This document shows, piece by piece, positions 1 through 64,000 of a stretch of 64,000 nucleotides of DNA. The notes beneath the pieces were generated by a model. That model did no database searches. It was not told where the DNA came from and saw only the letters and a program-made list of their open reading frames with translations. Position numbers and translations under genes: made by a program. Each line of letters begins with the position of its first letter. Positions within the stretch are counted from its first letter, which is position 1. Source of the stretch: Stappia stellulata (lineage in GTDB: Bacteria; Pseudomonadota; Alphaproteobacteria; Rhizobiales; Stappiaceae); NCBI RefSeq assembly GCF_020176715.1, contig NZ_JAIVMF010000009.1:62001-126000 (forward strand), read 5' to 3'.

Positions 1-428
1 CCCGGCTTGATGATCAGCAACGCGCCGATCACTCCGAGACCGCCGCCGATCAGACGGTTCGGCGTCAGGCGTTCGCGGAGAAAGATCACCGAAAGCACCG
101 ATGCGATGATCGGCCCGACGAAATAGCCGCCGAGGCCGGTGGCAAGCGGAATCTCAACGATTGCAAAGAGGAATGTCGTCATTGCGCCGACGATGAACAC
201 GGTGCGAACCGTGTTGGCGAGTGCCCCCTTGCCCAGATCGCGCAGGTTTCCGCCCTGGCCGAAAAACAGCACGGAGACGATCAGCGCTGAGCCGAAATAG
301 CGCGACCAGGCCACCAGGAACGGCGAGTGCTCGGCGCTCAGGTGTTTGGCAATCCCGTCGACAAAGGGAACGGCGAGCGATGCGGCGGCCATCAGGCCAA
401 TGCCGACAAGGGGAGTTGCAGGCCTCAT
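1..428 (-). CDS. EamA/DMT-family transporter, partial
   Basis: The reverse strand reads without a stop from an ATG at 428 to the left edge, giving about 142 N-terminal residues of an inner-membrane protein. It has alternating hydrophobic segments and short loops, and the typical EamA start of a helix followed by a conserved SPF/RYF region (HLSAEHSPFLVAWSRYF). This is the drug/metabolite transporter superfamily, whose full members have about 300 residues and ten helices; the C-terminal half lies outside the window. GGAG sits about 7 bases before the ATG. Substrate cannot be told. It is transcribed away from the biosynthetic cluster, so membership in that cluster is doubtful. Confidence 0.8.
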   Translation of the reverse strand, partial: MRPATPLVGIGLMAAASLAVPFVDGIAKHLSAEHSPFLVAWSRYFGSALIVSVLFFGQGGNLRDLGKGALANTVRTVFIVGAMTTFLFAIVEIPLATGLGGYFVGPIIASVLSVIFLRERLTPNRLIGGGLGVIGALLIIKP

Positions 429-771
429 TCAGGTCTCCGGAACGGAATAATCTAAAGGTGAAAAAAATGAAATCACACGCCCTGATGCGCATTGCCGGAC
501 CCTAGCGGGCCAGGACTGAGCCGTCCAGATCGATCGGCGCCTTTGGCCGGCGGCACGGCCGGGACTGGCAGCTTCAAGCGGCCGGAGCCAGCCTCCCGGG
601 CGCCCCGTGCTGCGGCGCGGAAAATTCAGGCGATCCGCATTGACAATCTTCGGTTTTAAAATATGCTTACCTACAACCAATTAATATTATCATCATTAAT
701 AATAATACGTTTTTTGACTTCGAGACACTCTAACAAGTGACACCCAGGACGCCGAGGTTTGTCTTTTGCAA
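429..771. other. 343-base intergenic region, AT-rich right half
   Basis: This divergent gap separates the EamA gene from the PKS operon. Its left half is GC-rich and I see no gene in it. From about 640 it becomes AT-rich, unlike the rest of the window, and includes an imperfect palindrome around 684-708 with arms TATTAT and ATAATA. It probably holds both promoters. Confidence 0.6.
640..667 (+). promoter_or_regulatory. Candidate sigma-70 promoter of the PKS operon
   Basis: TTGACA at 640-645 is a perfect -35 hexamer, followed after 16 bases by TATGCT at 662-667 (four of six matches to TATAAT). A start near 674 would leave a leader of about 100 bases containing the AT-rich palindrome. Prediction from sequence only. 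Confidence 0.4.
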
Positions 772-2079
772 ATGGACGCTCAATCGACCAGGACGCCGGC
801 GGGCCGTGTGCTCGACGCGCGTCCCGTTACCCCGCCGCCACTCGGCCCGTCACGGAAGATAGATGTGGATCTGGCGCGGGCAAGGACGCCCGGCCTTGCC
901 AACATCACCCATCTCAACAACGCCGGCGCCGCCCTGATGTCGGAGCGGGTGCTGAACACCGCGATCGAGCACCTGCGGCTTGAAGCGGTCGTCGGCGGCT
1001 ATGAGGCGGCCGACCGGGCGCAGGCGCGCATGTTCGCCGTCTATCGCTCCACCGCCGCCCTTCTCGGCTGCGCGCCGGACGAAATCGCGATCATGGAAAA
1101 CGCCTCGCGGGCCTGGGCGCTGTTCTTTGCCAGTCTCGACCTGGCACCCGGCGATGTCGTGGTGACGACCGAGGGGGAATATGCAAGCAACTTCATGTCG
1201 ATGCTTCAGGCCCGGCGGCGCTGTGGCATCGAGATCGAGGTCATCGCGCCGGGCCCGGACGGCACGGCGGACGCCGACGCGCTGCGCAAGCTGATCGACC
1301 GTCACGGCCGGCGCATCCGGCTGGTGTCGCTCACCCATGTCGCGACCAACAACGGCGCGATCTCTCCGGTCGAGACCTTGTCGCGGATCGTGCGCGAGGC
1401 GCGCGGCTCCGGCGCGCTCGCCCCCAATGCGCTGGTTGCGGTGGATGCCTGCCAGACGGTCGGGCAAATGGACGTCAACGTCGATGCGCTCGGCTGCGAC
1501 ATGCTGACGGCGACGAGCCGCAAGTTCCTGCGCGGCCCGCGCGGGGTCGGCATTCTCTATGTGCGACGCGCGCAACCGGGCCTGGCAGCGGCAGTGGAGC
1601 CGCGGATTCTCGACATGCGCAGCGGCTTCTGGAGCGGCAGCGACGAATACCGCATCTATGCCGAGGCCGAACGGTTCGAGACCTGGGACAAATGCGTTGC
1701 CTCGAAGCTTGCCTTCGGCGCGGCCGTCGACGAGGCCCTGGACTGGGGGCTCGATGCCATCGAGGCGTCGATCGGCGCGCTGTCGGCGGTGCTGCGCGAG
1801 ATGCTCGCCGACCTGCCGGGCGTGCGCCTGTGCGACACCGGTTCGCGGCAATGCGGGACCGTGACCTTCGACCTCGACCGGGGCTCGCCCTATGCGCTGG
1901 TCTCTCATCTGCGCGAACGGACCATCAACATCGGCGTCTCGGATCGCGACCTGGTGCGCCTCGACATGGACCGCCGCAACCTGGAAGCCGTCGCCCGCTG
2001 TTCCGTCCACTATTACAACACGGTGGAGGATCTGGAGCGGTTCATCGCGGCGACCGACCACTACGTGAGGTCCGCATGA
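772..2079 (+). CDS. Class V PLP-dependent aminotransferase-fold enzyme
   Basis: 435 residues of fold-type I PLP enzyme, class V (NifS/isopenicillin-N epimerase/CsdA relatives). Visible are the substrate-side LNNAG motif, the PLP aspartate in VDACQTVGQ and the Schiff-base lysine K251 in TSRKFLRGPRG. The loop that carries the catalytic cysteine in cysteine desulfurases has no HCA-type motif, so a desulfurase role is unlikely; transamination, elimination or C-S/C-N lyase chemistry is open. ATG at 772 is preferred over an in-frame TTG at 766. The stop overlaps the next ATG (ATGA). First gene of the NRPS/PKS operon; it may install or remove an amino group on the building block or product, which is inference. 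Confidence 0.8.
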   Translation: MDAQSTRTPAGRVLDARPVTPPPLGPSRKIDVDLARARTPGLANITHLNNAGAALMSERVLNTAIEHLRLEAVVGGYEAADRAQARMFAVYRSTAALLGCAPDEIAIMENASRAWALFFASLDLAPGDVVVTTEGEYASNFMSMLQARRRCGIEIEVIAPGPDGTADADALRKLIDRHGRRIRLVSLTHVATNNGAISPVETLSRIVREARGSGALAPNALVAVDACQTVGQMDVNVDALGCDMLTATSRKFLRGPRGVGILYVRRAQPGLAAAVEPRILDMRSGFWSGSDEYRIYAEAERFETWDKCVASKLAFGAAVDEALDWGLDAIEASIGALSAVLREMLADLPGVRLCDTGSRQCGTVTFDLDRGSPYALVSHLRERTINIGVSDRDLVRLDMDRRNLEAVARCSVHYYNTVEDLERFIAATDHYVRSA

Positions 2080-2933
2080 CGGCGCGCCGCACGCCGGCGT
2101 CGCCGCTGCCGCCGACGGTGTTTCAGGCCGCGGCGGGCGACGACACGCTTCTCGACCTGCATTGCCTGGCCTTCGCTGGCGGCAGCGTGCAGAGCTTCCG
2201 CCCTTGGGGCGCCGCCCTTCCAGCGGCCATCGCGCTCACGGGGCTGGAACTGCCCGGGCGCGGCCTGCGCGCGGACGATCCGCCGGCGAAGGGGTTGTCG
2301 TGCCTGCTCGACGAACTCGTCGACCGCATCGCATCGCGGCCGCCCCGGCCAATGGCGCTCTTCGGCCACAGCATGGGCGCGCTCATCGCCTTCGAACTGG
2401 CGCGGCGCCTGACGCGCGAGGGCGGGGTCGGGCCGGTCGCGCTCTTCGTCTGCGGTCACGCCGCGCCGCATCTGGCGGCAAAGCGGCACAATGGCCTGCA
2501 TGCCCTCGACGATACGGCGCTGGTGCGCCAGTTGCGCGCCTGGGGCGGAACCCCGCCGGACCTGCTCGACGACTCGGCCCTGCTGCAGCGGATCCTGCCG
2601 CCGCTCCGGGCGGATCTCGAACTCTGCGAGACCTACGCGCTTGAGGACGGCGCCCCGCTCGACATCCCGATCTTTGCCTATGCGGGCGAGACCGACGAGA
2701 CCGAACCCGTCGAGGCGGTGCGGGCATGGAGCGCGCACACGCGCGCGGCGTTCCGCTTTACCGCCTTTCCCGGCGGGCATTTCTTTTTCCTCGAATCCGC
2801 CCGCGACGCCTTCCTGCAGCGGCTCGCCAGCGACCTTCGCCTGGTGTGCAGCACGCTGCTCGCCGAGCGGGCCGCCCCGCACGAGCGTTCCGGCGCAGCG
2901 CCGGCACGGGCGCTTGCAGCCGGCGTCGCCTGA
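2076..2933 (+). CDS. Type II thioesterase (alpha/beta hydrolase)
   Basis: 285 residues with the GrsT/TEII layout: N-terminal LHCLAFAGGSVQSF oxyanion region, the nucleophile elbow GHSMGAL with S99, and a C-terminal histidine H235 in PGGHFFF. Such free-standing thioesterases act in the cytoplasm on NRPS/PKS carrier proteins, clearing misprimed or stalled acyl groups from the phosphopantetheine arm. Here it could also release the finished chain, because neither the NRPS nor the PKS protein has an integrated thioesterase. It overlaps the preceding gene by 4 bases and is followed 38 bases later by the adenylation gene, so one operon is very likely. Confidence 0.88.
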   Translation: MTARRTPASPLPPTVFQAAAGDDTLLDLHCLAFAGGSVQSFRPWGAALPAAIALTGLELPGRGLRADDPPAKGLSCLLDELVDRIASRPPRPMALFGHSMGALIAFELARRLTREGGVGPVALFVCGHAAPHLAAKRHNGLHALDDTALVRQLRAWGGTPPDLLDDSALLQRILPPLRADLELCETYALEDGAPLDIPIFAYAGETDETEPVEAVRAWSAHTRAAFRFTAFPGGHFFFLESARDAFLQRLASDLRLVCSTLLAERAAPHERSGAAPARALAAGVA

Positions 2934-2971
2934 AGCCGGGCGCAAGCGCATCCCAACCGGAGGACGATCCG

Positions 2972-4894
2972 ATGGACCACCATGAGAGCCTGCAACGCGA
3001 CACGACCCGGCCCCGCCCGCTGCATGCGCATGTCCAGGACCATGTGCGGATCGCTCCCGATGCCCCGGCGATCCGTGACGGTGCGCTTTCCCTGAGCTAC
3101 CGCGAGCTCGACGCCTGGGCCAATGCGACCGCCACCGCGCTTGTCGATCTCGGCGTGCGGCCCGGCGACCGGGTGGCGCTGGTGCTGGAACGCTCCGCCG
3201 TCGCTGTCTGCGCCATGCTGGCGGCAATGAAGGCCGGCGCGGTCTATGTGCCGGTCGACCTCGCCTATCCGGCCGAGCGCATCCGCTTCATGCTGGACGA
3301 CAGCCAGTGCGCCGCGATCCTCACCGACGGCAGCCGCCCCCTCGACGTCGCGGGCCTGCCGGTGCTGAGCCTTTCGCCCGCCGACGCGGCCTCCACACCG
3401 GCGGCATCCGCTCCAGAGCGGACGATTGGCGCGGATGATCCCGTCTACATGATCTACACCTCCGGCTCGACCGGCCGGCCGAAGGGGGTTCCGATCCTGC
3501 ATCGTGGCGTGCACGGGCTGCTTTTCGGCAATGACTATTACGCGGCCGGGCCGGGCGACCGCTTCCTGCAGACCGCGCCGATTGCCTTTGACGCCTCGGT
3601 CTTCGACATCTGGGGCGCGCTCGCGAACGGCGCGGAGCTCGTCTTCTACCGCGAGCGCATCCCGACGGCCGCGACGCTCGGCGCGGCGATCGCCGATCAC
3701 CGCATCACCACGCTGTGGCTGACCCCGTCGGTGTTCAACGGCATCGCCGCCGAGAACCCCCGCATTTTCGCCGGCGTCCGCCAGCTGGTGCTGGGCGGGG
3801 AACCGCTGTCGCCGCACCATGTGCGTCTGCTCTATGACGCGGTTGCCGACATCACGGTGATCAACGGCTACGGCCCGACCGAAAACAGCGACTTCACCTG
3901 CTGCTACCGTGTGCCGCGCGATCTCGCAGCGGACGCGCTGCGCATTCCCGTCGGCCACCCGATCGGCGGCGACGAGCTCTTCATCCTCGATGACGACGGT
4001 CGGCCCGTTGCCGATGGCGAGACCGGCGTGCTGCATATCGCCGGCACGCGCCTTACCCCCGGCTATCACAACCGCCCGGAGCTGACCGGGGCGGCGTTTC
4101 GCCCGCATCCGCATGATCCCGCGCGGCAGGTCTATGCGACCGGCGACCTGGCGCGACGCACGGAGCAGGGCCTTTATGATGTCCTCGGCCGCCGCGACGA
4201 CCAGGTGAAGGTGCGCGGCCACCGCGTCGAGCTGCCGGAAATCAATGCCGCGCTGGAGCGCCACCCGATGGTGCGGCAGGCGGCCGCGGCGCTCAAACCG
4301 CTGCCGTCCGGCGAGAACGGATTGTGCGCCTATCTCGTCGCCGAGGAGGGATCCACCCCCACCACGGCGGAGCTGCGGCGGTTTCTGGCGCAAAGCCTGC
4401 CGGACTACATGATCCCGTCGCTGTTTGTGGCGCTTCCCGCCCTGCCGCTGACCCCCAACGGCAAGCTGGACCGCGCCGCCCTGCCGGACCTCGATACGGC
4501 CGCCCGCCTGCCCGCCGGCGGCACGCGCGATGCGCCCCGCCCCGGCATGGAGGCGCGGATTGCGCGGATCTGGTGCGATTGCCTCGGCCTTACAGAGTGC
4601 AGCCGGGAGCAGACATTCTTCGAGCTCGGCGGCACGTCGCTGCTGCTCGCCAGGGTGCAAACGGCGCTGGAAAGCGAGCTTGAGACGAAGATCCCGGTCA
4701 CCGCCCTCTTCGACCACCCGCGCCTGATGGATCTCGCCACGCATCTTCAAAGCCGGCTAAGCGATGGAACGACTCCGGGGAGCCGCGCGGATGCAGGCGC
4801 AGGCGGGGATACGACTTTGCGCCGGCGCGTTGACCGCCGCCTGCGCGCCCGCACCCGTCCCGTCCGCCTGCCGGAGAGCCGCCGTGACACATGA
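2972..4894 (+). CDS. NRPS adenylation-thiolation (A-T) protein
   Basis: 640 residues. An adenylation domain (about 20-515) shows A3 YTSGSTGRPKG, A4 FDASVFDIWG, A5 NGYGPTEN, A7 YATGDLAR, A8 GRRDDQVKVRGHRVEL and A10 NGKLDRAAL. A carrier domain follows (about 530-605) with the phosphopantetheine serine S556 in FELGGTSLL. There is no condensation domain, so it activates an amino acid and passes it to another enzyme, presumably the PKS encoded next. Reading the pocket by alignment to GrsA gives D-A-F-W-V-G-G-D-F-K, close to valine codes (DAFWIGGTFK) but with Asp at position 330. GGAGGA 7 bases before ATG 2972 fixes the start. The C-terminal 35 residues are Arg-rich and unlike a domain. Confidence 0.9.
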   Translation: MDHHESLQRDTTRPRPLHAHVQDHVRIAPDAPAIRDGALSLSYRELDAWANATATALVDLGVRPGDRVALVLERSAVAVCAMLAAMKAGAVYVPVDLAYPAERIRFMLDDSQCAAILTDGSRPLDVAGLPVLSLSPADAASTPAASAPERTIGADDPVYMIYTSGSTGRPKGVPILHRGVHGLLFGNDYYAAGPGDRFLQTAPIAFDASVFDIWGALANGAELVFYRERIPTAATLGAAIADHRITTLWLTPSVFNGIAAENPRIFAGVRQLVLGGEPLSPHHVRLLYDAVADITVINGYGPTENSDFTCCYRVPRDLAADALRIPVGHPIGGDELFILDDDGRPVADGETGVLHIAGTRLTPGYHNRPELTGAAFRPHPHDPARQVYATGDLARRTEQGLYDVLGRRDDQVKVRGHRVELPEINAALERHPMVRQAAAALKPLPSGENGLCAYLVAEEGSTPTTAELRRFLAQSLPDYMIPSLFVALPALPLTPNGKLDRAALPDLDTAARLPAGGTRDAPRPGMEARIARIWCDCLGLTECSREQTFFELGGTSLLLARVQTALESELETKIPVTALFDHPRLMDLATHLQSRLSDGTTPGSRADAGAGGDTTLRRRVDRRLRARTRPVRLPESRRDT

Positions 4895-7800
4895 TGCAAC
4901 CGCCGGCGGCTGGCCGGAAACCTCCGTCGCCATTGTCGGCATGGCCTGCCGCTTTCCCGGTGCCGACGACCTTGCGTCCTTCTGGGAGATGCTCTGCGTG
5001 GGGCGCGACGCGCTGCACCGCGATCCGGCGCGGGCGGAACCCGGCTACCAGCCGGTGCGGGGCCTCGTCAGCGAGCCGGAAGGGTTCGACGCCGCCTTCT
5101 TCGGCATTCCCACGCGCGAAGCCTGCTATCTCAATCCGCAGCACCGGCTGTTCCTGGAAACCAGCCATGCGGCGCTGGAGAACGCGGGCTGCGACCCGGC
5201 ACGCTTCGACGGCGCGATCTCCGTCTATGCCTCCTGCAGCCAGAACCGCTATCACGAACAGCTGTTACGGATCGTCCGCTCGCCGGCGGAACGCAGCCTC
5301 GCCTACAGTTCCAACTACGCGGAATATGCGCCGAGCCGGGTGTCCTACCGCCTTGACCTGCGCGGCGAGAGCATGGCGGTTCAAACGGCGTGCTCCTCCT
5401 CGCTCGTCGGCATTCACATGGCGTGCCAGAGCCTTCTGTCCGGCAGCAGCGACATGGCGCTTGCCGGCGGGGTGAACGTCGCGACGGCGGAAGAATTCGG
5501 CTACCGCACCCAGCAGGGACTGCATTTCTCGCTGTCCGGTCATTGCCGCCCCTTCGACGCCCGCGCCGACGGCATGGTCTCCAGCGACGGGGTCGGCGTG
5601 GTCGCGTTGAAGCGGCTGGACGACGCGCTGGCCGACGGCGACCACATCTGGGCGGTGATCCGCGGCTCCGCGATCAACAACGACGGCGCGTCGAAGATGA
5701 GCTACACCGCGCCCGGCATCGACGGACAGGCCGAGGCCATCGCGCTGGCGCAGGAGCTCGCCGACGTCCATCCCGAGACCCTGTCCTATATCGAGGCGCA
5801 TGGCACCGGCACGCTTCTCGGCGACCCGATCGAGGTCGAGGCGCTGACCCGCGCCTTTCGGCTGAAGACGCAGGCGACCGGGATCGCGGCACTCGGCTCC
5901 CTGAAGGCCAACATCGGCCACACGGTGCATGCCGCCGGCGTCGCCAGCACCATCAAGCTTGCGCTGATGATGCACCACCGCAAGATCCCGCCCGCCCCCG
6001 GGTTCGAAACGCCCAATCCGGCCATCGACTTCGCCAACACCCCCTTTCGCATTGCAACTGCGCTTGAAGACTGGAAGAGCCCCGGCGCTCCCCGCCGTGG
6101 CGGCGTCAGCGCACTCGGCTTCGGCGGCACCAACGCCCATGCCATCCTGGAGGAAGCGCCGCGACGGCCCGAGCGACCGCCGGCGAGCGCCCCCGCCGTC
6201 CTGCCGGTCTCCGCCAAGACCGCGACCGCGCTGAAACGGATGGTCGAGGCCCTGGGGTCGGCCTTCGCCGCCGATCCCGCGCTCGACATGCGCGACGCCT
6301 CGCGCACGCTGCGCGAGGGCCGCGGCACCCATTCCCATCGCGCGGCCGTCGTTGCAGCCGATGCCGCGGAGGCGGCCCGGCGCCTCGCGGCGCTTGCCGG
6401 GGCGCAAACGCCCTCCGGCTCCTGGGTCCCGCCGCTGTTCGTGTTTTCCGGCCGCACCGGCGAGGAGACGCCGGAAGAGCTTTCCCTGTCCGGCGCGTTT
6501 CCGGCGTTTCGCGACGCCTGCGCCGAAGCCCGCGCCGCCCTGCCCGCGCGGATCGCCCCGGAACCGGCCGATGCCTTCGTGCTCGCCCATGCGCTTGTCA
6601 GCCTGTGGCGCGATCTTGGGGTTCTTCCCGGCGCCTGTGTCGGCACCGGGCCGGGACGGCTGTTCGCCCGCCACCTGTTCGCGGCCAGCGTGGAAGGCGG
6701 CGCCAGTCGCGCCGCTCGCCTTGCCCGGGCGGCGGCGGAGCTGGCGGAAGAGCCCCCCTTTGCCACGACCTGGTCGGCTGTCGTCGCCGACCCCGCAGAT
6801 AAAGCGCCTGCGGCCGGGGGCGAGGTCCTGGACCCGCTGGGTGCTGCGCTGTGCCTTGCAACGGGCGAAACCGGCGGCATCGCGAAAATCTCCCCGCGTC
6901 CGGCAGCAGCCGGCGCGGAAGCCAAGCCCGAGCGCGCGCAGCACCGCCCCCCGGTCACGAGTTTCGCCGCGCAGTGTCTGTCGCAGGGCCGACCGGTGAT
7001 CGAGATCGGGCCAGACGGGTTCCTTTCCGACCTCCTGCGCATCGAGGCCACCCCGGCGACCCTGCCGCTGATCGTCTCCAGCCTTCCGACCGCAGGACCG
7101 CGCCCGGCCCATCGACCGGACGCAGTGTCCCATCTGCTCACCGCGGCCTCACGCCTTTGGCAGGCGGGCGCGCCGGTTCGCCTCGATGCGTTTCCGCAGG
7201 CGTCGGACGCCCGGCTGGTGCCGCTTCCCGGCTATGCCTATGAGCGCAAGACCTACGGGCTTGCCGATCTTGCCTCCGGTCGCGGATCTAAGCCGGTCGC
7301 GTCCGCGTCTCCCGCAGCTTCCGTCGAGGCGCGGACGAGACCCCGCAAGCAGGCCGACATCGCCGACTGGTTTCACCAGCGCCGCTGGCGCGCGACCCGC
7401 CTGCCGGCGCCCCATGACGCGGCTCGTCCGGACGAAGACACCACGTCACCGGCGCGGATCGTCTTCCTCCGCGACCCGCAATGGCAACAGGCGCTCACTG
7501 CCGCCCTGCGCCAGACGGGCGCGGGCCGCGTGATCGAGGTCCGACCCGGCACCGGCTATGAACGCCACGGAGAGGACCGCTTCACCATCGATCCCTCGGA
7601 TACCGCCTCCCACAAGCTGCTCTTCGACGCGCTGGAGCGCGACGGGGTGGCGTGGCGCGACCTGCTCTATCTGTGGTGCGACACTGCTACTCCCGACGCG
7701 AACCTTTCAGCCAGCGTGCTCTGGCCGCTGGCGCTTGCAAGAGCGCTCGGCGGGCGACGGGACAAAAGCCGCCTGTGGTTCGTCACCTGCGGCGCGCAGC

Positions 7801-9161
7801 ATCTGCCGGGCGACACGACCATCGCGGCCGAGGCCGCGCCGCTTGCCGCGTTGGCGCGGGTGATCGCGCAGGAGCACCGCACGCTCGACGCCCGCGCGCT
7901 CGACCTGCCCCTATCCCTCGATGAAACGCCGGATACGGGCGCGCGCGCCATCGGCTGGATCCTCGATGAGCTTCACGATCCCGGTGACGAGCGCGAGATC
8001 GCCTGGCGCGGCCGGGCGCGCTTCGTGCCGGAACTGGTGCCGGCAAGGCCAACAGACGCGGACGCCTCCGCCGCGACCGGCGCGCGCCTGTGGGGCGGCG
8101 GCGGTGCGCATGTGATCTTCGGGGGAACCGGCCATGTCGGGCTGGCGCTTGCCGGCGAGATCGCCCGGTCCGCACCCGATGCGCGGCTTTATCTCGCCTC
8201 GCGCTCGGGCAGGGTCCGCGACGCCGGGGCAGAGGCGCTGTCGGCGCTCTTGAACAGCGGCGCGCATGTCTCGCTGCACGCCGTCGATCTCGCCGATGGC
8301 GGCGCGGTGGCGGAACTGTTTCGCAAGGCGCAGGCGGAGAGCGGCGCCATCGCTACGGTGATCCATGCCGCCGGCGTGGTCGACACCGATCACCTGAAGT
8401 TCATCCGCGACACGCCGCCGGCCCTTGCCGCCGACCTCCTGGTTCCGCATGTCGCGGGCATGCGCGCGCTCGCCGATGCGGTGGCAGAAACGCCGGTCGG
8501 CAAGGTGCTTCTGTGTTCCAGCCTGTCGTGTTTCGTCGGCGGGTTGAGCTACGGCGCGCATGCCGCCGGCCATCGCCACATGGATGCCGTGGCGCTGCGC
8601 GAGAGGCTTGCGGGCCGTTCGAAAGCCGCGTGGATTGTCGTCAACTACGACACATGGCACGTGCCGTCGCGCGAGAAGACCATCGGCGCGGGCGGCGCCG
8701 ACTGGGCCATCGAACCGGCGGAAGGCGCGGCCGTGCTTGCGCTTGCAGCCGCTGCCGGCGCCGGCGAGCACGCGATTTCGACGGTGCCGCTCACCGACAG
8801 GCCGGGGCTCTCCGACACCGCGTCGTCGCGCCCTGCCCCGCCTTCGCCGCAAGGCGCGGCCGCGCCGCAGGATCGCGCGCCGGCACCGGTGCGCGCCCCG
8901 GCTGCGGCGGAGGAGCCGGCCGCCGACGGTCTGGCCGCCATGGTTGCCGCCTGCTTCAAGGACGTGCTCGGCGCGGACACGGTCGGCCCCCAGGACAATT
9001 TCTTCGAGCTTGGCGGGGAATCGCTGATGATGCTCGACGTGATCGACCTGATCCGGCAGCGCAGCGGAATTTCGGTTCCCGCTGCCGATGCCTTCAAGGC
9101 GCTGACGGTGGCCGACATGACGCGCCTGTGCGAGGCGCAGGCGACGACCAGGGAAACTTAG
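4884..9161 (+). CDS. One-module PKS: KS - degenerate AT - KR-like - ACP
   Basis: 1425 residues from GTG 4884, which has GGAGAG just upstream and overlaps the previous stop by 11 bases; an upstream ATG at 4764 would overlap far more and adds no domain. KS (about 13-437) is complete: C170 in TACSSS, H306 in EAHGTGT, H346 in NIGH. At about 515-790 lies an AT-like linker and remnant: the GHSxGE nucleophile motif is replaced by GTGPGR, and the segment is shorter than a working AT. A ketoreductase region (about 830-1280) has the nucleotide motif FGGTGHVG, but the YxxxN position reads H1226. ACP (about 1350-1420) has S1380 in GGESLM. It would extend the amino acid loaded on the A-T protein, needing malonyl transfer in trans. 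Confidence 0.9.
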   Translation: MTHDATAGGWPETSVAIVGMACRFPGADDLASFWEMLCVGRDALHRDPARAEPGYQPVRGLVSEPEGFDAAFFGIPTREACYLNPQHRLFLETSHAALENAGCDPARFDGAISVYASCSQNRYHEQLLRIVRSPAERSLAYSSNYAEYAPSRVSYRLDLRGESMAVQTACSSSLVGIHMACQSLLSGSSDMALAGGVNVATAEEFGYRTQQGLHFSLSGHCRPFDARADGMVSSDGVGVVALKRLDDALADGDHIWAVIRGSAINNDGASKMSYTAPGIDGQAEAIALAQELADVHPETLSYIEAHGTGTLLGDPIEVEALTRAFRLKTQATGIAALGSLKANIGHTVHAAGVASTIKLALMMHHRKIPPAPGFETPNPAIDFANTPFRIATALEDWKSPGAPRRGGVSALGFGGTNAHAILEEAPRRPERPPASAPAVLPVSAKTATALKRMVEALGSAFAADPALDMRDASRTLREGRGTHSHRAAVVAADAAEAARRLAALAGAQTPSGSWVPPLFVFSGRTGEETPEELSLSGAFPAFRDACAEARAALPARIAPEPADAFVLAHALVSLWRDLGVLPGACVGTGPGRLFARHLFAASVEGGASRAARLARAAAELAEEPPFATTWSAVVADPADKAPAAGGEVLDPLGAALCLATGETGGIAKISPRPAAAGAEAKPERAQHRPPVTSFAAQCLSQGRPVIEIGPDGFLSDLLRIEATPATLPLIVSSLPTAGPRPAHRPDAVSHLLTAASRLWQAGAPVRLDAFPQASDARLVPLPGYAYERKTYGLADLASGRGSKPVASASPAASVEARTRPRKQADIADWFHQRRWRATRLPAPHDAARPDEDTTSPARIVFLRDPQWQQALTAALRQTGAGRVIEVRPGTGYERHGEDRFTIDPSDTASHKLLFDALERDGVAWRDLLYLWCDTATPDANLSASVLWPLALARALGGRRDKSRLWFVTCGAQHLPGDTTIAAEAAPLAALARVIAQEHRTLDARALDLPLSLDETPDTGARAIGWILDELHDPGDEREIAWRGRARFVPELVPARPTDADASAATGARLWGGGGAHVIFGGTGHVGLALAGEIARSAPDARLYLASRSGRVRDAGAEALSALLNSGAHVSLHAVDLADGGAVAELFRKAQAESGAIATVIHAAGVVDTDHLKFIRDTPPALAADLLVPHVAGMRALADAVAETPVGKVLLCSSLSCFVGGLSYGAHAAGHRHMDAVALRERLAGRSKAAWIVVNYDTWHVPSREKTIGAGGADWAIEPAEGAAVLALAAAAGAGEHAISTVPLTDRPGLSDTASSRPAPPSPQGAAAPQDRAPAPVRAPAAAEEPAADGLAAMVAACFKDVLGADTVGPQDNFFELGGESLMMLDVIDLIRQRSGISVPAADAFKALTVADMTRLCEAQATTRET

Positions 9162-9170
9162 CCGGCTGTT

Positions 9171-10358
9171 TCAGCCCGGAACCGGCCGTCGCATGAAGAC
9201 GACCGCCGCAACCAGCGCCCCCGCGCCGAGCGAGCCTGCCACCAGCGCCAGCGGCGCAATCCCGGCGCGGTCCAGAACCGCGCCGCCGGCCCAGGCGCCG
9301 GCGGAAATGCCGATATAGATCAGCGAGCTGTTCAGCGACAGGATCAGCGTGCCGCCCCCACCGGCATGGCTGAGCAGGCGGTGCTGGATCGGCACCAGAT
9401 ACATGTAGCTGGCGATGCCCCAGACGAAGCCGACGGCGACCGTAAAGAGCGCCGCATCGCGCCAGACGACGAGCGCGACGAGAAGCGCCGTCTGCGCCGC
9501 CACCGCGCCGACGAGCACCTGCAGCGGCCCGAGCCGGTCGGTCAGGATCCCGGTGGCGAAATTGCCGGCGAGCGCGCCGATGCCATAGGCGAGCAGCACC
9601 GCCGGGAGGATCGGCGCCCCGGCGTAGGTGGTTCCGTCGAGGATCACGCTCACATAGGTGTAGACGACGAATTCCGACAGCACGATCAGGAAGGTCACCA
9701 GCAAGAGCCCGGCGGTTGCCGGGGTCAGCGCGCGCGAGGCGCTCGCAGCCGCCGGGGCAGCCGCGCCGACGGGCAAACGCCCCATCAGCGGCGCCAGGAT
9801 CGCCAGCGCGACGAGGCCCAGCACGACGACGAAATAAAACGCATAGCGCCAGTCGAACATCTGGCCGATCAGGGTCGCAAGCGGGATGCCGGCCGCCTGG
9901 GCGACGGTCATGCCGCCGAAGATCACCGCAAGGGCGGCGCCCTTACGATGCGGCGGCACCAGATCGGAGGCAAGCGCGGTTGCCGCCGGCGTGAAGATCG
10001 CAGCCCCCAGCGCCGACACGATCCGGCCCGCGACGATCTGGTAAAAGCCCGTCGCCAGACCGCAGGCCAGATTGCCGGCGAGAAAAAAGCCGATGGCCAG
10101 CAGGATCACCCGGCGCCGGTCGAGCCCGCGCAACAGCCAGGCGCTCAGCGGCGCGAAGACGGCATAGGACAGCGCATAGACCGACACGAGCTGCCCGGCG
10201 CGCGTTGCCGGAATCTCCAGGCTTTCGGCGATCTCGTTGAGCACGCCGATCACCACGAAGGTGTCCATGCCGATGGCCACCGCGCCCACGCCCAGCGCCG
10301 CCAGCAGCACCGTCTGGTGCGAGACGCCGCGCAGGGTCTTCGATCCGCTACCGCTCAT
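9171..10358 (-). CDS. MFS transporter, DHA1-type exporter
   Basis: 395 residues, about twelve hydrophobic segments. The loop after helix 2 has a weak version of the MFS motif A (LLRGLDRRRVIL), and a second loop (GILTDRLGPLQVL) gives the repeat in the C-terminal half. This places it in the drug:proton antiporter 1 family of inner-membrane exporters (AraJ/Bcr-like). It is the last gene of the minus-strand operon, 62 bases after the BacA-like gene, and ends 9 bases from the PKS stop. Export of the cluster product and self-protection are the natural inference. There is no terminator in the 9-base gap between the convergent operons. Confidence 0.85.
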   Translation of the reverse strand: MSGSGSKTLRGVSHQTVLLAALGVGAVAIGMDTFVVIGVLNEIAESLEIPATRAGQLVSVYALSYAVFAPLSAWLLRGLDRRRVILLAIGFFLAGNLACGLATGFYQIVAGRIVSALGAAIFTPAATALASDLVPPHRKGAALAVIFGGMTVAQAAGIPLATLIGQMFDWRYAFYFVVVLGLVALAILAPLMGRLPVGAAAPAAASASRALTPATAGLLLVTFLIVLSEFVVYTYVSVILDGTTYAGAPILPAVLLAYGIGALAGNFATGILTDRLGPLQVLVGAVAAQTALLVALVVWRDAALFTVAVGFVWGIASYMYLVPIQHRLLSHAGGGGTLILSLNSSLIYIGISAGAWAGGAVLDRAGIAPLALVAGSLGAGALVAAVVFMRRPVPG

Positions 10359-10420
10359 GTCGCTCCGTCTTCAAGGGTGTCGCAGGGGTCGCCGTTATCG
10401 CCGGCCAGACGATCACACCC

Positions 10421-10993
10421 TCACCCCGCATGCAACTCTGGATAGGGATTTCCCATCAGCTTCCCGCGATAGCGCGGTTTCGGGCCATAGACGATCCAGG
10501 TGGTGACCACCTCGCCGATCACCCGCATGATCTCGAGCGCCTCTGGATGGTCGCGCGCGGAGCGGGTGTAGGCGACGCCGGCCTCGTAGCGCCCGGCGAG
10601 CAGGCCCTGCTCCACGACCGGTTTGGTGGTCTCGAAGGTGATCTCGCGCCAGTCGGCCTCGTTCACATAGCCGAGCGCGGGTTCCGGCACGCCCAGCGTT
10701 TGCGGCCTGGCGACGTCGCGGCGCTTGACCAGCGCCATTTCCTGGGTCGGCAGGATGAAGGTGTCGACCACATGGAGCCGGCCGAGAAACCGCTCGGTCA
10801 CCTGATGCACGTTCAGATGCGCGCTGCACTGAAGCACGTAGGAATTGCCCTCTTCCACCGCGCGGGCGGCGGCCGCGACCAGATCGTCGCACAGCGCGAT
10901 GTCGGCCTCCTCGACCCCCTGGAACGCGAGATACCGCTTCAGCGCGTGCTCGTGGCAGCTTCCCGCCGGGCCGAGCGTGTGAAAGCGGATCAT
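10421..10993 (-). CDS. BacA/prephenate-decarboxylase-like protein
   Basis: 190 residues that begin with the periplasmic-binding-like fold of prephenate dehydratases: HTLGPAGSCHEHA near the start, then VVDTFILPTQEMALV, and a C-terminal TTWIVYGPKPRYRG. The TRF motif and ACT domain of PheA are absent. The pattern (LGPxG start, about 190-200 residues, W-x-hh-hG at the end) fits BacA of bacilysin biosynthesis and its relatives, which decarboxylate prephenate without making an aromatic ring. ATG overlaps the chorismate mutase stop by 4 bases (ATGA). Given PabA/PabB upstream, the substrate may be 4-amino-4-deoxyprephenate. Family assignment is from remembered motifs, so moderate confidence. Confidence 0.68.
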   Translation of the reverse strand: MIRFHTLGPAGSCHEHALKRYLAFQGVEEADIALCDDLVAAAARAVEEGNSYVLQCSAHLNVHQVTERFLGRLHVVDTFILPTQEMALVKRRDVARPQTLGVPEPALGYVNEADWREITFETTKPVVEQGLLAGRYEAGVAYTRSARDHPEALEIMRVIGEVVTTWIVYGPKPRYRGKLMGNPYPELHAG

Positions 10994-11280
10994 CGCTCGA
11001 TGATCCGGTCTTCCAGCGCGCAGGCCTCGCCGATGATCAGCCCGTAGAGCGCGCGAACGAACTCCGGATCGAGCCCCTGGTCCGCGCCCAGTTTCGCACA
11101 GCGGCTCTTCACCTCCTCCACCCGGTCGGGCTGCATCATGGCGATGCCATGGCGGCGCTTGGTGTGCGCCACCTGCGCGCATATCGTCAGGCGTTCGGCC
11201 ACCAGCGTGACCAGCTTCTCGTCGATCGCGTTCAGCTGGTCACGATAGGGCGCCAGCAGGCTTTGCGTGTCGGCCGTCAT
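10990..11280 (-). CDS. AroQ-class chorismate mutase (PapB-like)
   Basis: 96 residues, all helical, of the AroQ fold. The N-terminal YRDQLNAIDEKLVTLVAERL places the usual arginine and first helix; K in VAHTKRRHG, then MMQPDRVEEV and the C-terminal GEACALEDRIIER complete the active-site pattern. The enzyme rearranges chorismate to prephenate. Stand-alone mutases beside PabA/PabB (as PapB in 4-aminophenylalanine pathways) work on 4-amino-4-deoxychorismate, and that is the likely substrate here. The gene begins inside the 3' end of the HDAC-like gene (41-base overlap) and overlaps the BacA-like gene by 4 bases, so translation is coupled. Confidence 0.88.
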   Translation of the reverse strand: MTADTQSLLAPYRDQLNAIDEKLVTLVAERLTICAQVAHTKRRHGIAMMQPDRVEEVKSRCAKLGADQGLDPEFVRALYGLIIGEACALEDRIIER

Positions 11281-12304
11281 CCGTTCCGCTCTCCCTTGTG
11301 TCAGGCGCTGTATCAGCCTCAAGGCCGATCAGACCCTTGGTGAAATGCGCGGCACAGTCCTCCAGCGCGGAGAGCAGGTAGCCGCCCTCCTGCACCACGC
11401 AGACCGGCAGCCCGCTTTGGCGAAGGATCTCGCCCACCCCGGCGAAGACATCCGGCGACAGGCGCCAGCCGCCATGCGGATCGCCGTCGATCACGTCGTA
11501 GCCGAGCGACAGCACCAGCATCCCGGCACCGGTTGCCACGGCCTGCTCCACGAGACGGGACACCACCGCCAGATAGGCTTGCGCATCCGGCGGCGCGTCA
11601 AAGGCATGAAACACATGTGCGGGAAGGGCCGGCGCCAGATCCGGCTGATGCGGAAAGGCGACCTCGCCCGGGGCATGGCAACTGAACACCGCGATGTCTG
11701 GATGGGCGGCGAGACAATCCGTGGTGCCGTTTCCCGCGTGATAGTCGATGTCGATCACCGCGACCCGCGCCCGCGTCTGGCGACGCAGCGCCAGCGCCGC
11801 GAGCGCCGCATTGTTGAGAAAACAATAGCCGCCGAAGAACCGCCGCCCGGCGTGATGCCCGGGCGGACGGCACAGCGCATAGACATGAGCCGCCTCCCCG
11901 CGTCCGAGCGCGGCGGCAGCGGCAACGGCCGCCGTTGCGGAAGTCAGGGCGCGGGCTGCGGAATCGGCTGCCACCGGCGTGTCCTGCTCGACGCCGGGCG
12001 CCGCGAAAGCCTGGCCCTGCGGCGTGATCGCGGGGGCGGCCGGATGCGGTCCATGTTCGAGAAACGCCAGATAGGCCGGGTCATGCGCCAGCGGCAAGAG
12101 GCTGCGCAGCATGCGCGGCGTGCGCTGCGGGATCTCCGCGCCGCGCGCCCGAGCCCCGGCCGCCCGCAGGATCCCGGAACGAATGCGCGCGGTGCGCTCG
12201 GCCACCTCATTGGACGGTCTGAGCGTGCCGCGTGCTGTGCGGATCGCGGCGCGCGGTTCGGCGCGATGCGCCACGTCGAAGATCAGGAGGCCGGGCCGCG
12301 TCAT
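11240..12304 (-). CDS. HDAC-family (acetylpolyamine-type) deacetylase
   Basis: 354 residues of the arginase-like zinc amidohydrolase superfamily. The His pair H150-H151 is in RPPGHHAG, zinc ligands D187 and H189 are in DIDYHAGNG, the third ligand D270 is in LGYDVIDGDPHG, and the transition-state tyrosine is in QEGGYLLS. Bacterial members remove acetyl groups from amines (polyamines, acetylated small molecules). It overlaps the pabB-GNAT stop by 4 bases. Sitting directly after a GNAT domain in the same operon, it may remove an N-acetyl group added earlier, as a mask or self-protection step; this role is inference. Confidence 0.88.
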   Translation of the reverse strand: MTRPGLLIFDVAHRAEPRAAIRTARGTLRPSNEVAERTARIRSGILRAAGARARGAEIPQRTPRMLRSLLPLAHDPAYLAFLEHGPHPAAPAITPQGQAFAAPGVEQDTPVAADSAARALTSATAAVAAAAALGRGEAAHVYALCRPPGHHAGRRFFGGYCFLNNAALAALALRRQTRARVAVIDIDYHAGNGTTDCLAAHPDIAVFSCHAPGEVAFPHQPDLAPALPAHVFHAFDAPPDAQAYLAVVSRLVEQAVATGAGMLVLSLGYDVIDGDPHGGWRLSPDVFAGVGEILRQSGLPVCVVQEGGYLLSALEDCAAHFTKGLIGLEADTAPDTRESGTDDGRHAKPAGALS

Positions 12305-14307
12305 GCAAGGCTCCGCCGCATGCGCTGGCCGGCCGGGGCATATCCGGCGCGGGCATAGAACGCCTGCAATCGCTCCGCCTGAGGATGGCCGGGCTTCGGC
12401 AGGGACACTTCCACCAGCGGCAGGCTCCGCCGTCGCGCTTCCGCATCGACCGCCGCAAGCAGCGCCGCGCCGACACCGCCGCTGCGCGCGCCCGCGTCGA
12501 CCCAGAGTTCCTGCAGCACGGCATAATCCCCCGAGGTGCGCGCGGCCCGGACCACGGAGACGAGCGCGACGCCGGCAATGGCGCCGCCGTCCGTTTCCGC
12601 GATGCGGATGAAGCCGAGGCTCTCGTCCTCGGCAAAGCCTTCGCAGACGGCGCGTGTCGCCCCGGCGCGGAACTGCGGCCCCGGCCCGCCAAGTTCGCGC
12701 AGCAGCGCCTCCACGGCTGCGGCCACGGCACCGGCCTCGTCCTTGCGCGGCCGGCGCACCCTTGCCCCGGTGACGGTTTGGTCCAGAGGCGTGGCACCGG
12801 CATTCGCAACCTGCGGGGCGCTTTCGGTCGAGGCGCCCGCCGCCTCGGCAACGGCGGCCATCGGCGCGCGCGCCTTCAGCAGGATCTCGTCGAACTCGGC
12901 CTGCGGGTCGGAGAGATAGACGATCGCCCCGCCGCAGCCGATGGACACATGGCCCGGCGTGCAGACGACGGTGCGGATGACGATGTTGAGGTCGACCGCG
13001 CCGGTCAGCGACAGAAAGCCGATGGCGCCGGAATAGACGCCGCGCGCCGCGCCCTCCAGCCGGTCGATGATCTCCAGCGTGCGCACCTTGGGCGCGCCGG
13101 TCATCGAGCCGCCTGGGAAACAGGAGGCAATGCAACTCACCGGGCTTTCGTCGGCGCGAAGCCGTCCGCGTACGACGGAGACGAGCTGGTGCACCGTCTG
13201 GTAGCTTTCCACATGCATCAGGCTTGGCACATGCACCGAGCCGGTCTCGCACACCCGGCCGAGATCGTTGCGCATCAGATCGACGATCATCAGGTTTTCC
13301 GAACGGCTTTTCTCGTCAAGCCGCAGGCTTTCGGCAATCGCCGCGTCGCGGGCCGGATCGGGGTCGCGCCGTTCCGTTCCCTTGATCGGCTTGGTCTCCA
13401 CGGTTCCGTCCGGATCGATGCGCAGGAAGCGCTCAGGCGAGGAACTGGCAATCGCGAGATCGCCGAAGCGCAGGAAGGCGGAATAGGGCGCGGGGTTGCG
13501 GCGGCGCAAGATGCAGTAGAGATCGAGCGGATCGAGATCCACCTCCGCCTCGATGGTGTTGGTGAGGCAGATCTCGTAGCTTTCGCCGGCGGCGATTTCC
13601 TCAAGGCATTCCTCGATCCGCGCCAGATAGGCGGCACGATCATGGCGCAGGCGGAACTGCGGCGCCTGTCTCGCCGGTCTTGCTGCGGACGGCGCCGGCT
13701 CGCGAACCTTCCCGAGCGCATCAATCGTCTCGTCCACCCATCGCTGCGCGGCGCGGCAATCCGCCGGATCGCCGTGACAGGCCAGGGCGATGGCATGCAC
13801 GGTGCCGCCCCGGTGATCGAACGCCAGCAGGCGGTCGGCGAACAGGAAGGCGGCGTCCGGCGTCGGCGCCTCATGCGCGGCCGCGCCGCAGGTCAGGCGC
13901 TTGAGTTCATAACCGAAAAAGCCGACATGCCCGCCGACGAAGGGGCAGTCGAGACCGGGCGGCGGATCAAGGGCGGGCGTCCTGTGAACCCCGTCCAGGT
14001 AGTCGAACACAGACGTCGCGAGCGGCCGGGGCGCGCCGTTGCCCCCGGTCCGGATCTCGCCGCACTGGCCGCCGTCGCGAAAGATCACGGAACGGGCATG
14101 CGGACCGGAGGCATCGCCCATGAAGGAGAAGCGCGACAGCCCCGGCACCAGGAGGCTGCTATCGAGCCAGAAGGCCTCGCGCGCCGCGCCGAAGAGATGC
14201 ACGAACACGGCCTCCGCCGAGACGGACAGGGCCTGGCTGCGCCAAACGACCTCGAACGCGCCACTGTGCGTGTCGGCGGTCTCGGGCGGATCGATCACGT
14301 CAGCCAC
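12301..14307 (-). CDS. pabB: Aminodeoxychorismate synthase component I fused to a GNAT domain
   Basis: 668 residues from GTG 14307, which has GGAGGGGG about 8 bases upstream and directly follows the pabA stop; an upstream ATG at 14412 would overlap pabA by about 100 bases. Residues about 30-500 form a chorismate-binding domain with KPIKGT, RSENLMIVDLMRNDLG, PGGSMTGAPK and IGCGGAIVYLS. The lysine of PIKGT marks PabB-type enzymes; anthranilate synthases have PIAGT. From about residue 525 there is a complete GNAT acetyltransferase with ELWVDAGARSGGVGAALL as the acetyl-CoA loop. The fusion is not standard folate pabB. With PabA it should make 4-amino-4-deoxychorismate; the GNAT may acetylate the amine. 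Confidence 0.88.
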   Translation of the reverse strand: MADVIDPPETADTHSGAFEVVWRSQALSVSAEAVFVHLFGAAREAFWLDSSLLVPGLSRFSFMGDASGPHARSVIFRDGGQCGEIRTGGNGAPRPLATSVFDYLDGVHRTPALDPPPGLDCPFVGGHVGFFGYELKRLTCGAAAHEAPTPDAAFLFADRLLAFDHRGGTVHAIALACHGDPADCRAAQRWVDETIDALGKVREPAPSAARPARQAPQFRLRHDRAAYLARIEECLEEIAAGESYEICLTNTIEAEVDLDPLDLYCILRRRNPAPYSAFLRFGDLAIASSSPERFLRIDPDGTVETKPIKGTERRDPDPARDAAIAESLRLDEKSRSENLMIVDLMRNDLGRVCETGSVHVPSLMHVESYQTVHQLVSVVRGRLRADESPVSCIASCFPGGSMTGAPKVRTLEIIDRLEGAARGVYSGAIGFLSLTGAVDLNIVIRTVVCTPGHVSIGCGGAIVYLSDPQAEFDEILLKARAPMAAVAEAAGASTESAPQVANAGATPLDQTVTGARVRRPRKDEAGAVAAAVEALLRELGGPGPQFRAGATRAVCEGFAEDESLGFIRIAETDGGAIAGVALVSVVRAARTSGDYAVLQELWVDAGARSGGVGAALLAAVDAEARRRSLPLVEVSLPKPGHPQAERLQAFYARAGYAPAGQRMRRSLA

Positions 14308-14308
14308 C

Positions 14309-14959
14309 TCAGACCCCCTCCGGCTCGAGGCGCGCGGGCGCGACCCGCCCCATCCGCGCGGCGGGACGGGCACCGGCAGGCGCGACAAAATTCGCCAAAA
14401 GCGCGGCGCCATGTTCGGAGCAGATCGATTCTGGATGAAACTGCACTCCCCGCAGCGGCCGGCTGCGATGGCGCACCGCCATGATCAGCCCCTCGCGGGT
14501 TTCGGCAATGCTTTCCAGGCACGCAGGCAGCGGCGGACGGGCGATCAAGGAATGATAGCGCGTGACGTCGAAGGCGGCCGGCAAGCCTGCGAACAGGGGA
14601 TCGGGGCGGCAGTGAATGCGGCTGATGCGTCCGTGAAAGGGTTCGGGCGCCCGCCCGACATCACCGCCGAAATGCGCGACAAGGCATTGATGCCCCAGGC
14701 AGATGCCAAGCACGGGACATTCCGCATACCGCAGGACATCCATCGAGGACCCGACATCGGCCGCGCGCTGGGGCGTGCCCGGTCCCGGCGACAGGATGAT
14801 CCGGCGATGCGGTATCTTGCGGATCTCGCGCCAGGGAACCGAATTGGGAAGAACCACCGGCTCTTCCCCGGCCGCTTCCGCGACCATCTGCGCCACGTTG
14901 AAGGTGAAGGAATCGTAGTTGTCGACAATGATCGTCCCGCCAGCAGGATTGATAGACAT
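14309..14959 (-). CDS. pabA: Aminodeoxychorismate/anthranilate synthase glutamine amidotransferase
   Basis: 216 residues of class I glutamine amidotransferase: VDNYDSFTFNVAQ at the start, LSPGPGTP oxyanion region, nucleophilic cysteine in GICLGHQ and the His-Glu pair in QFHPES. It releases ammonia from glutamine for the PabB partner encoded immediately downstream (stop and next start are 1 base apart). It is the first gene of the six-gene minus-strand operon. The tail after the catalytic HPE (about 35 residues, Pro/Ala/Arg-rich) is longer than usual. Confidence 0.9.
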   Translation of the reverse strand: MSINPAGGTIIVDNYDSFTFNVAQMVAEAAGEEPVVLPNSVPWREIRKIPHRRIILSPGPGTPQRAADVGSSMDVLRYAECPVLGICLGHQCLVAHFGGDVGRAPEPFHGRISRIHCRPDPLFAGLPAAFDVTRYHSLIARPPLPACLESIAETREGLIMAVRHRSRPLRGVQFHPESICSEHGAALLANFVAPAGARPAARMGRVAPARLEPEGV

Positions 14960-15205
14960 TCGAGACCCCGGAAAAGCCTGGTACCGCGCAAGACGCGCTC
15001 ATTCAGCCCGGTCTGGCGCATGAGGGCGCGACCGCTGACGTGCCGGGTCACCGTATCAAGGCGGAGCGAAAATCGTCAAAGTTACTTTTTGAATTTATGC
15101 ACGTTTAAATAGAATTCCAACGACTGACGGTCCGGACCGCGCCTGCAAGCAACCCGCTGGCGCGGTCCGGACATCCGTGTCGATCATGCGTGAAGGTTGC
15201 GCCGA
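14960..15205 (-). promoter_or_regulatory. Leader/promoter region of the pabA operon
   Basis: 246 bases without a gene between pabA and the FMN reductase gene. The stretch near 15075-15120 is AT-rich against a GC-rich background; on the reverse strand it holds possible -35 elements TTGACG (near 15080) and TTGGAA (near 15118), without a convincing -10 partner. It must contain the start signals for the minus-strand operon. The exact promoter is not resolved. Confidence 0.3.
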
Positions 15206-15787
15206 TCAGGCCCTCAGCGCCGCTTCGTCGATCAGGCGCTTGACCATCGCCTCGAGCAATCCGGCGGCGCGTTCATTGGACAATACACCATCGTCGTCAA
15301 AGGCGGAGGCAGCGGCGGGGACCGTCGACATCTCGGGGATGACCAAGGCGCCATAGCCGATTTCCATGATCGTTCGCAGCCCCATCAGGCCGCGAATGCC
15401 GCCCAGCGCGCCGGGCGAGGCGGCGCCAAGCGCGAAGACCCGGCTCTTGAAGGCCGCCGCCGGCGGCTCGCCATCGGCAGACAGACGCGACACCCAGTCG
15501 AGCGTGTTCTTCAACAAGGGGGAGACCGAGGTATTGTACTCGGGGCTGGCGATGAAAATGCCGTGATGGGCCTGCATCACCTCTTTCAGCGCCTTCGCCG
15601 CCTCGGGTACGCCCTCATTCGCTTCCAGATCGCCGTTGTAGATCGGCATCGGATAGTCGGCCAGAGAGATCCGGGTCGCCTCGGCGCCGGCTTCGGATGC
15701 GGTCCGCGTCACCAGTTCGGCAAGACGCGTATTGTAGGAGCCGGACCGGGTCGACCCGGAAAACGTGAGAATGCGAACGTCTTTCAT
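15206..15787 (-). CDS. NADPH-dependent FMN reductase
   Basis: 193 residues of the flavodoxin-like FMN_red family: SGSTRSGSYNTRL at the N-terminus binds the FMN phosphate and SPEYNTSVSPLLKNTLDWVSR is the conserved middle motif. Such proteins reduce FMN, quinones, azo dyes or chromate in the cytosol with NAD(P)H. The gene is transcribed in the same direction as the pab operon but is separated from it by 246 bases, so a link to the cluster is not shown. Start ATG 15787 gives the full family N-terminus. Confidence 0.9.
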   Translation of the reverse strand: MKDVRILTFSGSTRSGSYNTRLAELVTRTASEAGAEATRISLADYPMPIYNGDLEANEGVPEAAKALKEVMQAHHGIFIASPEYNTSVSPLLKNTLDWVSRLSADGEPPAAAFKSRVFALGAASPGALGGIRGLMGLRTIMEIGYGALVIPEMSTVPAAASAFDDDGVLSNERAAGLLEAMVKRLIDEAALRA

Positions 15788-15904
15788 GAAATACCTCACA
15801 GTCGATTCAAAGAGGGGCCGGCGGAAGCCAGACGGAACCCAGTCACCTGATATAAACAGGATACGGGTGTTGACCAGTGCGGGTGCGACAGGAGGGCAAC
15901 AGAC

Positions 15905-16300
15905 ATGATGACACGGGCGCAGTTCGACGCGCATTGCAGCGCGCTTCCCGGCACGACGCATGTCGTTCAATGGGGCGACGCCTCGGTCTGGAAGGTCGGC
16001 GGCAAGATCTTCGCCATCTGCTCGAACTGGGGCACCGCAAGCGCGGACGCCATCGCGTTCAAATGCTCCGACCTCGCCTACCAGATGCTGTGCGAGCGCG
16101 ACGGCGTGGGTCCCGCCCCCTATCTGGCGCGGGCGAAATGGGTGCAGGTCCGCAGCAATGACGCCTTGAGCGACGACGATATCCGCGCCTATGTCATCGA
16201 GGCGCACAAGCTGGTCGCGGCGAAACTCACGCGCAGGCAGCGGGCGGATCTCGGCCTGCCTGATTCCAAGAGCGCCGATCCGAAGCCCACAGATACCTAG
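15905..16300 (+). CDS. MmcQ/YjbR family protein
   Basis: 131 residues of the YjbR/MmcQ double-wing fold, seen in the N-terminal pattern AHCSALPGTTHVVQWGDASVW, the central lysine-rich strands KVGGKIFAI and FKCSD, and a C-terminal helix IEAHKLVAAKLT. Members bind DNA in some reports; function is poorly known. GGAGGG 8 bases before ATG 15905 supports this start. It ends 4 bases into the converging Lrp-type gene. Confidence 0.82.
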   Translation: MMTRAQFDAHCSALPGTTHVVQWGDASVWKVGGKIFAICSNWGTASADAIAFKCSDLAYQMLCERDGVGPAPYLARAKWVQVRSNDALSDDDIRAYVIEAHKLVAAKLTRRQRADLGLPDSKSADPKPTDT

Positions 16301-16749
16301 CCCGGAAGCACCTGGCTGCGCTTGACGACGCCGAAGGCGAAGCTTGAGTCCAGCGAGGCGATGCCGGGGATCTTGTGGATGCGCCGGCGGATGAAATCCT
16401 CGTAGTCGGCAAGAGAGGCGACGACGACCTTGAGGAGATAGTCCCGGTCGCCTGCCATCAGGTAGCAGTCCATGATCTCGTCGATGCGCGCCACCGCCGC
16501 CTCGAAGGTCCCGACGCTGTCCTCGGCGTGACGCTCCAGACGCACCTGCAAAAACACGGTGACCGGCAGGCCGTAAGCCTCCTGATCGACGATCGCGGCA
16601 TAGCCGGAGATCACGCCCGCCTGTTCCAGATTGCGCACGCGGCGCAGGCAGGGCGAGGGCGACAGGTTCACCTTTTCCGACAGGTCCTGATTGCTCAGCC
16701 GCCCGTTGTGCTGCAGGGCGCGGATGATCTTGCGGTCGGTTTCGTCCAT
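16297..16749 (-). CDS. mdeR: Lrp/AsnC-family regulator, MdeR-like
   Basis: 150 residues. An N-terminal helix-turn-helix (DETDRKIIRALQ, then LSNQDLSEKVNLSPSPCLRRV) is followed by the RAM ligand-binding/oligomer domain (GDRDYLLKVVVASLADYEDF). It diverges from methionine gamma-lyase, the same layout as mdeR-mdeA in Pseudomonas putida, where MdeR activates mdeAB. Two TTGGCA/TGCCAA-type palindromes lie in the shared gap. Symbol is by context, not by direct sequence comparison. Confidence 0.85.
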   Translation of the reverse strand: MDETDRKIIRALQHNGRLSNQDLSEKVNLSPSPCLRRVRNLEQAGVISGYAAIVDQEAYGLPVTVFLQVRLERHAEDSVGTFEAAVARIDEIMDCYLMAGDRDYLLKVVVASLADYEDFIRRRIHKIPGIASLDSSFAFGVVKRSQVLPG

Positions 16750-16763
16750 GAGACCCCCAATAA

Positions 16764-16810
16764 TTGGCAGGATCTGCCAAAATATGATCTTCAAGTGGCA
16801 TAATTCGCCA
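16764..16810. promoter_or_regulatory. Two palindromic operator candidates between mdeR and mdeA
   Basis: TTGGCAGGATCTGCCAA (16764-16780) is a palindrome with 7-base arms. TGGCATAATTCGCCA (16796-16810) is a related weaker one. Their centres are 31 bases apart, close to three helical turns, as expected for an Lrp-type oligomer on one face of DNA. They lie just upstream of the mdeR start and about 90-130 bases before mdeA. Confidence 0.55.
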
Positions 16811-16897
16811 GAAATGCGCAGCCGGCAAGCCCTACCGTAGCGACAGGAAAGCCCGCCGGTCGGCGGGACCATCTCTTGTGCGGTGAGGATCTGACCC

Positions 16898-18103
16898 ATG
16901 CTGACAAACGCCCCCCTCGGTTTCGCGACGCGCGCCATCCACCACGGCTACGATCCGATGGACAATGAAGGCGCGCTGACGCCGCCGGTGCATTTCACCT
17001 CGACCTTCGCCTTCGACACGGCCGAACAGGGCGGCGAAATCTTCGCCGGCGACCGGGCGGGCCATGTCTACAGCCGCATCTCCAATCCGACGCTGGCGCT
17101 GCTGGAAGACCGCATCGCCGATCTCGAAGGCGGCGAGGCCGGCGTCGCCTTCGGCTCCGGCATGGGCGCGATCACCGCCGTGATGTGGAGTTTTCTCTCC
17201 CCCGGCGACGAGATCATCGTCGACAGGACGCTCTATGGCTGCACCTTCGCCTTCTTCCGCCACGGGCTGGCGAAATTCGGCATCACCGTCACCCATGTCG
17301 ACCTGCGCGATCCGAATAACCTTGAAGCGGCGATTTCCGAGCGCACCCGCATCGTCTATTTCGAAAGCCCGGCCAATCCGAACATGCGGCTCGTCGACAT
17401 CGCGGCGGTCTCCAGGGTCGCCCATGCCGCCGGCGCGCGCGTTGTCGTCGACAACACCTATGCGACCCCGGTGCTGACCCGGCCGCTCGAACTTGGCGCC
17501 GACATCGTCGTGCATTCCGCCACCAAGTATCTGGGCGGACACGGCGATCTGGTCGCGGGCCTCGCCGCCGGATCGGCGGAAGACATGCAGCAGGTGCGGC
17601 TCGTCGGACTGAAGGACATGACCGGCGCGGTGATGGCGCCGCTCACGGCCCATCTGGTGTTGCGCGGACTGAAGACGCTGGAACTCAGGATGGAGCGTCA
17701 CTGCGCCAACGCCATGGCGATCGCCGAGCTGTTGGTTCATCATCCGGCGGTTGCCGTCGTGCACTACCCGGGCCTTGCCGGCTTCCCCCAGCACGATCTC
17801 GCGGCACGGCAGATGCCGGGCTTCGGCGGCATGGTCGCCTTCGAACTGACCGGCGGCGCGGCGGCCGGCATCCGCTTCATGAACGCGCTTTCGCTGGCGC
17901 GGCGCGCGGTCAGCCTGGGCGATGCCGAAACGCTGGTCCAGCACCCGGCGAGCATGACCCATTCGACCTATACGCCGGAGGAGCGTGCCGCGCATGACAT
18001 CTCCGACGGGCTGATCCGCCTGTCCGCGGGTCTCGAGACCCGGGCCGACATTCTCGCGGATGTTTCGGCGGCGCTCGACAGCCTGCGCGCGCAGGCCGCC
18101 TGA
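16898..18103 (+). CDS. mdeA: L-methionine gamma-lyase
   Basis: 401 residues of the Cys/Met-metabolism PLP family (fold type I). PLP lysine K210 is in HSATKYLGGHGD, tyrosine Y113 and cysteine C115 are in TLYGCTFAFF. The cysteine here is the residue that separates methionine gamma-lyases from cystathionine lyases/synthases and O-acetylhomoserine sulfhydrylases. The enzyme splits methionine to methanethiol, ammonia and 2-oxobutyrate in the cytosol. The downstream E1 dehydrogenase would oxidise the 2-oxobutyrate. Length matches the family (about 398). A GGTGAGGAT ribosome site lies about 9 bases before the ATG. Confidence 0.93.
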   Translation: MLTNAPLGFATRAIHHGYDPMDNEGALTPPVHFTSTFAFDTAEQGGEIFAGDRAGHVYSRISNPTLALLEDRIADLEGGEAGVAFGSGMGAITAVMWSFLSPGDEIIVDRTLYGCTFAFFRHGLAKFGITVTHVDLRDPNNLEAAISERTRIVYFESPANPNMRLVDIAAVSRVAHAAGARVVVDNTYATPVLTRPLELGADIVVHSATKYLGGHGDLVAGLAAGSAEDMQQVRLVGLKDMTGAVMAPLTAHLVLRGLKTLELRMERHCANAMAIAELLVHHPAVAVVHYPGLAGFPQHDLAARQMPGFGGMVAFELTGGAAAGIRFMNALSLARRAVSLGDAETLVQHPASMTHSTYTPEERAAHDISDGLIRLSAGLETRADILADVSAALDSLRAQAA

Positions 18104-18138
18104 TCCGCCAGACCGAGGCAATTTCGGGAAATGCTTTG

Positions 18139-18177
18139 CAATATCGCCAAATTCTGGAACAAAATTTGGCGATATTG
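18139..18177 (+). promoter_or_regulatory. Perfect 15-base inverted repeat between mdeA and mdeB
   Basis: CAATATCGCCAAATT (18139-18153) and AATTTGGCGATATTG (18163-18177) are exact reverse complements around a 9-base loop. The inner TCGCCAAA/TTTGGCGA resembles the palindromes upstream of mdeA. No T-run follows, so a simple terminator is unlikely. It could be a further MdeR site or an mRNA hairpin that sets the mdeA:mdeB ratio. Confidence 0.6.
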
Positions 18178-18295
18178 ATCGAAAACGCGTCGAAATTGGC
18201 CTGAAATTGCGCAGATCCCGCCCTATCGTCAGGACCAACGAGGCGCGGTGCACGAGACACCGCGCCACCGGTCACGACGCACGAGAGGACCTATC

Positions 18296-20689
18296 ATGAC
18301 GACGCCCGCCAAGACCCGGCTGAAACAGATCGAGCAGAAGCTGCTGTGGCTCGCCTGCTGGACGATCCACAACGCCAACCACCTGCGCGAGAAAAGCCCG
18401 GACGGGCTGAAGGTGGGCGGGCATCAGGCCTCCTGCGCCTCCATGGCCTCGATCATGACCGCGCTCTATTTCACCAGCCTGAGGCCCCAGGACCGGGTGG
18501 CGGTGAAGCCCCATGCCTCGCCGCTGTTTCACGCCATGCAGTATCTCGCCGGCAACCAGACCCGCGAGAAGCTGGAGGCCTTCCGCGCCTATGGCGGCGC
18601 CCAGTCCTATCCGAGCCGGACGAAGGACGTTGACGATGTGGATTTCTCCACCGGCTCCGTCGGCCTCGGCGTCGCGATCACCGCGTTTGCCTCGATGGTG
18701 CAGGACTATCTGGGCGCCAAGGACTGGGCAAAGCCCGGCCCCGAGGGGCGCATGGTGGCGCTCGTTGGCGACGCCGAGCTTGACGAGGGCAACGTCTACG
18801 AGGCGTTGCAGGAGGGCTGGAAGCACGGGCTGCGCAACACCTGGTGGATCATCGACTACAACCGCCAGAGCCTCGACGGCGTCGTCCGCGAGGGTCTCGC
18901 CGGCCGCATTCAGGCAATCTTCGGCGCCTTCGGCTGGGACGTGGTGCTCCTGAAATACGGCGCGCTGCAGCAGCAAGCCTTCGCGGAAAAGGGCGGCGAC
19001 AAGCTGCGCAACTGGATCGACACTTGCCCGAACCAGCTCTATTCCGCGCTCGCCTTCCAGGGCGGGGCGGCGTGGCGCAAGCGGCTGCTCGACGACATCG
19101 GCGACCAGGGTCCGGTGACGGCGCTGATCGAGCGCCGCTCCGACGCCGAGCTCCTGGAACTGATGACCAATCTCGGCGGGCATTGCATCGAAACACTCAG
19201 CGAGACCTTCGCCGAGCAGGCGAAACACGACCGGCCGGTCGCCTTCCTCGCCTATACGATCAAGGGCTGGAACACGCCGCTCGCCGGGCACAAGGACAAT
19301 CACGCCGGGCTGATGACCCCGGCGCAGATGGAGAGCTTCCGCCAGGCAATGGGCGTGCGCGAGGGGTACGAATGGGACCCGGCCGAAGGCCTCGACATGA
19401 CGCCGGCCGAACTTGACGCCTTCGTCCGCCAGACGCCGTTTTTCGCCAAGGGCGTGCGCCGGCATGGCTCGCCGCATGTCGCGACACCGGGGCCGCAGTT
19501 CCTCGACGACAAGCAGCTTTCGACCCAGGCCGGTTTCGGCAAGATCCTGGATGCGCTGGCAAAGTCCGACCATCCGCTGGCCGAGCGGGTGGTGACCACC
19601 TCTCCGGATGTGACCGTCTCGACCAACCTCGGCCCCTGGGTCAACCGGCGCGGGCTGTTCTCGCGCGAGGACATGGCCGACACCTTCCGCGACCAGCGCA
19701 TCCCCTCGACGCAGAAATGGGGCTTCTCGCCGAAGGGCCAGCACATCGAGCTCGGCATCGCGGAGATGAACCTGTTCCTGCTCCTGGGGGCTGCCGGCCT
19801 GTCGCATTCGCTCTTCGGCGAGCGGTTGTTGCCGGTCGGAACCCTCTACGACCCGTTCATCTCGCGCGGGCTCGATGCGCTCAACTACGCCTGCTATCAG
19901 GACGCCCGCTTCCTGGTGGTGGGCACGCCGTCGGGCGTGACGCTTGCGCCGGAAGGCGGCGCGCACCAGTCGGTGGCAACCCCGCTGATCGGCATGAGCC
20001 AGGACGGGCTGGCCTCCTTCGAGCCGGCCTGGCTCGACGAGCTGTCAATCCTGATGGACTGGAGCTTCGACTACCTGCAGCGCGACGGCGAGGGCGACCC
20101 CGACGAGCGCACCTGGCTGCGCGACGAGACCGGCGGCTCGGTCTACCTCAGGCTCTCAACGCAGGCGCTGGAACAGCCGGCGCGGCGCGAGGACGAGGCC
20201 TTCCGGCAGGGCGTGATCGACGGCGCCTACTGGCTGCGCGAGCCCGGACCCAACTGCGAGGTGGTGATCGCCTATCAGGGCGTCGTCGGGCCGGAAGCGA
20301 TCGAGGCGGCGGGCCGCATCGGCACCGACCGCCGTGACATCGGCGTGCTCGCCGTGACCTCCGCCGACCGGCTCAACGCCGGCTGGCACGCGGCGATGCG
20401 CATGCGCAAACGCGGCAGCCGCGGCGCCATGAGCCACATCGAACGGCTGCTTTCGCCGCTTCCGGCCCATTGCACGATGATCACGGTGATCGACGGCCAT
20501 CCGGCGACGCTCGCCTGGCTCGGCTCGGTCTGCGGCCACCGCACGGCGGCGCTCGGCGTGGAGCATTTCGGCCAGACCGGCACGATCGCCGACCTGCATC
20601 ACCATTTCGGGATCGACGCCGACGCCATCGTCGCCGCGGCTTCCGAACTGGCACCCGGACGGCCCGTCAGGCTGGTGAACCCGATCTGA
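18296..20689 (+). CDS. mdeB: E1 2-oxoacid dehydrogenase (AceE-like), MdeB-like
   Basis: 797 residues of the homodimeric pyruvate dehydrogenase E1/transketolase type. The thiamine diphosphate motif reads VGDAELDEGN with NRQSLDG after it; the N-terminal HQASCASMASIMTALYF and the C-terminal GQTGTIADLHHHFGID match AceE. It is somewhat shorter than housekeeping AceE (about 885). In Pseudomonas putida the equivalent gene, mdeB, follows mdeA and encodes an E1 that prefers 2-oxobutyrate; the same order here suggests the same job. No E2 or E3 gene is nearby, so it would borrow those. The 3' end overlaps the converging LysR gene by 23 bases. Confidence 0.85.
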   Translation: MTTPAKTRLKQIEQKLLWLACWTIHNANHLREKSPDGLKVGGHQASCASMASIMTALYFTSLRPQDRVAVKPHASPLFHAMQYLAGNQTREKLEAFRAYGGAQSYPSRTKDVDDVDFSTGSVGLGVAITAFASMVQDYLGAKDWAKPGPEGRMVALVGDAELDEGNVYEALQEGWKHGLRNTWWIIDYNRQSLDGVVREGLAGRIQAIFGAFGWDVVLLKYGALQQQAFAEKGGDKLRNWIDTCPNQLYSALAFQGGAAWRKRLLDDIGDQGPVTALIERRSDAELLELMTNLGGHCIETLSETFAEQAKHDRPVAFLAYTIKGWNTPLAGHKDNHAGLMTPAQMESFRQAMGVREGYEWDPAEGLDMTPAELDAFVRQTPFFAKGVRRHGSPHVATPGPQFLDDKQLSTQAGFGKILDALAKSDHPLAERVVTTSPDVTVSTNLGPWVNRRGLFSREDMADTFRDQRIPSTQKWGFSPKGQHIELGIAEMNLFLLLGAAGLSHSLFGERLLPVGTLYDPFISRGLDALNYACYQDARFLVVGTPSGVTLAPEGGAHQSVATPLIGMSQDGLASFEPAWLDELSILMDWSFDYLQRDGEGDPDERTWLRDETGGSVYLRLSTQALEQPARREDEAFRQGVIDGAYWLREPGPNCEVVIAYQGVVGPEAIEAAGRIGTDRRDIGVLAVTSADRLNAGWHAAMRMRKRGSRGAMSHIERLLSPLPAHCTMITVIDGHPATLAWLGSVCGHRTAALGVEHFGQTGTIADLHHHFGIDADAIVAAASELAPGRPVRLVNPI

Positions 20690-21587
20690 GGGGATCCCCC
20701 TCCAGATCCCGGGCGACCTCGGCAATCAGAGCGGAGACGCGGGACATGCGGGCCGGCATCGGGCGGCCACGCTCTGACGCCAGCCAAAGCTCATGCCGGC
20801 GCGTCTCGCGCAGCGGCGCGATGCAAAGCCGATCCCTTTGGGGGAAGGCCTCGACGCCGCTGCGCGGCAGCAGCGTATAGCCGATACCGCGCGAGACCGG
20901 CGCCGGGATCTGACTGATCTGATTGACGAAGCCGCGAACCTGCAGGTCGTCCGAGCCCCTGAACGCCTCGGGGTAGTTGAGTGCAAACAGCTCGTCCGCG
21001 TACCCGAACCCGTCCGGATGCGCAATGAACCCCCGTGCTTCCAGGTCCTCGAAATCCGGTTGTCCAGCGTCCGCGTCGGCCGGCAGAACAAGGCACAGGT
21101 CCTCCGCCCCGATGCGTTCCGCATGAAGCCTTGGATGCTCCGGCTTGCGATCGACGACGCCCAGATCGAACCGCCGCGTTGCAATCCCCTGCAAGATCGC
21201 GCTTTGGGGCGTTGCCTCCATGCGGATCTGCAACAAAGGCGAGGCAATCATCAGATCCATCACCCGCGGATAGAGCAGCATGGCGAAACTGCCGGAACAG
21301 GCGACGGAGATCGCTCCGACATCCGGCGAATCCTCCCGGATTTTCTCGAGAAGATCCCGCTCCTCCAAGCGCCGCGCCCGACCCAGCGCCCAGATGTCCT
21401 CACCCGCCGCCGTCAAGGCGAAGGATTTGCCATGCCGGGATATCAGCGCCTGGCCAAGCTGTTCTTCAAGCTTGCGGACATGTTGCGACACACCCGGCTG
21501 CGTCATTCCCAGATGCTCCGCCGTGCGGGTGAAATGCCCCGTTTCACAAAGAACCGTGAAGGTTTCCAGCCAGGTCGCGTTGATCAT
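20667..21587 (-). CDS. LysR-family transcriptional regulator
   Basis: 306 residues. The N-terminal winged helix-turn-helix (LETFTVLCETGHFTRTAEHLG, MTQPGVSQHVRKLEEQLG) is followed by the LysR effector domain with VACSGSFAMLLYP and FDLGVVDRKP. It diverges from a VOC-family gene with a 100-base AT-rich shared promoter, so that gene is the most likely target. The inducer is unknown. Confidence 0.9.
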   Translation of the reverse strand: MINATWLETFTVLCETGHFTRTAEHLGMTQPGVSQHVRKLEEQLGQALISRHGKSFALTAAGEDIWALGRARRLEERDLLEKIREDSPDVGAISVACSGSFAMLLYPRVMDLMIASPLLQIRMEATPQSAILQGIATRRFDLGVVDRKPEHPRLHAERIGAEDLCLVLPADADAGQPDFEDLEARGFIAHPDGFGYADELFALNYPEAFRGSDDLQVRGFVNQISQIPAPVSRGIGYTLLPRSGVEAFPQRDRLCIAPLRETRRHELWLASERGRPMPARMSRVSALIAEVARDLEGDPLRSGSPA

Positions 21588-21689
21588 TTTGATTTCTTTT
21601 TGTTATTTAAATCAGAATAAATGATAATTTTTCATGTATCGCCGTCAAGGGTAGATTTGCGCCATCACATCCAAGACGAGGCACTCATC

Positions 21690-22187
21690 ATGCGACCCAC
21701 ACCCAGAAGTTTTTCCCATATCGGCCTGTCCGTGCCCGACGTGGAGGCGGCCGTGAAATTCTACACCGAGGTGCTTGGCTTCTACACGATCATGGAGCCG
21801 ACCGAGATCGTCGAAGACGACAGCGATATCGGGCAAATGTGCAAGGACGTCTTCGGACCCGGCTGGACAAAACTGCGCATTGCCCATCTCGCCACAGCGG
21901 ACCGTGTCGGCATCGAGCTGTTCGAGTTCGTAGGCAACAGGGCCCCTGACGACAATCTCGCGTTTCGCCAGCACGGAACGTTTCACTTCGCCATTCAGGA
22001 CCCGGACCTTGAAGGGCTTCTGGCAAAGATCGTTGCTGCCGGCGGAAAGCAGCGCATGCCGATCAGGGAGTATTATCCGAACGAGAAGCCCTACCGCATG
22101 GTCTATGTCGAGGATCCGTTCGGCATTGTCTTCGAGCTCTACAGCCACAGCTACGAGCTGACATACTCGGCCGGCGCCTACACATGA
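21690..22187 (+). CDS. Glyoxalase/VOC-superfamily protein
   Basis: 165 residues from ATG 21690, with a GACGAGG ribosome site just before; an in-frame ATG at 21621 lies in the promoter region and is less likely. Two beta-alpha-beta-beta-beta units are visible: SFSHIGLSVPDVEAAVKFYTEVLGF, and GTFHFAIQD leading to YVEDPFGIVFELYSH. Metal ligands would be the His of SHIGLSV, the His of FHFAI and the Glu of FELYSH. VOC enzymes include glyoxalase I, ring-cleaving dioxygenases and fosfomycin-resistance proteins; the reaction here is not determined. Confidence 0.85.
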   Translation: MRPTPRSFSHIGLSVPDVEAAVKFYTEVLGFYTIMEPTEIVEDDSDIGQMCKDVFGPGWTKLRIAHLATADRVGIELFEFVGNRAPDDNLAFRQHGTFHFAIQDPDLEGLLAKIVAAGGKQRMPIREYYPNEKPYRMVYVEDPFGIVFELYSHSYELTYSAGAYT

Positions 22188-22275
22188 TCCCGGGCCACAG
22201 CAGACACAGCGGCGACGACACGCCGCCGCCGCGGTCTTGCGGAGAGGTCGCGGAAAGCAGGCCGGCGAGGGGCCG

Positions 22276-22881
22276 TCACACCGTCTTGCGGTAGACCCAG
22301 ACCCGCGCCGGGGGCAGGTTTTTCAGGATCCAACCGCTGCGCTCGACGGAGAACAGCTCCGGCTCGGGTGCGATCGGCGGGACCAGCGCGTAGGAAAACT
22401 GGATGAAGGGCGCGCCCGGCGGCAGCAGCTCGAAGGCCTGCATCAGCAGCGAACGGCGTTCCTCTTTCGGCCGCGAGAACAACGGCATGGAGGAGACGAT
22501 GCTGGCAAGCGAGCCTTCCGGCACATCGGCCAGCGTCTCGCGCAGCTTGTAGGCGTCGCCCTGGACCACCTTCATGTCGGGATAGCGGCGGCGCAGCAGG
22601 GCGCAGAAGCTCTCGTTGTATTCGAGCGCGATCACGCGGGCCGGCAGCAGGCCGCGCTCCAGGATGGCATGGGTGACGACGCCGGTTCCGGGACCGATCT
22701 CCAGCACCTGTCCGGGCCGGTCGGTCTCGATGAAGGCGGCCATGCGCCGTGTCAGGTCGGGACCGGACGGGCTGACGGCACCGGTGGTCAGCGGGTTCTC
22801 CGCCCAGCTGCGGATGAAGCGGACCTCGTCGGCAAGCTTCGCCGACAAGCCCTTCACCTTACGAGCGGAAACCTCGAGCAT
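22276..22881 (-). CDS. pmtA: Phosphatidylethanolamine N-methyltransferase (PmtA type)
   Basis: 201 residues of a class I SAM methyltransferase with VLEIGPGTGVVTHAIL as the SAM-binding loop, SSMPLFSRP as the catalytic-side motif, and a C-terminal FIQFSYALVPP and NLPPARVWVYRK typical of the Sinorhizobium PmtA group. It methylates phosphatidylethanolamine towards phosphatidylcholine at the inner membrane. ATG 22881 with AAGGGA upstream is preferred to a TTG 42 bases earlier. Two other enzyme names sit in this family (rRNA dimethyltransferase-like), but the C-terminal motifs favour PmtA. Confidence 0.82.
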   Translation of the reverse strand: MLEVSARKVKGLSAKLADEVRFIRSWAENPLTTGAVSPSGPDLTRRMAAFIETDRPGQVLEIGPGTGVVTHAILERGLLPARVIALEYNESFCALLRRRYPDMKVVQGDAYKLRETLADVPEGSLASIVSSMPLFSRPKEERRSLLMQAFELLPPGAPFIQFSYALVPPIAPEPELFSVERSGWILKNLPPARVWVYRKTV

Positions 22882-22975
22882 GCTGAAATCCCTTGAGAAA
22901 ACGAATTTGCCATCAATGCGCAAGTCTCATGGCAAATTCAAGGCATACCCGCATGCCGATACCTGCAGCGGGACA

Positions 22976-24103
22976 TCACGTTCCCAGATTGTCGAGGAAA
23001 TCCTTCACCTTGGCGAAGAAGCCATGCGATTCCGGATGGGTTTCGCCGGAGGATTCCTCCTCGAATTCGGCAAGCAGCTCGCGCTGGCGCTTGGTCAGAT
23101 TGGTCGGCGTCTCGACCGTCACCTGAATGTAGGTGTCGCCGAAACTCTGCGAGCGCATCACCGGCATGCCCTTGCCGCGCAGGCGGAACTGCTTTCCGGC
23201 CTGGGTGCCTTCGGGCACCTTAACGCGGGTCATGTCGCCGGCAAGCGTCGGCACCTCGAACTGGCCGCCGAGCGCCGCCGTGGTCATGGAGATCGGCACC
23301 CGGCAATAAAGATCCGCGCCGTCGCGCTGGAAGAAGGCATGCGGGCGGATCGACAGGAAGATGTAGAGATCGCCCGACGGGCCGCCGCGCAGGCCGGCCT
23401 CGCCCTCGCCGCCAAGGCGGATGCGGGTGCCATCCTCGATGCCGGCGGGGATGCTGACGGAGAGATTGCGGTTGACGGTCTTGCGGCCGGCGCCGCCGCA
23501 GTCGCCGCAAGGGTCGGAGATCACCTGGCCGCGCCCCTGGCAGGCGGCGCAGGCGCGCTCCAGCGTGAAGAACCCTTGCGAGGCGCGCACCCGGCCCGCA
23601 CCATTGCAGGTGCGGCAGGTGGTGGGCGCGCTGCCGGGCTTGGCACCCGAGCCGGAACAGGCCTCGCAGGAGACCGACGTCGGCACCTCGATCTCCACCG
23701 ACTTGCCGGTGTAGGCGTCTTCGAGCGAGATCTCGAGATTGTAGCGCAGGTCCGCGCCCCGGTCGCGGCCGCCGGAGCGGCGCCCGCCGCCCATGCCGAA
23801 GAACTCGTCGAAGATGTCCGACATGGCGGAGGCGAAATCGCCGGGATGGCCGCCGCCCTGCGCGCCGAAGCCGCCGTTTTCGAAGGCGGCATGGCCGAAG
23901 CGGTCGTAGGCCGCCCGCTTCTGGCTGTCCTTCAGCGTGTCATAGGCCTCGCTCACTTCCTTGAAGCGGCCCTCGGCCTCCGCGTCGCCTGGATTGCGGT
24001 CGGGGTGATATTTCATCGCAAGCTTGCGGTAGGCGCTCTTCAGCACCGTGCCGTCGGCATCGCGGGAGACCCCCAGGACCTCGTAGTAATCACGCTTTTC
24101 CAT
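22976..24103 (-). CDS. dnaJ: Chaperone DnaJ (Hsp40)
   Basis: 375 residues, all three type I parts: J domain with YHPDRNPGD (HPD), a Gly/Phe-rich linker (about 70-105), and four zinc CxxCxGxG repeats ([32 protein letters not shown]), then the substrate-binding C-terminus. It delivers unfolded proteins to DnaK and stimulates its ATPase. It follows the fkbM gene by 12 bases and probably shares the dnaK transcript. Confidence 0.97.
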
Positions 24104-24115
24104 TCGGTCGTTCCA

Positions 24116-24979
24116 TCAGCTTGGGCGGGAGGCGCGCGTCAGCAGCGCATTCAACCGCGTGCGGCGATCGAGCCGGTATCCGTTGTCGAGGCAAAGGCGC
24201 ACCACCGGTGGCAGGTCGGCCCCCTTGCCGGCTTCCACGACGATGAGCTGCGGCCAGAGCGTGTCCGGCGCACCGGAAAACAGTCCGCGCAACGCGCCCT
24301 CGTCGTGGCCTTCAAGATCGATTTTCATCGCGTCGATCCGGGAGACCCCGTGACGCGCACAGATCTCCTGCACGGTCAGGATCTCCACGGTGTCGGCGTC
24401 GGAGGCCTCCGCGGCGCGAACCATATGCTCGCCCCGGTTCTGGCCGTGCGTCACGATCGCGCCCCGACCGGCGGTCTCGCCGACCGCAACGGGAGCAACC
24501 GCAACGATGTCCGACGCGCCGGAGGCGGCGAGATTGTCTTCCAGCCGCGCCCGGGTTTCCGGGTCGGGCTCGACCGCAAGCCCCTGGAACGGACGGTTCG
24601 CCTCGCGGGCGACCGACACCATCCACAGGCTGTAGAGACCGACGTTGGCGCCGAGATCGACAAAGACGAAGGGCGCGGACGACGAGGAGAGACACGCCTC
24701 GCGCAAGGCCATGCGCTCGCCGAAGTCGAAGAGCTGGACGCCGGCGACCGCGCGCTTCTCGCAGCGGTTGGACGCCGGATAGAGCCGCGCACGAACGCTC
24801 GGGAACACCTCGACGTCGAAGGGGCCGGGACGGCCGCGCACCACCAGGCGGCGGATCGCGGACACGCAGATCCGGCCGAGGCGGTTCTTCGGCATCAGCG
24901 CCGCCATCCGGCGCAAGGACTCCAGCGGCCCCGAAAAGGCATGGGCGCCGAATGGAGGATCAAGCGAACGCGGCGTCAT
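24116..24979 (-). CDS. FkbM-family methyltransferase
   Basis: 287 residues. The SAM site is VFVDLGANVGLYSLWM, followed by AVEPDPETRARLEDNL and the FkbM signature MKIDLEGHDEGALRGLF; the C-terminal VVEAGKG completes the family pattern. FkbM enzymes are usually O-methyltransferases acting on sugars or polyketides. Its position between dnaK and dnaJ is unusual, and the tight spacing to dnaJ suggests co-transcription with the chaperones. Substrate unknown. Confidence 0.88.
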   Translation of the reverse strand: MTPRSLDPPFGAHAFSGPLESLRRMAALMPKNRLGRICVSAIRRLVVRGRPGPFDVEVFPSVRARLYPASNRCEKRAVAGVQLFDFGERMALREACLSSSSAPFVFVDLGANVGLYSLWMVSVAREANRPFQGLAVEPDPETRARLEDNLAASGASDIVAVAPVAVGETAGRGAIVTHGQNRGEHMVRAAEASDADTVEILTVQEICARHGVSRIDAMKIDLEGHDEGALRGLFSGAPDTLWPQLIVVEAGKGADLPPVVRLCLDNGYRLDRRTRLNALLTRASRPS

Positions 24980-25039
24980 GCCCCCGGTCCCAGTTCCGTC
25001 TGAAATGTCGCGAAATGCGGGCGGCCCGCAAACGAAGAC

Positions 25040-25065
25040 GGCGCAGCCCCCGTGGGGACTGCGCC
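25040..25065 (-). terminator. Hairpin downstream of dnaK
   Basis: GGCGCAG and CTGCGCC arms with CCCC/GGGG inside form a strong GC stem with a small loop and one mismatch. It is 16 bases after the dnaK stop (reading on the minus strand). There is only a weak T-run after it, so it may attenuate rather than end transcription into fkbM-dnaJ. Confidence 0.5.
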
Positions 25066-25080
25066 GGTTCGATTGCCGGG

Positions 25081-27015
<1,935 letters not shown>

Positions 27016-27479
27016 TTTCACTTCTCCTTTTCAGCAGACCGGTCGGACCCATTGCGGCATCGGGCCGGTCCCTATGTCAGTGCGTCCCGCTTATCAGTAC
27101 GGATTTCAGGTCAGCTTGTTGGTGCAATCTGATTTGCCCCCGCGAAAAGCCGCTGCATCGCGACCCTGCCCCGGTGACAAGACGTGCCCGCTATATAAGT
27201 GGCTGCTTCGCGCACCGCAAGGCACAGGCGCGGACCGACTGCAAACGCGCAGGCGCCGCGCGCCGTCCACCGCAGACGGAAACCCCGCAAGGCGCGCATG
27301 ACGCGGCGGCCGGCCGTGTTGCAATGCAAAAGGCTTCGCCCTAAAACGCAGGCAACCGCAGGACCCGACGGTCCGGGACGGCCCGCAGCGGCCATCGACC
27401 CATGGCGGCGCGGACGCGCCCACGGAACTGCAGCGAGACGCGCCGGCGGCCGACTTCGCGCGACAGAATTGGATATTTC
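27016..27479. other. 464-base divergent gap between dnaK and the SulP gene
   Basis: No gene is visible. The half nearest dnaK carries the RpoH-type promoter at 27191-27221. Short ORFs here on both strands are Arg/Ala-rich products of high GC and lack ribosome sites. No CIRCE element was seen. The sulP promoter was not resolved. Confidence 0.6.
27191..27221 (-). promoter_or_regulatory. RpoH (sigma-32) promoter of dnaK
   Basis: On the reverse strand CTTGCG (27221-27216) is followed after 16 bases by CTTATATAG (27199-27191). This fits the alphaproteobacterial heat-shock consensus CTTGAC-N17-CYTATNTNNG. Transcription would start near 27184, leaving a leader of about 170 bases before dnaK. Confidence 0.65.
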
Positions 27480-28964
27480 ATGTTCTCACTCCTCGCCTAC
27501 CGCGACCAGTGGACCGGCAACGTGCGCCGCGATCTGCTCTCCGGCCTCGTGGTCGCGCTGGCCCTGATCCCCGAGGCAATCGCCTTTTCCATCATCGCCG
27601 GGGTCGATCCCAAGGTCGGCCTCTACGCGTCCTTTTCCATCGCGGTGATCACCGCGATCGTCGGCGGACGGCCGGGGATGATTTCCGCCGCCACCGCCGC
27701 GACCGCCGTGCTCATGGTCACGCTGGTCAAGGAACACGGGCTGCAGTATCTGCTCGCCGCCACCGTGCTCGCCGGATTGCTGCAGATCGTCGCCGGCCTG
27801 CTCAGGCTCGGCGACGTGATGCGCTTCGTGTCGCGCTCGGTGATGACCGGCTTCGTCAACGCGCTCGCCATCCTGATCTTCATGGCGCAGCTGCCGGAGC
27901 TGATCGGCGTGACCTGGCTGACCTATGCGATGGTCGCCGCCGGCCTTGCGATCATCTACCTGTTTCCGCGCCTGACGACGGCGGTGCCCTCGCCGCTGGT
28001 GTGCATCCTGGTGCTGACGGCGGCAGCGATTTTCTTCGGCTTCGACGTGCGCACCGTCGGCGACATGGGCGAGCTGCCGGACACGCTGCCGGTGTTCCTC
28101 ATCCCCGACATTCCGCTGACGCTCGAAACGCTGATGATCATCCTGCCCTATTCGGCGGGTGTCGCGGCGGTCGGCCTGCTGGAAAGCCTGATGACGGCCT
28201 CCATCGTCGACGACCTCACCGATACGGAGAGCGACAAGAACCAGGAGTGCATCGGCCAGGGCGTCGCCAACACCGCCACGGGCTTCATCGGCGGCATGGC
28301 CGGCTGCGCGATGATCGGCCAGTCGATGATCAACGTGAAGTCGGGCGGTCGCGGCCGGCTGTCGACCTTCGCCGCCGGGGTGATCCTCCTGTTCCTGATC
28401 GTCGCGCTCGGCGACTGGGTGAAGCAGATCCCCATGCCCGCGCTGGTCGCGATCATGATCATGGTGTCGATCGGCACATTTAGCTGGTCGTCGATCAAGA
28501 ACCTGCGCGATCATCCGCGCTCGTCCTCGATCGTCATGGTGGCGACCGTCGCCGGTGTCGTGGTGACCCACAATCTGGCCATCGGCGTGGTGATCGGCGT
28601 GCTCCTGTCGGGCATCTTCTTCGCCTGGAAGATCGCGCAGATCTTCCGCGTCACCTCGACGCTCTCCGACGACGGGCGCGCCCGCACCTACGTCGTGGAA
28701 GGCCAGGTGTTCTTCGCCTCGGCGGATGCCTTCACCGCCGCCTTCGACTTCAAGGAGGTGCTCGAGCGGGTGACCATCGACGTCAGCCGCGCGCATATCT
28801 GGGACATCTCGGCGGTTGCCGCGCTCGACATGGTGGTGTTGAAGTTCCGCCGCGAGGGCGCCGACGTCGAGATCATCGGCATCAACGAAGCGAGCGAGAC
28901 CATCGTCGACAAGCTCGCCCTGCACGACAAGCCGGGCGCGCTGGAACGGCTGATGGGCCACTGA
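27480..28964 (+). CDS. SulP-family anion transporter with STAS domain
   Basis: 494 residues. The membrane part has the SulP signature region ([34 protein letters not shown]) and a row of hydrophobic helices to about residue 400; the C-terminal STAS domain begins near [13 protein letters not shown] and holds [17 protein letters not shown]. SulP proteins move sulfate, bicarbonate or organic acids across the inner membrane. ATG 27480 gives the family N-terminus. A tandem universal stress protein follows after 31 bases, a pairing common for bicarbonate/sulfate-type SulP genes. The substrate is not determined. Confidence 0.9.
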
Positions 28965-28995
28965 GGCCGGAAATGACACCGGAAAGGACTGAAAC

Positions 28996-29850
28996 ATGTC
29001 GAAGCTGATCGCCCTGGTGGACGGCTCGCTCTATTCGCACAGCGTGTGCGACCACGCCGCCTGGATCGCCAAGCGCAACGGCGCCGCCGTCGAGGTGCTG
29101 CATGTGCTCGGACGCCGGCAGGCGGAGGGCGGGGCCACCAATCTCTCCGGCAACATTGCGCTCGGTGCCCGCACGACGCTGCTCAACGAACTCTCCGATC
29201 TCGACGCGCAGATGGCCAAGCTCTCGCAAAAACGCGGACGCGCCATCCTCGACGACGCAAAGCGCGTGCTGGAGGAAGACGGCGTGAGCGCGGTCACCAC
29301 GAGGCTGCGCACCGGCGACATCGTCGAGACCCTGGCAGATGTGGAAGCCGACGCCGATCTCGTCGTCATCGGCAAGCGCGGCGAGGCAGCGGATTTCGCC
29401 AAGCTGCACCTTGGCTCGAACCTGGAGCGCATCGTGCGCTCCTCGAAAAAGCCGGTTCTCGTCGCCGCCCGCGCCTTCAAGCCGATCAAGCGCTTTCTCG
29501 TCGCCTATGACGGCGGCACCAGCAGCATGAAGGCCATCGACCATATCGCCCGCTCGAAGGTCTTCGCCGGACTGGAATGCCGGTTGCTCACCGTGGGGGC
29601 CGACAACGCGGAAACCCGGCGCAAGCTCGACAATGCCACCGCGACGCTGGAAGCCGGCGGCTACGAGGTGCGCGCCGGCATCGTCCAAGGCCAGGCGGAT
29701 GCGGCCATCGCAGCGACCGTGGACTCGGAAGGGATCGACCTCCTGGTGATGGGCGCCTACGGCCATTCGCGCATCCGCTCGCTGATCATCGGCTCGACCA
29801 CGACGGAAATGATCCGCTCCTGCAAGGTGCCGGTGCTGCTGTTCCGCTGA
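28996..29850 (+). CDS. Tandem universal stress protein
   Basis: 284 residues with two Usp repeats. The second carries the ATP-binding pattern MGAYGHSRIRSLIIGSTT; the first has VVIGKRGEAADF, a weaker version. It likely folds as an internal dimer and may regulate the SulP transporter encoded immediately upstream (31-base gap). AAAGGA lies 8-9 bases before ATG 28996. Confidence 0.88.
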   Translation: MSKLIALVDGSLYSHSVCDHAAWIAKRNGAAVEVLHVLGRRQAEGGATNLSGNIALGARTTLLNELSDLDAQMAKLSQKRGRAILDDAKRVLEEDGVSAVTTRLRTGDIVETLADVEADADLVVIGKRGEAADFAKLHLGSNLERIVRSSKKPVLVAARAFKPIKRFLVAYDGGTSSMKAIDHIARSKVFAGLECRLLTVGADNAETRRKLDNATATLEAGGYEVRAGIVQGQADAAIAATVDSEGIDLLVMGAYGHSRIRSLIIGSTTTEMIRSCKVPVLLFR

Positions 29851-29872
29851 GCGGGCCCGGGCCTTCCTGCCG

Positions 29873-29945
29873 CGGAAGGTCCGGTTTCAGGTCTTCTCTG
29901 CGGAAGGCCCGGTTCCGCATTCCATTTTCCGGAAGGCCCGGTTCC
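29873..29945 (+). repeat. Three tandem 16-base repeats, period 28-29
   Basis: CGGAAGGYCCGGTTYC starts at 29873, 29901 and 29930. The second and third copies are identical and can form a small hairpin with arms CGGAA/TTCCG. They lie between the Usp stop and pdxH. They might act as a terminator cluster or a binding array. Too few and too short for CRISPR. Confidence 0.6.
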
Positions 29946-30061
29946 GGTCTGGCCGTTCCCGGCACACGCGCTATACATAGGCAACGAGCGGTCGCGACGT
30001 GGCGCGGCCGCTTCCCGCCAGACAGATCCGCCCGCTTCAGAAGAGAAGGTCAGGACCCGCC

Positions 30062-30703
30062 ATGACGCGCGACGCCGACACCGCCGAACGAGACGCCAAG
30101 GACCTTGAAAAACGCGTTGCCGAGGGCGACCCGTTCACGCTGTTCGGCGAATGGCTGGCTCTGGCGGAACAGAAAGAGCCGAACGACCCGAACGCCATGG
30201 CGATCGCCACCGCAGGGTCGGACGGCCTGCCCGACGTGCGCATGGTGCTGTTGAAGGGCTTCGATACCGCCGGCTTCGTGTTCTACACCAACACGGAATC
30301 GCAAAAGGGCGTGGAGCTGTCCCAGAACATGCAGGCCGCCGGCGTGCTGCACTGGAAGTCGCTGCGCCGGCAGGTGCGCTTCCGCGGTCCCGTCGAGCAG
30401 GTCTCCGACGGCGAGGCCGACGCCTATTTCGCCTCGCGCCCGCGCGACAGCCGGATCGGCGCCTGGGCGAGCCAGCAGTCGCGGCCGCTGGAAAGCCGTT
30501 TCGCGCTGGAAAAGGCCGTGGCTCGGCAGGCCGCGCGCTTCGGTCTTGGCGAGGTGCCCCGTCCGCCGCACTGGACCGGCTACCGGATCAAGCCCGTCTA
30601 TATCGAGTTCTGGATGGACAAGCCCTTCCGCCTGCACGACCGGCACATCTTCCGCCGCGACACGCCGGACGGCACCTGGACGACCGAACGCCTTTATCCC
30701 TGA
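30062..30703 (+). CDS. pdxH: Pyridoxamine 5'-phosphate oxidase
   Basis: 213 residues of the FMN split-barrel family. FMN contacts are in [18 protein letters not shown] and [19 protein letters not shown]; the substrate lysine/arginine region is [11 protein letters not shown]; the C-terminal [17 protein letters not shown] and RLYP end match PdxH. It oxidises pyridoxine/pyridoxamine phosphate to PLP, the cofactor used by several enzymes in this window (class V enzyme, MdeA). ATG 30062 with AAGAGAAGGTCAG upstream. Confidence 0.95.
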
Positions 30704-30867
30704 GCGCTCTCCCGGCAACGCGGCTCGCCTCGCCGGGCCGCCACCTTCCAAGCCTTCCGTAACGGAAAGAAATCCGGCATTCGCGTCCTGCGGAGTGGAC
30801 GCGAGCCGTACGGCCGTGCTCTACTTTCGCGATCAAATCCGCGAACGGGAGGAGCGGACGGTCGATC

Positions 30868-32850
<1,983 letters not shown>

Positions 32851-32877
32851 CGCGGCCGCACTCCGGCCCAGTCGGAG

Positions 32878-32939
32878 TGTTGCACCGCGCCTGTTGCGTG
32901 CCTGTTGCGCGCCACGGTGCAACAGTGTTGCACGCAACA
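32878..32939 (+). promoter_or_regulatory. TGTTGC/GCAACA repeat array, likely activator sites
   Basis: TGTTGC occurs at 32878, 32892, 32903 and 32926, and GCAACA at 32919 and 32934. GTGCAACA-G-TGTTGCAC (32917-32933) is a perfect palindrome with 8-base arms. The array lies about 100-160 bases upstream of the -24 element, the usual place for enhancer sites of sigma-54 activators. Confidence 0.65.
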
Positions 32940-33039
32940 GCCCGGCCGGCGGCATCGCCACAGGTTCCGACCCGGCGCTTCGCGTTTTCTCCCGATGTTT
33001 CAATCCCCTCGCCGGGGATGCGACCGGTCCCGGCGCGAC

Positions 33040-33054
33040 TGGCACGCGCCTTGC
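33040..33054 (+). promoter_or_regulatory. Sigma-54 (-24/-12) promoter of the flavin monooxygenase
   Basis: TGGCACGCGCCTTGC matches TGGCACG-N4-TTGC exactly, with the GG and GC pairs 10 bases apart. Transcription would start near 33066, about 70 bases before the gene. RpoN is encoded later in this window. Confidence 0.85.
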
Positions 33055-33135
33055 GATCCCGCGAACGACGGATGCGGGCCGGAGGAGGCCACGCCATCCG
33101 CGCATCATGTGAAAAATCCCATGGGAGGGAACCGA

Positions 33136-34935
33136 ATGCTCGATACATCGCCGAACGCCAAGGCCCAGGGCGCGCTGTCTTCGCTGGACGAGGCGCTGGC
33201 TGCCCACGACATCGAACGGGCCGTGGCGCTGTTTCAGGACGATTGCTACTGGCGCGATCTCGTCACCTTCACCTGGAACATCAAGACGATGGAAGGAAAG
33301 GACGAGATCCGGGAGATGCTGTCGTCGCAGCTCGCGACGACGAAACCCTCGTCCTGGCAGCTTGCCGACGGAGAGGACGCCAGCGAGGATGACGGCGTGG
33401 TCACCGCCTGGATCACCTTCGAGACGGATGTCGCGCGCGGCTTCGGCCTGATGCGGCTGAAGAACGGGCTGATCTGGACGCTTTTGACCGCGATGACCGA
33501 ACTGAAGGGCCATGAGGAGCCGCTCGGCTTCGAACGTCCGCTCGGCGCCCGCCACGGCGCGGCGAAGAACACCAAGACCTGGGCGGAGGCGCGCGAGGAG
33601 GAGTTGCGCACGCTCGGCTTCGAGAAGCAGCCGCATACGGTGATTATCGGCGGCGGACAGGGCGGCATCGCGCTCGGCGCGCGGCTGCGCCAGCTCGGCG
33701 TGCCGACCATCATCATCGAAAAGAATCCGCGCGCCGGCGACAGCTGGCGCAACCGCTACAAGTCGCTCTGCCTGCACGATCCGGTCTGGTACGACCACCT
33801 GCCCTATCTGCCGTTCCCGCCGAACTGGCCGGTGTTCGCGCCCAAGGACAAGATCGGCGACTGGCTGGAGATGTACACCCGCATCATGGAGCTGAACTAC
33901 TGGTCCTCCACCACGGCCAAATCCGCCCGCTACGACGAGAAGGCGGGCGAATGGATCGTGACGGTGGAGCGCGACGGCAAGGAGATCGTGCTGCGGCCGA
34001 AGGAACTGGTGCTGGCGACCGGCATGTCCGGCAAGGCCAATGTGCCCAATTTCCCCGGCATGGACCGTTTCAAGGGCGACCAGCATCATTCCTCCAAGCA
34101 CCCCGGTCCGGATGCCTACAAGGGCAAGAAGGCGGTGGTGATCGGCTCCAACAACTCCGCCCACGACATTTGCGCCGCCCTTTGGGAGCACGACTGCGAC
34201 GTCACCATGGTGCAGCGAACGTCCACCCATATCGTGAAGTCGGACACGCTGATGGATATCGGCCTCGGCGGGCTCTACTCCGAACAGGCGGTGGCCAATG
34301 GCGTGACCACGCAGAAGGCGGACATGATCTTCGCCTCGCTGCCCTACCGGATCATGCATGAGTTCCAGATCCCGCTCTACGAGCAGATGAAGGAACGCGA
34401 CGCCGACTTCTACGCCGGACTGGAGAAGGCCGGGTTCCAGCTCGACTGGGGCGCGGACGGCTCGGGCCTCTTCATGAAGTACCTCAGGCGCGGCTCCGGC
34501 TATTATATCGACGTCGGCGCGAGCCAGCTCATCATCGACGGCGAGATCAAGCTCGCGCACGGCCAGGTGAGCGAAATCACCGAAACCGGCGTGAAGCTCG
34601 ACGACGGAACGGAGCTTCCGGCCGATCTCATCGTCTATGCCACCGGCTATGGCTCGATGAACGGCTGGGCCGCCGATCTCATCAGCCAGGAGGTCGCGGA
34701 CAAGGTCGGCAAGTGCTGGGGGCTCGGCTCCGACACGCCGAAAGACCCCGGACCCTGGGAGGGCGAGCAGCGCAACATGTGGAAGCCGACACAGGTTCAA
34801 TCGCTGTGGTTCCACGGCGGCAACCTGCACCAGTCGCGGCACTATTCGCTCTATCTGGCGCTGCAGCTCAAGGCGCGTATGGAAGGGATCGATACGCCCG
34901 TCTACGGGCTGCAGGAGGTGCATCACACCGGTTGA
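33136..34935 (+). CDS. SnoaL-like domain fused to flavin-dependent monooxygenase
   Basis: 599 residues. The N-terminal 130 residues are a SnoaL/NTF2-like domain (ALAAHDIERAVALFQDDCYWRDL). Then an FAD/NADPH monooxygenase with VIIGGGQGGIALGARLRQLG for FAD, the FMO-like FKGDQHHSSKHPG, VVIGSNNSAHDICAAL for NADPH, and ATGYGSM. Such fusions oxidise small ketones, sulfides or amines in the cytosol; the substrate here is unknown. ATG 33136 is preceded by GGGAGGGA; an in-frame ATG at 33121 lies upstream of that site and is less likely. Expression is predicted to depend on sigma-54 and the upstream AcoR-type activator. Confidence 0.9.
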   Translation: MLDTSPNAKAQGALSSLDEALAAHDIERAVALFQDDCYWRDLVTFTWNIKTMEGKDEIREMLSSQLATTKPSSWQLADGEDASEDDGVVTAWITFETDVARGFGLMRLKNGLIWTLLTAMTELKGHEEPLGFERPLGARHGAAKNTKTWAEAREEELRTLGFEKQPHTVIIGGGQGGIALGARLRQLGVPTIIIEKNPRAGDSWRNRYKSLCLHDPVWYDHLPYLPFPPNWPVFAPKDKIGDWLEMYTRIMELNYWSSTTAKSARYDEKAGEWIVTVERDGKEIVLRPKELVLATGMSGKANVPNFPGMDRFKGDQHHSSKHPGPDAYKGKKAVVIGSNNSAHDICAALWEHDCDVTMVQRTSTHIVKSDTLMDIGLGGLYSEQAVANGVTTQKADMIFASLPYRIMHEFQIPLYEQMKERDADFYAGLEKAGFQLDWGADGSGLFMKYLRRGSGYYIDVGASQLIIDGEIKLAHGQVSEITETGVKLDDGTELPADLIVYATGYGSMNGWAADLISQEVADKVGKCWGLGSDTPKDPGPWEGEQRNMWKPTQVQSLWFHGGNLHQSRHYSLYLALQLKARMEGIDTPVYGLQEVHHTG

Positions 34936-34960
34936 TTCACTTACCCTGCCGGACATGACG

Positions 34961-34994
34961 ACGGGCGCGGGGGGATCTCCCCGCGCCCGTTTTC
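34961..34994 (+). terminator. Rho-independent terminator after the monooxygenase
   Basis: A 12-base perfect stem, ACGGGCGCGGGG (34961-34972) with CCCCGCGCCCGT (34979-34990), a 6-base loop and TTT following. It lies 25 bases after the monooxygenase stop and 19 bases from the converging dabA stop, and may serve both directions. Confidence 0.8.
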
Positions 34995-35013
34995 GTATCC
35001 GGAGGCGTGAGGG

Positions 35014-37464
35014 CTACGCCGCCTCGTCCGTGCGGAGTACCGGAGCCGGGGCGGTGACATCCGCCCAGTCCTCGAAGGCGAGATCGCCGGCGTAACGCGC
35101 CGAGATCCGACCCGCGTCGTCCATCGCGAAGAGCGAGATCCAGCCGCTGTCGAGCAGCTGCCGGACGCCCTCCTGGCGCGCGATCACATCGCGGATCGCT
35201 TCCTGCGGCGCCTCGATCACCACCGACAGCCGCCGCGGGGCATGGGCTTCCCGCTCGCCGTCGTGCAGGGACTGGAAGGGCAGGCCGACCCTGAGATCGC
35301 CGCCGCCGCCTTCCAGCACGCCGATGCCGCCGACGACATTGTGCAGCACCTTGTTGCCCGAGCCGAAGACCCGCTGGTCGACGCTGGAGCCGTAATACTG
35401 GAGGTTGATCCAGCTCGCGACCACCATCGGCGCGGTCATCACCACCTCGAGCACGCCGAAACCCTCGTCGGCTCTCCAGTCGTATGTGTGCAGGAAGGCC
35501 CGCCCGCCAAGGTCGACCTTCGCCGTGCGCGCGCGCGGCGCGGCGATGAAGGCGGAACAGCCGGCAAGGCCCCACTCGGGCCGCACCTGCGCCCAGTCCG
35601 CCGCCCGCGCCGCGATGTCCTGCTCGCTGGCGCCGGCGATCCGGAGCACCCGCTCCGCCCGCGTCAGCCGGCCCGCGACCTGCAGGGCACCAGAGAGCTT
35701 CGCGAGATCCTCCGCGTGAGAGGCCGGCAAGGTCGCGGCATCGAGGATCGCGACCTCGTCGGTGGTCGTGTCGTGCAGGCCGGCGACGAAGAGCGTGTCC
35801 TCGGGGATCGCGATGCCGCGCCCGGCGAGCGCTGCACGCACCTCAGGGTCGTTGAGGACGGCGGCGGCGACCCGCGCGTTGGCCTCGCCCGACTGGCCGC
35901 CGCAGGCACCGCAGTCGAGCCCGTGGGCATGCGGATTGTTGCGGCTGGTCGCGCCATGGCCGACGAGGAAGACGATCCGCGCGAAGTCTTGCGTCAGCGA
36001 CATGCCCCGCAGCGCGCCTTCGGCGGCCGCAATGCGCTGCTCCAGCGGCAGGCCGGTCGCCTCTCCCGCTGCGGTCGACGGCGCCAGCGCCGGCGGCGCG
36101 GCGGCGAGCCTTGCGTCCGCCCGCTTGCCAAGCGCAAAGCCATCGGCCGCGAGCTTGCCGAGATAGCCGAGCCCCGCCGTCTCGACGAAGGCGAAGGAGG
36201 ACACGGCCGCAAGCTTGAACGCCGCCCAGGCGGAGGCCATCCGCTTCGACAGGTCCGCTCTTTCGGCGACGTCCTTTGCGGGAACCGCCTCGCAGACGAA
36301 AGCCTGCGGCGCCAGAAGCACCGGGCAGCGCGCGCTGCGCGCCTCCTCGCCCGCCCCCTTGTAGGCGATGGCAAAGCCGAAGAAACCGGCAAAGCCCAGC
36401 GTTTCGACCTGCGGCGCAACGCTTTCCAGCGACCGCCGGTAGACCTCGGAGCGCACGTCGATGCAAAAGACGGCCTGAACACCCGGGCCTGGAGTAGCAA
36501 TGTCCGTTGCATCGGCACTCGCCGCCGACCCGGCCTCCAGATCCCGCGCCAGCCGACGCGCGTCGCCCCGCTCCAGCGCCGTCTGCAACAGGCAATCGAG
36601 CTGCAGCGCGCGCGCCGGCTGGTCGCTTTGCGCATAGGCGGCGGCCGCCGTCTGCCATGCCTCAAGCAGGGCGGAATTCTCCGCATTCGCCCGCAGCACC
36701 GCGAGGTCATACGCAAGCCGGATGGCAAGAAGCTGCAAGGGGGTATCGTCGCTCCTGCCCTCAAGCCCCGCCTGCCAGGCGGCATGCCGGGCATAGGCCG
36801 CCCAGCCGCCGACGCTCATCATGAGCCGGTGGAAATAGAGCTCCAGCGCATCGCCCTGAAGGCCAAGCTCGGCGGCGGCTTCCTCGACAAGCGCCGCCGC
36901 CGTCTCCGGCAGGGCGGCGAACTGCGCCCGCAGGCCGGTGAGGCCAGCAGCATCCGGCGTCCGGTCGATCCGCGCATCCATCAACCAGCCGGCGTAAAGA
37001 CCGTCGACGGGCCGCGCCCAGGCCGCCTGTCCGGAATCGAAGACGTTGGCCGCATGCGCGGAGATCCGATCGACGACAAGGTCGCTCCAGGCGCGCCCGT
37101 CGGCGTCGCCGGCAAGATCGACCAGCGTCGGCAGCGGCTGGACGTCGGTCTCGGGCAGGTCGCGTGCCAACCCGATCAGCGCCGCCGCGTCCTTGGGCAG
37201 ATCCCCGCCCGGCATCGCGGCACGGGCGGCGAGAACATCCTCCGGCGCGATCTCGCCCGCCTCGAGCGCGGCGAGATAGACGCTGCGCGGCTGCAGGGTC
37301 CGGGCGCCGGCAACCCGGGCCAGCCGCTGTGCCGCCTGCGGCAGGGAGAGGTCGGCCATCCCGAGATAGGGATTGACGGCGACAAAGGCTTGCAGCGGCC
37401 ACACGGGCGCGACACGGGCGCAAGCGGCGTCAGCAGCAACAAGGGCTTTGGTCTGAGCGGTCAT
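35014..37464 (-). CDS. dabA: Inorganic carbon pump subunit DabA (DUF2309)
   Basis: 816 residues. The zinc-site residues match the carbonic-anhydrase-like centre described for DabA: C334 and D336 in FCIDVRSE, H503 in LVGHG, C518 in DCGACGG; the H-C spacing of 15 equals that of the characterised protein. It works at the inner-membrane face with DabB to trap CO2 as bicarbonate using ion flow. It follows dabB by 10 bases. ATG 37464 gives a normal N-terminus. Confidence 0.93.
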   Translation of the reverse strand: MTAQTKALVAADAACARVAPVWPLQAFVAVNPYLGMADLSLPQAAQRLARVAGARTLQPRSVYLAALEAGEIAPEDVLAARAAMPGGDLPKDAAALIGLARDLPETDVQPLPTLVDLAGDADGRAWSDLVVDRISAHAANVFDSGQAAWARPVDGLYAGWLMDARIDRTPDAAGLTGLRAQFAALPETAAALVEEAAAELGLQGDALELYFHRLMMSVGGWAAYARHAAWQAGLEGRSDDTPLQLLAIRLAYDLAVLRANAENSALLEAWQTAAAAYAQSDQPARALQLDCLLQTALERGDARRLARDLEAGSAASADATDIATPGPGVQAVFCIDVRSEVYRRSLESVAPQVETLGFAGFFGFAIAYKGAGEEARSARCPVLLAPQAFVCEAVPAKDVAERADLSKRMASAWAAFKLAAVSSFAFVETAGLGYLGKLAADGFALGKRADARLAAAPPALAPSTAAGEATGLPLEQRIAAAEGALRGMSLTQDFARIVFLVGHGATSRNNPHAHGLDCGACGGQSGEANARVAAAVLNDPEVRAALAGRGIAIPEDTLFVAGLHDTTTDEVAILDAATLPASHAEDLAKLSGALQVAGRLTRAERVLRIAGASEQDIAARAADWAQVRPEWGLAGCSAFIAAPRARTAKVDLGGRAFLHTYDWRADEGFGVLEVVMTAPMVVASWINLQYYGSSVDQRVFGSGNKVLHNVVGGIGVLEGGGGDLRVGLPFQSLHDGEREAHAPRRLSVVIEAPQEAIRDVIARQEGVRQLLDSGWISLFAMDDAGRISARYAGDLAFEDWADVTAPAPVLRTDEAA

Positions 37465-37474
37465 TGTTCGATCC

Positions 37475-39115
37475 TCATGCTTTGCTGTGGCCGGGGGCGG
37501 TGTAGGCGCCGGCGAGACGGTTGAAGAGCGTGTTGACGTAAAGGCCGTTTGCAAGATGAACGCGCGCGGCGCGCCAGGCGGGCGAGGCAGCGCGCGCCGG
37601 CTCGACCATCTGAAACACCGTCACGACACCGAAGGAGACGACCGCCAGCAGCATGACGGCGATCCCGGCCGCATCCGCAGCCGGCGGCGGCGGCAGCACT
37701 CCGGCATAGAGCGTCTGCGCCAGGGCATGCAGCGCGAGATAGGCGAGCGTGACGGCGGCGGAGACCGCAAGCAGCCGGCCGAGCGGCAGCGACGGTGCGG
37801 TGGCCGTGTCGCCGACCGCGACTTCGGCGTCCTGCGGGCCGGCGTGCACCAGCATCAGGGCCAGGCCGAAGACCAGGATCGCGCCCAGCGCAATCGCCTG
37901 GGGCGAGGCGGCAGCAGTGCCGGCGGCCGTGTCGGCGAAAATCGCCCCCAAGAGCGCCGAGAAGCCGAACGAGAGCGCCACGGTGACGGCGAGCGCAAGC
38001 CCGCCGGCAAGGGCGATCCGGCCCGGCGCAGGCGAGAGCCTGGCGAGCGCCCGGGTCTCGCCGACCGTCTCGGCGGCGCTGCCGGCGGAAAGGAAGGCAT
38101 GCGCCTTGTAGAGCGAATGGGCGACCAGATGCAGGGTGGCAAGCGCGAAGAGGCCGAGGCCGCATTGCAGCAGCATGAAGCCCATCTGCGCCACCGTCGA
38201 CCAGGCGAGCGACACCTTCACGCTCGTCTGGGTCAGCATCACCACGGCGCCGAAGAGCGCGGTGAAGCCGCCGACGATCGCAAGCAGGTGCAGCGACGGC
38301 GTAAACAGCATCAGCACATCGGCGAAGCGGATCGCGAGGAACCCGCCGGCGTTGATGATGCCGGCATGCAGCAGCGCGGAAACCGGCGTCGGCGTGTCCA
38401 TCACCTCCGGCAGCCAGCCGTGGGTCGGGAAGGCCGCCGACTTGACCAGCGCGGCAAGCGCGATCAGCACCGCTGCGAAGCCGACACCGGCGGGCGCGGC
38501 CTCCATCCGTGCGGCCTCCCCCAGGATTGTGGCGATGTCGGTCGTGCCGAAAGCGAGCGTCAGCGGCACCAGCGCGCCGATCAGCAGCATGTCACCGAGC
38601 CGGGCGGCGATGAATTTCTTGCGCGCCGCGATCACCGCCCGCCGCCTGTCCGCGTAGAAGACGAGAAGACCATGCAGCGCGAGGCTGGTCGCGATCCAGG
38701 CCATGGCGAGCTGGACAGTGTTTCCGCTGGTCACCAGCAGCATCACGGCGGCGAGCGTCAGGCAGAGCCGGCCCATGAAGAGGCCCTGCCGGGCATCGCC
38801 ATCGAGATAAGTCGCGCTGAAGCGGACCACCACCACACCGACCGTTGCAACAAGCGCCAGCATGGTGACGCTGAGAGCGTCGAGCCGCAGCGAGAGGCCG
38901 ATGCCGCCCGCACCGATCAGCGGCGAGGTAAGCGGACCGGAGATGGCAAGCACAACCGCACAGGCAAGAGCCGCGGCAAGCGCGACAAGGGATGCAAGGC
39001 CTGCGGCCGCAATCGCATGGCGCGGGCGCATGCCCGGTTCGGTACGCGCGACGAAGGCGGCAACCAGCAGGGCGGCAGGCGCGACAAAGAGCAGAAAAGC
39101 AACCATCGGGGTCAT
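37475..39115 (-). CDS. dabB: Membrane subunit DabB (NuoL/MrpA-like)
   Basis: 546 residues, about 14-16 transmembrane helices, of the proton-conducting NADH dehydrogenase/antiporter family. It has the core GWLPEVMDTPTPVSALLHAG, the lysine in LVKSAAFPTHGWLP and the histidine region ATLHLVAHSLYKAHAFLSAGS. Partnered with DabA directly downstream, it forms the energised part of the carbon pump rather than complex I; no other nuo or mrp genes are nearby. A second Met at 39106 is an alternative start. Confidence 0.92.
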   Translation of the reverse strand: MTPMVAFLLFVAPAALLVAAFVARTEPGMRPRHAIAAAGLASLVALAAALACAVVLAISGPLTSPLIGAGGIGLSLRLDALSVTMLALVATVGVVVVRFSATYLDGDARQGLFMGRLCLTLAAVMLLVTSGNTVQLAMAWIATSLALHGLLVFYADRRRAVIAARKKFIAARLGDMLLIGALVPLTLAFGTTDIATILGEAARMEAAPAGVGFAAVLIALAALVKSAAFPTHGWLPEVMDTPTPVSALLHAGIINAGGFLAIRFADVLMLFTPSLHLLAIVGGFTALFGAVVMLTQTSVKVSLAWSTVAQMGFMLLQCGLGLFALATLHLVAHSLYKAHAFLSAGSAAETVGETRALARLSPAPGRIALAGGLALAVTVALSFGFSALLGAIFADTAAGTAAASPQAIALGAILVFGLALMLVHAGPQDAEVAVGDTATAPSLPLGRLLAVSAAVTLAYLALHALAQTLYAGVLPPPPAADAAGIAVMLLAVVSFGVVTVFQMVEPARAASPAWRAARVHLANGLYVNTLFNRLAGAYTAPGHSKA

Positions 39116-39127
39116 GTGAGCCTCCAG

Positions 39128-39197
39128 AACGATCCGTTTGCGAGGGGATAGCAGAGGCAAAACGATCTATTAAATTCATTGTCTGGATGTTATCGTT
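39128..39197. promoter_or_regulatory. AACGAT repeats in the dabB/LysR gap
   Basis: AACGATC occurs at 39128 and 39161, and ATCGTT in inverse orientation at 39192-39197, within the 102-base divergent gap. AACGAT-N25-ATCGTT is a possible LysR-type binding region. The middle is AT-rich and probably contains both promoters. Confidence 0.35.
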
Positions 39198-39217
39198 CTA
39201 TAAAAAGGAACGAACGA

Positions 39218-40165
39218 ATGGCGACGCTGAACTACAACCACCTGCGCTACTTCTGGGCGGTGGCGCATGAGGGCAATCTCACCCGCACCGCCGAGCGGCT
39301 GAACGTCTCGCAATCGGCGCTGTCGACACAGATCCAGAAGCTGGAGGCACAGGTCGGCCACGCGCTGTTCGCCCGCCGCGGCAAACAATTGCATCTGACG
39401 GAAGCCGGACGGATCGCGCTCGACCATGCGGATGCGATCTTCGCCACCGGCTCGGAGCTGATGGCGACGCTGACTGGAAGCAGCGCACCGGCGCGTCAGG
39501 TCATTCGCGTCGGGGCGCTGTCGACGCTCTCGCGCAACTTTCAGGTCGCCTTCCTGAAGCCGCTGTTGTCGCGCCAGGACGTGGAGGTGGTGCTGCGCTC
39601 GGCGGGCCTTGGCGAATTGATCGCGGCTCTCGAAGCCCTGCGGCTCGACGTGATCCTGATCAACCAGCCGCCGGCGCGCGACGCGGCGACCCCCTGGATC
39701 ACGCATCGTCTGGCCGAACAGCCCGTCAGCCTCGTCGGCACGCCGCATCGAACCGAACCGCACGGCGGCGATCTTGCCCGGCTGATCGACGCCAACCCGC
39801 TGATCCTGCCGCCGCTGGAGAGCAGCGTGCGCACCGGGTTCGACGCGCTTGTCGACCGGCTGGGTCTGCGTCCGAAAATCGCCGCGGAAGTCGACGACAT
39901 GGCGATGATGCGCCTGCTGGCGCGCGAGGACATGGGCCTTGCCGTGGTGCCGCCCATCGTCGTGGAGGGTGAACTGGCCAGCGGCCGGCTGATCGAGGCG
40001 ACCCGTCTTCCCGCGCTCGGCGAAACCTTCTATGCGGTGACGCAGGCCCGCCGTTTTCCCAATCCCCTTGTCGCGGAGCTGCTGAGGGCGGTAGGAGACG
40101 ATCCGGTCCTGCCCGCCGCGCAGGCGGGGGCCGATGGCGATGGTGCCGCGACCGGGTCCGGATGA
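39218..40165 (+). CDS. LysR-family regulator (NhaR-like), divergent from dabBA
   Basis: 315 residues. The N-terminus LNYNHLRYFWAVAHEGNLTRTAERLNVSQSALSTQIQKLE is the NhaR-like LysR helix-turn-helix; the effector domain starts near VIRVGALSTLSRNFQ. AAAAAGGAA lies 8 bases before ATG 39218. NhaR-type LysR genes are frequently next to dabAB/DUF2309 genes, so control of the carbon pump is the likely job. Confidence 0.88.
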   Translation: MATLNYNHLRYFWAVAHEGNLTRTAERLNVSQSALSTQIQKLEAQVGHALFARRGKQLHLTEAGRIALDHADAIFATGSELMATLTGSSAPARQVIRVGALSTLSRNFQVAFLKPLLSRQDVEVVLRSAGLGELIAALEALRLDVILINQPPARDAATPWITHRLAEQPVSLVGTPHRTEPHGGDLARLIDANPLILPPLESSVRTGFDALVDRLGLRPKIAAEVDDMAMMRLLAREDMGLAVVPPIVVEGELASGRLIEATRLPALGETFYAVTQARRFPNPLVAELLRAVGDDPVLPAAQAGADGDGAATGSG

Positions 40166-40217
40166 GGGGCGCGCGTCCCCGTTTCCGCTTTGTCCGACCC
40201 TGCAGTAGGCTTGCCGC

Positions 40218-40598
40218 ATGACCCAGGATCCCTCCCCCGCCCGCGTGCGGTTGCGTCTCGTCTTCAGCCCAGATTTCGCGCTGGGGCCGGGCAAGGCCGA
40301 CCTGCTGGAAGGCATTGCCGAGACCGGCTCGATCGCGGCGGCCGGCCGCCGCATGGGCATGAGCTACAAGCGGGCCTGGTCGCTGGTGGAAAGCCTCAAC
40401 GCCGCTTTCGCCGCACCGCTGGTGGCGCGCAGCCGGGGCGGCGCGCGCGGCGGTGGAGCCGCGCTCACGGAGATGGGCGAGCGGGTGCTCGCCCATTATC
40501 GCTCCGCCCAGCTAAAGGCCGCCACCGCCGCGAAAGAGGACGTCGAGAGCCTGAGCCGGCTGGTCCGGATTGCCCCGCAAGACGATCAGGCGGATTGA
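40218..40598 (+). CDS. ModE-like DNA-binding protein, N-terminal domain only
   Basis: 126 residues equal to the ModE DNA-binding domain: GPGKADLLEGIAETGSIAAAGRRMGMSYKRAWSLVESLN, then the Gly-rich wing GGARGGGAALT. The molybdate-binding TOBE pair of full ModE is absent. It sits 72 bases upstream of modA and probably controls modABC. Lack of the sensor part suggests a different way of sensing molybdate. Confidence 0.88.
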   Translation: MTQDPSPARVRLRLVFSPDFALGPGKADLLEGIAETGSIAAAGRRMGMSYKRAWSLVESLNAAFAAPLVARSRGGARGGGAALTEMGERVLAHYRSAQLKAATAAKEDVESLSRLVRIAPQDDQAD

Positions 40599-40617
40599 CA
40601 GGGACCGTCGCAAGAGG

Positions 40618-40641
40618 CGATATGTTCCGTCAGACATATCG
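40618..40641 (+). promoter_or_regulatory. Mo-box-like palindrome upstream of modA
   Basis: CGATATGT (40618-40625) and ACATATCG (40634-40641) are perfect inverse arms around 8 bases. The arms resemble the ATCGTTATAT-type halves of ModE sites. It lies 30 bases before modA, where binding would block transcription. Confidence 0.7.
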
Positions 40642-40670
40642 ACTTGCCGCCCGTCCGGAGTCTCTTTCCC

Positions 40671-41459
40671 ATGCCCACGCCCTTGCGTCCTGCGCTCACG
40701 TGCCTGTGGCTTGCGCTTGCGGTGACGCTCCTGCCGGCAGGTGCCGCCCGCGCGGAAAAGGCCGAGGCCGTCACCGTGTTTGCCGCCGCCAGCCTGAAGA
40801 CGGCGCTGGATGAGGTCGCCGCGCTCTGGCGGAACGAAACGGGCGTGGAGGTCGTCGTCTCCTATGCCGGGAGTTCCGCGCTCGCCCGCCAGGTCGAGGC
40901 CGGGGCGCCGGCCGATCTCTTCATCTCCGCCAATCCGGGCTGGATGGACCGGCTGGAGGCGGCCGGACTGCTGCGCGCGGAAAGCCGGCGCGACCTTCTC
41001 ACCAACGCCATCGTCCTGATCGGCCACGGCCGCGATGTCGCGCCGGTGACGCTGTCGCCGGATCTCGACCTTGCCGGCCTCATCGGCGACGGACGGCTCG
41101 CCATGGCGCTGGTCGACGCGGTGCCGGCCGGGATCTACGGCAAGGCCGCGCTGGAAACGCTGGGGCTGTGGGATAAGGTCGCCGCCAAAGTGGCGCAGGC
41201 CGACAATGTCCGCGCTGCCCTTGCCCTTGTCGCCATCGGCGAGGCGCCCTTCGGCATCGTCTATGCGACCGACGCGCTGGCGGAGGACCGGGTGAGCGTT
41301 GCCGCGCGCTTTCCAGCCGACACGCATCCGCCGATCCTTTATCCTGCGGCCCGAACCGCCGAGAGCGCCCATCCGCAGGCCGATGCCTTGCTGGCATTCT
41401 TGCGCGGACCGGCCGCAATGGCGGTGTTCCAACGGCACGGATTTTCGCCCGCGTCCTGA
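40671..41459 (+). CDS. modA: Molybdate ABC transporter binding protein
   Basis: 262 residues. A signal peptide (about residues 1-28, LWLALAVTLLPAGAARA then cleavage) leads to the ModA fold with VFAAASLKTALDEVAALW, SYAGSSALARQVEAGAPADLFISAN and GIVYATDAL. It captures molybdate in the periplasm. ATG 40671 is 9 codons inside a longer frame and starts the signal peptide correctly. Confidence 0.95.
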   Translation: MPTPLRPALTCLWLALAVTLLPAGAARAEKAEAVTVFAAASLKTALDEVAALWRNETGVEVVVSYAGSSALARQVEAGAPADLFISANPGWMDRLEAAGLLRAESRRDLLTNAIVLIGHGRDVAPVTLSPDLDLAGLIGDGRLAMALVDAVPAGIYGKAALETLGLWDKVAAKVAQADNVRAALALVAIGEAPFGIVYATDALAEDRVSVAARFPADTHPPILYPAARTAESAHPQADALLAFLRGPAAMAVFQRHGFSPAS

Positions 41460-41494
41460 TATTGAGGCGCGCGCCCTGAGGAGACGACGCACGC

Positions 41495-42190
41495 ATGCCG
41501 TTCCTGTCCGCAGACGAATGGACTGCCGTTGCGCTGTCGCTCCAGGTCTCGCTGTGGGCGACGGCCGCGAGCCTGCCGTTCGGCATCCTCGTCGCGCTGG
41601 TGCTGGCGCGTGGCGACTTCCCGGGAAAGCAGATCCTCAACGGGCTGGTGCATCTGCCGCTGATCCTGCCGCCGGTGGTGACCGGCTACATCCTGCTCGT
41701 CACCTTCGGCCGGCGCGGCCCGGTCGGCGCTTTTCTTGAGGAACAGCTCGGCATCGTGCTCGCCTTCCGCTGGACGGGCGCCGCCCTTGCCGCTGCGATC
41801 ATGGCGTTTCCGCTGATGGTGAGGGCGATCCGGCTGGCGATCGAGGCGGTCGACCCGAAGCTTGAACAGGCCGCCGGCACATTGGGCGCGTCGCGCGTGC
41901 TGGTCTTTGCCACGGTCACCCTGCCGCTGATCCTGCCCGGGATCATTGCCGGCGCCGTCCTCGCCTTCGCCAAGGCGATGGGCGAATTCGGCGCGACGAT
42001 CACCTTCGTCTCCAACATTCCCGGCCAGACACAGACCCTGCCGACGGCGATCTACGCCTTCCTGCAGGTGCCGGGCGGCGAGGCCTCCGCGCTGCGGCTG
42101 GTGATTATTTCCGTCGCCGTCGCCATGACCGCGCTGATCGTCTCGGAGGGCGTGGCGCGCCTCGTTGCCAGACGGATCCGCGGCACATGA
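41495..42190 (+). CDS. modB: Molybdate ABC transporter permease
   Basis: 231 residues, five to six helices, with LPLILPPVVTGYILL and the cytoplasmic EAA-like loop QAAGTLGASRVLVFATVTLPLILPGI that docks on ModC. MGEFGATITFVSNIPG is the ModB signature. TGAGGAGACGACG upstream of ATG 41495. The stop overlaps the modC start (ATGA). Confidence 0.95.
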   Translation: MPFLSADEWTAVALSLQVSLWATAASLPFGILVALVLARGDFPGKQILNGLVHLPLILPPVVTGYILLVTFGRRGPVGAFLEEQLGIVLAFRWTGAALAAAIMAFPLMVRAIRLAIEAVDPKLEQAAGTLGASRVLVFATVTLPLILPGIIAGAVLAFAKAMGEFGATITFVSNIPGQTQTLPTAIYAFLQVPGGEASALRLVIISVAVAMTALIVSEGVARLVARRIRGT

Positions 42191-43302
42191 GCCTCTCCGT
42201 CGCCGTCACCCATCGCTTTCCCGGCTTTTCGCTCGATGTCGCCTTCGAGGCACCGCCCGGCGTCACGGCGCTGTTCGGCCGCTCGGGTTCGGGCAAGACC
42301 ACGCTGGTCAACGCCGTCGCCGGCCTGATCCGGCCCGACACGGCGCGCATCGCGGTCAATGACACCGTCCTCCACGACAGCGCCGCCGGCGTGTGGCTCG
42401 CGCCGCACAAACGTCGCATCGGCTATGTCTTCCAGGAAGGCCGGCTGTTTCCCCATCTCAGCGTGTCGGCGAACCTCGCCTATGGCGGCTGGTTCGCCCC
42501 GCGCGGCGCGGTGGAGCCCGGCGAGCGGGAGCGCGTCGTCGCCATGCTCGGGCTCGGCGCCTTGCTGGACCGCCGCCCGGCGACGCTGTCGGGTGGCGAG
42601 AAGCAGCGCGTCGCCATCGGCCGGGCGCTCTTGAGCGCGCCGCGCCTGCTCCTTATGGACGAGCCGCTTGCCGCCCTCGACGACGCCCGCAAGGCCGAGA
42701 TCCTGCCCTATCTGGAACGGCTGCGCGACGAGACCGACATTCCGGTCCTTTATGTCAGCCACTCGGTCACCGAGGTGGCGCGGCTTGCGACCACGGTCGT
42801 CTCGCTCAGCGACGGGCGCACCACCCGCGTCGGCAGCCCGGCGGAAGTTCTGGCCGATCCGCGCGCGGTGCCGACGCTCGGCATCCGCGATGCCGGTGCC
42901 ATGGTCTCCGCCGTGATCCGCCGTCATGCTGACGACGGGTTGAGCGAGCTGGACGGTCCCGGCGGCCCGCTGCTGTTGCCGCGCATTGCCGCTCCAGAAG
43001 GCACCCGGGTGCGCGTGCGCATTCACGCCCATGACGTGATCCTGGCGCGCGAGGCGCCGGCGGGCATCTCCGCCTTGAACGTGCTCAAGGTGACGGTCGC
43101 GGCGGTGCGCGCCGGCGAGGGACCAGGCATGGTGGTACAGCTCGACGCGGGCGGGGAACGGCTGCTGGCGCGCATCACCCGGCGCTCGGCCCGCGCGCTG
43201 GAGATCGCGCCGGGCCTTGCCTGCTACGCCATTCTGAAATCGGTCGCCATCGCTCCGGAGGATATCTGGATCGCCAGCGGCGAGGAGACGGGCGCTTCCT
43301 AG
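42187..43302 (+). CDS. modC: Molybdate ABC transporter ATPase
   Basis: 371 residues. Walker A FGRSGSGKTTL, signature LSGGEKQRVAIGRAL, Walker B LLLMDEPLAALD, and switch histidine in YVSHSVTEV. The C-terminal about 80 residues form a TOBE/Mop domain (ISALNVLKVTVAAV) for molybdate feedback. Overlaps modB by 4 bases and the converging antiporter gene by 4 bases. Confidence 0.95.
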   Translation: MSLSVAVTHRFPGFSLDVAFEAPPGVTALFGRSGSGKTTLVNAVAGLIRPDTARIAVNDTVLHDSAAGVWLAPHKRRIGYVFQEGRLFPHLSVSANLAYGGWFAPRGAVEPGERERVVAMLGLGALLDRRPATLSGGEKQRVAIGRALLSAPRLLLMDEPLAALDDARKAEILPYLERLRDETDIPVLYVSHSVTEVARLATTVVSLSDGRTTRVGSPAEVLADPRAVPTLGIRDAGAMVSAVIRRHADDGLSELDGPGGPLLLPRIAAPEGTRVRVRIHAHDVILAREAPAGISALNVLKVTVAAVRAGEGPGMVVQLDAGGERLLARITRRSARALEIAPGLACYAILKSVAIAPEDIWIASGEETGAS

Positions 43303-44495
43303 CGCGACGCGTCGGCATCTTCCTGCGGCGGCGCCGCACCGGCCTCGCCGAGGCGGGCAAGGACAAAGGCCGTGACCAGCGGGCCGAAGAGCTCGAAGAC
43401 CACCGTCGTCGCCACCGTCACGGTGATGATCGCATCGGCATGTTCGGGAAGGGCGCTGGCGCCGACGAGCGCCATGCCGAGCGCGACGCCGGCCTGCGGC
43501 AGCAGCGTCAGCCCGAAGAGCCGCGCCTGCGCCGGCGTCAATCCTCCAAGCCGCCCGCCGAGCCACCCGCCGGCGACGCGCCCGGCGACCCTGAGCAGGA
43601 TGAAGGCGATCCCCAGCGGACCGGCGACGATGACGGCTGCAAGATCCACCGACGCGCCCGCCAGCACGAAGAACAGGATCAGGAACGGCCAGCTGACATA
43701 TTCGATCTCGTGGAACGGCCGCTCGTGATGCCTGGCGAGATTGACGATGACGACGCCGGCGGTCATGCCCGCCAGCAGGGCGGAGACATCGAGCCACATC
43801 GACACGCCGGCGCAGACCAGGACCAGGCCGAGCGCTTCCGCCAACGTCGGTTCGCCCGGCTGGATGCGGCCGGTGAGGACCGACGCCGGCAGGCCGATTG
43901 CAAGGCCGACGGCGATCGCCCCGCCGACATCCGCGACCCCTTCGCCCAGCGCGACCAGCACACCCTGCGACCCGATGCCGACAAGCCCGAGCACGATGGA
44001 AAAGGCGATCACGCCCCAGGCGTCGTCGATGGCGACCACGCCGTGCAGCACCCGCGTCACCGGTCCGTCGGCATGGACGGAGCGCACCACGTCACGGGTC
44101 GCGGCCGGGTCGGTGGCAAGTGCTATGCCGCCGAGAAGCATGGCCATGGCAACGGGAACGCCGATGGCCGTCAGACCCAGCGTCATCACCGCGAAGGAGG
44201 CGGCCGTGACCGCGAGCGACACCGACAGGATCGCCCGGCCATGCGCCTTCAGCCGCGGCCGCGACAGCTCGCCGCCGAGCAGGAAGGCGATCATCGTCAG
44301 GGTCAGCGTGGCGGTGGCGTCCCGCCAGCCGTCGGTGGCGCCGGGGAGCATGTCGAGCCCCGACGGGCCGACCAGAATGCCGAAGAGGACCAGCAGCGTG
44401 ATGCGCGGCAGCCGGGTCATCCGGCCAAGGGCATCAAGCCCGATGCCGGCGAGCACCAGTAGCCCGAAGGTCAGGAAGACAAGACTGATATCCAT
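43299..44495 (-). CDS. CPA2-type cation:proton antiporter, membrane domain only
   Basis: 398 residues with about 12 hydrophobic helices of the Kef/NhaP-like Na+/H+ exchanger fold, including the GGIALATDPAATRDVV and GVVAIDDAWGVIAFS motifs with the conserved acidic pairs. No C-terminal TrkA-N domain is present, unlike KefB/KefC. It would exchange Na+ or K+ for H+ at the inner membrane. ATG 44495 is preferred to longer frames reaching 44702. Confidence 0.87.
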   Translation of the reverse strand: MDISLVFLTFGLLVLAGIGLDALGRMTRLPRITLLVLFGILVGPSGLDMLPGATDGWRDATATLTLTMIAFLLGGELSRPRLKAHGRAILSVSLAVTAASFAVMTLGLTAIGVPVAMAMLLGGIALATDPAATRDVVRSVHADGPVTRVLHGVVAIDDAWGVIAFSIVLGLVGIGSQGVLVALGEGVADVGGAIAVGLAIGLPASVLTGRIQPGEPTLAEALGLVLVCAGVSMWLDVSALLAGMTAGVVIVNLARHHERPFHEIEYVSWPFLILFFVLAGASVDLAAVIVAGPLGIAFILLRVAGRVAGGWLGGRLGGLTPAQARLFGLTLLPQAGVALGMALVGASALPEHADAIITVTVATTVVFELFGPLVTAFVLARLGEAGAAPPQEDADASR

Positions 44496-44592
44496 GACGC
44501 GCGGCCGCTCCCAGAAAGATGGCCGCATCCTATCTGCGCGAGCCGCGCGATCAAGCGGCTGCGGCGATATGCAAGGCGGCTGCACGCGGTTT

Positions 44593-44625
44593 CTTGAAAC
44601 CCGCGGCGCGACCCGCCATATATAG
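44593..44625 (+). promoter_or_regulatory. RpoH (sigma-32) promoter of hsp20
   Basis: CTTGAA (44593-44598), 17 bases, then CCATATATAG (44616-44625): a near-perfect heat-shock promoter. Transcription would start near 44632, giving a leader of about 120 bases. Confidence 0.8.
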
Positions 44626-44727
44626 GCATGACAGGGGCATGACGCCCCGGCCGGATGCCACTCTCGGGTCCGGTTTGCATAAACGTCCCGACGCGTCATC
44701 ACCGTGGCGTGCGGGTCGGCTCCAGAC

Positions 44728-44749
44728 AGGCCGCTTTGAAAAAGGGCTT
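44728..44749 (+). promoter_or_regulatory. Possible ROSE-like RNA thermometer hairpin at hsp20
   Basis: The AAGGG ribosome site (44742-44746) can pair with CC-G-CTT (44731-44736), leaving a single bulged G at 44733. The stem continues with G44730-C44747, G44729-U44748 and A44728-U44749, next to the first ATG. A bulged G opposite the ribosome site is the hallmark of ROSE elements in alphaproteobacterial small heat-shock genes. Confidence 0.45.
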
Positions 44750-44755
44750 ATGAAC

Positions 44756-45184
44756 ATGACGCGCATGTCTGCGTTTTCCAGTCCGCTGCTGCTCGGCTTC
44801 GAGGACATCGAACGGGTTCTCGACAGGGTCAGCAAGGGTGCGAACGACGGCTATCCGCCGTATAACATCGAGCGCCTGCCGAAGAGCGGACAACACGGCG
44901 AAATCATCCGTATCACGCTTGCGGTCGCCGGCTTCACCCGCGACCAGCTCGACGTCAGCGTCGAGGAAAGCCAGCTCGTGATCCGGGGACGCCAGGAAGA
45001 CGACAAGACCCGCCAGTTCCTCCACCGGGGAATTGCGGCGCGGCAGTTCCAGCGCGCCTTCGTGCTGGCCGAGGGAATAGAAATCCTCGGCGCGGACCTC
45101 AAGGATGGCCTGCTCTCGATCGACCTCGCCCGCCCGGAACCCGAACGTATCGTGCGCCGCATCGAAATCGACGCCCGAGACTGA
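44756..45184 (+). CDS. Small heat-shock protein, Hsp20 family
   Basis: 142 residues with an alpha-crystallin domain: IIRITLAVAGFTRDQLDVSVEESQLVIRGRQ, then RGIAARQFQRAFVLAEGI and the C-terminal GLLSIDLARPEPE. It holds denatured proteins for DnaK/DnaJ. AAAGGG is 9 bases before ATG 44756, which fits better than the ATG at 44750 only 3 bases after it; the start could be either. An RpoH promoter and a possible thermometer hairpin precede it. DUF1150 follows. Confidence 0.93.
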   Translation: MTRMSAFSSPLLLGFEDIERVLDRVSKGANDGYPPYNIERLPKSGQHGEIIRITLAVAGFTRDQLDVSVEESQLVIRGRQEDDKTRQFLHRGIAARQFQRAFVLAEGIEILGADLKDGLLSIDLARPEPERIVRRIEIDARD

Positions 45185-45299
45185 CGACGACGCATCCGCG
45201 CCCGGACGCAGGACGCACCGCGACACGGTGCCGACAGCGCCCCCGCGGCCAGGGACCGGCGGCCCGACCGGCCGGCCACTTTGGTGAAGGAGGATCGCG

Positions 45300-45551
45300 A
45301 TGAGCGACCATACCGAACACATGCAGCCTGGAGAGTTCAAGGCACTTGGCGCCGGCCAGATCGCCTACGTCAAGGCCATGACCTCCGACGATCTCACGAC
45401 CCTGTTTCCGGATGCCCCGGACATGGAACCGGGACTGAAACTCTGGGTTCTTCTCAACGCCGACGGAACGCCCATCATGCTGAGCGACAGCAAGGAAGTG
45501 GCGCTGGCCAATGCGGCCGAGCACGAGCTTTATACGGTCGCGCTTCACTGA
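45300..45551 (+). CDS. DUF1150 family protein
   Basis: 83 residues, no known motif except the family pattern with IAYVKAMTSDDLTTLFPD and LWVLLNADGTPIMLSDSKEVALANA. DUF1150 genes regularly follow hsp20 in alphaproteobacteria, and this one lies 115 bases downstream of it, so both are probably heat-induced together. AAGGAGGATCGCG upstream of ATG. No function can be given. Confidence 0.88.
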   Translation: MSDHTEHMQPGEFKALGAGQIAYVKAMTSDDLTTLFPDAPDMEPGLKLWVLLNADGTPIMLSDSKEVALANAAEHELYTVALH

Positions 45552-45585
45552 AGCCGCGGAGTGTCTGTTCCGAACCCCGCAACTG

Positions 45586-45622
45586 AAAAAGCGCCTGCCG
45601 GCAACGGCGGGCGCTTTTTTTT
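45586..45622. terminator. Bidirectional terminator between DUF1150 and ptsN
   Basis: AAAAAGCGCC at the left pairs with GGCGCTTTTT at the right, with GCCG/CGGC inside and a GCAA loop. The run of eight T follows on the plus strand and five A precede on the other, so it can end both converging operons. Confidence 0.85.
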
Positions 45623-45647
45623 GAGGTGGGTCGGTGGCGCGCGGCCA

Positions 45648-46112
45648 TCAGGCCGCGTTGGAGGCCATTTGCTGCGTCAGGAGCGTGTAGAGCGCAGAGG
45701 CGTCGTCGCTTGCCCTGAGCTTGGCCACGGTGCCGGGATCGCGCATCCGCCGCGCGATGCGCGCCAGCGCCTTGAGATGATCGGCGCCCGCGCCTTCCGG
45801 GGCGAGCAGCACGAAGACGAGATCGACCGGCTGGTCGTCGAGGGCGTCGAAATCGATCGGCCGGTCGAGACGCGCGAACAGGCCGACGAGACGGTCGAGC
45901 GCAACCAGCTTGCCGTGCGGAATGGCAATGCCGTTGCCGACGCCGGTGGAGCCGAGGCGCTCACGCTGCAACAGCGTATCGAAGATGTCGCGTTCGGGCA
46001 GCCCGGTAACGGCCGCAGCCTTGGCCGCAAGCTCCTGCAGAGCCTGCTTCTTACTGTTGGCCTTGAGACTGGGAACAACCGCTTGCGGCGAAATGAGATC
46101 GCTAAGATCCAT
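45648..46112 (-). CDS. ptsN: PTS IIA-like nitrogen-regulatory protein
   Basis: 154 residues of EIIA-Ntr with the phosphorylated histidine H66 in GIAIPHGKL and the conserved LDDQPVDLVFVLLAPEG. It relays phosphoryl signals from PtsP/NPr to potassium and stress systems and is usually encoded near rpoN. It is the last gene of the lpt-rpoN-hpf run, 79 bases after hpf with a strong hairpin between. Confidence 0.95.
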   Translation of the reverse strand: MDLSDLISPQAVVPSLKANSKKQALQELAAKAAAVTGLPERDIFDTLLQRERLGSTGVGNGIAIPHGKLVALDRLVGLFARLDRPIDFDALDDQPVDLVFVLLAPEGAGADHLKALARIARRMRDPGTVAKLRASDDASALYTLLTQQMASNAA

Positions 46113-46151
46113 GATTCGACCCGTGGGTTTGAGCAGAGGGACGTGGCACGG

Positions 46152-46179
46152 GGTTTCGCGCGCGAACGCGCGCGAAACC
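46152..46179 (-). terminator. Perfect 13-base stem between hpf and ptsN
   Basis: GGTTTCGCGCGCG (46152-46164) and CGCGCGCGAAACC (46167-46179) are exact inverse copies separated by AA. No T-run follows, so it may stabilise the hpf mRNA end or lower ptsN expression rather than end transcription. Confidence 0.55.
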
Positions 46180-46191
46180 GCCTGACGCCAG

Positions 46192-46767
46192 CTATTTCGG
46201 GGCGTTTTCCGGGTCAACCCACCCGTAGTTTCCATCCGTCCGGCGATAGACAACATTCACCGTACCGTTGCCAGCATTGCGGAACACCACCACAGGTGCC
46301 TCCGACAGGTCAAGCTGCATGACGGCCATTCCGACCGTCATTGTCTTCACCCTGGCCGAGGTTTCGGCCACCACCAGCGGCGAGAAATCGGCCGGAACCT
46401 CTTCTTCTTCCTCGTAGGAGGCAAGCACGTAAGAGGTTGCCTCGAGGCTTTCGCGGCCATTGGCCGCGTGGGCATGATGGTCCTTCAATTTGCGCTTGTA
46501 GCGGCGCAGGCGCTTTTCGATGCGCTCGGCGGCGGCATCGAAGCTCTGACGCGGGTCCTGGCTGTCGGCGGAGACCTGAAGGTCGATGCCGGTGTCGAGA
46601 TGCAGCAAACACTCCGAGCGGAAGCCGGAGCCTTCGCGACCGACGGTCACGTGCCCGGTGTAGCCGCCATCGAAATACTTCGACACGGCCTCATCGACAC
46701 GGTCCTCGATATGCGTCCTGAGCGCATCGCCGACGTCGACATTCTTGCCGGATACCCGCAGTGTCAT
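46192..46767 (-). CDS. hpf: Ribosome hibernation promoting factor, long form
   Basis: 191 residues. The N-terminal HPF/RaiA fold (MTLRVSGKNVDVGDALRTHIEDRV) is joined by a linker to the C-terminal dimerisation domain (APVVVFRNAGNGTVNVVYRRTDGNYGWVDPE). The long form makes 100S ribosome dimers in resting cells. A sigma-70-type promoter sits about 150 bases upstream and the leader carries two hairpins. Confidence 0.94.
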   Translation of the reverse strand: MTLRVSGKNVDVGDALRTHIEDRVDEAVSKYFDGGYTGHVTVGREGSGFRSECLLHLDTGIDLQVSADSQDPRQSFDAAAERIEKRLRRYKRKLKDHHAHAANGRESLEATSYVLASYEEEEEVPADFSPLVVAETSARVKTMTVGMAVMQLDLSEAPVVVFRNAGNGTVNVVYRRTDGNYGWVDPENAPK

Positions 46768-47164
46768 GGGAACCTCTTCTTGTTCTGGACAGTTCTGAAC
46801 TGATGCCGGTGTTTCCGGCATCGCGCATCCGGGAACCCTGTGTCCCGGCATGGGCCCGTCTTCGCATGCGCCGGACGCGCAGCGGCCAGTCTTGCACCGG
46901 CCGCACGTCCTGAGGGCGGCTCTATAAGCGCCCGGCATGGCGAAGTCAAATGACGTCGGGACCGGCGCAGTGCCCGGCGGGAGTCGACACGTGGAAGCGC
47001 CTGATTGCGCAGCACCTTCATGATCGCCCACCTGAGTGCGACACATGTCGCGACTTTGTCCTGATCCTCGTTGCCGGTCAGTCTAGCGGGTTCGCAAGGG
47101 TCACGCCATCGCGCAAAAACCCGAAGGCCAAACGCCCGAGGACACCCCTGTACGCCGCGCCGCG
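46768..47164. other. 397-base gap between rpoN and hpf
   Basis: No gene is visible. It contains the hpf promoter at 46921-46949 and two hairpins in the hpf leader: GATGCCGG/CCGGCATC (46802-46822) and CCGGGA/TCCCGG (46829-46848). The part nearest rpoN shows nothing clear. Confidence 0.6.
46921..46949 (-). promoter_or_regulatory. Sigma-70-type promoter of hpf
   Basis: On the reverse strand TTGACT (46949-46944) and TATAGA (46926-46921) are separated by exactly 17 bases. A start near 46914 gives hpf its own transcript, separate from rpoN, with a structured leader of about 147 bases. Confidence 0.6.
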
Positions 47165-48733
47165 CTAGGCCGGTCTGGCCCGTTTTTCGCGACGCCGTTG
47201 TACGGAAGAGGGAATACGCAGGGATTCCCGGTACTTTGCAACTGTCCGCCGCGCGATATCGATGCCGTCGTCCTGCAGCACCTTCACGATGGTGTCGTCG
47301 GAGAGGACCGCATCGGGGCTTTCCGCGTCGATCAGCGCCTTGATCCGGTGACGCACGGCCTCCGCGGAATGGGCATCGCCGCCGCCGCTGGCGGGAATGG
47401 ATGCGGAGAAGAAGTACTTCAGTTCGAAGATGCCGCGCGGGGTCGCCATATATTTGTTGGAGGTCACCCGGCTCACGGTCGATTCATGCATGGAGATCGC
47501 ATCGGCGATGGTGCGCAGGTTCAAGGGCCGCAAGTGCTCCACCCCCTTGGCCAGGAACGCATCCTGCTGCCGCACGATCTCGCTGGAGACCTTGAGGATG
47601 GTGCGCGCGCGCTGGTCGAGGCTCTTGGCCAGCCAGTTGGCGGTCTGGAGGCAGTCGCTGAGGAAGCTCTTCTCGCCCTCGCCGCGCGCCTGCCGGCTGA
47701 CGGTGGCATAATAGGTCTGGTTCACCAGCACCCGGGGCAACGTGTCGCTGTTGAGCTCCACCGACCAGCCCCCATCGCGGGCCGGGCGCACCAGCACGTC
47801 CGGCACCACCGGCTGGATCAGCGTCGCGCCGAAGGCGCTGCCGGGCTTGGGATCGAGCGCCCGCAGTTCGGCGATCATCTCCGCGAGATCCTCGTCGTCC
47901 ACGCCGCACAGGCTGCGCAGGCCGGCATAGTCGTGCCGCGCCAGGAGGTCGATGTTCTCGATCAGGCGGGCCATCGCCGGATCGTAGCGGTTCCTGTCGA
48001 TCAGCTGGAGCTTGAGACATTCGGCGAGCGAGGTGGCGAACACCCCGGTCGGCTCCAGCTTCTGAAGGGCATGCAACACCCTGTCCAGACGGGCCCGGTC
48101 GAGGCCCATGCGCTCCGCCGTCTCGTCCAGATCGAGGCGCAGGTAGCCGGCCTCGTCCAGATTGTCGATCAGCGTGCGGGCGACCAGCCGGTCGACCTCG
48201 TCGGACAGAACAAGCACCATCTGGTCCGCCAGATGCTGCTGAAGCGTCATGTCGGAGGCGACAAAGGCCTCCAGATTGTAGTCCTCGCCGCCACCGCCGG
48301 ACCCGCGCGAGGCGCCGAGACCGCTTTGGAAGGGGTCGCGCTGCAGTCCCTCGCCGGCGCTAGCGCCAGCTTCGGGACCGGTCCGCGTTCCGGGATCGTC
48401 GGGATAGACATTGCCGAGATCGGTATCGAGACGCCCGGCGATCTCCTGCGCGCTGTCGGACAGCTCGGAGCGGATCCACTCGCCGTCGTCGCCGCCAGAC
48501 TCGCCACGGTCGCCTCCGGCCTCTCCGGCCTCCGGCGCGTCGCCGCCGGGACTGTCGGACGCAGGCCCGTCGCCCTCGACGCGCTCCAGCAGGGGATTGC
48601 GTTCCATTTCCGCCTCGACGTAGCTCGTCAGGTCGAGGCTCGACATCTGCAGAAGCTTGATCGCCTGCATCAGTTGCGGCGTCATGATCAGGGACTGGCC
48701 CTGACGGATCTCTAGCTTCGGCGACAGGGCCAT
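47165..48733 (-). CDS. rpoN: RNA polymerase sigma-54 factor
   Basis: 522 residues. Region I begins LSPKLEIRQGQSLIMTPQLMQAIKLLQ, an acidic region II follows (about 60-130), then the core-binding domain, the helix-turn-helix (LRTIADAISMHESTVSRVTSNKY) and the RpoN box ARRTVAKYRE near the C-terminus. It directs RNA polymerase to -24/-12 promoters such as that at 33040. It follows lptB by 119 bases, the usual alphaproteobacterial order. Confidence 0.97.
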   Translation of the reverse strand: MALSPKLEIRQGQSLIMTPQLMQAIKLLQMSSLDLTSYVEAEMERNPLLERVEGDGPASDSPGGDAPEAGEAGGDRGESGGDDGEWIRSELSDSAQEIAGRLDTDLGNVYPDDPGTRTGPEAGASAGEGLQRDPFQSGLGASRGSGGGGEDYNLEAFVASDMTLQQHLADQMVLVLSDEVDRLVARTLIDNLDEAGYLRLDLDETAERMGLDRARLDRVLHALQKLEPTGVFATSLAECLKLQLIDRNRYDPAMARLIENIDLLARHDYAGLRSLCGVDDEDLAEMIAELRALDPKPGSAFGATLIQPVVPDVLVRPARDGGWSVELNSDTLPRVLVNQTYYATVSRQARGEGEKSFLSDCLQTANWLAKSLDQRARTILKVSSEIVRQQDAFLAKGVEHLRPLNLRTIADAISMHESTVSRVTSNKYMATPRGIFELKYFFSASIPASGGGDAHSAEAVRHRIKALIDAESPDAVLSDDTIVKVLQDDGIDIARRTVAKYRESLRIPSSVQRRREKRARPA

Positions 48734-48852
48734 TCAGATCCCCGGTATCCGTTACAGGAACAAAACCCTCGCACAGGGGCGAGGCCGGCACCGGGACGGG
48801 CTGCGTCCCGGTTGGTCCGCTTCTTGCTTTGTAACTTATCGAGGGAGTCGCA

Positions 48853-49650
48853 TCAAAGCGTAAACTGCTCACCGAGATAGAGACGGCGCACATCCGGGTT
48901 GGCGACGATCTCGTAGGGCGAGCCTTCGGTGAGCACTTCGCCGGCGGCGATGATATAGGCGCGGTCGATCAGACCCAGCGTTTCGCGCACGTTGTGGTCG
49001 GTGATCAGCACGCCGATGCCGCGCTGGGTCAGGTGCCGGACCAACTGCTGGATGTCTCCGACGGCAATCGGATCGATGCCGGCAAAGGGTTCGTCGAGCA
49101 GCATGAAGGTGGGCCGGCTGGCCAGTGCCCGGGCGATTTCCACACGCCGCCGCTCGCCGCCCGAAAGCGCGATCGCCGGAGACTTGCGCAAATGGGTCAC
49201 GCCGAACTCGTCGAGAAGCGATTCCAGATCCTCCGCCCGCTGCCGGCGGTCGGGCTCGACCACCTCCAGCACGGCGCGGATGTTGTCCTCCACCGACAGG
49301 CCGCGGAAGATCGAGGCTTCCTGCGGCAGATAGCCGATGCCGAGCCGTGCGCGGCGATACATCGGCAAGCGGGTGATGTCGAAGCCGTCGAGCCGGATCG
49401 TGCCGTGGTCGGGCTGGATCAGTCCGGTGATCATGTAGAAGCAGGTCGTCTTGCCCGCGCCATTGGGGCCGAGCAGGCCGACGGCCTCGCCGCGCTGCAC
49501 CGTGAGGCCGACGTGGCGCACCACCTGGCGGCGCTTGTAGCTCTTGCCGATGCCATCGACGACGAGCAGGCCGTCCTCGGCTCCGGGCGCATGCCCGCTT
49601 GCAGCGGACGTCGCGGCGGAAGGCGAATTGAACAAGGAAAAGAGCTTCAC
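48853..49650 (-). CDS. lptB: LPS export ABC ATPase LptB
   Basis: 265 residues from a GTG at 49650 (VKLFSLFN). Walker A GPNGAGKTTCFYMITGL, Q-loop YLPQEASIFR, signature LSGGERRRVEIARAL, Walker B MLLDEPFAGIDP, switch TDHNVRETL; this set is the LptB type. It powers LPS transport from the inner membrane through LptFGC and LptA. The first 25 residues are extra to the family core, and the true start is uncertain; a TTG lies 21 codons upstream. Confidence 0.93.
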   Translation of the reverse strand: MKLFSLFNSPSAATSAASGHAPGAEDGLLVVDGIGKSYKRRQVVRHVGLTVQRGEAVGLLGPNGAGKTTCFYMITGLIQPDHGTIRLDGFDITRLPMYRRARLGIGYLPQEASIFRGLSVEDNIRAVLEVVEPDRRQRAEDLESLLDEFGVTHLRKSPAIALSGGERRRVEIARALASRPTFMLLDEPFAGIDPIAVGDIQQLVRHLTQRGIGVLITDHNVRETLGLIDRAYIIAAGEVLTEGSPYEIVANPDVRRLYLGEQFTL

Positions 49651-49798
49651 GACATACCCATTGCGCGCAGATGAAAGGCGACACGGACCGACATGCGCCA
49701 CCGGGTCCCGCAACCGCTGCGCCCGCAGGCGCGATTGCGCGGCCGACAGCCCCCGCTCGTCAGAAATACGCAGCGGCAGGGGCGCTGTCGAGAGTTGA

Positions 49799-50359
49799 TC
49801 AGTTCCGCGGCGCCTGGTTGTTGATGCTGTTGGGCTGGATCAGCACCCGCACGCGGCCGTTCTTGGGCGCCTCGAGATCCGCCTGGCCGGTCTTGAGATT
49901 GACCGTCAGCCGATTGCCGGTGACGACATTCGGCCCCTGCGACAGCACGACCTCCTTGCCGGTCATCACCATCATCTGCCGGTTCATGTCGAAGGAGGCG
50001 TTCTGGCCGGTCGCCTTCTGGTCCTTGGAGGCGATCAGCACGCGGCCGCTCGCTTCCAGCCGGGCAATGCGCTGGTTGACGCCGCCGGCGGCCGATCCGT
50101 CGTAATAGACGACGAGCCGCTGGGTCTTGAGAACCGCATCGCCCTGGGTGACGACGACGTCGCCGCTAAAGACGGCGCTCTGGCTCTTGTCCTGGACCTG
50201 GAGCTCCTTGGCCTCGATCTGGATCGGTTCGCGGTCGTTGGAGCCGAAGCCGGCGAAGGCATCGGAAAAGGTCTGAGCCGCAGCGGGACTGGCGGCGCCG
50301 AGGATGAGCGCGGCGAAACCGATCGCAAGGCGGCGGGTCAGGGGCCGGAGGTCTGTCAT
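49799..50359 (-). CDS. lptA: LPS transport periplasmic protein LptA
   Basis: 186 residues. A signal peptide (about 1-29, ending AAAQ) precedes the OstA-like beta-jellyroll with PIQIEAKELQVQDKSQSAVFSGDVVVTQG. It bridges LPS across the periplasm between LptC and LptD. ATG overlaps the lptC stop by 4 bases. Confidence 0.93.
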   Translation of the reverse strand: MTDLRPLTRRLAIGFAALILGAASPAAAQTFSDAFAGFGSNDREPIQIEAKELQVQDKSQSAVFSGDVVVTQGDAVLKTQRLVVYYDGSAAGGVNQRIARLEASGRVLIASKDQKATGQNASFDMNRQMMVMTGKEVVLSQGPNVVTGNRLTVNLKTGQADLEAPKNGRVRVLIQPNSINNQAPRN

Positions 50360-51078
50360 TGGGTCGTCTCCGATTGAGGCGGCTGGATGGTCATCTGGAT
50401 TCCCTGCGTGAAGGTCAAGGTGCCGTTGTCCTGGTCGAACTGCATGCGCCCGGCGCGCAGCGCGCCGAAGGAAGACGTGAGCTCGACCGGATCATCGCTG
50501 CGAATTGTGCCGGTTTTAAGCGCGATATCGAGCGTCCCGAAGGTTGCCGTCTCGCCGTCGTTGGTCACCACATCGATCCCGTCGGCCAGGAGCAGCGTTT
50601 CTTCCGCGCTGTTGTAGGTGCCGCGCGTCGCCGTGATCTCCAGCGACTGGTCGGCGGAAATCCGCAAGTCCGCCACGATGGTCTCGAGGTCGATGATGCG
50701 CGGATCGCTGATGCGCTGGATCGCGCGCTTGGCCGACACGCGGTAGGAGCGATCACCGTCGTTGCCGGACAGTTCCGGACTGTCCATGACAAGCCCGTCG
50801 GCGGTGAAACTCACCGTGCCGAGGCCCAGCCCGCTCAGGTAGTTGCTTACCCCGATCATGCCGGCGATCACCAGAAGCAGCACAAGCCCGCTTGCCGGCA
50901 CCAGGATGCGCATGATGCGCACCCGGCGCGAATGGCGGCGCGACGCCGCGCGCGCGGCAGCACGAACGCCGGGCGTACGCCCGGCCTCCGCCGCCCGGTC
51001 CGTGCCGGACACCTGATCCGCCTCGCCGGGGATCCCCCCGGCCTGCGGATGACGATGGGCAAAAGCCTCTTGATCCAT
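50356..51078 (-). CDS. lptC: LPS export protein LptC
   Basis: 240 residues. A long Pro/Arg-rich cytosolic N-terminus is followed by one transmembrane helix (about 56-80, MRILVPASGLVLLLVIAGMIG) and a periplasmic LptC domain with YRVSAKRAIQR and ATRGTYNSAEETLLLADGI. It hands LPS from LptBFG to LptA. First gene of the lptC-lptA-lptB-rpoN run. Confidence 0.9.
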   Translation of the reverse strand: MDQEAFAHRHPQAGGIPGEADQVSGTDRAAEAGRTPGVRAAARAASRRHSRRVRIMRILVPASGLVLLLVIAGMIGVSNYLSGLGLGTVSFTADGLVMDSPELSGNDGDRSYRVSAKRAIQRISDPRIIDLETIVADLRISADQSLEITATRGTYNSAEETLLLADGIDVVTNDGETATFGTLDIALKTGTIRSDDPVELTSSFGALRAGRMQFDQDNGTLTFTQGIQMTIQPPQSETTQ

Positions 51079-51200
51079 GCAAGCCCGAATCCGGAACCGC
51101 CACGCCCGTCAAGCGCGGCCCTTGCGCATGATATAGGCGCTTCGGTCCCGCTTGTCTGCCCGTTGCGTCAGCCATGGCGCGCAAACGCGCCCGTCGCTTC

Positions 51201-51836
51201 CTAGCTGTGGGCAAAAATGTCGGTGTCGTCCCAGCCGGCAAGGTCGAGGCGGGCCCGGGTCGGCAGGAAGGCGAAACAGGCCTCGGCAATCGCCGTGCGG
51301 TCCTCGCGCACGAGCCGCTCCTGGAGCTTCTCGCGCAGGCCATGCAGGTAGAGCACATCGGAGGCGGCATAGGCGAGCTGCGCCTCGCTGAGGGTTTCCG
51401 CCGCCCAGTCGGAGCTTTGCTGCTGCTTGGAGATCTCGACGCCCAGCATCTCGCGCAGCAGGTCCTTCAGGCCGTGCCGGTCGGTGTAGGTGCGCACCAG
51501 CCGCGAGGCGATCTTGGTGCACCACACCGGCGCACAGGAAATGCCCAGCGCGTTTTCCAGAACGGCCACGTCGAAGCGCGCGAAATGGAAGAGCTTGTGC
51601 TTGGACGGATCGGCGAGAAGCCGCTCCAGGTTCGGCGCGCTGCGCTGGCCGGCGGCGATCTGCACCACATCCGCCGTGCCGTCGCCGGGCGACAGCTGGA
51701 CCACGCACAGCCGGTCGCGATGCGGCTTCAGGCCGAGGGTTTCGGTGTCGATCGCAACCGCGTCCGCGGCCTGATAGGCGGAAAGCTCCGGCGACGCGAG
51801 GTCGGGCAGGTCACCGCGATGAAGGCGAATGGTCAT
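51201..51836 (-). CDS. rnd: Ribonuclease D, exonuclease domain only
   Basis: 211 residues of DEDDy 3'-5' exonuclease: AIDTETLGL (first Asp and Glu), HFARFDVAVLEN (Asp) and YAASDVLYLHGL (Tyr and last Asp). The HRDC domains of Escherichia coli RNase D are missing, as in many alphaproteobacterial members. It trims tRNA and other RNA 3' ends. ATG 51836. Confidence 0.92.
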   Translation of the reverse strand: MTIRLHRGDLPDLASPELSAYQAADAVAIDTETLGLKPHRDRLCVVQLSPGDGTADVVQIAAGQRSAPNLERLLADPSKHKLFHFARFDVAVLENALGISCAPVWCTKIASRLVRTYTDRHGLKDLLREMLGVEISKQQQSSDWAAETLSEAQLAYAASDVLYLHGLREKLQERLVREDRTAIAEACFAFLPTRARLDLAGWDDTDIFAHS

Positions 51837-51899
51837 GGGGCATCCTCGGTTCTGAACGCCGCCTTGATAAAACCCTTTGCCGCCCGCGTCCATGGCGCC

Positions 51900-52823
51900 T
51901 CACGAGGAGGCGCCGGCCTCAAGCGCCTTGACCGCCGCGCGGAGATCGCCGGACGCCGTTTCCAGCAGCCGCGCCGCCGCCTCCGGCGTTGCTCCCTTCA
52001 ACACCAGGATAGCCTGCTTGACGTTCTGGTCGCAGGCCTGAAGTGCAGCGCGGGCCGCGGCCTCGTCGCAGCCGGCGATATCGGCGACGATCGCGCGTGC
52101 CCGCTTGCGCAGCTTGGCATTGGTCGCACGCATGTCGACCATATGCCCGCCGTAGACGCGCCCCAGACGCATCATCACCGCGGTGGAAAACGTGTTGAGG
52201 CAGATCTTCTGGCTGGTGCCGGCGGTGAGCCGCGTCGAGCCGGCGAGCGCCTCCGGCCCGGTGTCGAGCAGGACCGGACAGTCGGCCGCCTCCAGCAGCG
52301 GCGCGCCTGGATTGTTGGCGATGCCGATGGTGGTGGCGCCGGCCGCACGCGCGGTGGCCATCGCCTGCAAAACGAAGGGCGTGGTTCCGCTCGCGGCCAG
52401 CCCGATCACGACATCGCGCGCACTCACGTCGAGAGCGGCGAGTTCGCGCGCGGCCGCGGCGGCGTCGTCCTCCGCGCCTTCCTGCGCCTCGCCCAGGCTC
52501 TGCACGCCGCCGGCCAGGAGGACATGCACCCGCTCGTTCGGCCAGTTGAAGGTGGGATGCAGCTCGACCGCGTCGAGCAGGGCGACGCGGCCCGAGGTGC
52601 CGGCGCCGCAATAGATCAGGCGGGAGTCCGGCGCCCGCAACACGGCGAGGGCCGCGGCAATCGCGCGCTCCAGGTCGGGCAGCGCCTTGCGCATGGCGAC
52701 GAGCGCGCCGGCCTGGCTGTCCACGAGCGCGGCAGCGAGGTCGCCGAGCGCGAGGTCTTCAAGATTGCGGAACGCGGCACCGAGCGCTTCCGTTTGCGGG
52801 CGCTGCGCCCCAGAGGCTTCCAT
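51900..52823 (-). CDS. murQ: N-acetylmuramic acid 6-phosphate etherase
   Basis: 307 residues. The SIS domain carries YCGAGTSGRVALLDAVELHPTF, IGLAASGTTPFVLQA and STRLTAGTSQKICLN; the acid Glu of EL(H)PTF and the second catalytic Glu region are present. It splits MurNAc-6-phosphate to GlcNAc-6-phosphate and lactate for cell-wall recycling. It diverges from murA/kinase/nag genes across a 231-base gap with a palindromic operator. Confidence 0.95.
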   Translation of the reverse strand: MEASGAQRPQTEALGAAFRNLEDLALGDLAAALVDSQAGALVAMRKALPDLERAIAAALAVLRAPDSRLIYCGAGTSGRVALLDAVELHPTFNWPNERVHVLLAGGVQSLGEAQEGAEDDAAAAARELAALDVSARDVVIGLAASGTTPFVLQAMATARAAGATTIGIANNPGAPLLEAADCPVLLDTGPEALAGSTRLTAGTSQKICLNTFSTAVMMRLGRVYGGHMVDMRATNAKLRKRARAIVADIAGCDEAAARAALQACDQNVKQAILVLKGATPEAAARLLETASGDLRAAVKALEAGASS

Positions 52824-52847
52824 TGATCGTGGACTCCCGAATTCCCA

Positions 52848-52862
52848 GTCTGTTATACAGAC
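52848..52862. promoter_or_regulatory. GntR-type operator between murQ and murA
   Basis: GTCTGTTATACAGAC is a perfect 15-base palindrome, flanked by partly symmetric CCA/CAG. It resembles HutC/NagR-type sites (GT-TA-AC centre) and lies about 25 bases upstream of murQ and 190 before murA. The GntR protein encoded at 55294 is the likely binder. Confidence 0.55.
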
Positions 52863-53054
52863 CAGAATACTACCAATCTTCACAGGCGTCTTTCAAGGAC
52901 CCGCGCGAAACAACTTTGCCTTTCCACCAGCCCGTGCACTCAAAAGCCACAGCTTTGGCCTGCGCGGCGGCGCGAACCTTGCCATGACGACGCAAAGTGG
53001 ACGATAATTGGCTTTATTGAGCCGGGATCGCCACACAGACCGACGGACGTGCCG

Positions 53055-54314
53055 ATGGACAAGCTCGTTATCCAGGGCGGACACCCGTTTTCGGGCTCGG
53101 TGCAGATCGCCGGCGCGAAGAACGCCGCGCTGCCCATCCTCGCCGCCTCGCTGCTCGGCGGCGCGCAAGTGTCGCTCGCCAATGTGCCCCATGTGTCCGA
53201 TGTGATGTCGATGCTGGAGCTCTTGCGCGGTCTTGGCGCGGAGGCCGGCCCCTTGCGCAACGGCCGGCTTTCGCTCTCCACGGCAGATGTCGTCAGCTCC
53301 GAGACCACCTATGACATCGTGCGGCGCATGCGCGCCTCCTTCCTGGTGCTGGCGCCGCTGGTCGGGCGGTTCGGCCATGCCCGGATCTCGCGGCCCGGCG
53401 GCTGCGCCATCGGCACCCGCCCGGTCGACCTGCATCTGGAGGCATTGCAGCAGCTCGGCGCCGAGGTGCGCACCGAGGGCGGGGTCATCGACGTGACCGC
53501 GCACGGCGGCCTCAGGGGCGAGCGCATCGTCTTTCCCGCCCCCTCCGTGGGGGCGACCCACACGGCGATGATGGCGGCGGCGAGCGCCAGCGGCGAGAGC
53601 GAGATCGTCAATTGCGCGCGCGAGCCGGAAATCGCCGACACAGCCGCCTTCCTGACCGCCATGGGCGCGACCATCGAGGGGGCCGGCACGCACCGCATGC
53701 TGGTACAGGGGCCGACGAGTTGGCGCGCGGCGCATCACACGATCCTGCCCGACCGCATCGAGGCGGCGAGCTATCTGGTCGCCGCCGGCCTGACCGGCGG
53801 GCGCCTCGAGGTGATCGGCGGGCGGCTGGAGCATCTGGGCGCGGCCTGCCACCTGCTTGAAGCCGCGGGCCTGTCGATCTTTCCAAGCGACCGCGGGCTG
53901 ATCGCCGAGCGGCGCGGCGCGCTGCACAGCGTCGACATGGCGACCGAGGCCTTTCCCGGATTTCCGACCGACCTGCAGGCGCAATTCATGACGCTGATGT
54001 GCCTGGCGGACGGCGTCTCGGTCATCCGCGAGCGGATCTTCGAACAGCGCTTCATGCATGTGCCGGAATTGCAGCGCATGGGCGCCGACATCACCCTGTC
54101 CGGCGCCGCCGCCACGGTGCGCGGCGTGCCGCGGCTGCAGGGCGCGGAGGTGATGGCCACCGACCTCAGGGCCTCCATGTCGCTGGTCCTTGCCGGGCTG
54201 GTGGCGGAGGGGGAGACGGTGGTGCACCGGGTCTATCACCTCGACCGCGGCTATGAGGACATCGACGGCAAGCTGACGCGCTGCGGCGCCCATATCGAGC
54301 GGGTGCGGCAATGA
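53055..54314 (+). CDS. murA: UDP-GlcNAc 1-carboxyvinyltransferase
   Basis: 419 residues with all MurA landmarks: K22-N23 in IAGAKNAAL, the catalytic cysteine C117 in [13 protein letters not shown] (fosfomycin target) with R122, and the aspartate in [11 protein letters not shown]. It adds enolpyruvate to UDP-GlcNAc, the first committed peptidoglycan step. It stands in a catabolic recycling operon next to the BadF-family kinase (4-base overlap), so it may be a second, conditionally expressed copy. Whether the genome has another murA cannot be seen here. Confidence 0.92.
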
Positions 54315-55198
54315 CGCAGGACGCGCTGTACCTTTCCGTCGACGGCGGCGGCACGGGCTGCCGCGCCCGGCTGGAGCAGGCCGACGGCACCATCCTGGGC
54401 CGCGGGCTTGCCGGCCCCGCCGCCACCCGTTTCGGCATTGACGCCTCCTGGGCCGCCATCGAGACCGCCTTTTCCAACGCGCTCGCAGAGGCCGGCATTT
54501 CCGATCCGCATGCGCAGCCGATCCGGGCCGGGGTCGGCGTTGCCGGCCTGTCGCGCGCCGGTGCGCTGGAGGCGCTTCAGGCGAAGCCGCATCCCTTCGC
54601 CTCCATCGTCTTTGCCAGCGACGGGACGATCGCCTGCCTCGGCGCGCATAATGGCGGCGACGGCGGCATCGTGATCGTCGGCACCGGCAGTTGCGGCATC
54701 GCGCGGGTTGCGGGAGCGGACATCAAGATCGGCGGCTACGGCTTTCCGATCTCCGACGAGGGGAGCGGTGCCTATCTCGGCCTCCGGGCGATCCGCCTCG
54801 CGATGCTCGCCCATGACGGACGCGCCGAACCGACGGCACTTCTCAACGAGATCCTCGTGCATTTCGGCCGCGATCCGCGCGAAGTTGTCGCCTGGATGGA
54901 CAAGGCGACGGCGACCGACTACGCCACCTTCGCCCCCGCAGTGGTGCGCCATGCGGACGAAGGCGACACGGCCGCGCGCCGCCTCATGCAGGATGCCGCG
55001 GCCAAGATCGACGGCATCTGCCGCGCGCTGCGCGACAGGGGCGCGCCGCGCCTGACGCTGATCGGCGGCCTGGGCAGCGTCATGGAAAGCTGGCTGGCGC
55101 CGGATCTTCGAAAAAAGCTCAGTCCGCCGCTCGGCGACGCACTCGACGGCGCCGCGATCCTGGCGGGACGAAGACCGCTCGATCTGCAGCGCTGCTAG
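54311..55198 (+). CDS. BadF/BcrA-family kinase, N-acetylglucosamine kinase-like
   Basis: 295 residues of the ASKHA ATPase fold: YLSVDGGGTGCRARLEQ for phosphate binding, VGVAGLSRAG, VIVGTGSCGIAR and YGFPISDEGSGAYLG. BadF-type sugar kinases phosphorylate GlcNAc or MurNAc. In this operon it could feed MurQ and NagA with 6-phosphates; no anmK is seen. Overlaps the murA stop by 4 bases. Confidence 0.85.
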   Translation: MTQDALYLSVDGGGTGCRARLEQADGTILGRGLAGPAATRFGIDASWAAIETAFSNALAEAGISDPHAQPIRAGVGVAGLSRAGALEALQAKPHPFASIVFASDGTIACLGAHNGGDGGIVIVGTGSCGIARVAGADIKIGGYGFPISDEGSGAYLGLRAIRLAMLAHDGRAEPTALLNEILVHFGRDPREVVAWMDKATATDYATFAPAVVRHADEGDTAARRLMQDAAAKIDGICRALRDRGAPRLTLIGGLGSVMESWLAPDLRKKLSPPLGDALDGAAILAGRRPLDLQRC

Positions 55199-55293
55199 CC
55201 GGATGTCGCCATGATCTCCTCATTCCCATCCCGAACCCGACCGCCCGGCGCAAGACCGGGGTTCACGCCTCACAAGAAACACGGAAAAAGAAA

Positions 55294-56070
55294 ATGAGCG
55301 CCACTGAAAGCCTGTTTCTCGATCAGGAGCCGATCGACACCAGCAACCCGACGCCGCGCTACATCCAGCTTGCCAACCGCCTGCGCGACATGATCCGCAA
55401 CGGCTCGCTGAAACCGGGCGATGCGCTGCCGTCGGAACGCTCCATCGTCACGGCGACCAGCCTGTCGCGCGTCACCATCCGCAAGGCGCTGGAACTGCTG
55501 GTGCGCGAGGGGCTGCTGCACCAGAGGCACGGATCGGGCACTTATGTCAGCGAGGAGCCGGGGCGCATCGAACAGTCGCTCGGCGTCCTGACCGGCTTCA
55601 GCGAGGACATGGTGTCGCTCGGACATGTGCCCTCCGCCCGCTGGCTGCAGCGCAGCTACGCCCTGCCTTCTACCCAGGAGGCGATGACCCTCGGCCTGTC
55701 CCCGGGCGAGAAGGTGCTGCGCCTGCACCGGCTCAGGCTCGCCGACGACCTGCCGCTGGCGGTGGAGCTTGCGGTCGTCCCGGCCAGCCTGCTGCCCTCG
55801 ATCGACCGGATCGGCGATTCGCTCTACGAGGCGCTCGCCGCCGCCGGAGCCCTGCCGGAAAAGGCCTTGCAACGCATGCACGCCTGCCGCCTGCCCGCCT
55901 TCGAGGCGGAGCTTCTCGGCGGCAAGGAAGGCGAGACCGCGCTCTACATCGAGCGCCTGTCGCGCACCGGCTCCGGCCGGACGGTGGAATTCACCCGCTC
56001 CTACTACAAGGGCGACCGCTACGACTTCGTCGTCGAGCTGACGCTTCCCAGACCGCAGATGGACATGTGA
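55294..56070 (+). CDS. GntR-family regulator with UTRA domain (NagR-like)
   Basis: 258 residues. An N-terminal GntR helix-turn-helix (PRYIQLANRLRDMIRNGSLKPGDALPSERSI, SRVTIRKALELLVREGLL) is followed by the UTRA sensor (LRLADDLPLAVELAVVPASLLP). HutC-type regulators in amino-sugar operons sense GlcN-6-P or GlcNAc-6-P. Likely target is the palindrome between murQ and murA. Its stop shares a base with the next start (TGATG). Confidence 0.9.
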   Translation: MSATESLFLDQEPIDTSNPTPRYIQLANRLRDMIRNGSLKPGDALPSERSIVTATSLSRVTIRKALELLVREGLLHQRHGSGTYVSEEPGRIEQSLGVLTGFSEDMVSLGHVPSARWLQRSYALPSTQEAMTLGLSPGEKVLRLHRLRLADDLPLAVELAVVPASLLPSIDRIGDSLYEALAAAGALPEKALQRMHACRLPAFEAELLGGKEGETALYIERLSRTGSGRTVEFTRSYYKGDRYDFVVELTLPRPQMDM

Positions 56071-57122
56071 TGACAGGCACCGCCACCACCCGGCTGAGAC
56101 AGGAAACCGGCGAGATCCCGGACCGGGTCGCAGCACAGGTCGCGCAGCGCCGGGACGACTTCGCGCAGGCCGGCGCCGCCTTGAGGCGCCACGACCCGCA
56201 GATGCTGGTCACCGTGGCGCGGGGCTCCTCCGATCATGCCGCAACCTATTTCAAGTATCTCAGCGAGATGACGGCCGGGCGCCCCGTCGCCTCCATCGGC
56301 CCGTCGATCTCCTCGGTCTACAAACGGACCCTGCACCTCGGCGGCGCGGCCTGCCTCAGCGTCTCGCAATCGGGGCGCAGCCCGGATCTCACCGCGTTTC
56401 AGGACATGGCCCGCCACGCCGGCGCGCTGACCCTTGCGCTGGTGAACACCGTCCCCTCGCCGCTTTCGCAGGGCGCGGATCTCGCCATCGACATCGGCGC
56501 CGGCCCGGAGCAGGCGGTCGCCGCCTCCAAGTCCTACGTGTGTTCGCTGTCGGCGATGGCCGGGCTCGTCGGCGCCTGGACGCAAAGCCAGGCGCTGGAA
56601 ACGGCCCTTTCCGCCACGCCGGACCGGCTCGGCGAGGCGCTTTCCTGCGACTGGTCGGCGCTGGTTCCCGCCGCCTGCCATGCCCGCTCGATCTATGTGA
56701 TCGGCCGCGGTCCGGGCTTCGCGATTGCCCAGGAGGCAGCGCTGAAGTTCAAGGAAACCTGCCAGATCCATGCGGAAAGCTACAGTTCCGCCGAGGTGAT
56801 GCACGGACCGATCCAGCTGGCCGCCAACGGCCTCGTCGCGCTTGTCTTTCTAAGTCGCGACGAAGCGCGCGCCGGGCTTCTGGACGCGGTGGCAAGGCTT
56901 GCCGCCTCCGGCGCGCGCGTCTTCGTCGCCGATCCGCTTGGCGAGGTGCAAGCCGAGCGCCAGGCGATCGCCCCGCTGCCCTGCGTCGCCGCACCCGATC
57001 CCCTGCTCGATCCGCTGTGCCAGATCACCTCGTTCTACCGCTTTGTCGAACATCTTGCCGGCGCGCTCGGCTTCGACCCGGATGCGCCGCAACTGCTGAA
57101 AAAGGTCACGGAAACACTATGA
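56070..57122 (+). CDS. SIS-domain glucosamine-6-phosphate deaminase (NagB-II/AgaS type)
   Basis: 350 residues, two SIS domains. VARGSSDHAATYFKYL and SQSGRSPDLTAF are in the first; GRGPGFAIAQEAALKFKETCQIHAESYSSAEVMHGP in the second corresponds to the GlmS isomerase site. There is no glutaminase domain, so deamination of glucosamine-6-phosphate is more likely than synthesis. ATG 56070 overlaps the GntR stop. Confidence 0.87.
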   Translation: MTGTATTRLRQETGEIPDRVAAQVAQRRDDFAQAGAALRRHDPQMLVTVARGSSDHAATYFKYLSEMTAGRPVASIGPSISSVYKRTLHLGGAACLSVSQSGRSPDLTAFQDMARHAGALTLALVNTVPSPLSQGADLAIDIGAGPEQAVAASKSYVCSLSAMAGLVGAWTQSQALETALSATPDRLGEALSCDWSALVPAACHARSIYVIGRGPGFAIAQEAALKFKETCQIHAESYSSAEVMHGPIQLAANGLVALVFLSRDEARAGLLDAVARLAASGARVFVADPLGEVQAERQAIAPLPCVAAPDPLLDPLCQITSFYRFVEHLAGALGFDPDAPQLLKKVTETL

Positions 57123-57132
57123 CGGGGGCATC

Positions 57133-58278
57133 ATGAGCGGAGGAACCGCGCTTCTCGCGCGCGCCATTTTCGACGGGGACCGACTGGTCCCCGACAGCGC
57201 CCTGCTGATCGAGGAGGGGCGCGTGCGCGCGATCGTTCCCGTTTCGGAAATCCCCTGCGACGCGGAGCGCATGGACACGCAGGCCGCGCTCCTGTGCCCG
57301 GGCTTCGTCGACTGGCAGGTCAACGGCGGCGGCGGCGTGCTGTTCAATGAAACCCCGACCCGGGAGGGCATTCGCGCAATCGCCGCCGCCCATGCCCGCT
57401 TCGGCACGACGACCCTCCTGCCCACGGTGATCACGGATGCGCCCGAGGTCTCGGCCGCCGCCGCGCAAGCCGTCGCCGAGGCGATCGCCGACGGCGACCC
57501 GGCGGTCGTCGGGGTCCATTTCGAGGGACCGCATATCTCGCTGGAGAAATGCGGCGTTCACGACCGAGGTTTCATCCGCCCGCTCACGCGCGAGGATCAT
57601 GACCGGCTGGCCCGCGCCGATCTCGGCACCGTGGTTGCCACGGTCGCACCGGAAAACGCGTCGCTCGAGGACATTCGCACGCTGTCCCGGGCGGGCGTGC
57701 ATGTCAGCCTGGGGCACAGCAACGCCGATTTTGCCACGGCGAACGCCGCTTTCAGGGCGGGCGCCCAGTCGGTCACCCATCTCTTCAATGCCATGAGCGG
57801 ACTGCATCATCGCGATCCCGGACTGGCGGGCGCGGCGCTGTCCAGCGCGCATGTCTATTGCGGACTGATCCCGGACGGCCACCATGTGCATCCGGCAATG
57901 CTCGATCTCGCCCTGCGCGCGGCCGGGCACCGCCGGATCACGCTCGTCACCGACGCGATGTCGTCGGTCGGCCACGCGGACGACCGCTTCGAGCTGAACG
58001 GGCGCACCGTGGTCCGGGAGAACGGTCGCCTCACCATTGCCGACGGCACGCTCGCCGGCTCCGATCTCGATATGATGTCCGGCGTGCGGATCATGGCCGA
58101 TGCCTGCGGCGCGCCGTTTCACGACGTGCTGCGCATGGCGTCGCGCTGTCCCGCCCAGATGCTCGGCCTGCACGATCGCGGCCACCTGCGCCCCGGCGCG
58201 CGCGCCGACATCCTCGCGCTCGACGCGGAGCGAACCCTGATATCGGTGTGGATTGCCGGCGACCGACAGGAGCGCTGA
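57133..58278 (+). CDS. nagA: N-acetylglucosamine-6-phosphate deacetylase
   Basis: 381 residues of the amidohydrolase fold. HFEGPHIS (metal Glu), LGHSNAD (His), THLFNAMS (His) and DAMSSVG (catalytic Asp) are all present. It removes acetate from GlcNAc-6-P before the deaminase encoded 10 bases upstream. Last gene of the murA-kinase-gntR-SIS-nagA operon. Confidence 0.95.
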   Translation: MSGGTALLARAIFDGDRLVPDSALLIEEGRVRAIVPVSEIPCDAERMDTQAALLCPGFVDWQVNGGGGVLFNETPTREGIRAIAAAHARFGTTTLLPTVITDAPEVSAAAAQAVAEAIADGDPAVVGVHFEGPHISLEKCGVHDRGFIRPLTREDHDRLARADLGTVVATVAPENASLEDIRTLSRAGVHVSLGHSNADFATANAAFRAGAQSVTHLFNAMSGLHHRDPGLAGAALSSAHVYCGLIPDGHHVHPAMLDLALRAAGHRRITLVTDAMSSVGHADDRFELNGRTVVRENGRLTIADGTLAGSDLDMMSGVRIMADACGAPFHDVLRMASRCPAQMLGLHDRGHLRPGARADILALDAERTLISVWIAGDRQER

Positions 58279-58333
58279 CAGGCGGGCGTGCCTGGCGGGC
58301 TTTTTGCGGGGACTTGCCTGGCGGGGGCGCGGG

Positions 58334-59344
58334 TCAGCCCGCGCCGGACGCTTCGGTAAGGTCCTCGCCGGCGAAATGGCAGGCGCACAGCCGGCCATTG
58401 CCTTGCGCGCCCGTTCCTCCTGTTCCCGGCGCCGGCGCAAGCAGCGGCTCCTCATGGCGGCATTTGTCGCGCACGGCGTAGCAACGCGGATGAAACAGGC
58501 AGCCCTCGGGCCGGAAGGCGAGATTGGGCACATCGCCCGTGAGCACGATGCGCCGCGCGGAGCCCGGGGCGGCGGCCGCGCTGCCGGGGAGTTTCGGGAT
58601 CGCCGACATCAGCGCGCGGGTATAGGGGTGCATCGGCGCGCGGAAGAGATCCTCGGCCGGAGCGGTTTCGACGAACTTGCCGAAATACATCACCGCGATA
58701 CGGTCGCTGACATGGCGCACCACCGACAGGTCGTGGCTGATGAAGATCATCGACAGGCCGAGCTCGCGGCGCAGCTCCGCGAAGAGATTGATGATCTGCG
58801 ACTGGATCGACACGTCGAGCGCGGAGACCGCCTCGTCGGCGACGAGAATGCGCGGCGACAGGGCGAGCGCGCGGGCGATGGCGATGCGCTGCCGCTGCCC
58901 GCCGGAGAATTCATGCGGAAGACGCGAGGCCGCCGTCTGCGGCAGGCCGACGAGATCGAGCAGCTCGCGCACCCGCGCCGCGCGGTCCGGCCGGCCATGC
59001 ACGACCAGCGGCTCGCCGACGATGGTCGCCACGCTGTGGCGCGGGTTGAGCGAGCCGAAGGGATCCTGGAACACCATCTGGATCTCGGCGCGCGCGGCCT
59101 TGAGCGCCTTGCCCTTGAGCCCGGCGAGATCCGTGCCGCGAAAGCGGATTTCGCCGGACGTCGGGCGCGCAAGCCGCATGATGGTGCGCCCCAGCGTGCT
59201 CTTGCCGCAGCCCGATTCCCCGACAACGCCAAGCACCTCGCCCTCCGCCAGGTCGAAGCTGATGCCGTCGAGCGCCAGCACATTTCCGGCCGCACCCGCA
59301 GGGTAATGCTTGACCAGATCGACGACGGACAGAAGCGGGGTCAT
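58334..59344 (-). CDS. Opp/Dpp-type ABC transporter ATPase (F subunit)
   Basis: 336 residues. Walker A GESGCGKSTLGRTI, signature FSGGQRQRIAIARAL, Walker B LVADEAVSALD, switch FISHDLSVV, and the C-terminal oligopeptide-type cluster LFHPRCYAVRDKC with cysteines for an Fe-S site. It overlaps the D-subunit gene by 4 bases. With that gene it powers the importer whose other subunits start at 60560 on the opposite strand. Confidence 0.93.
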   Translation of the reverse strand: MTPLLSVVDLVKHYPAGAAGNVLALDGISFDLAEGEVLGVVGESGCGKSTLGRTIMRLARPTSGEIRFRGTDLAGLKGKALKAARAEIQMVFQDPFGSLNPRHSVATIVGEPLVVHGRPDRAARVRELLDLVGLPQTAASRLPHEFSGGQRQRIAIARALALSPRILVADEAVSALDVSIQSQIINLFAELRRELGLSMIFISHDLSVVRHVSDRIAVMYFGKFVETAPAEDLFRAPMHPYTRALMSAIPKLPGSAAAAPGSARRIVLTGDVPNLAFRPEGCLFHPRCYAVRDKCRHEEPLLAPAPGTGGTGAQGNGRLCACHFAGEDLTEASGAG

Positions 59345-60285
59345 GAGGCCGGGTTCCAGCACATGGCGAAATGGTCTCCCGTGCCGGCGCGCGGCGGTTT
59401 TGCCCCGGCGCAATCGGGCAGCGCGGCCGAACAGCGTTTGGCGAAGGCACAGCCCGGCGGGCGCTCGCCGGGCGGCGGCACGGTGCCGGTGATCGCGGGA
59501 AGCAGCGCGCCCGGCGCGTTGGCGGCCGGGATCGTGCGCAAAAGCGCCTCGGTGTAGCGGTGACGCGGGGTGCGGAACACATCCGTGACCGGCCCCTGCT
59601 CGACGATGCGTCCGGCATACATCACCGCCACCGTGTCGCAGGTCTCGGCGACGACCCCGAGATCGTGGGTCACGAGAATGCAGGCCATGCCGAAGCGGGC
59701 GCGCATCTCGCCGATCAGGTCGAGGATCTGCGCCTGGATGGTGACGTCGAGCGCCGTGGTCGGCTCGTCCGCGATCAGAAGCGACGGCTCGCAGGCGAGC
59801 GCCATGGCGATCATCACCCGCTGGCGCTGCCCGCCCGACAACTGGTGCGGATACTTGCGGCGCTGGTCCCTGCCGCCCGCCAGACCCACGAGCGCAAGCA
59901 GTCGGTCGACCTCGTCGGCCTGCTCCGCGCCGTCCAGGCCGCGGTGAAGCGACAGGCCCTCGCCGATCTGGTCGCCGATGGTCATCACCGGATTGAGCGA
60001 GGTCATCGGCTCCTGAAAGATCATCGAGATGTCGTTGCCACGCACCGCGTTCATCTCGTCATCGCCGAGACGGGCGATGTCGCGGCCGTTGAACAGGATC
60101 CGCCCGCGGGTGACGCGCACGGCCTGGCTCGGCAGGAGACCCAGGACCGAAAGCGCGGTGATCGTCTTGCCGCAGCCGGATTCGCCCACAAGGCCCAGCA
60201 TCTCGCCGTCGCCGACGGCAAGGTCGATGCCGTCGACCAGAACGCCGGCCCCCGCCTCCAGACACAAGTCCTCGATCCTCAGCAC
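59341..60285 (-). CDS. Opp/Dpp-type ABC transporter ATPase (D subunit)
   Basis: 314 residues from GTG 60285 preceded by a run of G. Walker [18 protein letters not shown], signature [15 protein letters not shown], Walker [12 protein letters not shown], switch VTHDLGVV, and the C-terminal GCAFAKRC cysteine motif. It pairs with the F-subunit ATPase. A frame extending to 60717 is not needed. The 274-base gap to the binding protein holds the divergent promoters. Confidence 0.92.
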
Positions 60286-60559
60286 GCGCGCCCCCCGAAA
60301 CGCCGGGGCCGCAGCCCACCACACGGCACAGCCTGCGCAGGCAATGGCGCGCTCCGCAACCGGAGTGTCACGCCCCGCGATTTTGTCTGATAGGATCGAT
60401 TTGCTGCGATTGCCGACACGCCGGACTTGTCCTTTACTGGTACCCTCGAAACCGCGAACATCTTGTAAATGGTATTCAGGTGGACTAGCATAACAGCCTA
60501 AGCTCGACACCGGCAAGGCGGGCATTCCAGAATTGTATCTAGAGGGGAGTTTGGGGTTC
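60286..60559. promoter_or_regulatory. Divergent gap between ABC ATPases and binding protein
   Basis: 274 bases with no gene. The middle (60395-60500) is AT-richer than its surroundings and should hold promoters for both directions. I could not pick out a clear operator matching the murQ/murA palindrome. AGAGGGGAG precedes the binding-protein ATG. Confidence 0.4.
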
Positions 60560-62068
60560 ATGGACAGTCTGCGCAAATCCTTCATCGCATCCAGCACCGC
60601 GCTCGCGTTCGGCCTGTCCGTCGCGGCGCACGCGGCCCCGCTGGAGGTCGCCGTCGACAGCTCGCCGTCCGGTCTCGATCCGCATATCGTGACCGCCTTC
60701 TCCTCCTTCCAGATCATCGATGGAACGATCTACGAGGGGCTGACGGCGCTCGACCCGGACCTCAACATCGTGCCCGGCCTTGCCAGCGCCTGGGAGATTT
60801 CCGAGGACAAGAAGACCTACACGTTCACCCTGCGCGAGGGCGTGACCTTCCACAGTGGCGGGGCGATGACCTCCGCCGACGTGGCCGCCAGCCTCAAACG
60901 CGTGATGGATGAAGCAACCGGCTCGCCGCTCGCAAGCCGCCTTGCCGCGATCGACACCATCGAGACACCGGACGACAAAACCGTCGTCGTCAAGCTGACG
61001 GCGCCGTCGGCACCGCTTCTGTCCTCGCTGACCACCATCGCCATCGTCCCGGCGAAATACGCCGGCGACACCGAGACGCTGCAGCGCGCGCCGGACGGAA
61101 CCGGCGCGTTCAAATTCGTCGAATGGCAGCCGAATGTCGCCATCCGCCTGGAGGCGAACGACGGCTACTGGCAGGACGGCCTGCCGAAGCTCGAGGGCGT
61201 CAACTTCAACATCGTGCCGGAAGCGGCGACCCGCCAGGTCGGCCTGACGAGCGGGCAATACCACATGCTGCCCAACACCGACGCGGTGACGGCGCTGCAG
61301 ATGCAGTCGCAGCCGAACATCAAACTGCAGGACACGCTGGAGCTGGCCTATTCGCTGACCGGCCTGAATGTCACCCGGCCGCCGCTCGACAATGCCAAGG
61401 TGCGCGAGGCGCTGAACTACGCGATCAACCGCGACGACCTGGTGCAGGCCGCGCTCTTCGGCGCGGGCGTGCCCGGCGGACCGCTGTCGCCGGCGCTCAA
61501 GGGCTTCGCGACCCCGACCAACGAGCTGGCCTGTTTCACCCCCGACCCGGAAAAGGCCAAGGCACTGCTCGCCGAGGCCGGGGTGACCACCCCGGTCGAG
61601 CTTGAGCTGCTGGTCCTGCCGCGCGACGACACCAAGGCGATGGCACAGGTCATCCAGCAGCAGCTCGCCGCGATCGGCGTCAACCTGACGCTGGACATTC
61701 CCGAGATCGGCCAGTTCGTGCAGGACTGGCGCAATTCCGAGTTCGACATGTTCGTGTCGCTGAACTCGGGAACGATCGAGCCGGACGACTATTTCTACCG
61801 CACCTTCCGCACCGGCGGCTCGACCAATGTGTTCAAATATTCCAACCCCGAGCTCGACGCGCTGCTCGACGCGGGACGCGAGGAAACCGCCGTCGAGGGA
61901 CGTCGCGACATCTACAAGAAGGTGCAGGCGACGCTCGCCTGCGACGGGCCGGTGCTGTTCCTCGCCTACGGGCAGCTCTACACCGCGATGCGCGAGGCGG
62001 TGGAGGGATACCAGATCTATCCCAATCGCTCGCTCGGATCGCTGAAGTCCGTCACGCTCGGCAACTGA
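60560..62068 (+). CDS. Oligopeptide-type ABC substrate-binding protein (family 5)
   Basis: 502 residues. A signal peptide (about 1-25, ending AAHAA) precedes the SBP_bac_5 fold with SSPSGLDPHIVTAFSSF, TFTLREGVTFHSGGAMTSADV, and DNAKVREALNYAINRDDLVQAA. Members bind peptides, nickel, or sugars in the periplasm. Placement next to murein-sugar recycling genes suggests cell-wall fragments, which is inference. Confidence 0.92.
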   Translation: MDSLRKSFIASSTALAFGLSVAAHAAPLEVAVDSSPSGLDPHIVTAFSSFQIIDGTIYEGLTALDPDLNIVPGLASAWEISEDKKTYTFTLREGVTFHSGGAMTSADVAASLKRVMDEATGSPLASRLAAIDTIETPDDKTVVVKLTAPSAPLLSSLTTIAIVPAKYAGDTETLQRAPDGTGAFKFVEWQPNVAIRLEANDGYWQDGLPKLEGVNFNIVPEAATRQVGLTSGQYHMLPNTDAVTALQMQSQPNIKLQDTLELAYSLTGLNVTRPPLDNAKVREALNYAINRDDLVQAALFGAGVPGGPLSPALKGFATPTNELACFTPDPEKAKALLAEAGVTTPVELELLVLPRDDTKAMAQVIQQQLAAIGVNLTLDIPEIGQFVQDWRNSEFDMFVSLNSGTIEPDDYFYRTFRTGGSTNVFKYSNPELDALLDAGREETAVEGRRDIYKKVQATLACDGPVLFLAYGQLYTAMREAVEGYQIYPNRSLGSLKSVTLGN

Positions 62069-62138
62069 CCGATCTGAAACCGCGGATCCGGCGGCGGCAG
62101 CCGCCGCCGGTCTCCCGCGCCGAACGGATTGCCCGGCC

Positions 62139-63092
62139 ATGGTGTTTCTCAGACGGCTTCGCGGACGCCTCATCGACCTCGCCTTCGTGATCGCGGGCGT
62201 CTCGGTGCTGGTCTTCGGCTTCATCCGGATGATCCCGGGCGACGCCGTGGCGATCATGCTGGGCGCCAATGCGGAAGTGACGCCCGAGCGGATCGCGGCG
62301 GTGCGCACCCGCCTCGGGCTCGACCTTCCGATCCACGAACAATATGTCGCCTGGCTGTCGGACGTGCTGCGCGGCGACTTCGGCGTCTCGATCTGGACCG
62401 GCAAGCCGGTGATCGACGAGATCGCCGCCCATGTCTGGCCGACGCTTCAGCTGACGCTGCTGGCGCTTGCCACTGCCGTGATCCTCGCCATTCCGCTCGG
62501 CATCCTGATGGCCCGGCTGCGCGGACGGCGCGGCGAGGCGCTGGTGCAGGCCGGCTCTGTGGTCGGCCTCACCGTCCCGCCGTTCTGGCTCGGCATCATT
62601 ATGATCCTGACGCTGTCGGCCGTCGCGCCGGGTGTGCAGATGCTCGGCTATGTGCCGTTCTCGCAGGATCCGCTCGGCAATCTGGCGCGGCTGATCCTGC
62701 CGGCCATCGCGCTCAGCCTGCCGATCATGGCGAACCTTGCCCGCCTGCTGCGCTCCACCCTGCTGGAGGCAATGCAGCAGGACTATATCCGCACCGCGCG
62801 GGCCAAGGGCGTGCCGGCCCGGCGGGTGCTCTACCGCCACGCCTTGCGCAATGCGCTGATCCCCTTCATCACCAGCGTCGGCATCATGGCCGGCTACCTG
62901 CTCGGCGGCGCCATCGTGATCGAGCAGGTCTTCGCCATTCCCGGCCTCGGCCGGCTGATCCTCGGCGCCATCGCGGAGCGCAACTATCCGCTGATCCAGG
63001 CGACGATCCTGCTGGTGACCTGCAGCTTCGTCTTCGTCAACTTCGCCGTCGACGTCGTCTATGCACTGATCGACCCGAGGATTTCGGAATGA
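62139..63092 (+). CDS. Opp/Dpp-type ABC permease (B subunit)
   Basis: 317 residues, six helices. RLGLDLPIHEQYVAWL after the first helix, the EAA loop DYIRTARAKGVPARRVLYRHALRNALIP, and YLLGGAIVIEQVFAIPGLGRL are DppB/OppB signatures. Overlaps the C subunit by 4 bases. Confidence 0.95.
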   Translation: MVFLRRLRGRLIDLAFVIAGVSVLVFGFIRMIPGDAVAIMLGANAEVTPERIAAVRTRLGLDLPIHEQYVAWLSDVLRGDFGVSIWTGKPVIDEIAAHVWPTLQLTLLALATAVILAIPLGILMARLRGRRGEALVQAGSVVGLTVPPFWLGIIMILTLSAVAPGVQMLGYVPFSQDPLGNLARLILPAIALSLPIMANLARLLRSTLLEAMQQDYIRTARAKGVPARRVLYRHALRNALIPFITSVGIMAGYLLGGAIVIEQVFAIPGLGRLILGAIAERNYPLIQATILLVTCSFVFVNFAVDVVYALIDPRISE

Positions 63093-63949
63093 GCGCCCCG
63101 GCAAGCCCCCCGCAAGCGCAGGCCCGCAGCAAACGCAGACCTCTCCTGTCGCTCTATTCCGTCGCGCTGACGATGATCGTCATCCTCGTTCTGGTCGCGC
63201 TCGCCGCACCGCTGATCGCGCCCTACGATCCGCTGGGGCAGGACATCCTGCAGCGGCTCAAGGGACCGTCTTCCGCCCATTGGCTCGGCACCGACCAACT
63301 CGGCCGCGACGTTCTCTCGCGGATCATCTACGGCTTGCGCTCCTCGCTCTCGATTTCGGCGAGCGCCGTCTTCGTCGCCTTTCTCGGCGGCAGCGTGCTC
63401 GGCCTGCTGGCGGCCTACTACCGGGGCTGGACCGAACGGATCATCATGCGGCTGATGGACGTGCTCTTCGCCTTTCCGGTGATGCTGCTCGCCATTGGCG
63501 TCATCGCGGTGATGGGCCCAGGCGCGGTGCCCACGGCGGCTGCCATCGCCATCGTCTACACGCCGATCTTCGCCCGCCTGTTGCGCGGTCCGGCGCTTGT
63601 CGTGGCCGAGAGCGATTTCGTTCTGAGCGCGCGTTCCATCGGCGCCTCGGACCTGCGCATCATCCTGCACCACATCCTGCCCAATCTGGTCAGCGTCATC
63701 CTGGTGCAGTTCAGCCTGCTGTTGTCGTCGGCGATCCTGGTGGAGGCGTCGCTGTCGTTTCTGGGCCTCGGCACCCAGCCGCCGACGCCGTCGCTCGGCA
63801 TGATGCTGTCGGAAGGCCGCAATTTCCTGTTTCTCGCCCCCTGGGCTGCGATTTTTTCCGGCGTGGCAATCCTGATCGTCGCCTTCGCGCTGAACCTTTT
63901 CGGCGATGCGCTGCGCGACGATCTCGACCCGAGGCTGCGCCAATCCTGA
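63089..63949 (+). CDS. Opp/Dpp-type ABC permease (C subunit)
   Basis: 286 residues, six helices. HWLGTDQLGRDVLSRIIYGLRSSL and the EAA loop FVLSARSIGASDLRIILHHILPN are DppC/OppC signatures. ATG 63089 overlaps the B-subunit stop (ATGA). A longer in-frame reading from 62129 runs antisense to nothing real and is only a shadow of the B gene. Confidence 0.95.
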   Translation: MSAPASPPQAQARSKRRPLLSLYSVALTMIVILVLVALAAPLIAPYDPLGQDILQRLKGPSSAHWLGTDQLGRDVLSRIIYGLRSSLSISASAVFVAFLGGSVLGLLAAYYRGWTERIIMRLMDVLFAFPVMLLAIGVIAVMGPGAVPTAAAIAIVYTPIFARLLRGPALVVAESDFVLSARSIGASDLRIILHHILPNLVSVILVQFSLLLSSAILVEASLSFLGLGTQPPTPSLGMMLSEGRNFLFLAPWAAIFSGVAILIVAFALNLFGDALRDDLDPRLRQS

Positions 63950-63997
63950 CCGACGCCCGAGCCTGCCCCGGGGCCGGACGAACAGGGAGAGCTTGCG

Positions 63998-64000
63998 ATG
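63998..64000 (+). CDS. Start codon of the next gene, rest outside window
   Basis: The last three bases are ATG, preceded by GGGAGA 7 bases upstream, 49 bases after the permease stop. It is probably the next gene of the transporter operon. Nothing else can be read. Confidence 0.35.

Follow-up and report, generated by a model that had tools for sequence, protein, structure and literature searches.

The stretch of Stappia stellulata DNA analysed here (64,000 nt, below referred to as the window) carries at positions 772-14959 ten open reading frames arranged in two convergent operons, the stop codons of which are separated by 9 bases (9162-9170). This layout, with ten named genes and a 9-base gap, had been proposed in an earlier note on the same DNA and is borne out by the coordinates of the reading frames. 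The features of the locus are the following.

3..428, minus strand: N-terminal half of an EamA/DMT exporter (Pfam EamA, 5.5e-11), the remainder lying to the left of the window
640..667, plus strand: promoter-like TTGACA-16-TATGCT in an AT-rich stretch ahead of the plus operon
772..2079, plus strand: class V PLP enzyme (Pfam Aminotran_5, 4.5e-49)
2076..2933, plus strand: type II thioesterase (TEII) with GHSMG (Pfam Thioesterase, 1.3e-44)
2972..4894, plus strand: A-T didomain (Pfam) without a condensation domain
4884..9161, plus strand: PKS of the composition KS-AT(inactive)-KR(inactive)-ACP, GTG start
9171..10358, minus strand: MFS exporter (Pfam MFS_1, 7.1e-38)
10421..10993, minus strand: BacA-like protein of 190 aa (predicted fold)
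10990..11280, minus strand: chorismate-mutase-like protein (CM_2, 6.3e-20)
11240..12304, minus strand: HDAC-like zinc amidohydrolase (Hist_deacetyl, 5.8e-50)
12301..14298, minus strand: PabB (aminodeoxychorismate synthase I) fused to a C-terminal GNAT acetyltransferase (Chorismate_bind, 3.4e-85; Acetyltransf_7, 2.2e-6)
14309..14959, minus strand: PabA-type glutamine amidotransferase with GICLGHQ and FHPES (GATase, 5.8e-46)

On the plus strand the PLP enzyme and TEII genes overlap by 4 nt and the A-T and PKS genes by 11 nt, while on the minus strand overlaps of 4, 41 and 4 nt join PabB with the HDAC-like gene, the latter with the chorismate-mutase-like gene and this one with the gene of the BacA-like protein; the start codon of PabB-GNAT is one pick among several possible. 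The gene identities suggested previously hold, nine of the ten owing to Pfam and that of the BacA-like protein, the only exception, owing to its predicted fold. The promoter-like element is a weak signal, observed once against 0.8 expected in shuffled sequences.

The products of the plus-strand operon include A, T, KS and ACP domains with their active-site motifs, which agrees with the earlier reading of a hybrid NRPS/PKS assembly line. The pocket code of the A-domain, DAFWVGGDF, contains the Asp for an alpha-amino group and an extra Asp at what we take to be position 330, and is equal to none of four Bradyrhizobium A-domain codes. In the KS the Cys/His/His motifs are intact. The AT has lost its serine (GTGPG) and the KR its catalytic residues (Tyr to His, Asn to His), in three genomes out of three, which rules out a working reductive PKS module; thus the domain set KS-AT-KR-ACP with an inactive AT, as originally described, stands, but its KR can no longer be regarded as functional. 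The class V PLP enzyme, with a predicted Schiff-base lysine in TSRKF, is EgtE/SufS-like at scores under the curated cut-offs, and its nearest proteins in the PDB are SufS and hercynylcysteine sulfoxide lyase. Its relatives adjoin amino-acid ABC transporters in all three records inspected out of 78, which leaves the role of an aminotransferase acting on a keto acid as a possible assignment and a guess.

The minus-strand operon was expected to provide a dedicated aminochorismate pathway, and several observations support it. PabB scores 368.2 with TIGR00553 (cut-off 328.4) and, like all nine PabB proteins checked from the cassettes described below and from Variovorax, possesses PIKGT. Beyond the cluster the genome encodes two further chorismate-binding enzymes, one with PISGT and the other with no PIxGT match, and one further CM_2 protein. 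The chorismate-mutase-like protein exceeds the cut-off of TIGR01803 (80.1 bits versus 73.35), presumably the class containing PapB and PchB, and is proposed to be a 4-amino-4-deoxychorismate mutase.

The BacA-like protein gives zero matches to Pfam or NCBIfam. Its AF2 model (pLDDT 93.4) has the prephenate dehydratase 3mwb as the best match in Foldseek (E 2.5e-10), with Z 16.0, rmsd 4.3 and 183 aligned in VIA, from which rows from rank 7 down, with Z of 10.5 or less and other, mostly periplasmic-binding-type, folds, were excluded. Since the length of 190 aa leaves no space for a C-terminal ACT part, the protein is predicted to be the catalytic domain of prephenate dehydratase alone; BacA in the sense of undecaprenyl-phosphatase is ruled out by this fold. 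Sequence profiles do not link the family to prephenate dehydratase, the dehydratases of its own genome being reached with E 0.0086 and probability 4.7; the Pfam PDT match, absent in the window protein, is weak in 12 of 35 relatives, and a sequence search of the PDB gave no useful relative. At what seems to be the equivalent last strand the window protein has TTW and the dehydratases of its genome have NTTRF or NLTRF; its TLGPxG(S) resembles, as we presume, BacA. On the strength of the model it is proposed to be a non-aromatising decarboxylase of 4-amino-4-deoxyprephenate. In a tree of 35 rows, comprising 33 of 43 BacA-like loci, the window and L016, the six cassette rows form one side of a branch with support 94/96; near copies, broken and partial sequences were left out (L026, L027, L035, L040, L041, L043, L055, L057, L058 and L065), three of which, L026, L027 and L058, are further cassettes or relics. 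PabB was unseen in 31 of the 43 loci, some ended by contig ends, thus the family may serve other functions as well.

From gene content and order, the state of domains and motifs, the predicted fold, recurrence and relics we infer a pathway, and give it as a whole about an even chance; its chemical steps, when acetylation and deacetylation take place and what is targeted are all part of the inference. The product would be a small amino-acid compound, probably antibacterial and built on a relative of phenylalanine that is non-aromatic and bears an amine. PabA and PabB would convert chorismate into 4-amino-4-deoxychorismate (ADC), and the chorismate-mutase-like enzyme would turn ADC into 4-amino-4-deoxyprephenate, which the BacA-like protein would decarboxylate without aromatisation, giving 4-amino-dihydrophenylpyruvate (C9H11NO3) instead of 4-aminophenylpyruvate (C9H9NO3). 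The GNAT on PabB would acetylate the ring amine, so that within the cell the compound stays inert. The class V PLP enzyme may convert the keto acid to the alpha-amino acid, which the A-T protein would load and the KS extend by one malonyl unit, adding an unreduced C2 unit; with a dead AT malonyl-ACP would have to be supplied in trans, and with a dead KR the beta-keto group would stay. TEII might aid release or proofreading, the HDAC-like amidohydrolase would take off the acetyl group at the end and the MFS pump would export the product.

The assignment of the HDAC-like protein as an N-deacetylase is proposed on the ground of superfamily features shared with HDACs and acetylpolyamine amidohydrolases: an alignment of five proteins was made, and the window protein, with PGHHA, DIDYH, GYDVIDGDP and EGGY, has the HH pair, the zinc-ligand Asp/His/Asp and the catalytic Tyr. 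Acetylation and its removal need not be protective, and it is conceivable, if rather doubtful, that the GNAT acylates the finished product or forms an N-acetyl intermediate that the pathway requires, while the HDAC-like enzyme cuts a different amide, for instance in release or resistance. The PDB neighbours of the latter, HDAC6 and acetylpolyamine amidohydrolases, include polyamine deacetylases; pairing by itself gives no direction, and N-acetyl-amiclenomycin, which occurs naturally among stravidins (PMC13336041, PMC13111796), suggests that an acetyl group may remain in a finished compound. Against this, seven of the 43 BacA-like loci have a GNAT or an HDAC and five of these seven have both (HDAC alone in L027, GNAT alone in L050), a pattern easier to square with a matched pair than with two steps that are unrelated. 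In Saccharospirillum the GNAT is a reading frame of its own, not fused to PabB.

All ten genes recur in the same order in another genome of the genus (G010, protein identity 76-98%), thus the gene set is not a matter of chance. Seven of them are seen in G006, where the contig begins at the PKS so that the plus operon is only partly visible, and in G011 a relic is found with both operons decayed together at one site. The empty site is visible with both flanks in G007 and G009, and the regions of G012, G005 and G003 stop short of the HslU-like gene of the left flank; genes of the right flank, present without the cluster in the five other genomes of the genus with regions available for comparison, are ruled out as its members. 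The operons hence do occur together elsewhere in the genus, and the possibility admitted in the earlier note that they never would is set aside; its view of them as one unit survives in this form, but not as an obligate pair. The genes of the minus strand (for PabA, PabB-GNAT, the HDAC-like, chorismate-mutase-like and BacA-like proteins and an exporter) form a cassette separable from the other operon: in Bradyrhizobium and Saccharospirillum it occurs with no PLP/TEII/A-T/PKS operon, and among the 43 BacA-like loci a PKS is seen in one, that of G006.

Two independent neighbouring pathways, the cassette and an unrelated A-T/KS pathway, would accord with this separability and with convergent operons lacking a shared promoter. 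This is rather improbable, since both operons share a single site, where G010 has the two intact and G011 has the two decayed, and since several other cassettes lie near amino-acid-activating or ligating genes, of which the window cassette has none of its own. Such genes were seen in Bradyrhizobium sp. 187, B. australiense, B. archetypum and Saccharospirillum, but not at the locus of B. sp. 132. In B. sp. 187 the neighbourhood of the cassette holds a class I aminotransferase and an NRPS with the domains formyl-transferase, A, T, C, A, T and TE, a transposase gene lying in between, and in Saccharospirillum the order PabA, PabB, GNAT, HDAC, CM and BacA-like is continued by EamA exporter, ATP-grasp enzyme and class IV aminotransferase genes, which by their families are a dipeptide-type set. 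Extending the proposed pathway, we tentatively suggest, as an idea that may well prove wrong, a mobile "caged warhead" cassette delivering a 4-aminocyclohexadienyl unit capped by PabB-GNAT and uncapped at the end by the HDAC-type hydrolase. The same cassette would serve three kinds of assembly line, an A-T/KS pair whose AT and KR are dead, an NRPS for a formyl-dipeptide and an ATP-grasp ligase, in two proteobacterial classes. Acetylation built into the first committed enzyme would mean that the reactive unit is capped from birth, and the window form would yield a beta-keto compound related to amiclenomycin but longer by a C2 unit, which would represent a new kind of PLP-enzyme inhibitor.

The MFS exporter, Cmx/CmrA-like under the cut-off of that model, is probably an immunity pump. 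Its gene is open in four of five decayed copies of the cluster, as expected for immunity, and has dN/dS of 0.155-0.175 in the relic of G011; truncation in the fifth copy, that of S. psoraleae, means that retention is not universal, and the open genes could instead reflect recent loss. The EamA gene, full length in L110 (284 aa), lies beside the cluster or relic in G010 and G011 and has no match in the examined regions of G007, G012, G005, G003 and G009; it probably represents a second exporter of the same inserted block.

Amiclenomycin-type compounds inhibit the biotin enzyme BioA and for this reason are of interest for tuberculosis. The predicted warhead logic being the same, the product might hit biotin synthesis specifically, with producers immune as they do not make biotin, which we consider unlikely. 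In favour, bioB is over the cut-off in none of four genomes with cluster or relic versus six of ten others of the genus; this difference falls short of significance (hypergeometric 0.07 when the relic is counted and 0.15 when it is left out), the carriers are close kin, G006 is 85% complete, and bioB, in one case split in two pieces, is over the cut-off in six of the seven genomes reached through cassette loci. A biotin link through avidin or bioA was dropped: the avidin profile PF01382 matched in none of the 14 genomes of the genus, where its control profile was silent everywhere as well, and the bioA model was over the cut-off in none of them, bioB-bearing ones included, which makes the bioA result uninformative.

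Still less probable is an aromatic route, in which the cassette would lead to p-aminophenylalanine (PAPA), the BacA-like protein being accessory or an aid to aromatisation, and A-T/KS would extend PAPA as in other PAPA-derived antibiotics. The PAPA pathway does open with PabA, PabB and a chorismate mutase; against it, no prephenate-dehydrogenase-type (PapC) protein is found among the ten, dehydrogenase names in the profile matches coming from fused chorismate-mutase models via the CM domain or from PKS and A-domain models. The BacA-like protein is present in all five loci with PabB, GNAT and HDAC (loci found through this very protein), and a dehydratase reaction on aminoprephenate would expel the amine installed by PabAB. 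Ordinary folate/PABA synthesis is ruled out with no PabC-type match among the ten proteins, and so is a known siderophore, the product entertained in the earlier note, as neither a siderophore-specific equivalog over its cut-off nor a siderophore-only set is evident in them.

The proposed non-aromatic pathway has counterparts in known systems. The bac operon of bacilysin includes BacA, a prephenate decarboxylase of dehydratase type without a regulatory domain, as predicted for the BacA-like protein here, and the Saccharospirillum cassette resembles it also by its ATP-grasp enzyme and aminotransferase; bac starts from prephenate, not from an amino analogue, and to our knowledge has no PabAB, GNAT or HDAC. 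With pap/cml the window shares PabA/PabB and a TIGR01803-type mutase, but a BacA-like protein takes the place of a PapC-type dehydrogenase among its ten proteins. In the Streptomyces stravidin/amiclenomycin cluster, reportedly treated by Montaser and Kelleher (2020), the first steps are said to proceed as for p-aminophenylalanine, followed by non-aromatising decarboxylation. No description of the present gene set was found in open-access literature among the matches listed, in agreement with its "undescribed-looking" label in the earlier note, while a close stravidin/amiclenomycin logic is already in print. A chorismate-derived, amine-bearing non-aromatic amino acid, as proposed here, likens the cluster to sta by the description of the latter; a set of ADC synthase, ADC mutase and decarboxylase, putatively assigned here by family and predicted fold, may be a further parallel. 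In distinction, branched-chain (leucine-type) homologation genes are absent among the ten window proteins, and the A-T/KS line, PabB-GNAT fusion and HDAC-like hydrolase are present. The sta operon sits between streptavidin genes and was assigned partly on genes of branched-chain amino acid metabolism (PMC13336041). The same source presents the nda cluster of S. virginiae, which makes ANDA with a glutamate-derived portion, as a comparably compact NRPS, PKS and transporter set for a small amino acid, and in the passages concerned mentions no aminochorismate genes for nda (PMC13336041).

If the proposed pathway is true, amiclenomycin-type chemistry would extend beyond Streptomyces to proteobacteria, with protect/deprotect logic added by the GNAT and HDAC-type hydrolase, in a compact six-gene precursor cassette triable in E. 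coli, and a BacA-like gene adjoining HDAC-like and PabB-GNAT genes would offer a handle for genome mining. Among 397 genomes PabB matches occur in four, the own one and G324, G350 and G362; these three PabAB loci, without HDAC, CM or BacA-like matches, were set aside. A class IV aminotransferase-like gene is located near each of them, and those of G350 and G362, with AMP-binding, thioesterase and PKS matches too, perhaps encode PABA-primed polyketides.

The earlier note described ten genes in two convergent operons with 9 bases between their ends, an arrangement borne out, at the coordinates given there, by the open reading frames; their content, based on Pfam domains with the AT remnant read by eye, is as follows.

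Within 772-14959, plus strand: operon of class V PLP enzyme, type II thioesterase, A-T protein and KS-AT-KR-ACP polyketide synthase (PKS)
Within 772-14959, minus strand: operon (the cassette) of PabA, PabB-GNAT, HDAC-like protein, CM_2 chorismate mutase (CM), BacA-like protein and MFS protein

G+C content amounts to 0.700 within 772-14959 versus 0.673 in the window's remainder to the right. Positions 15206-18103 carry genes for an FMN reductase, a small protein, an Lrp-type regulator and a Cys/Met-metabolism PLP enzyme, and these genes are conserved at this site in cluster-less genomes of the genus.

Joint occurrence of both operons, on which the proposal of a single pathway depends, was found in two other genomes of the genus, with all ten genes present in G010 and seven seen in G006, where the contig begins at the PKS, hence the number visible. 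Full-length PKS is encoded in 3 of 14 genomes of the genus (G000, the own genome, G006 and G010), its KS-containing part alone being matched in four further ones, while G011 has a relic consisting of PLP, A-T and PKS scraps, a partial BacA-like gene and a whole MFS gene. The regions retrieved from G007, G012, G005, G003 and G009 hold the right-flank genes and no cluster; in G007 and G009 an HslU-like left-flank gene, recognized by eye, lies at most a few kilobases away on the opposite side. Since these two possess both flanks and no cluster, the block appears to have entered the carrier lineage by insertion, along with the neighboring EamA exporter gene. Among named records, the nearest is the metagenome-assembled genome “Rhodobacteraceae bacterium SP118”, with 98% in the BacA-like protein.

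Assignment of the cassette enzymes relies on several signs. PabB exceeds the TIGR00553 cut-off (368.2 vs 328.4) and the chorismate mutase that of TIGR01803 (80.1 vs 73.35). The lysine of the PIKGT motif is diagnostic of aminodeoxychorismate synthase; the motif is present in all nine PabB proteins checked (cassettes and Variovorax) and absent from the own genome's other two chorismate-binding proteins. One further CM_2 protein is also encoded in this genome, so the copies in the cluster are additional ones. Motif check and alignment show that the catalytic motifs expected of an HDAC are retained in the HDAC-like protein. For the BacA-like protein, Pfam and NCBIfam searches gave no family match, and its link to prephenate dehydratases was not recovered by sequence profiles, the Pfam PDT match being weak and found in 12 of 35 relatives. 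Its confident predicted model (pLDDT 93.4) has prephenate dehydratases as best PDB matches (Foldseek, 3mwb, E 2.5e-10), and comparison of this model by VIA gave Z 16.0 and rmsd 4.3 over 183 aligned residues.

In the PKS, motif check detected the KS cysteine and both histidine motifs. At the AT nucleophile the sequence is GTGPG, with the serine missing, and the catalytic Tyr and Asn of KR, aligned to Lsd14 KR, are replaced by His and His, identically in all three genomes. Judged from these residues the PKS is partly dead, so that at most an unreduced C2 extension would be expected, with malonyl supplied in trans. The A-domain code DAFWVGGDF still includes the Asp for the alpha-amino group, and another Asp, unusual there, occupies position 330.

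A pattern scan for BacA-like proteins over one genome per species (84,980 species) returned 43 loci. The assumption that the two operons form a fixed pair did not survive it: the cassette is found without the PKS operon, and PKS accompanies 1 of 43 loci (L023, from G006). HDAC was matched at six loci (L023-L028), GNAT also at six (L023-L026, L028, L050), both together at five, PabB at 12 and CM at 12. The six cassette proteins in the tree of 35 BacA-like proteins form one group (support 94/96). The cassette is present in Bradyrhizobium sp. 132, B. australiense and B. archetypum, with HDAC broken in the latter two, decayed in Sinorhizobium psoraleae and reduced to a remnant in B. jicamae. In Bradyrhizobium sp. 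187 it is plasmid-borne, and a synthetase (Formyl_trans, A, T, C, A, T, TE) is encoded nearby, a transposase gene intervening. The gammaproteobacterium Saccharospirillum salsuginis encodes GNAT apart from PabB; genes for EamA, an ATP-grasp enzyme and class IV aminotransferase extend the cassette, and no MFS match was obtained at the locus. Six Variovorax loci (L031, L032, L039, L045, L046, L052) combine BacA-like with PabA/PabB genes, with no match for GNAT or HDAC, and on gene content would represent a second kind of aminochorismate/BacA-like cluster; an EamA exporter also occurs at L031 and a similar ORF at L045.

Other loci differ in surroundings. L015, on a Pseudoalteromonas xiamenensis plasmid (4388-19103), contains genes for BacA-like protein, branched-chain aminotransferase, flavin oxidoreductases and DAHP synthase/chorismate mutase, with two ATP-grasp genes adjoining the BacA-like one and a third upstream; it looks like a bacilysin-type dipeptide cluster. 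L014, on a Tritonibacter mobilis plasmid (2140-9303), encodes a distant BacA-like protein annotated as prephenate dehydratase, with acyl-CoA dehydrogenase and vanadium haloperoxidase genes nearby. L054, L056, L059 and L061-L064 (Halomonas and kin) form a BacA-like branch, no further cluster gene being matched in the fetched stretches. L067 (G350) and L068 (G362) show PabA/PabB together with a gene resembling class IV aminotransferases and matches for thioesterase, AMP-binding and PKS; their products are perhaps polyketides started on p-aminobenzoate.

As for the product, we infer an enzyme order in which chorismate would be converted via 4-amino-4-deoxychorismate to 4-amino-4-deoxyprephenate, decarboxylated without aromatization to an amino acid, which would then be loaded, extended by C2, deacetylated and exported, acetylation being placed early. 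Retention of the amine on a non-aromatic ring would explain both the dehydratase-fold protein in place of the expected PapC-type dehydrogenase and the acetylase and deacetylase travelling together. Montaser and Kelleher in 2020 reportedly described a warhead derived from chorismate, with a distinctive decarboxylation. A reported precedent is the stravidins, which contain amiclenomycin and inhibit BioA (PMC13111796); one bearing N-acetyl-amiclenomycin was isolated (PMC13336041). Dihydro-aromatic amino-acid antibiotics are a known kind, the novelty here being the combination of assembly enzymes and the proposed acetyl protect/deprotect pair; no description of the gene set came up among the matches listed from open-access literature.

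Biosynthetic genes are broken or missing at five loci (G011, B. jicamae, B. australiense, B. archetypum and S. psoraleae), and at the first four MFS is open and of full length; the S. psoraleae copy is truncated, its match covering just residues 1-159 of 396. For MFS, dN/dS is 0.155-0.175 for the G011 relic against intact copies, 0.138-0.149 between intact copies, and 0.123-0.149 for B. jicamae against other Bradyrhizobium copies, part of the constraint being older than gene loss. This fits MFS being kept, not universally, as an immunity gene after cluster decay, which would be a sign of a toxic product.

Biotin synthesis as the target of this product is possible and not supported: bioB exceeded the cut-off in none of four cluster or relic genomes versus six of ten others of the genus (hypergeometric probability 0.07, ignoring kinship and with G006 85% complete), a contrast not matched outside, where all six cassette or remnant genomes searched were over it, the S. 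psoraleae gene being in two pieces. G006, the seventh cassette-locus genome searched, does not reach the cut-off. Across the genus bioB is patchy, over the cut-off in 6 of 14 genomes (G000-G013), so biotin auxotrophy may vary within it.
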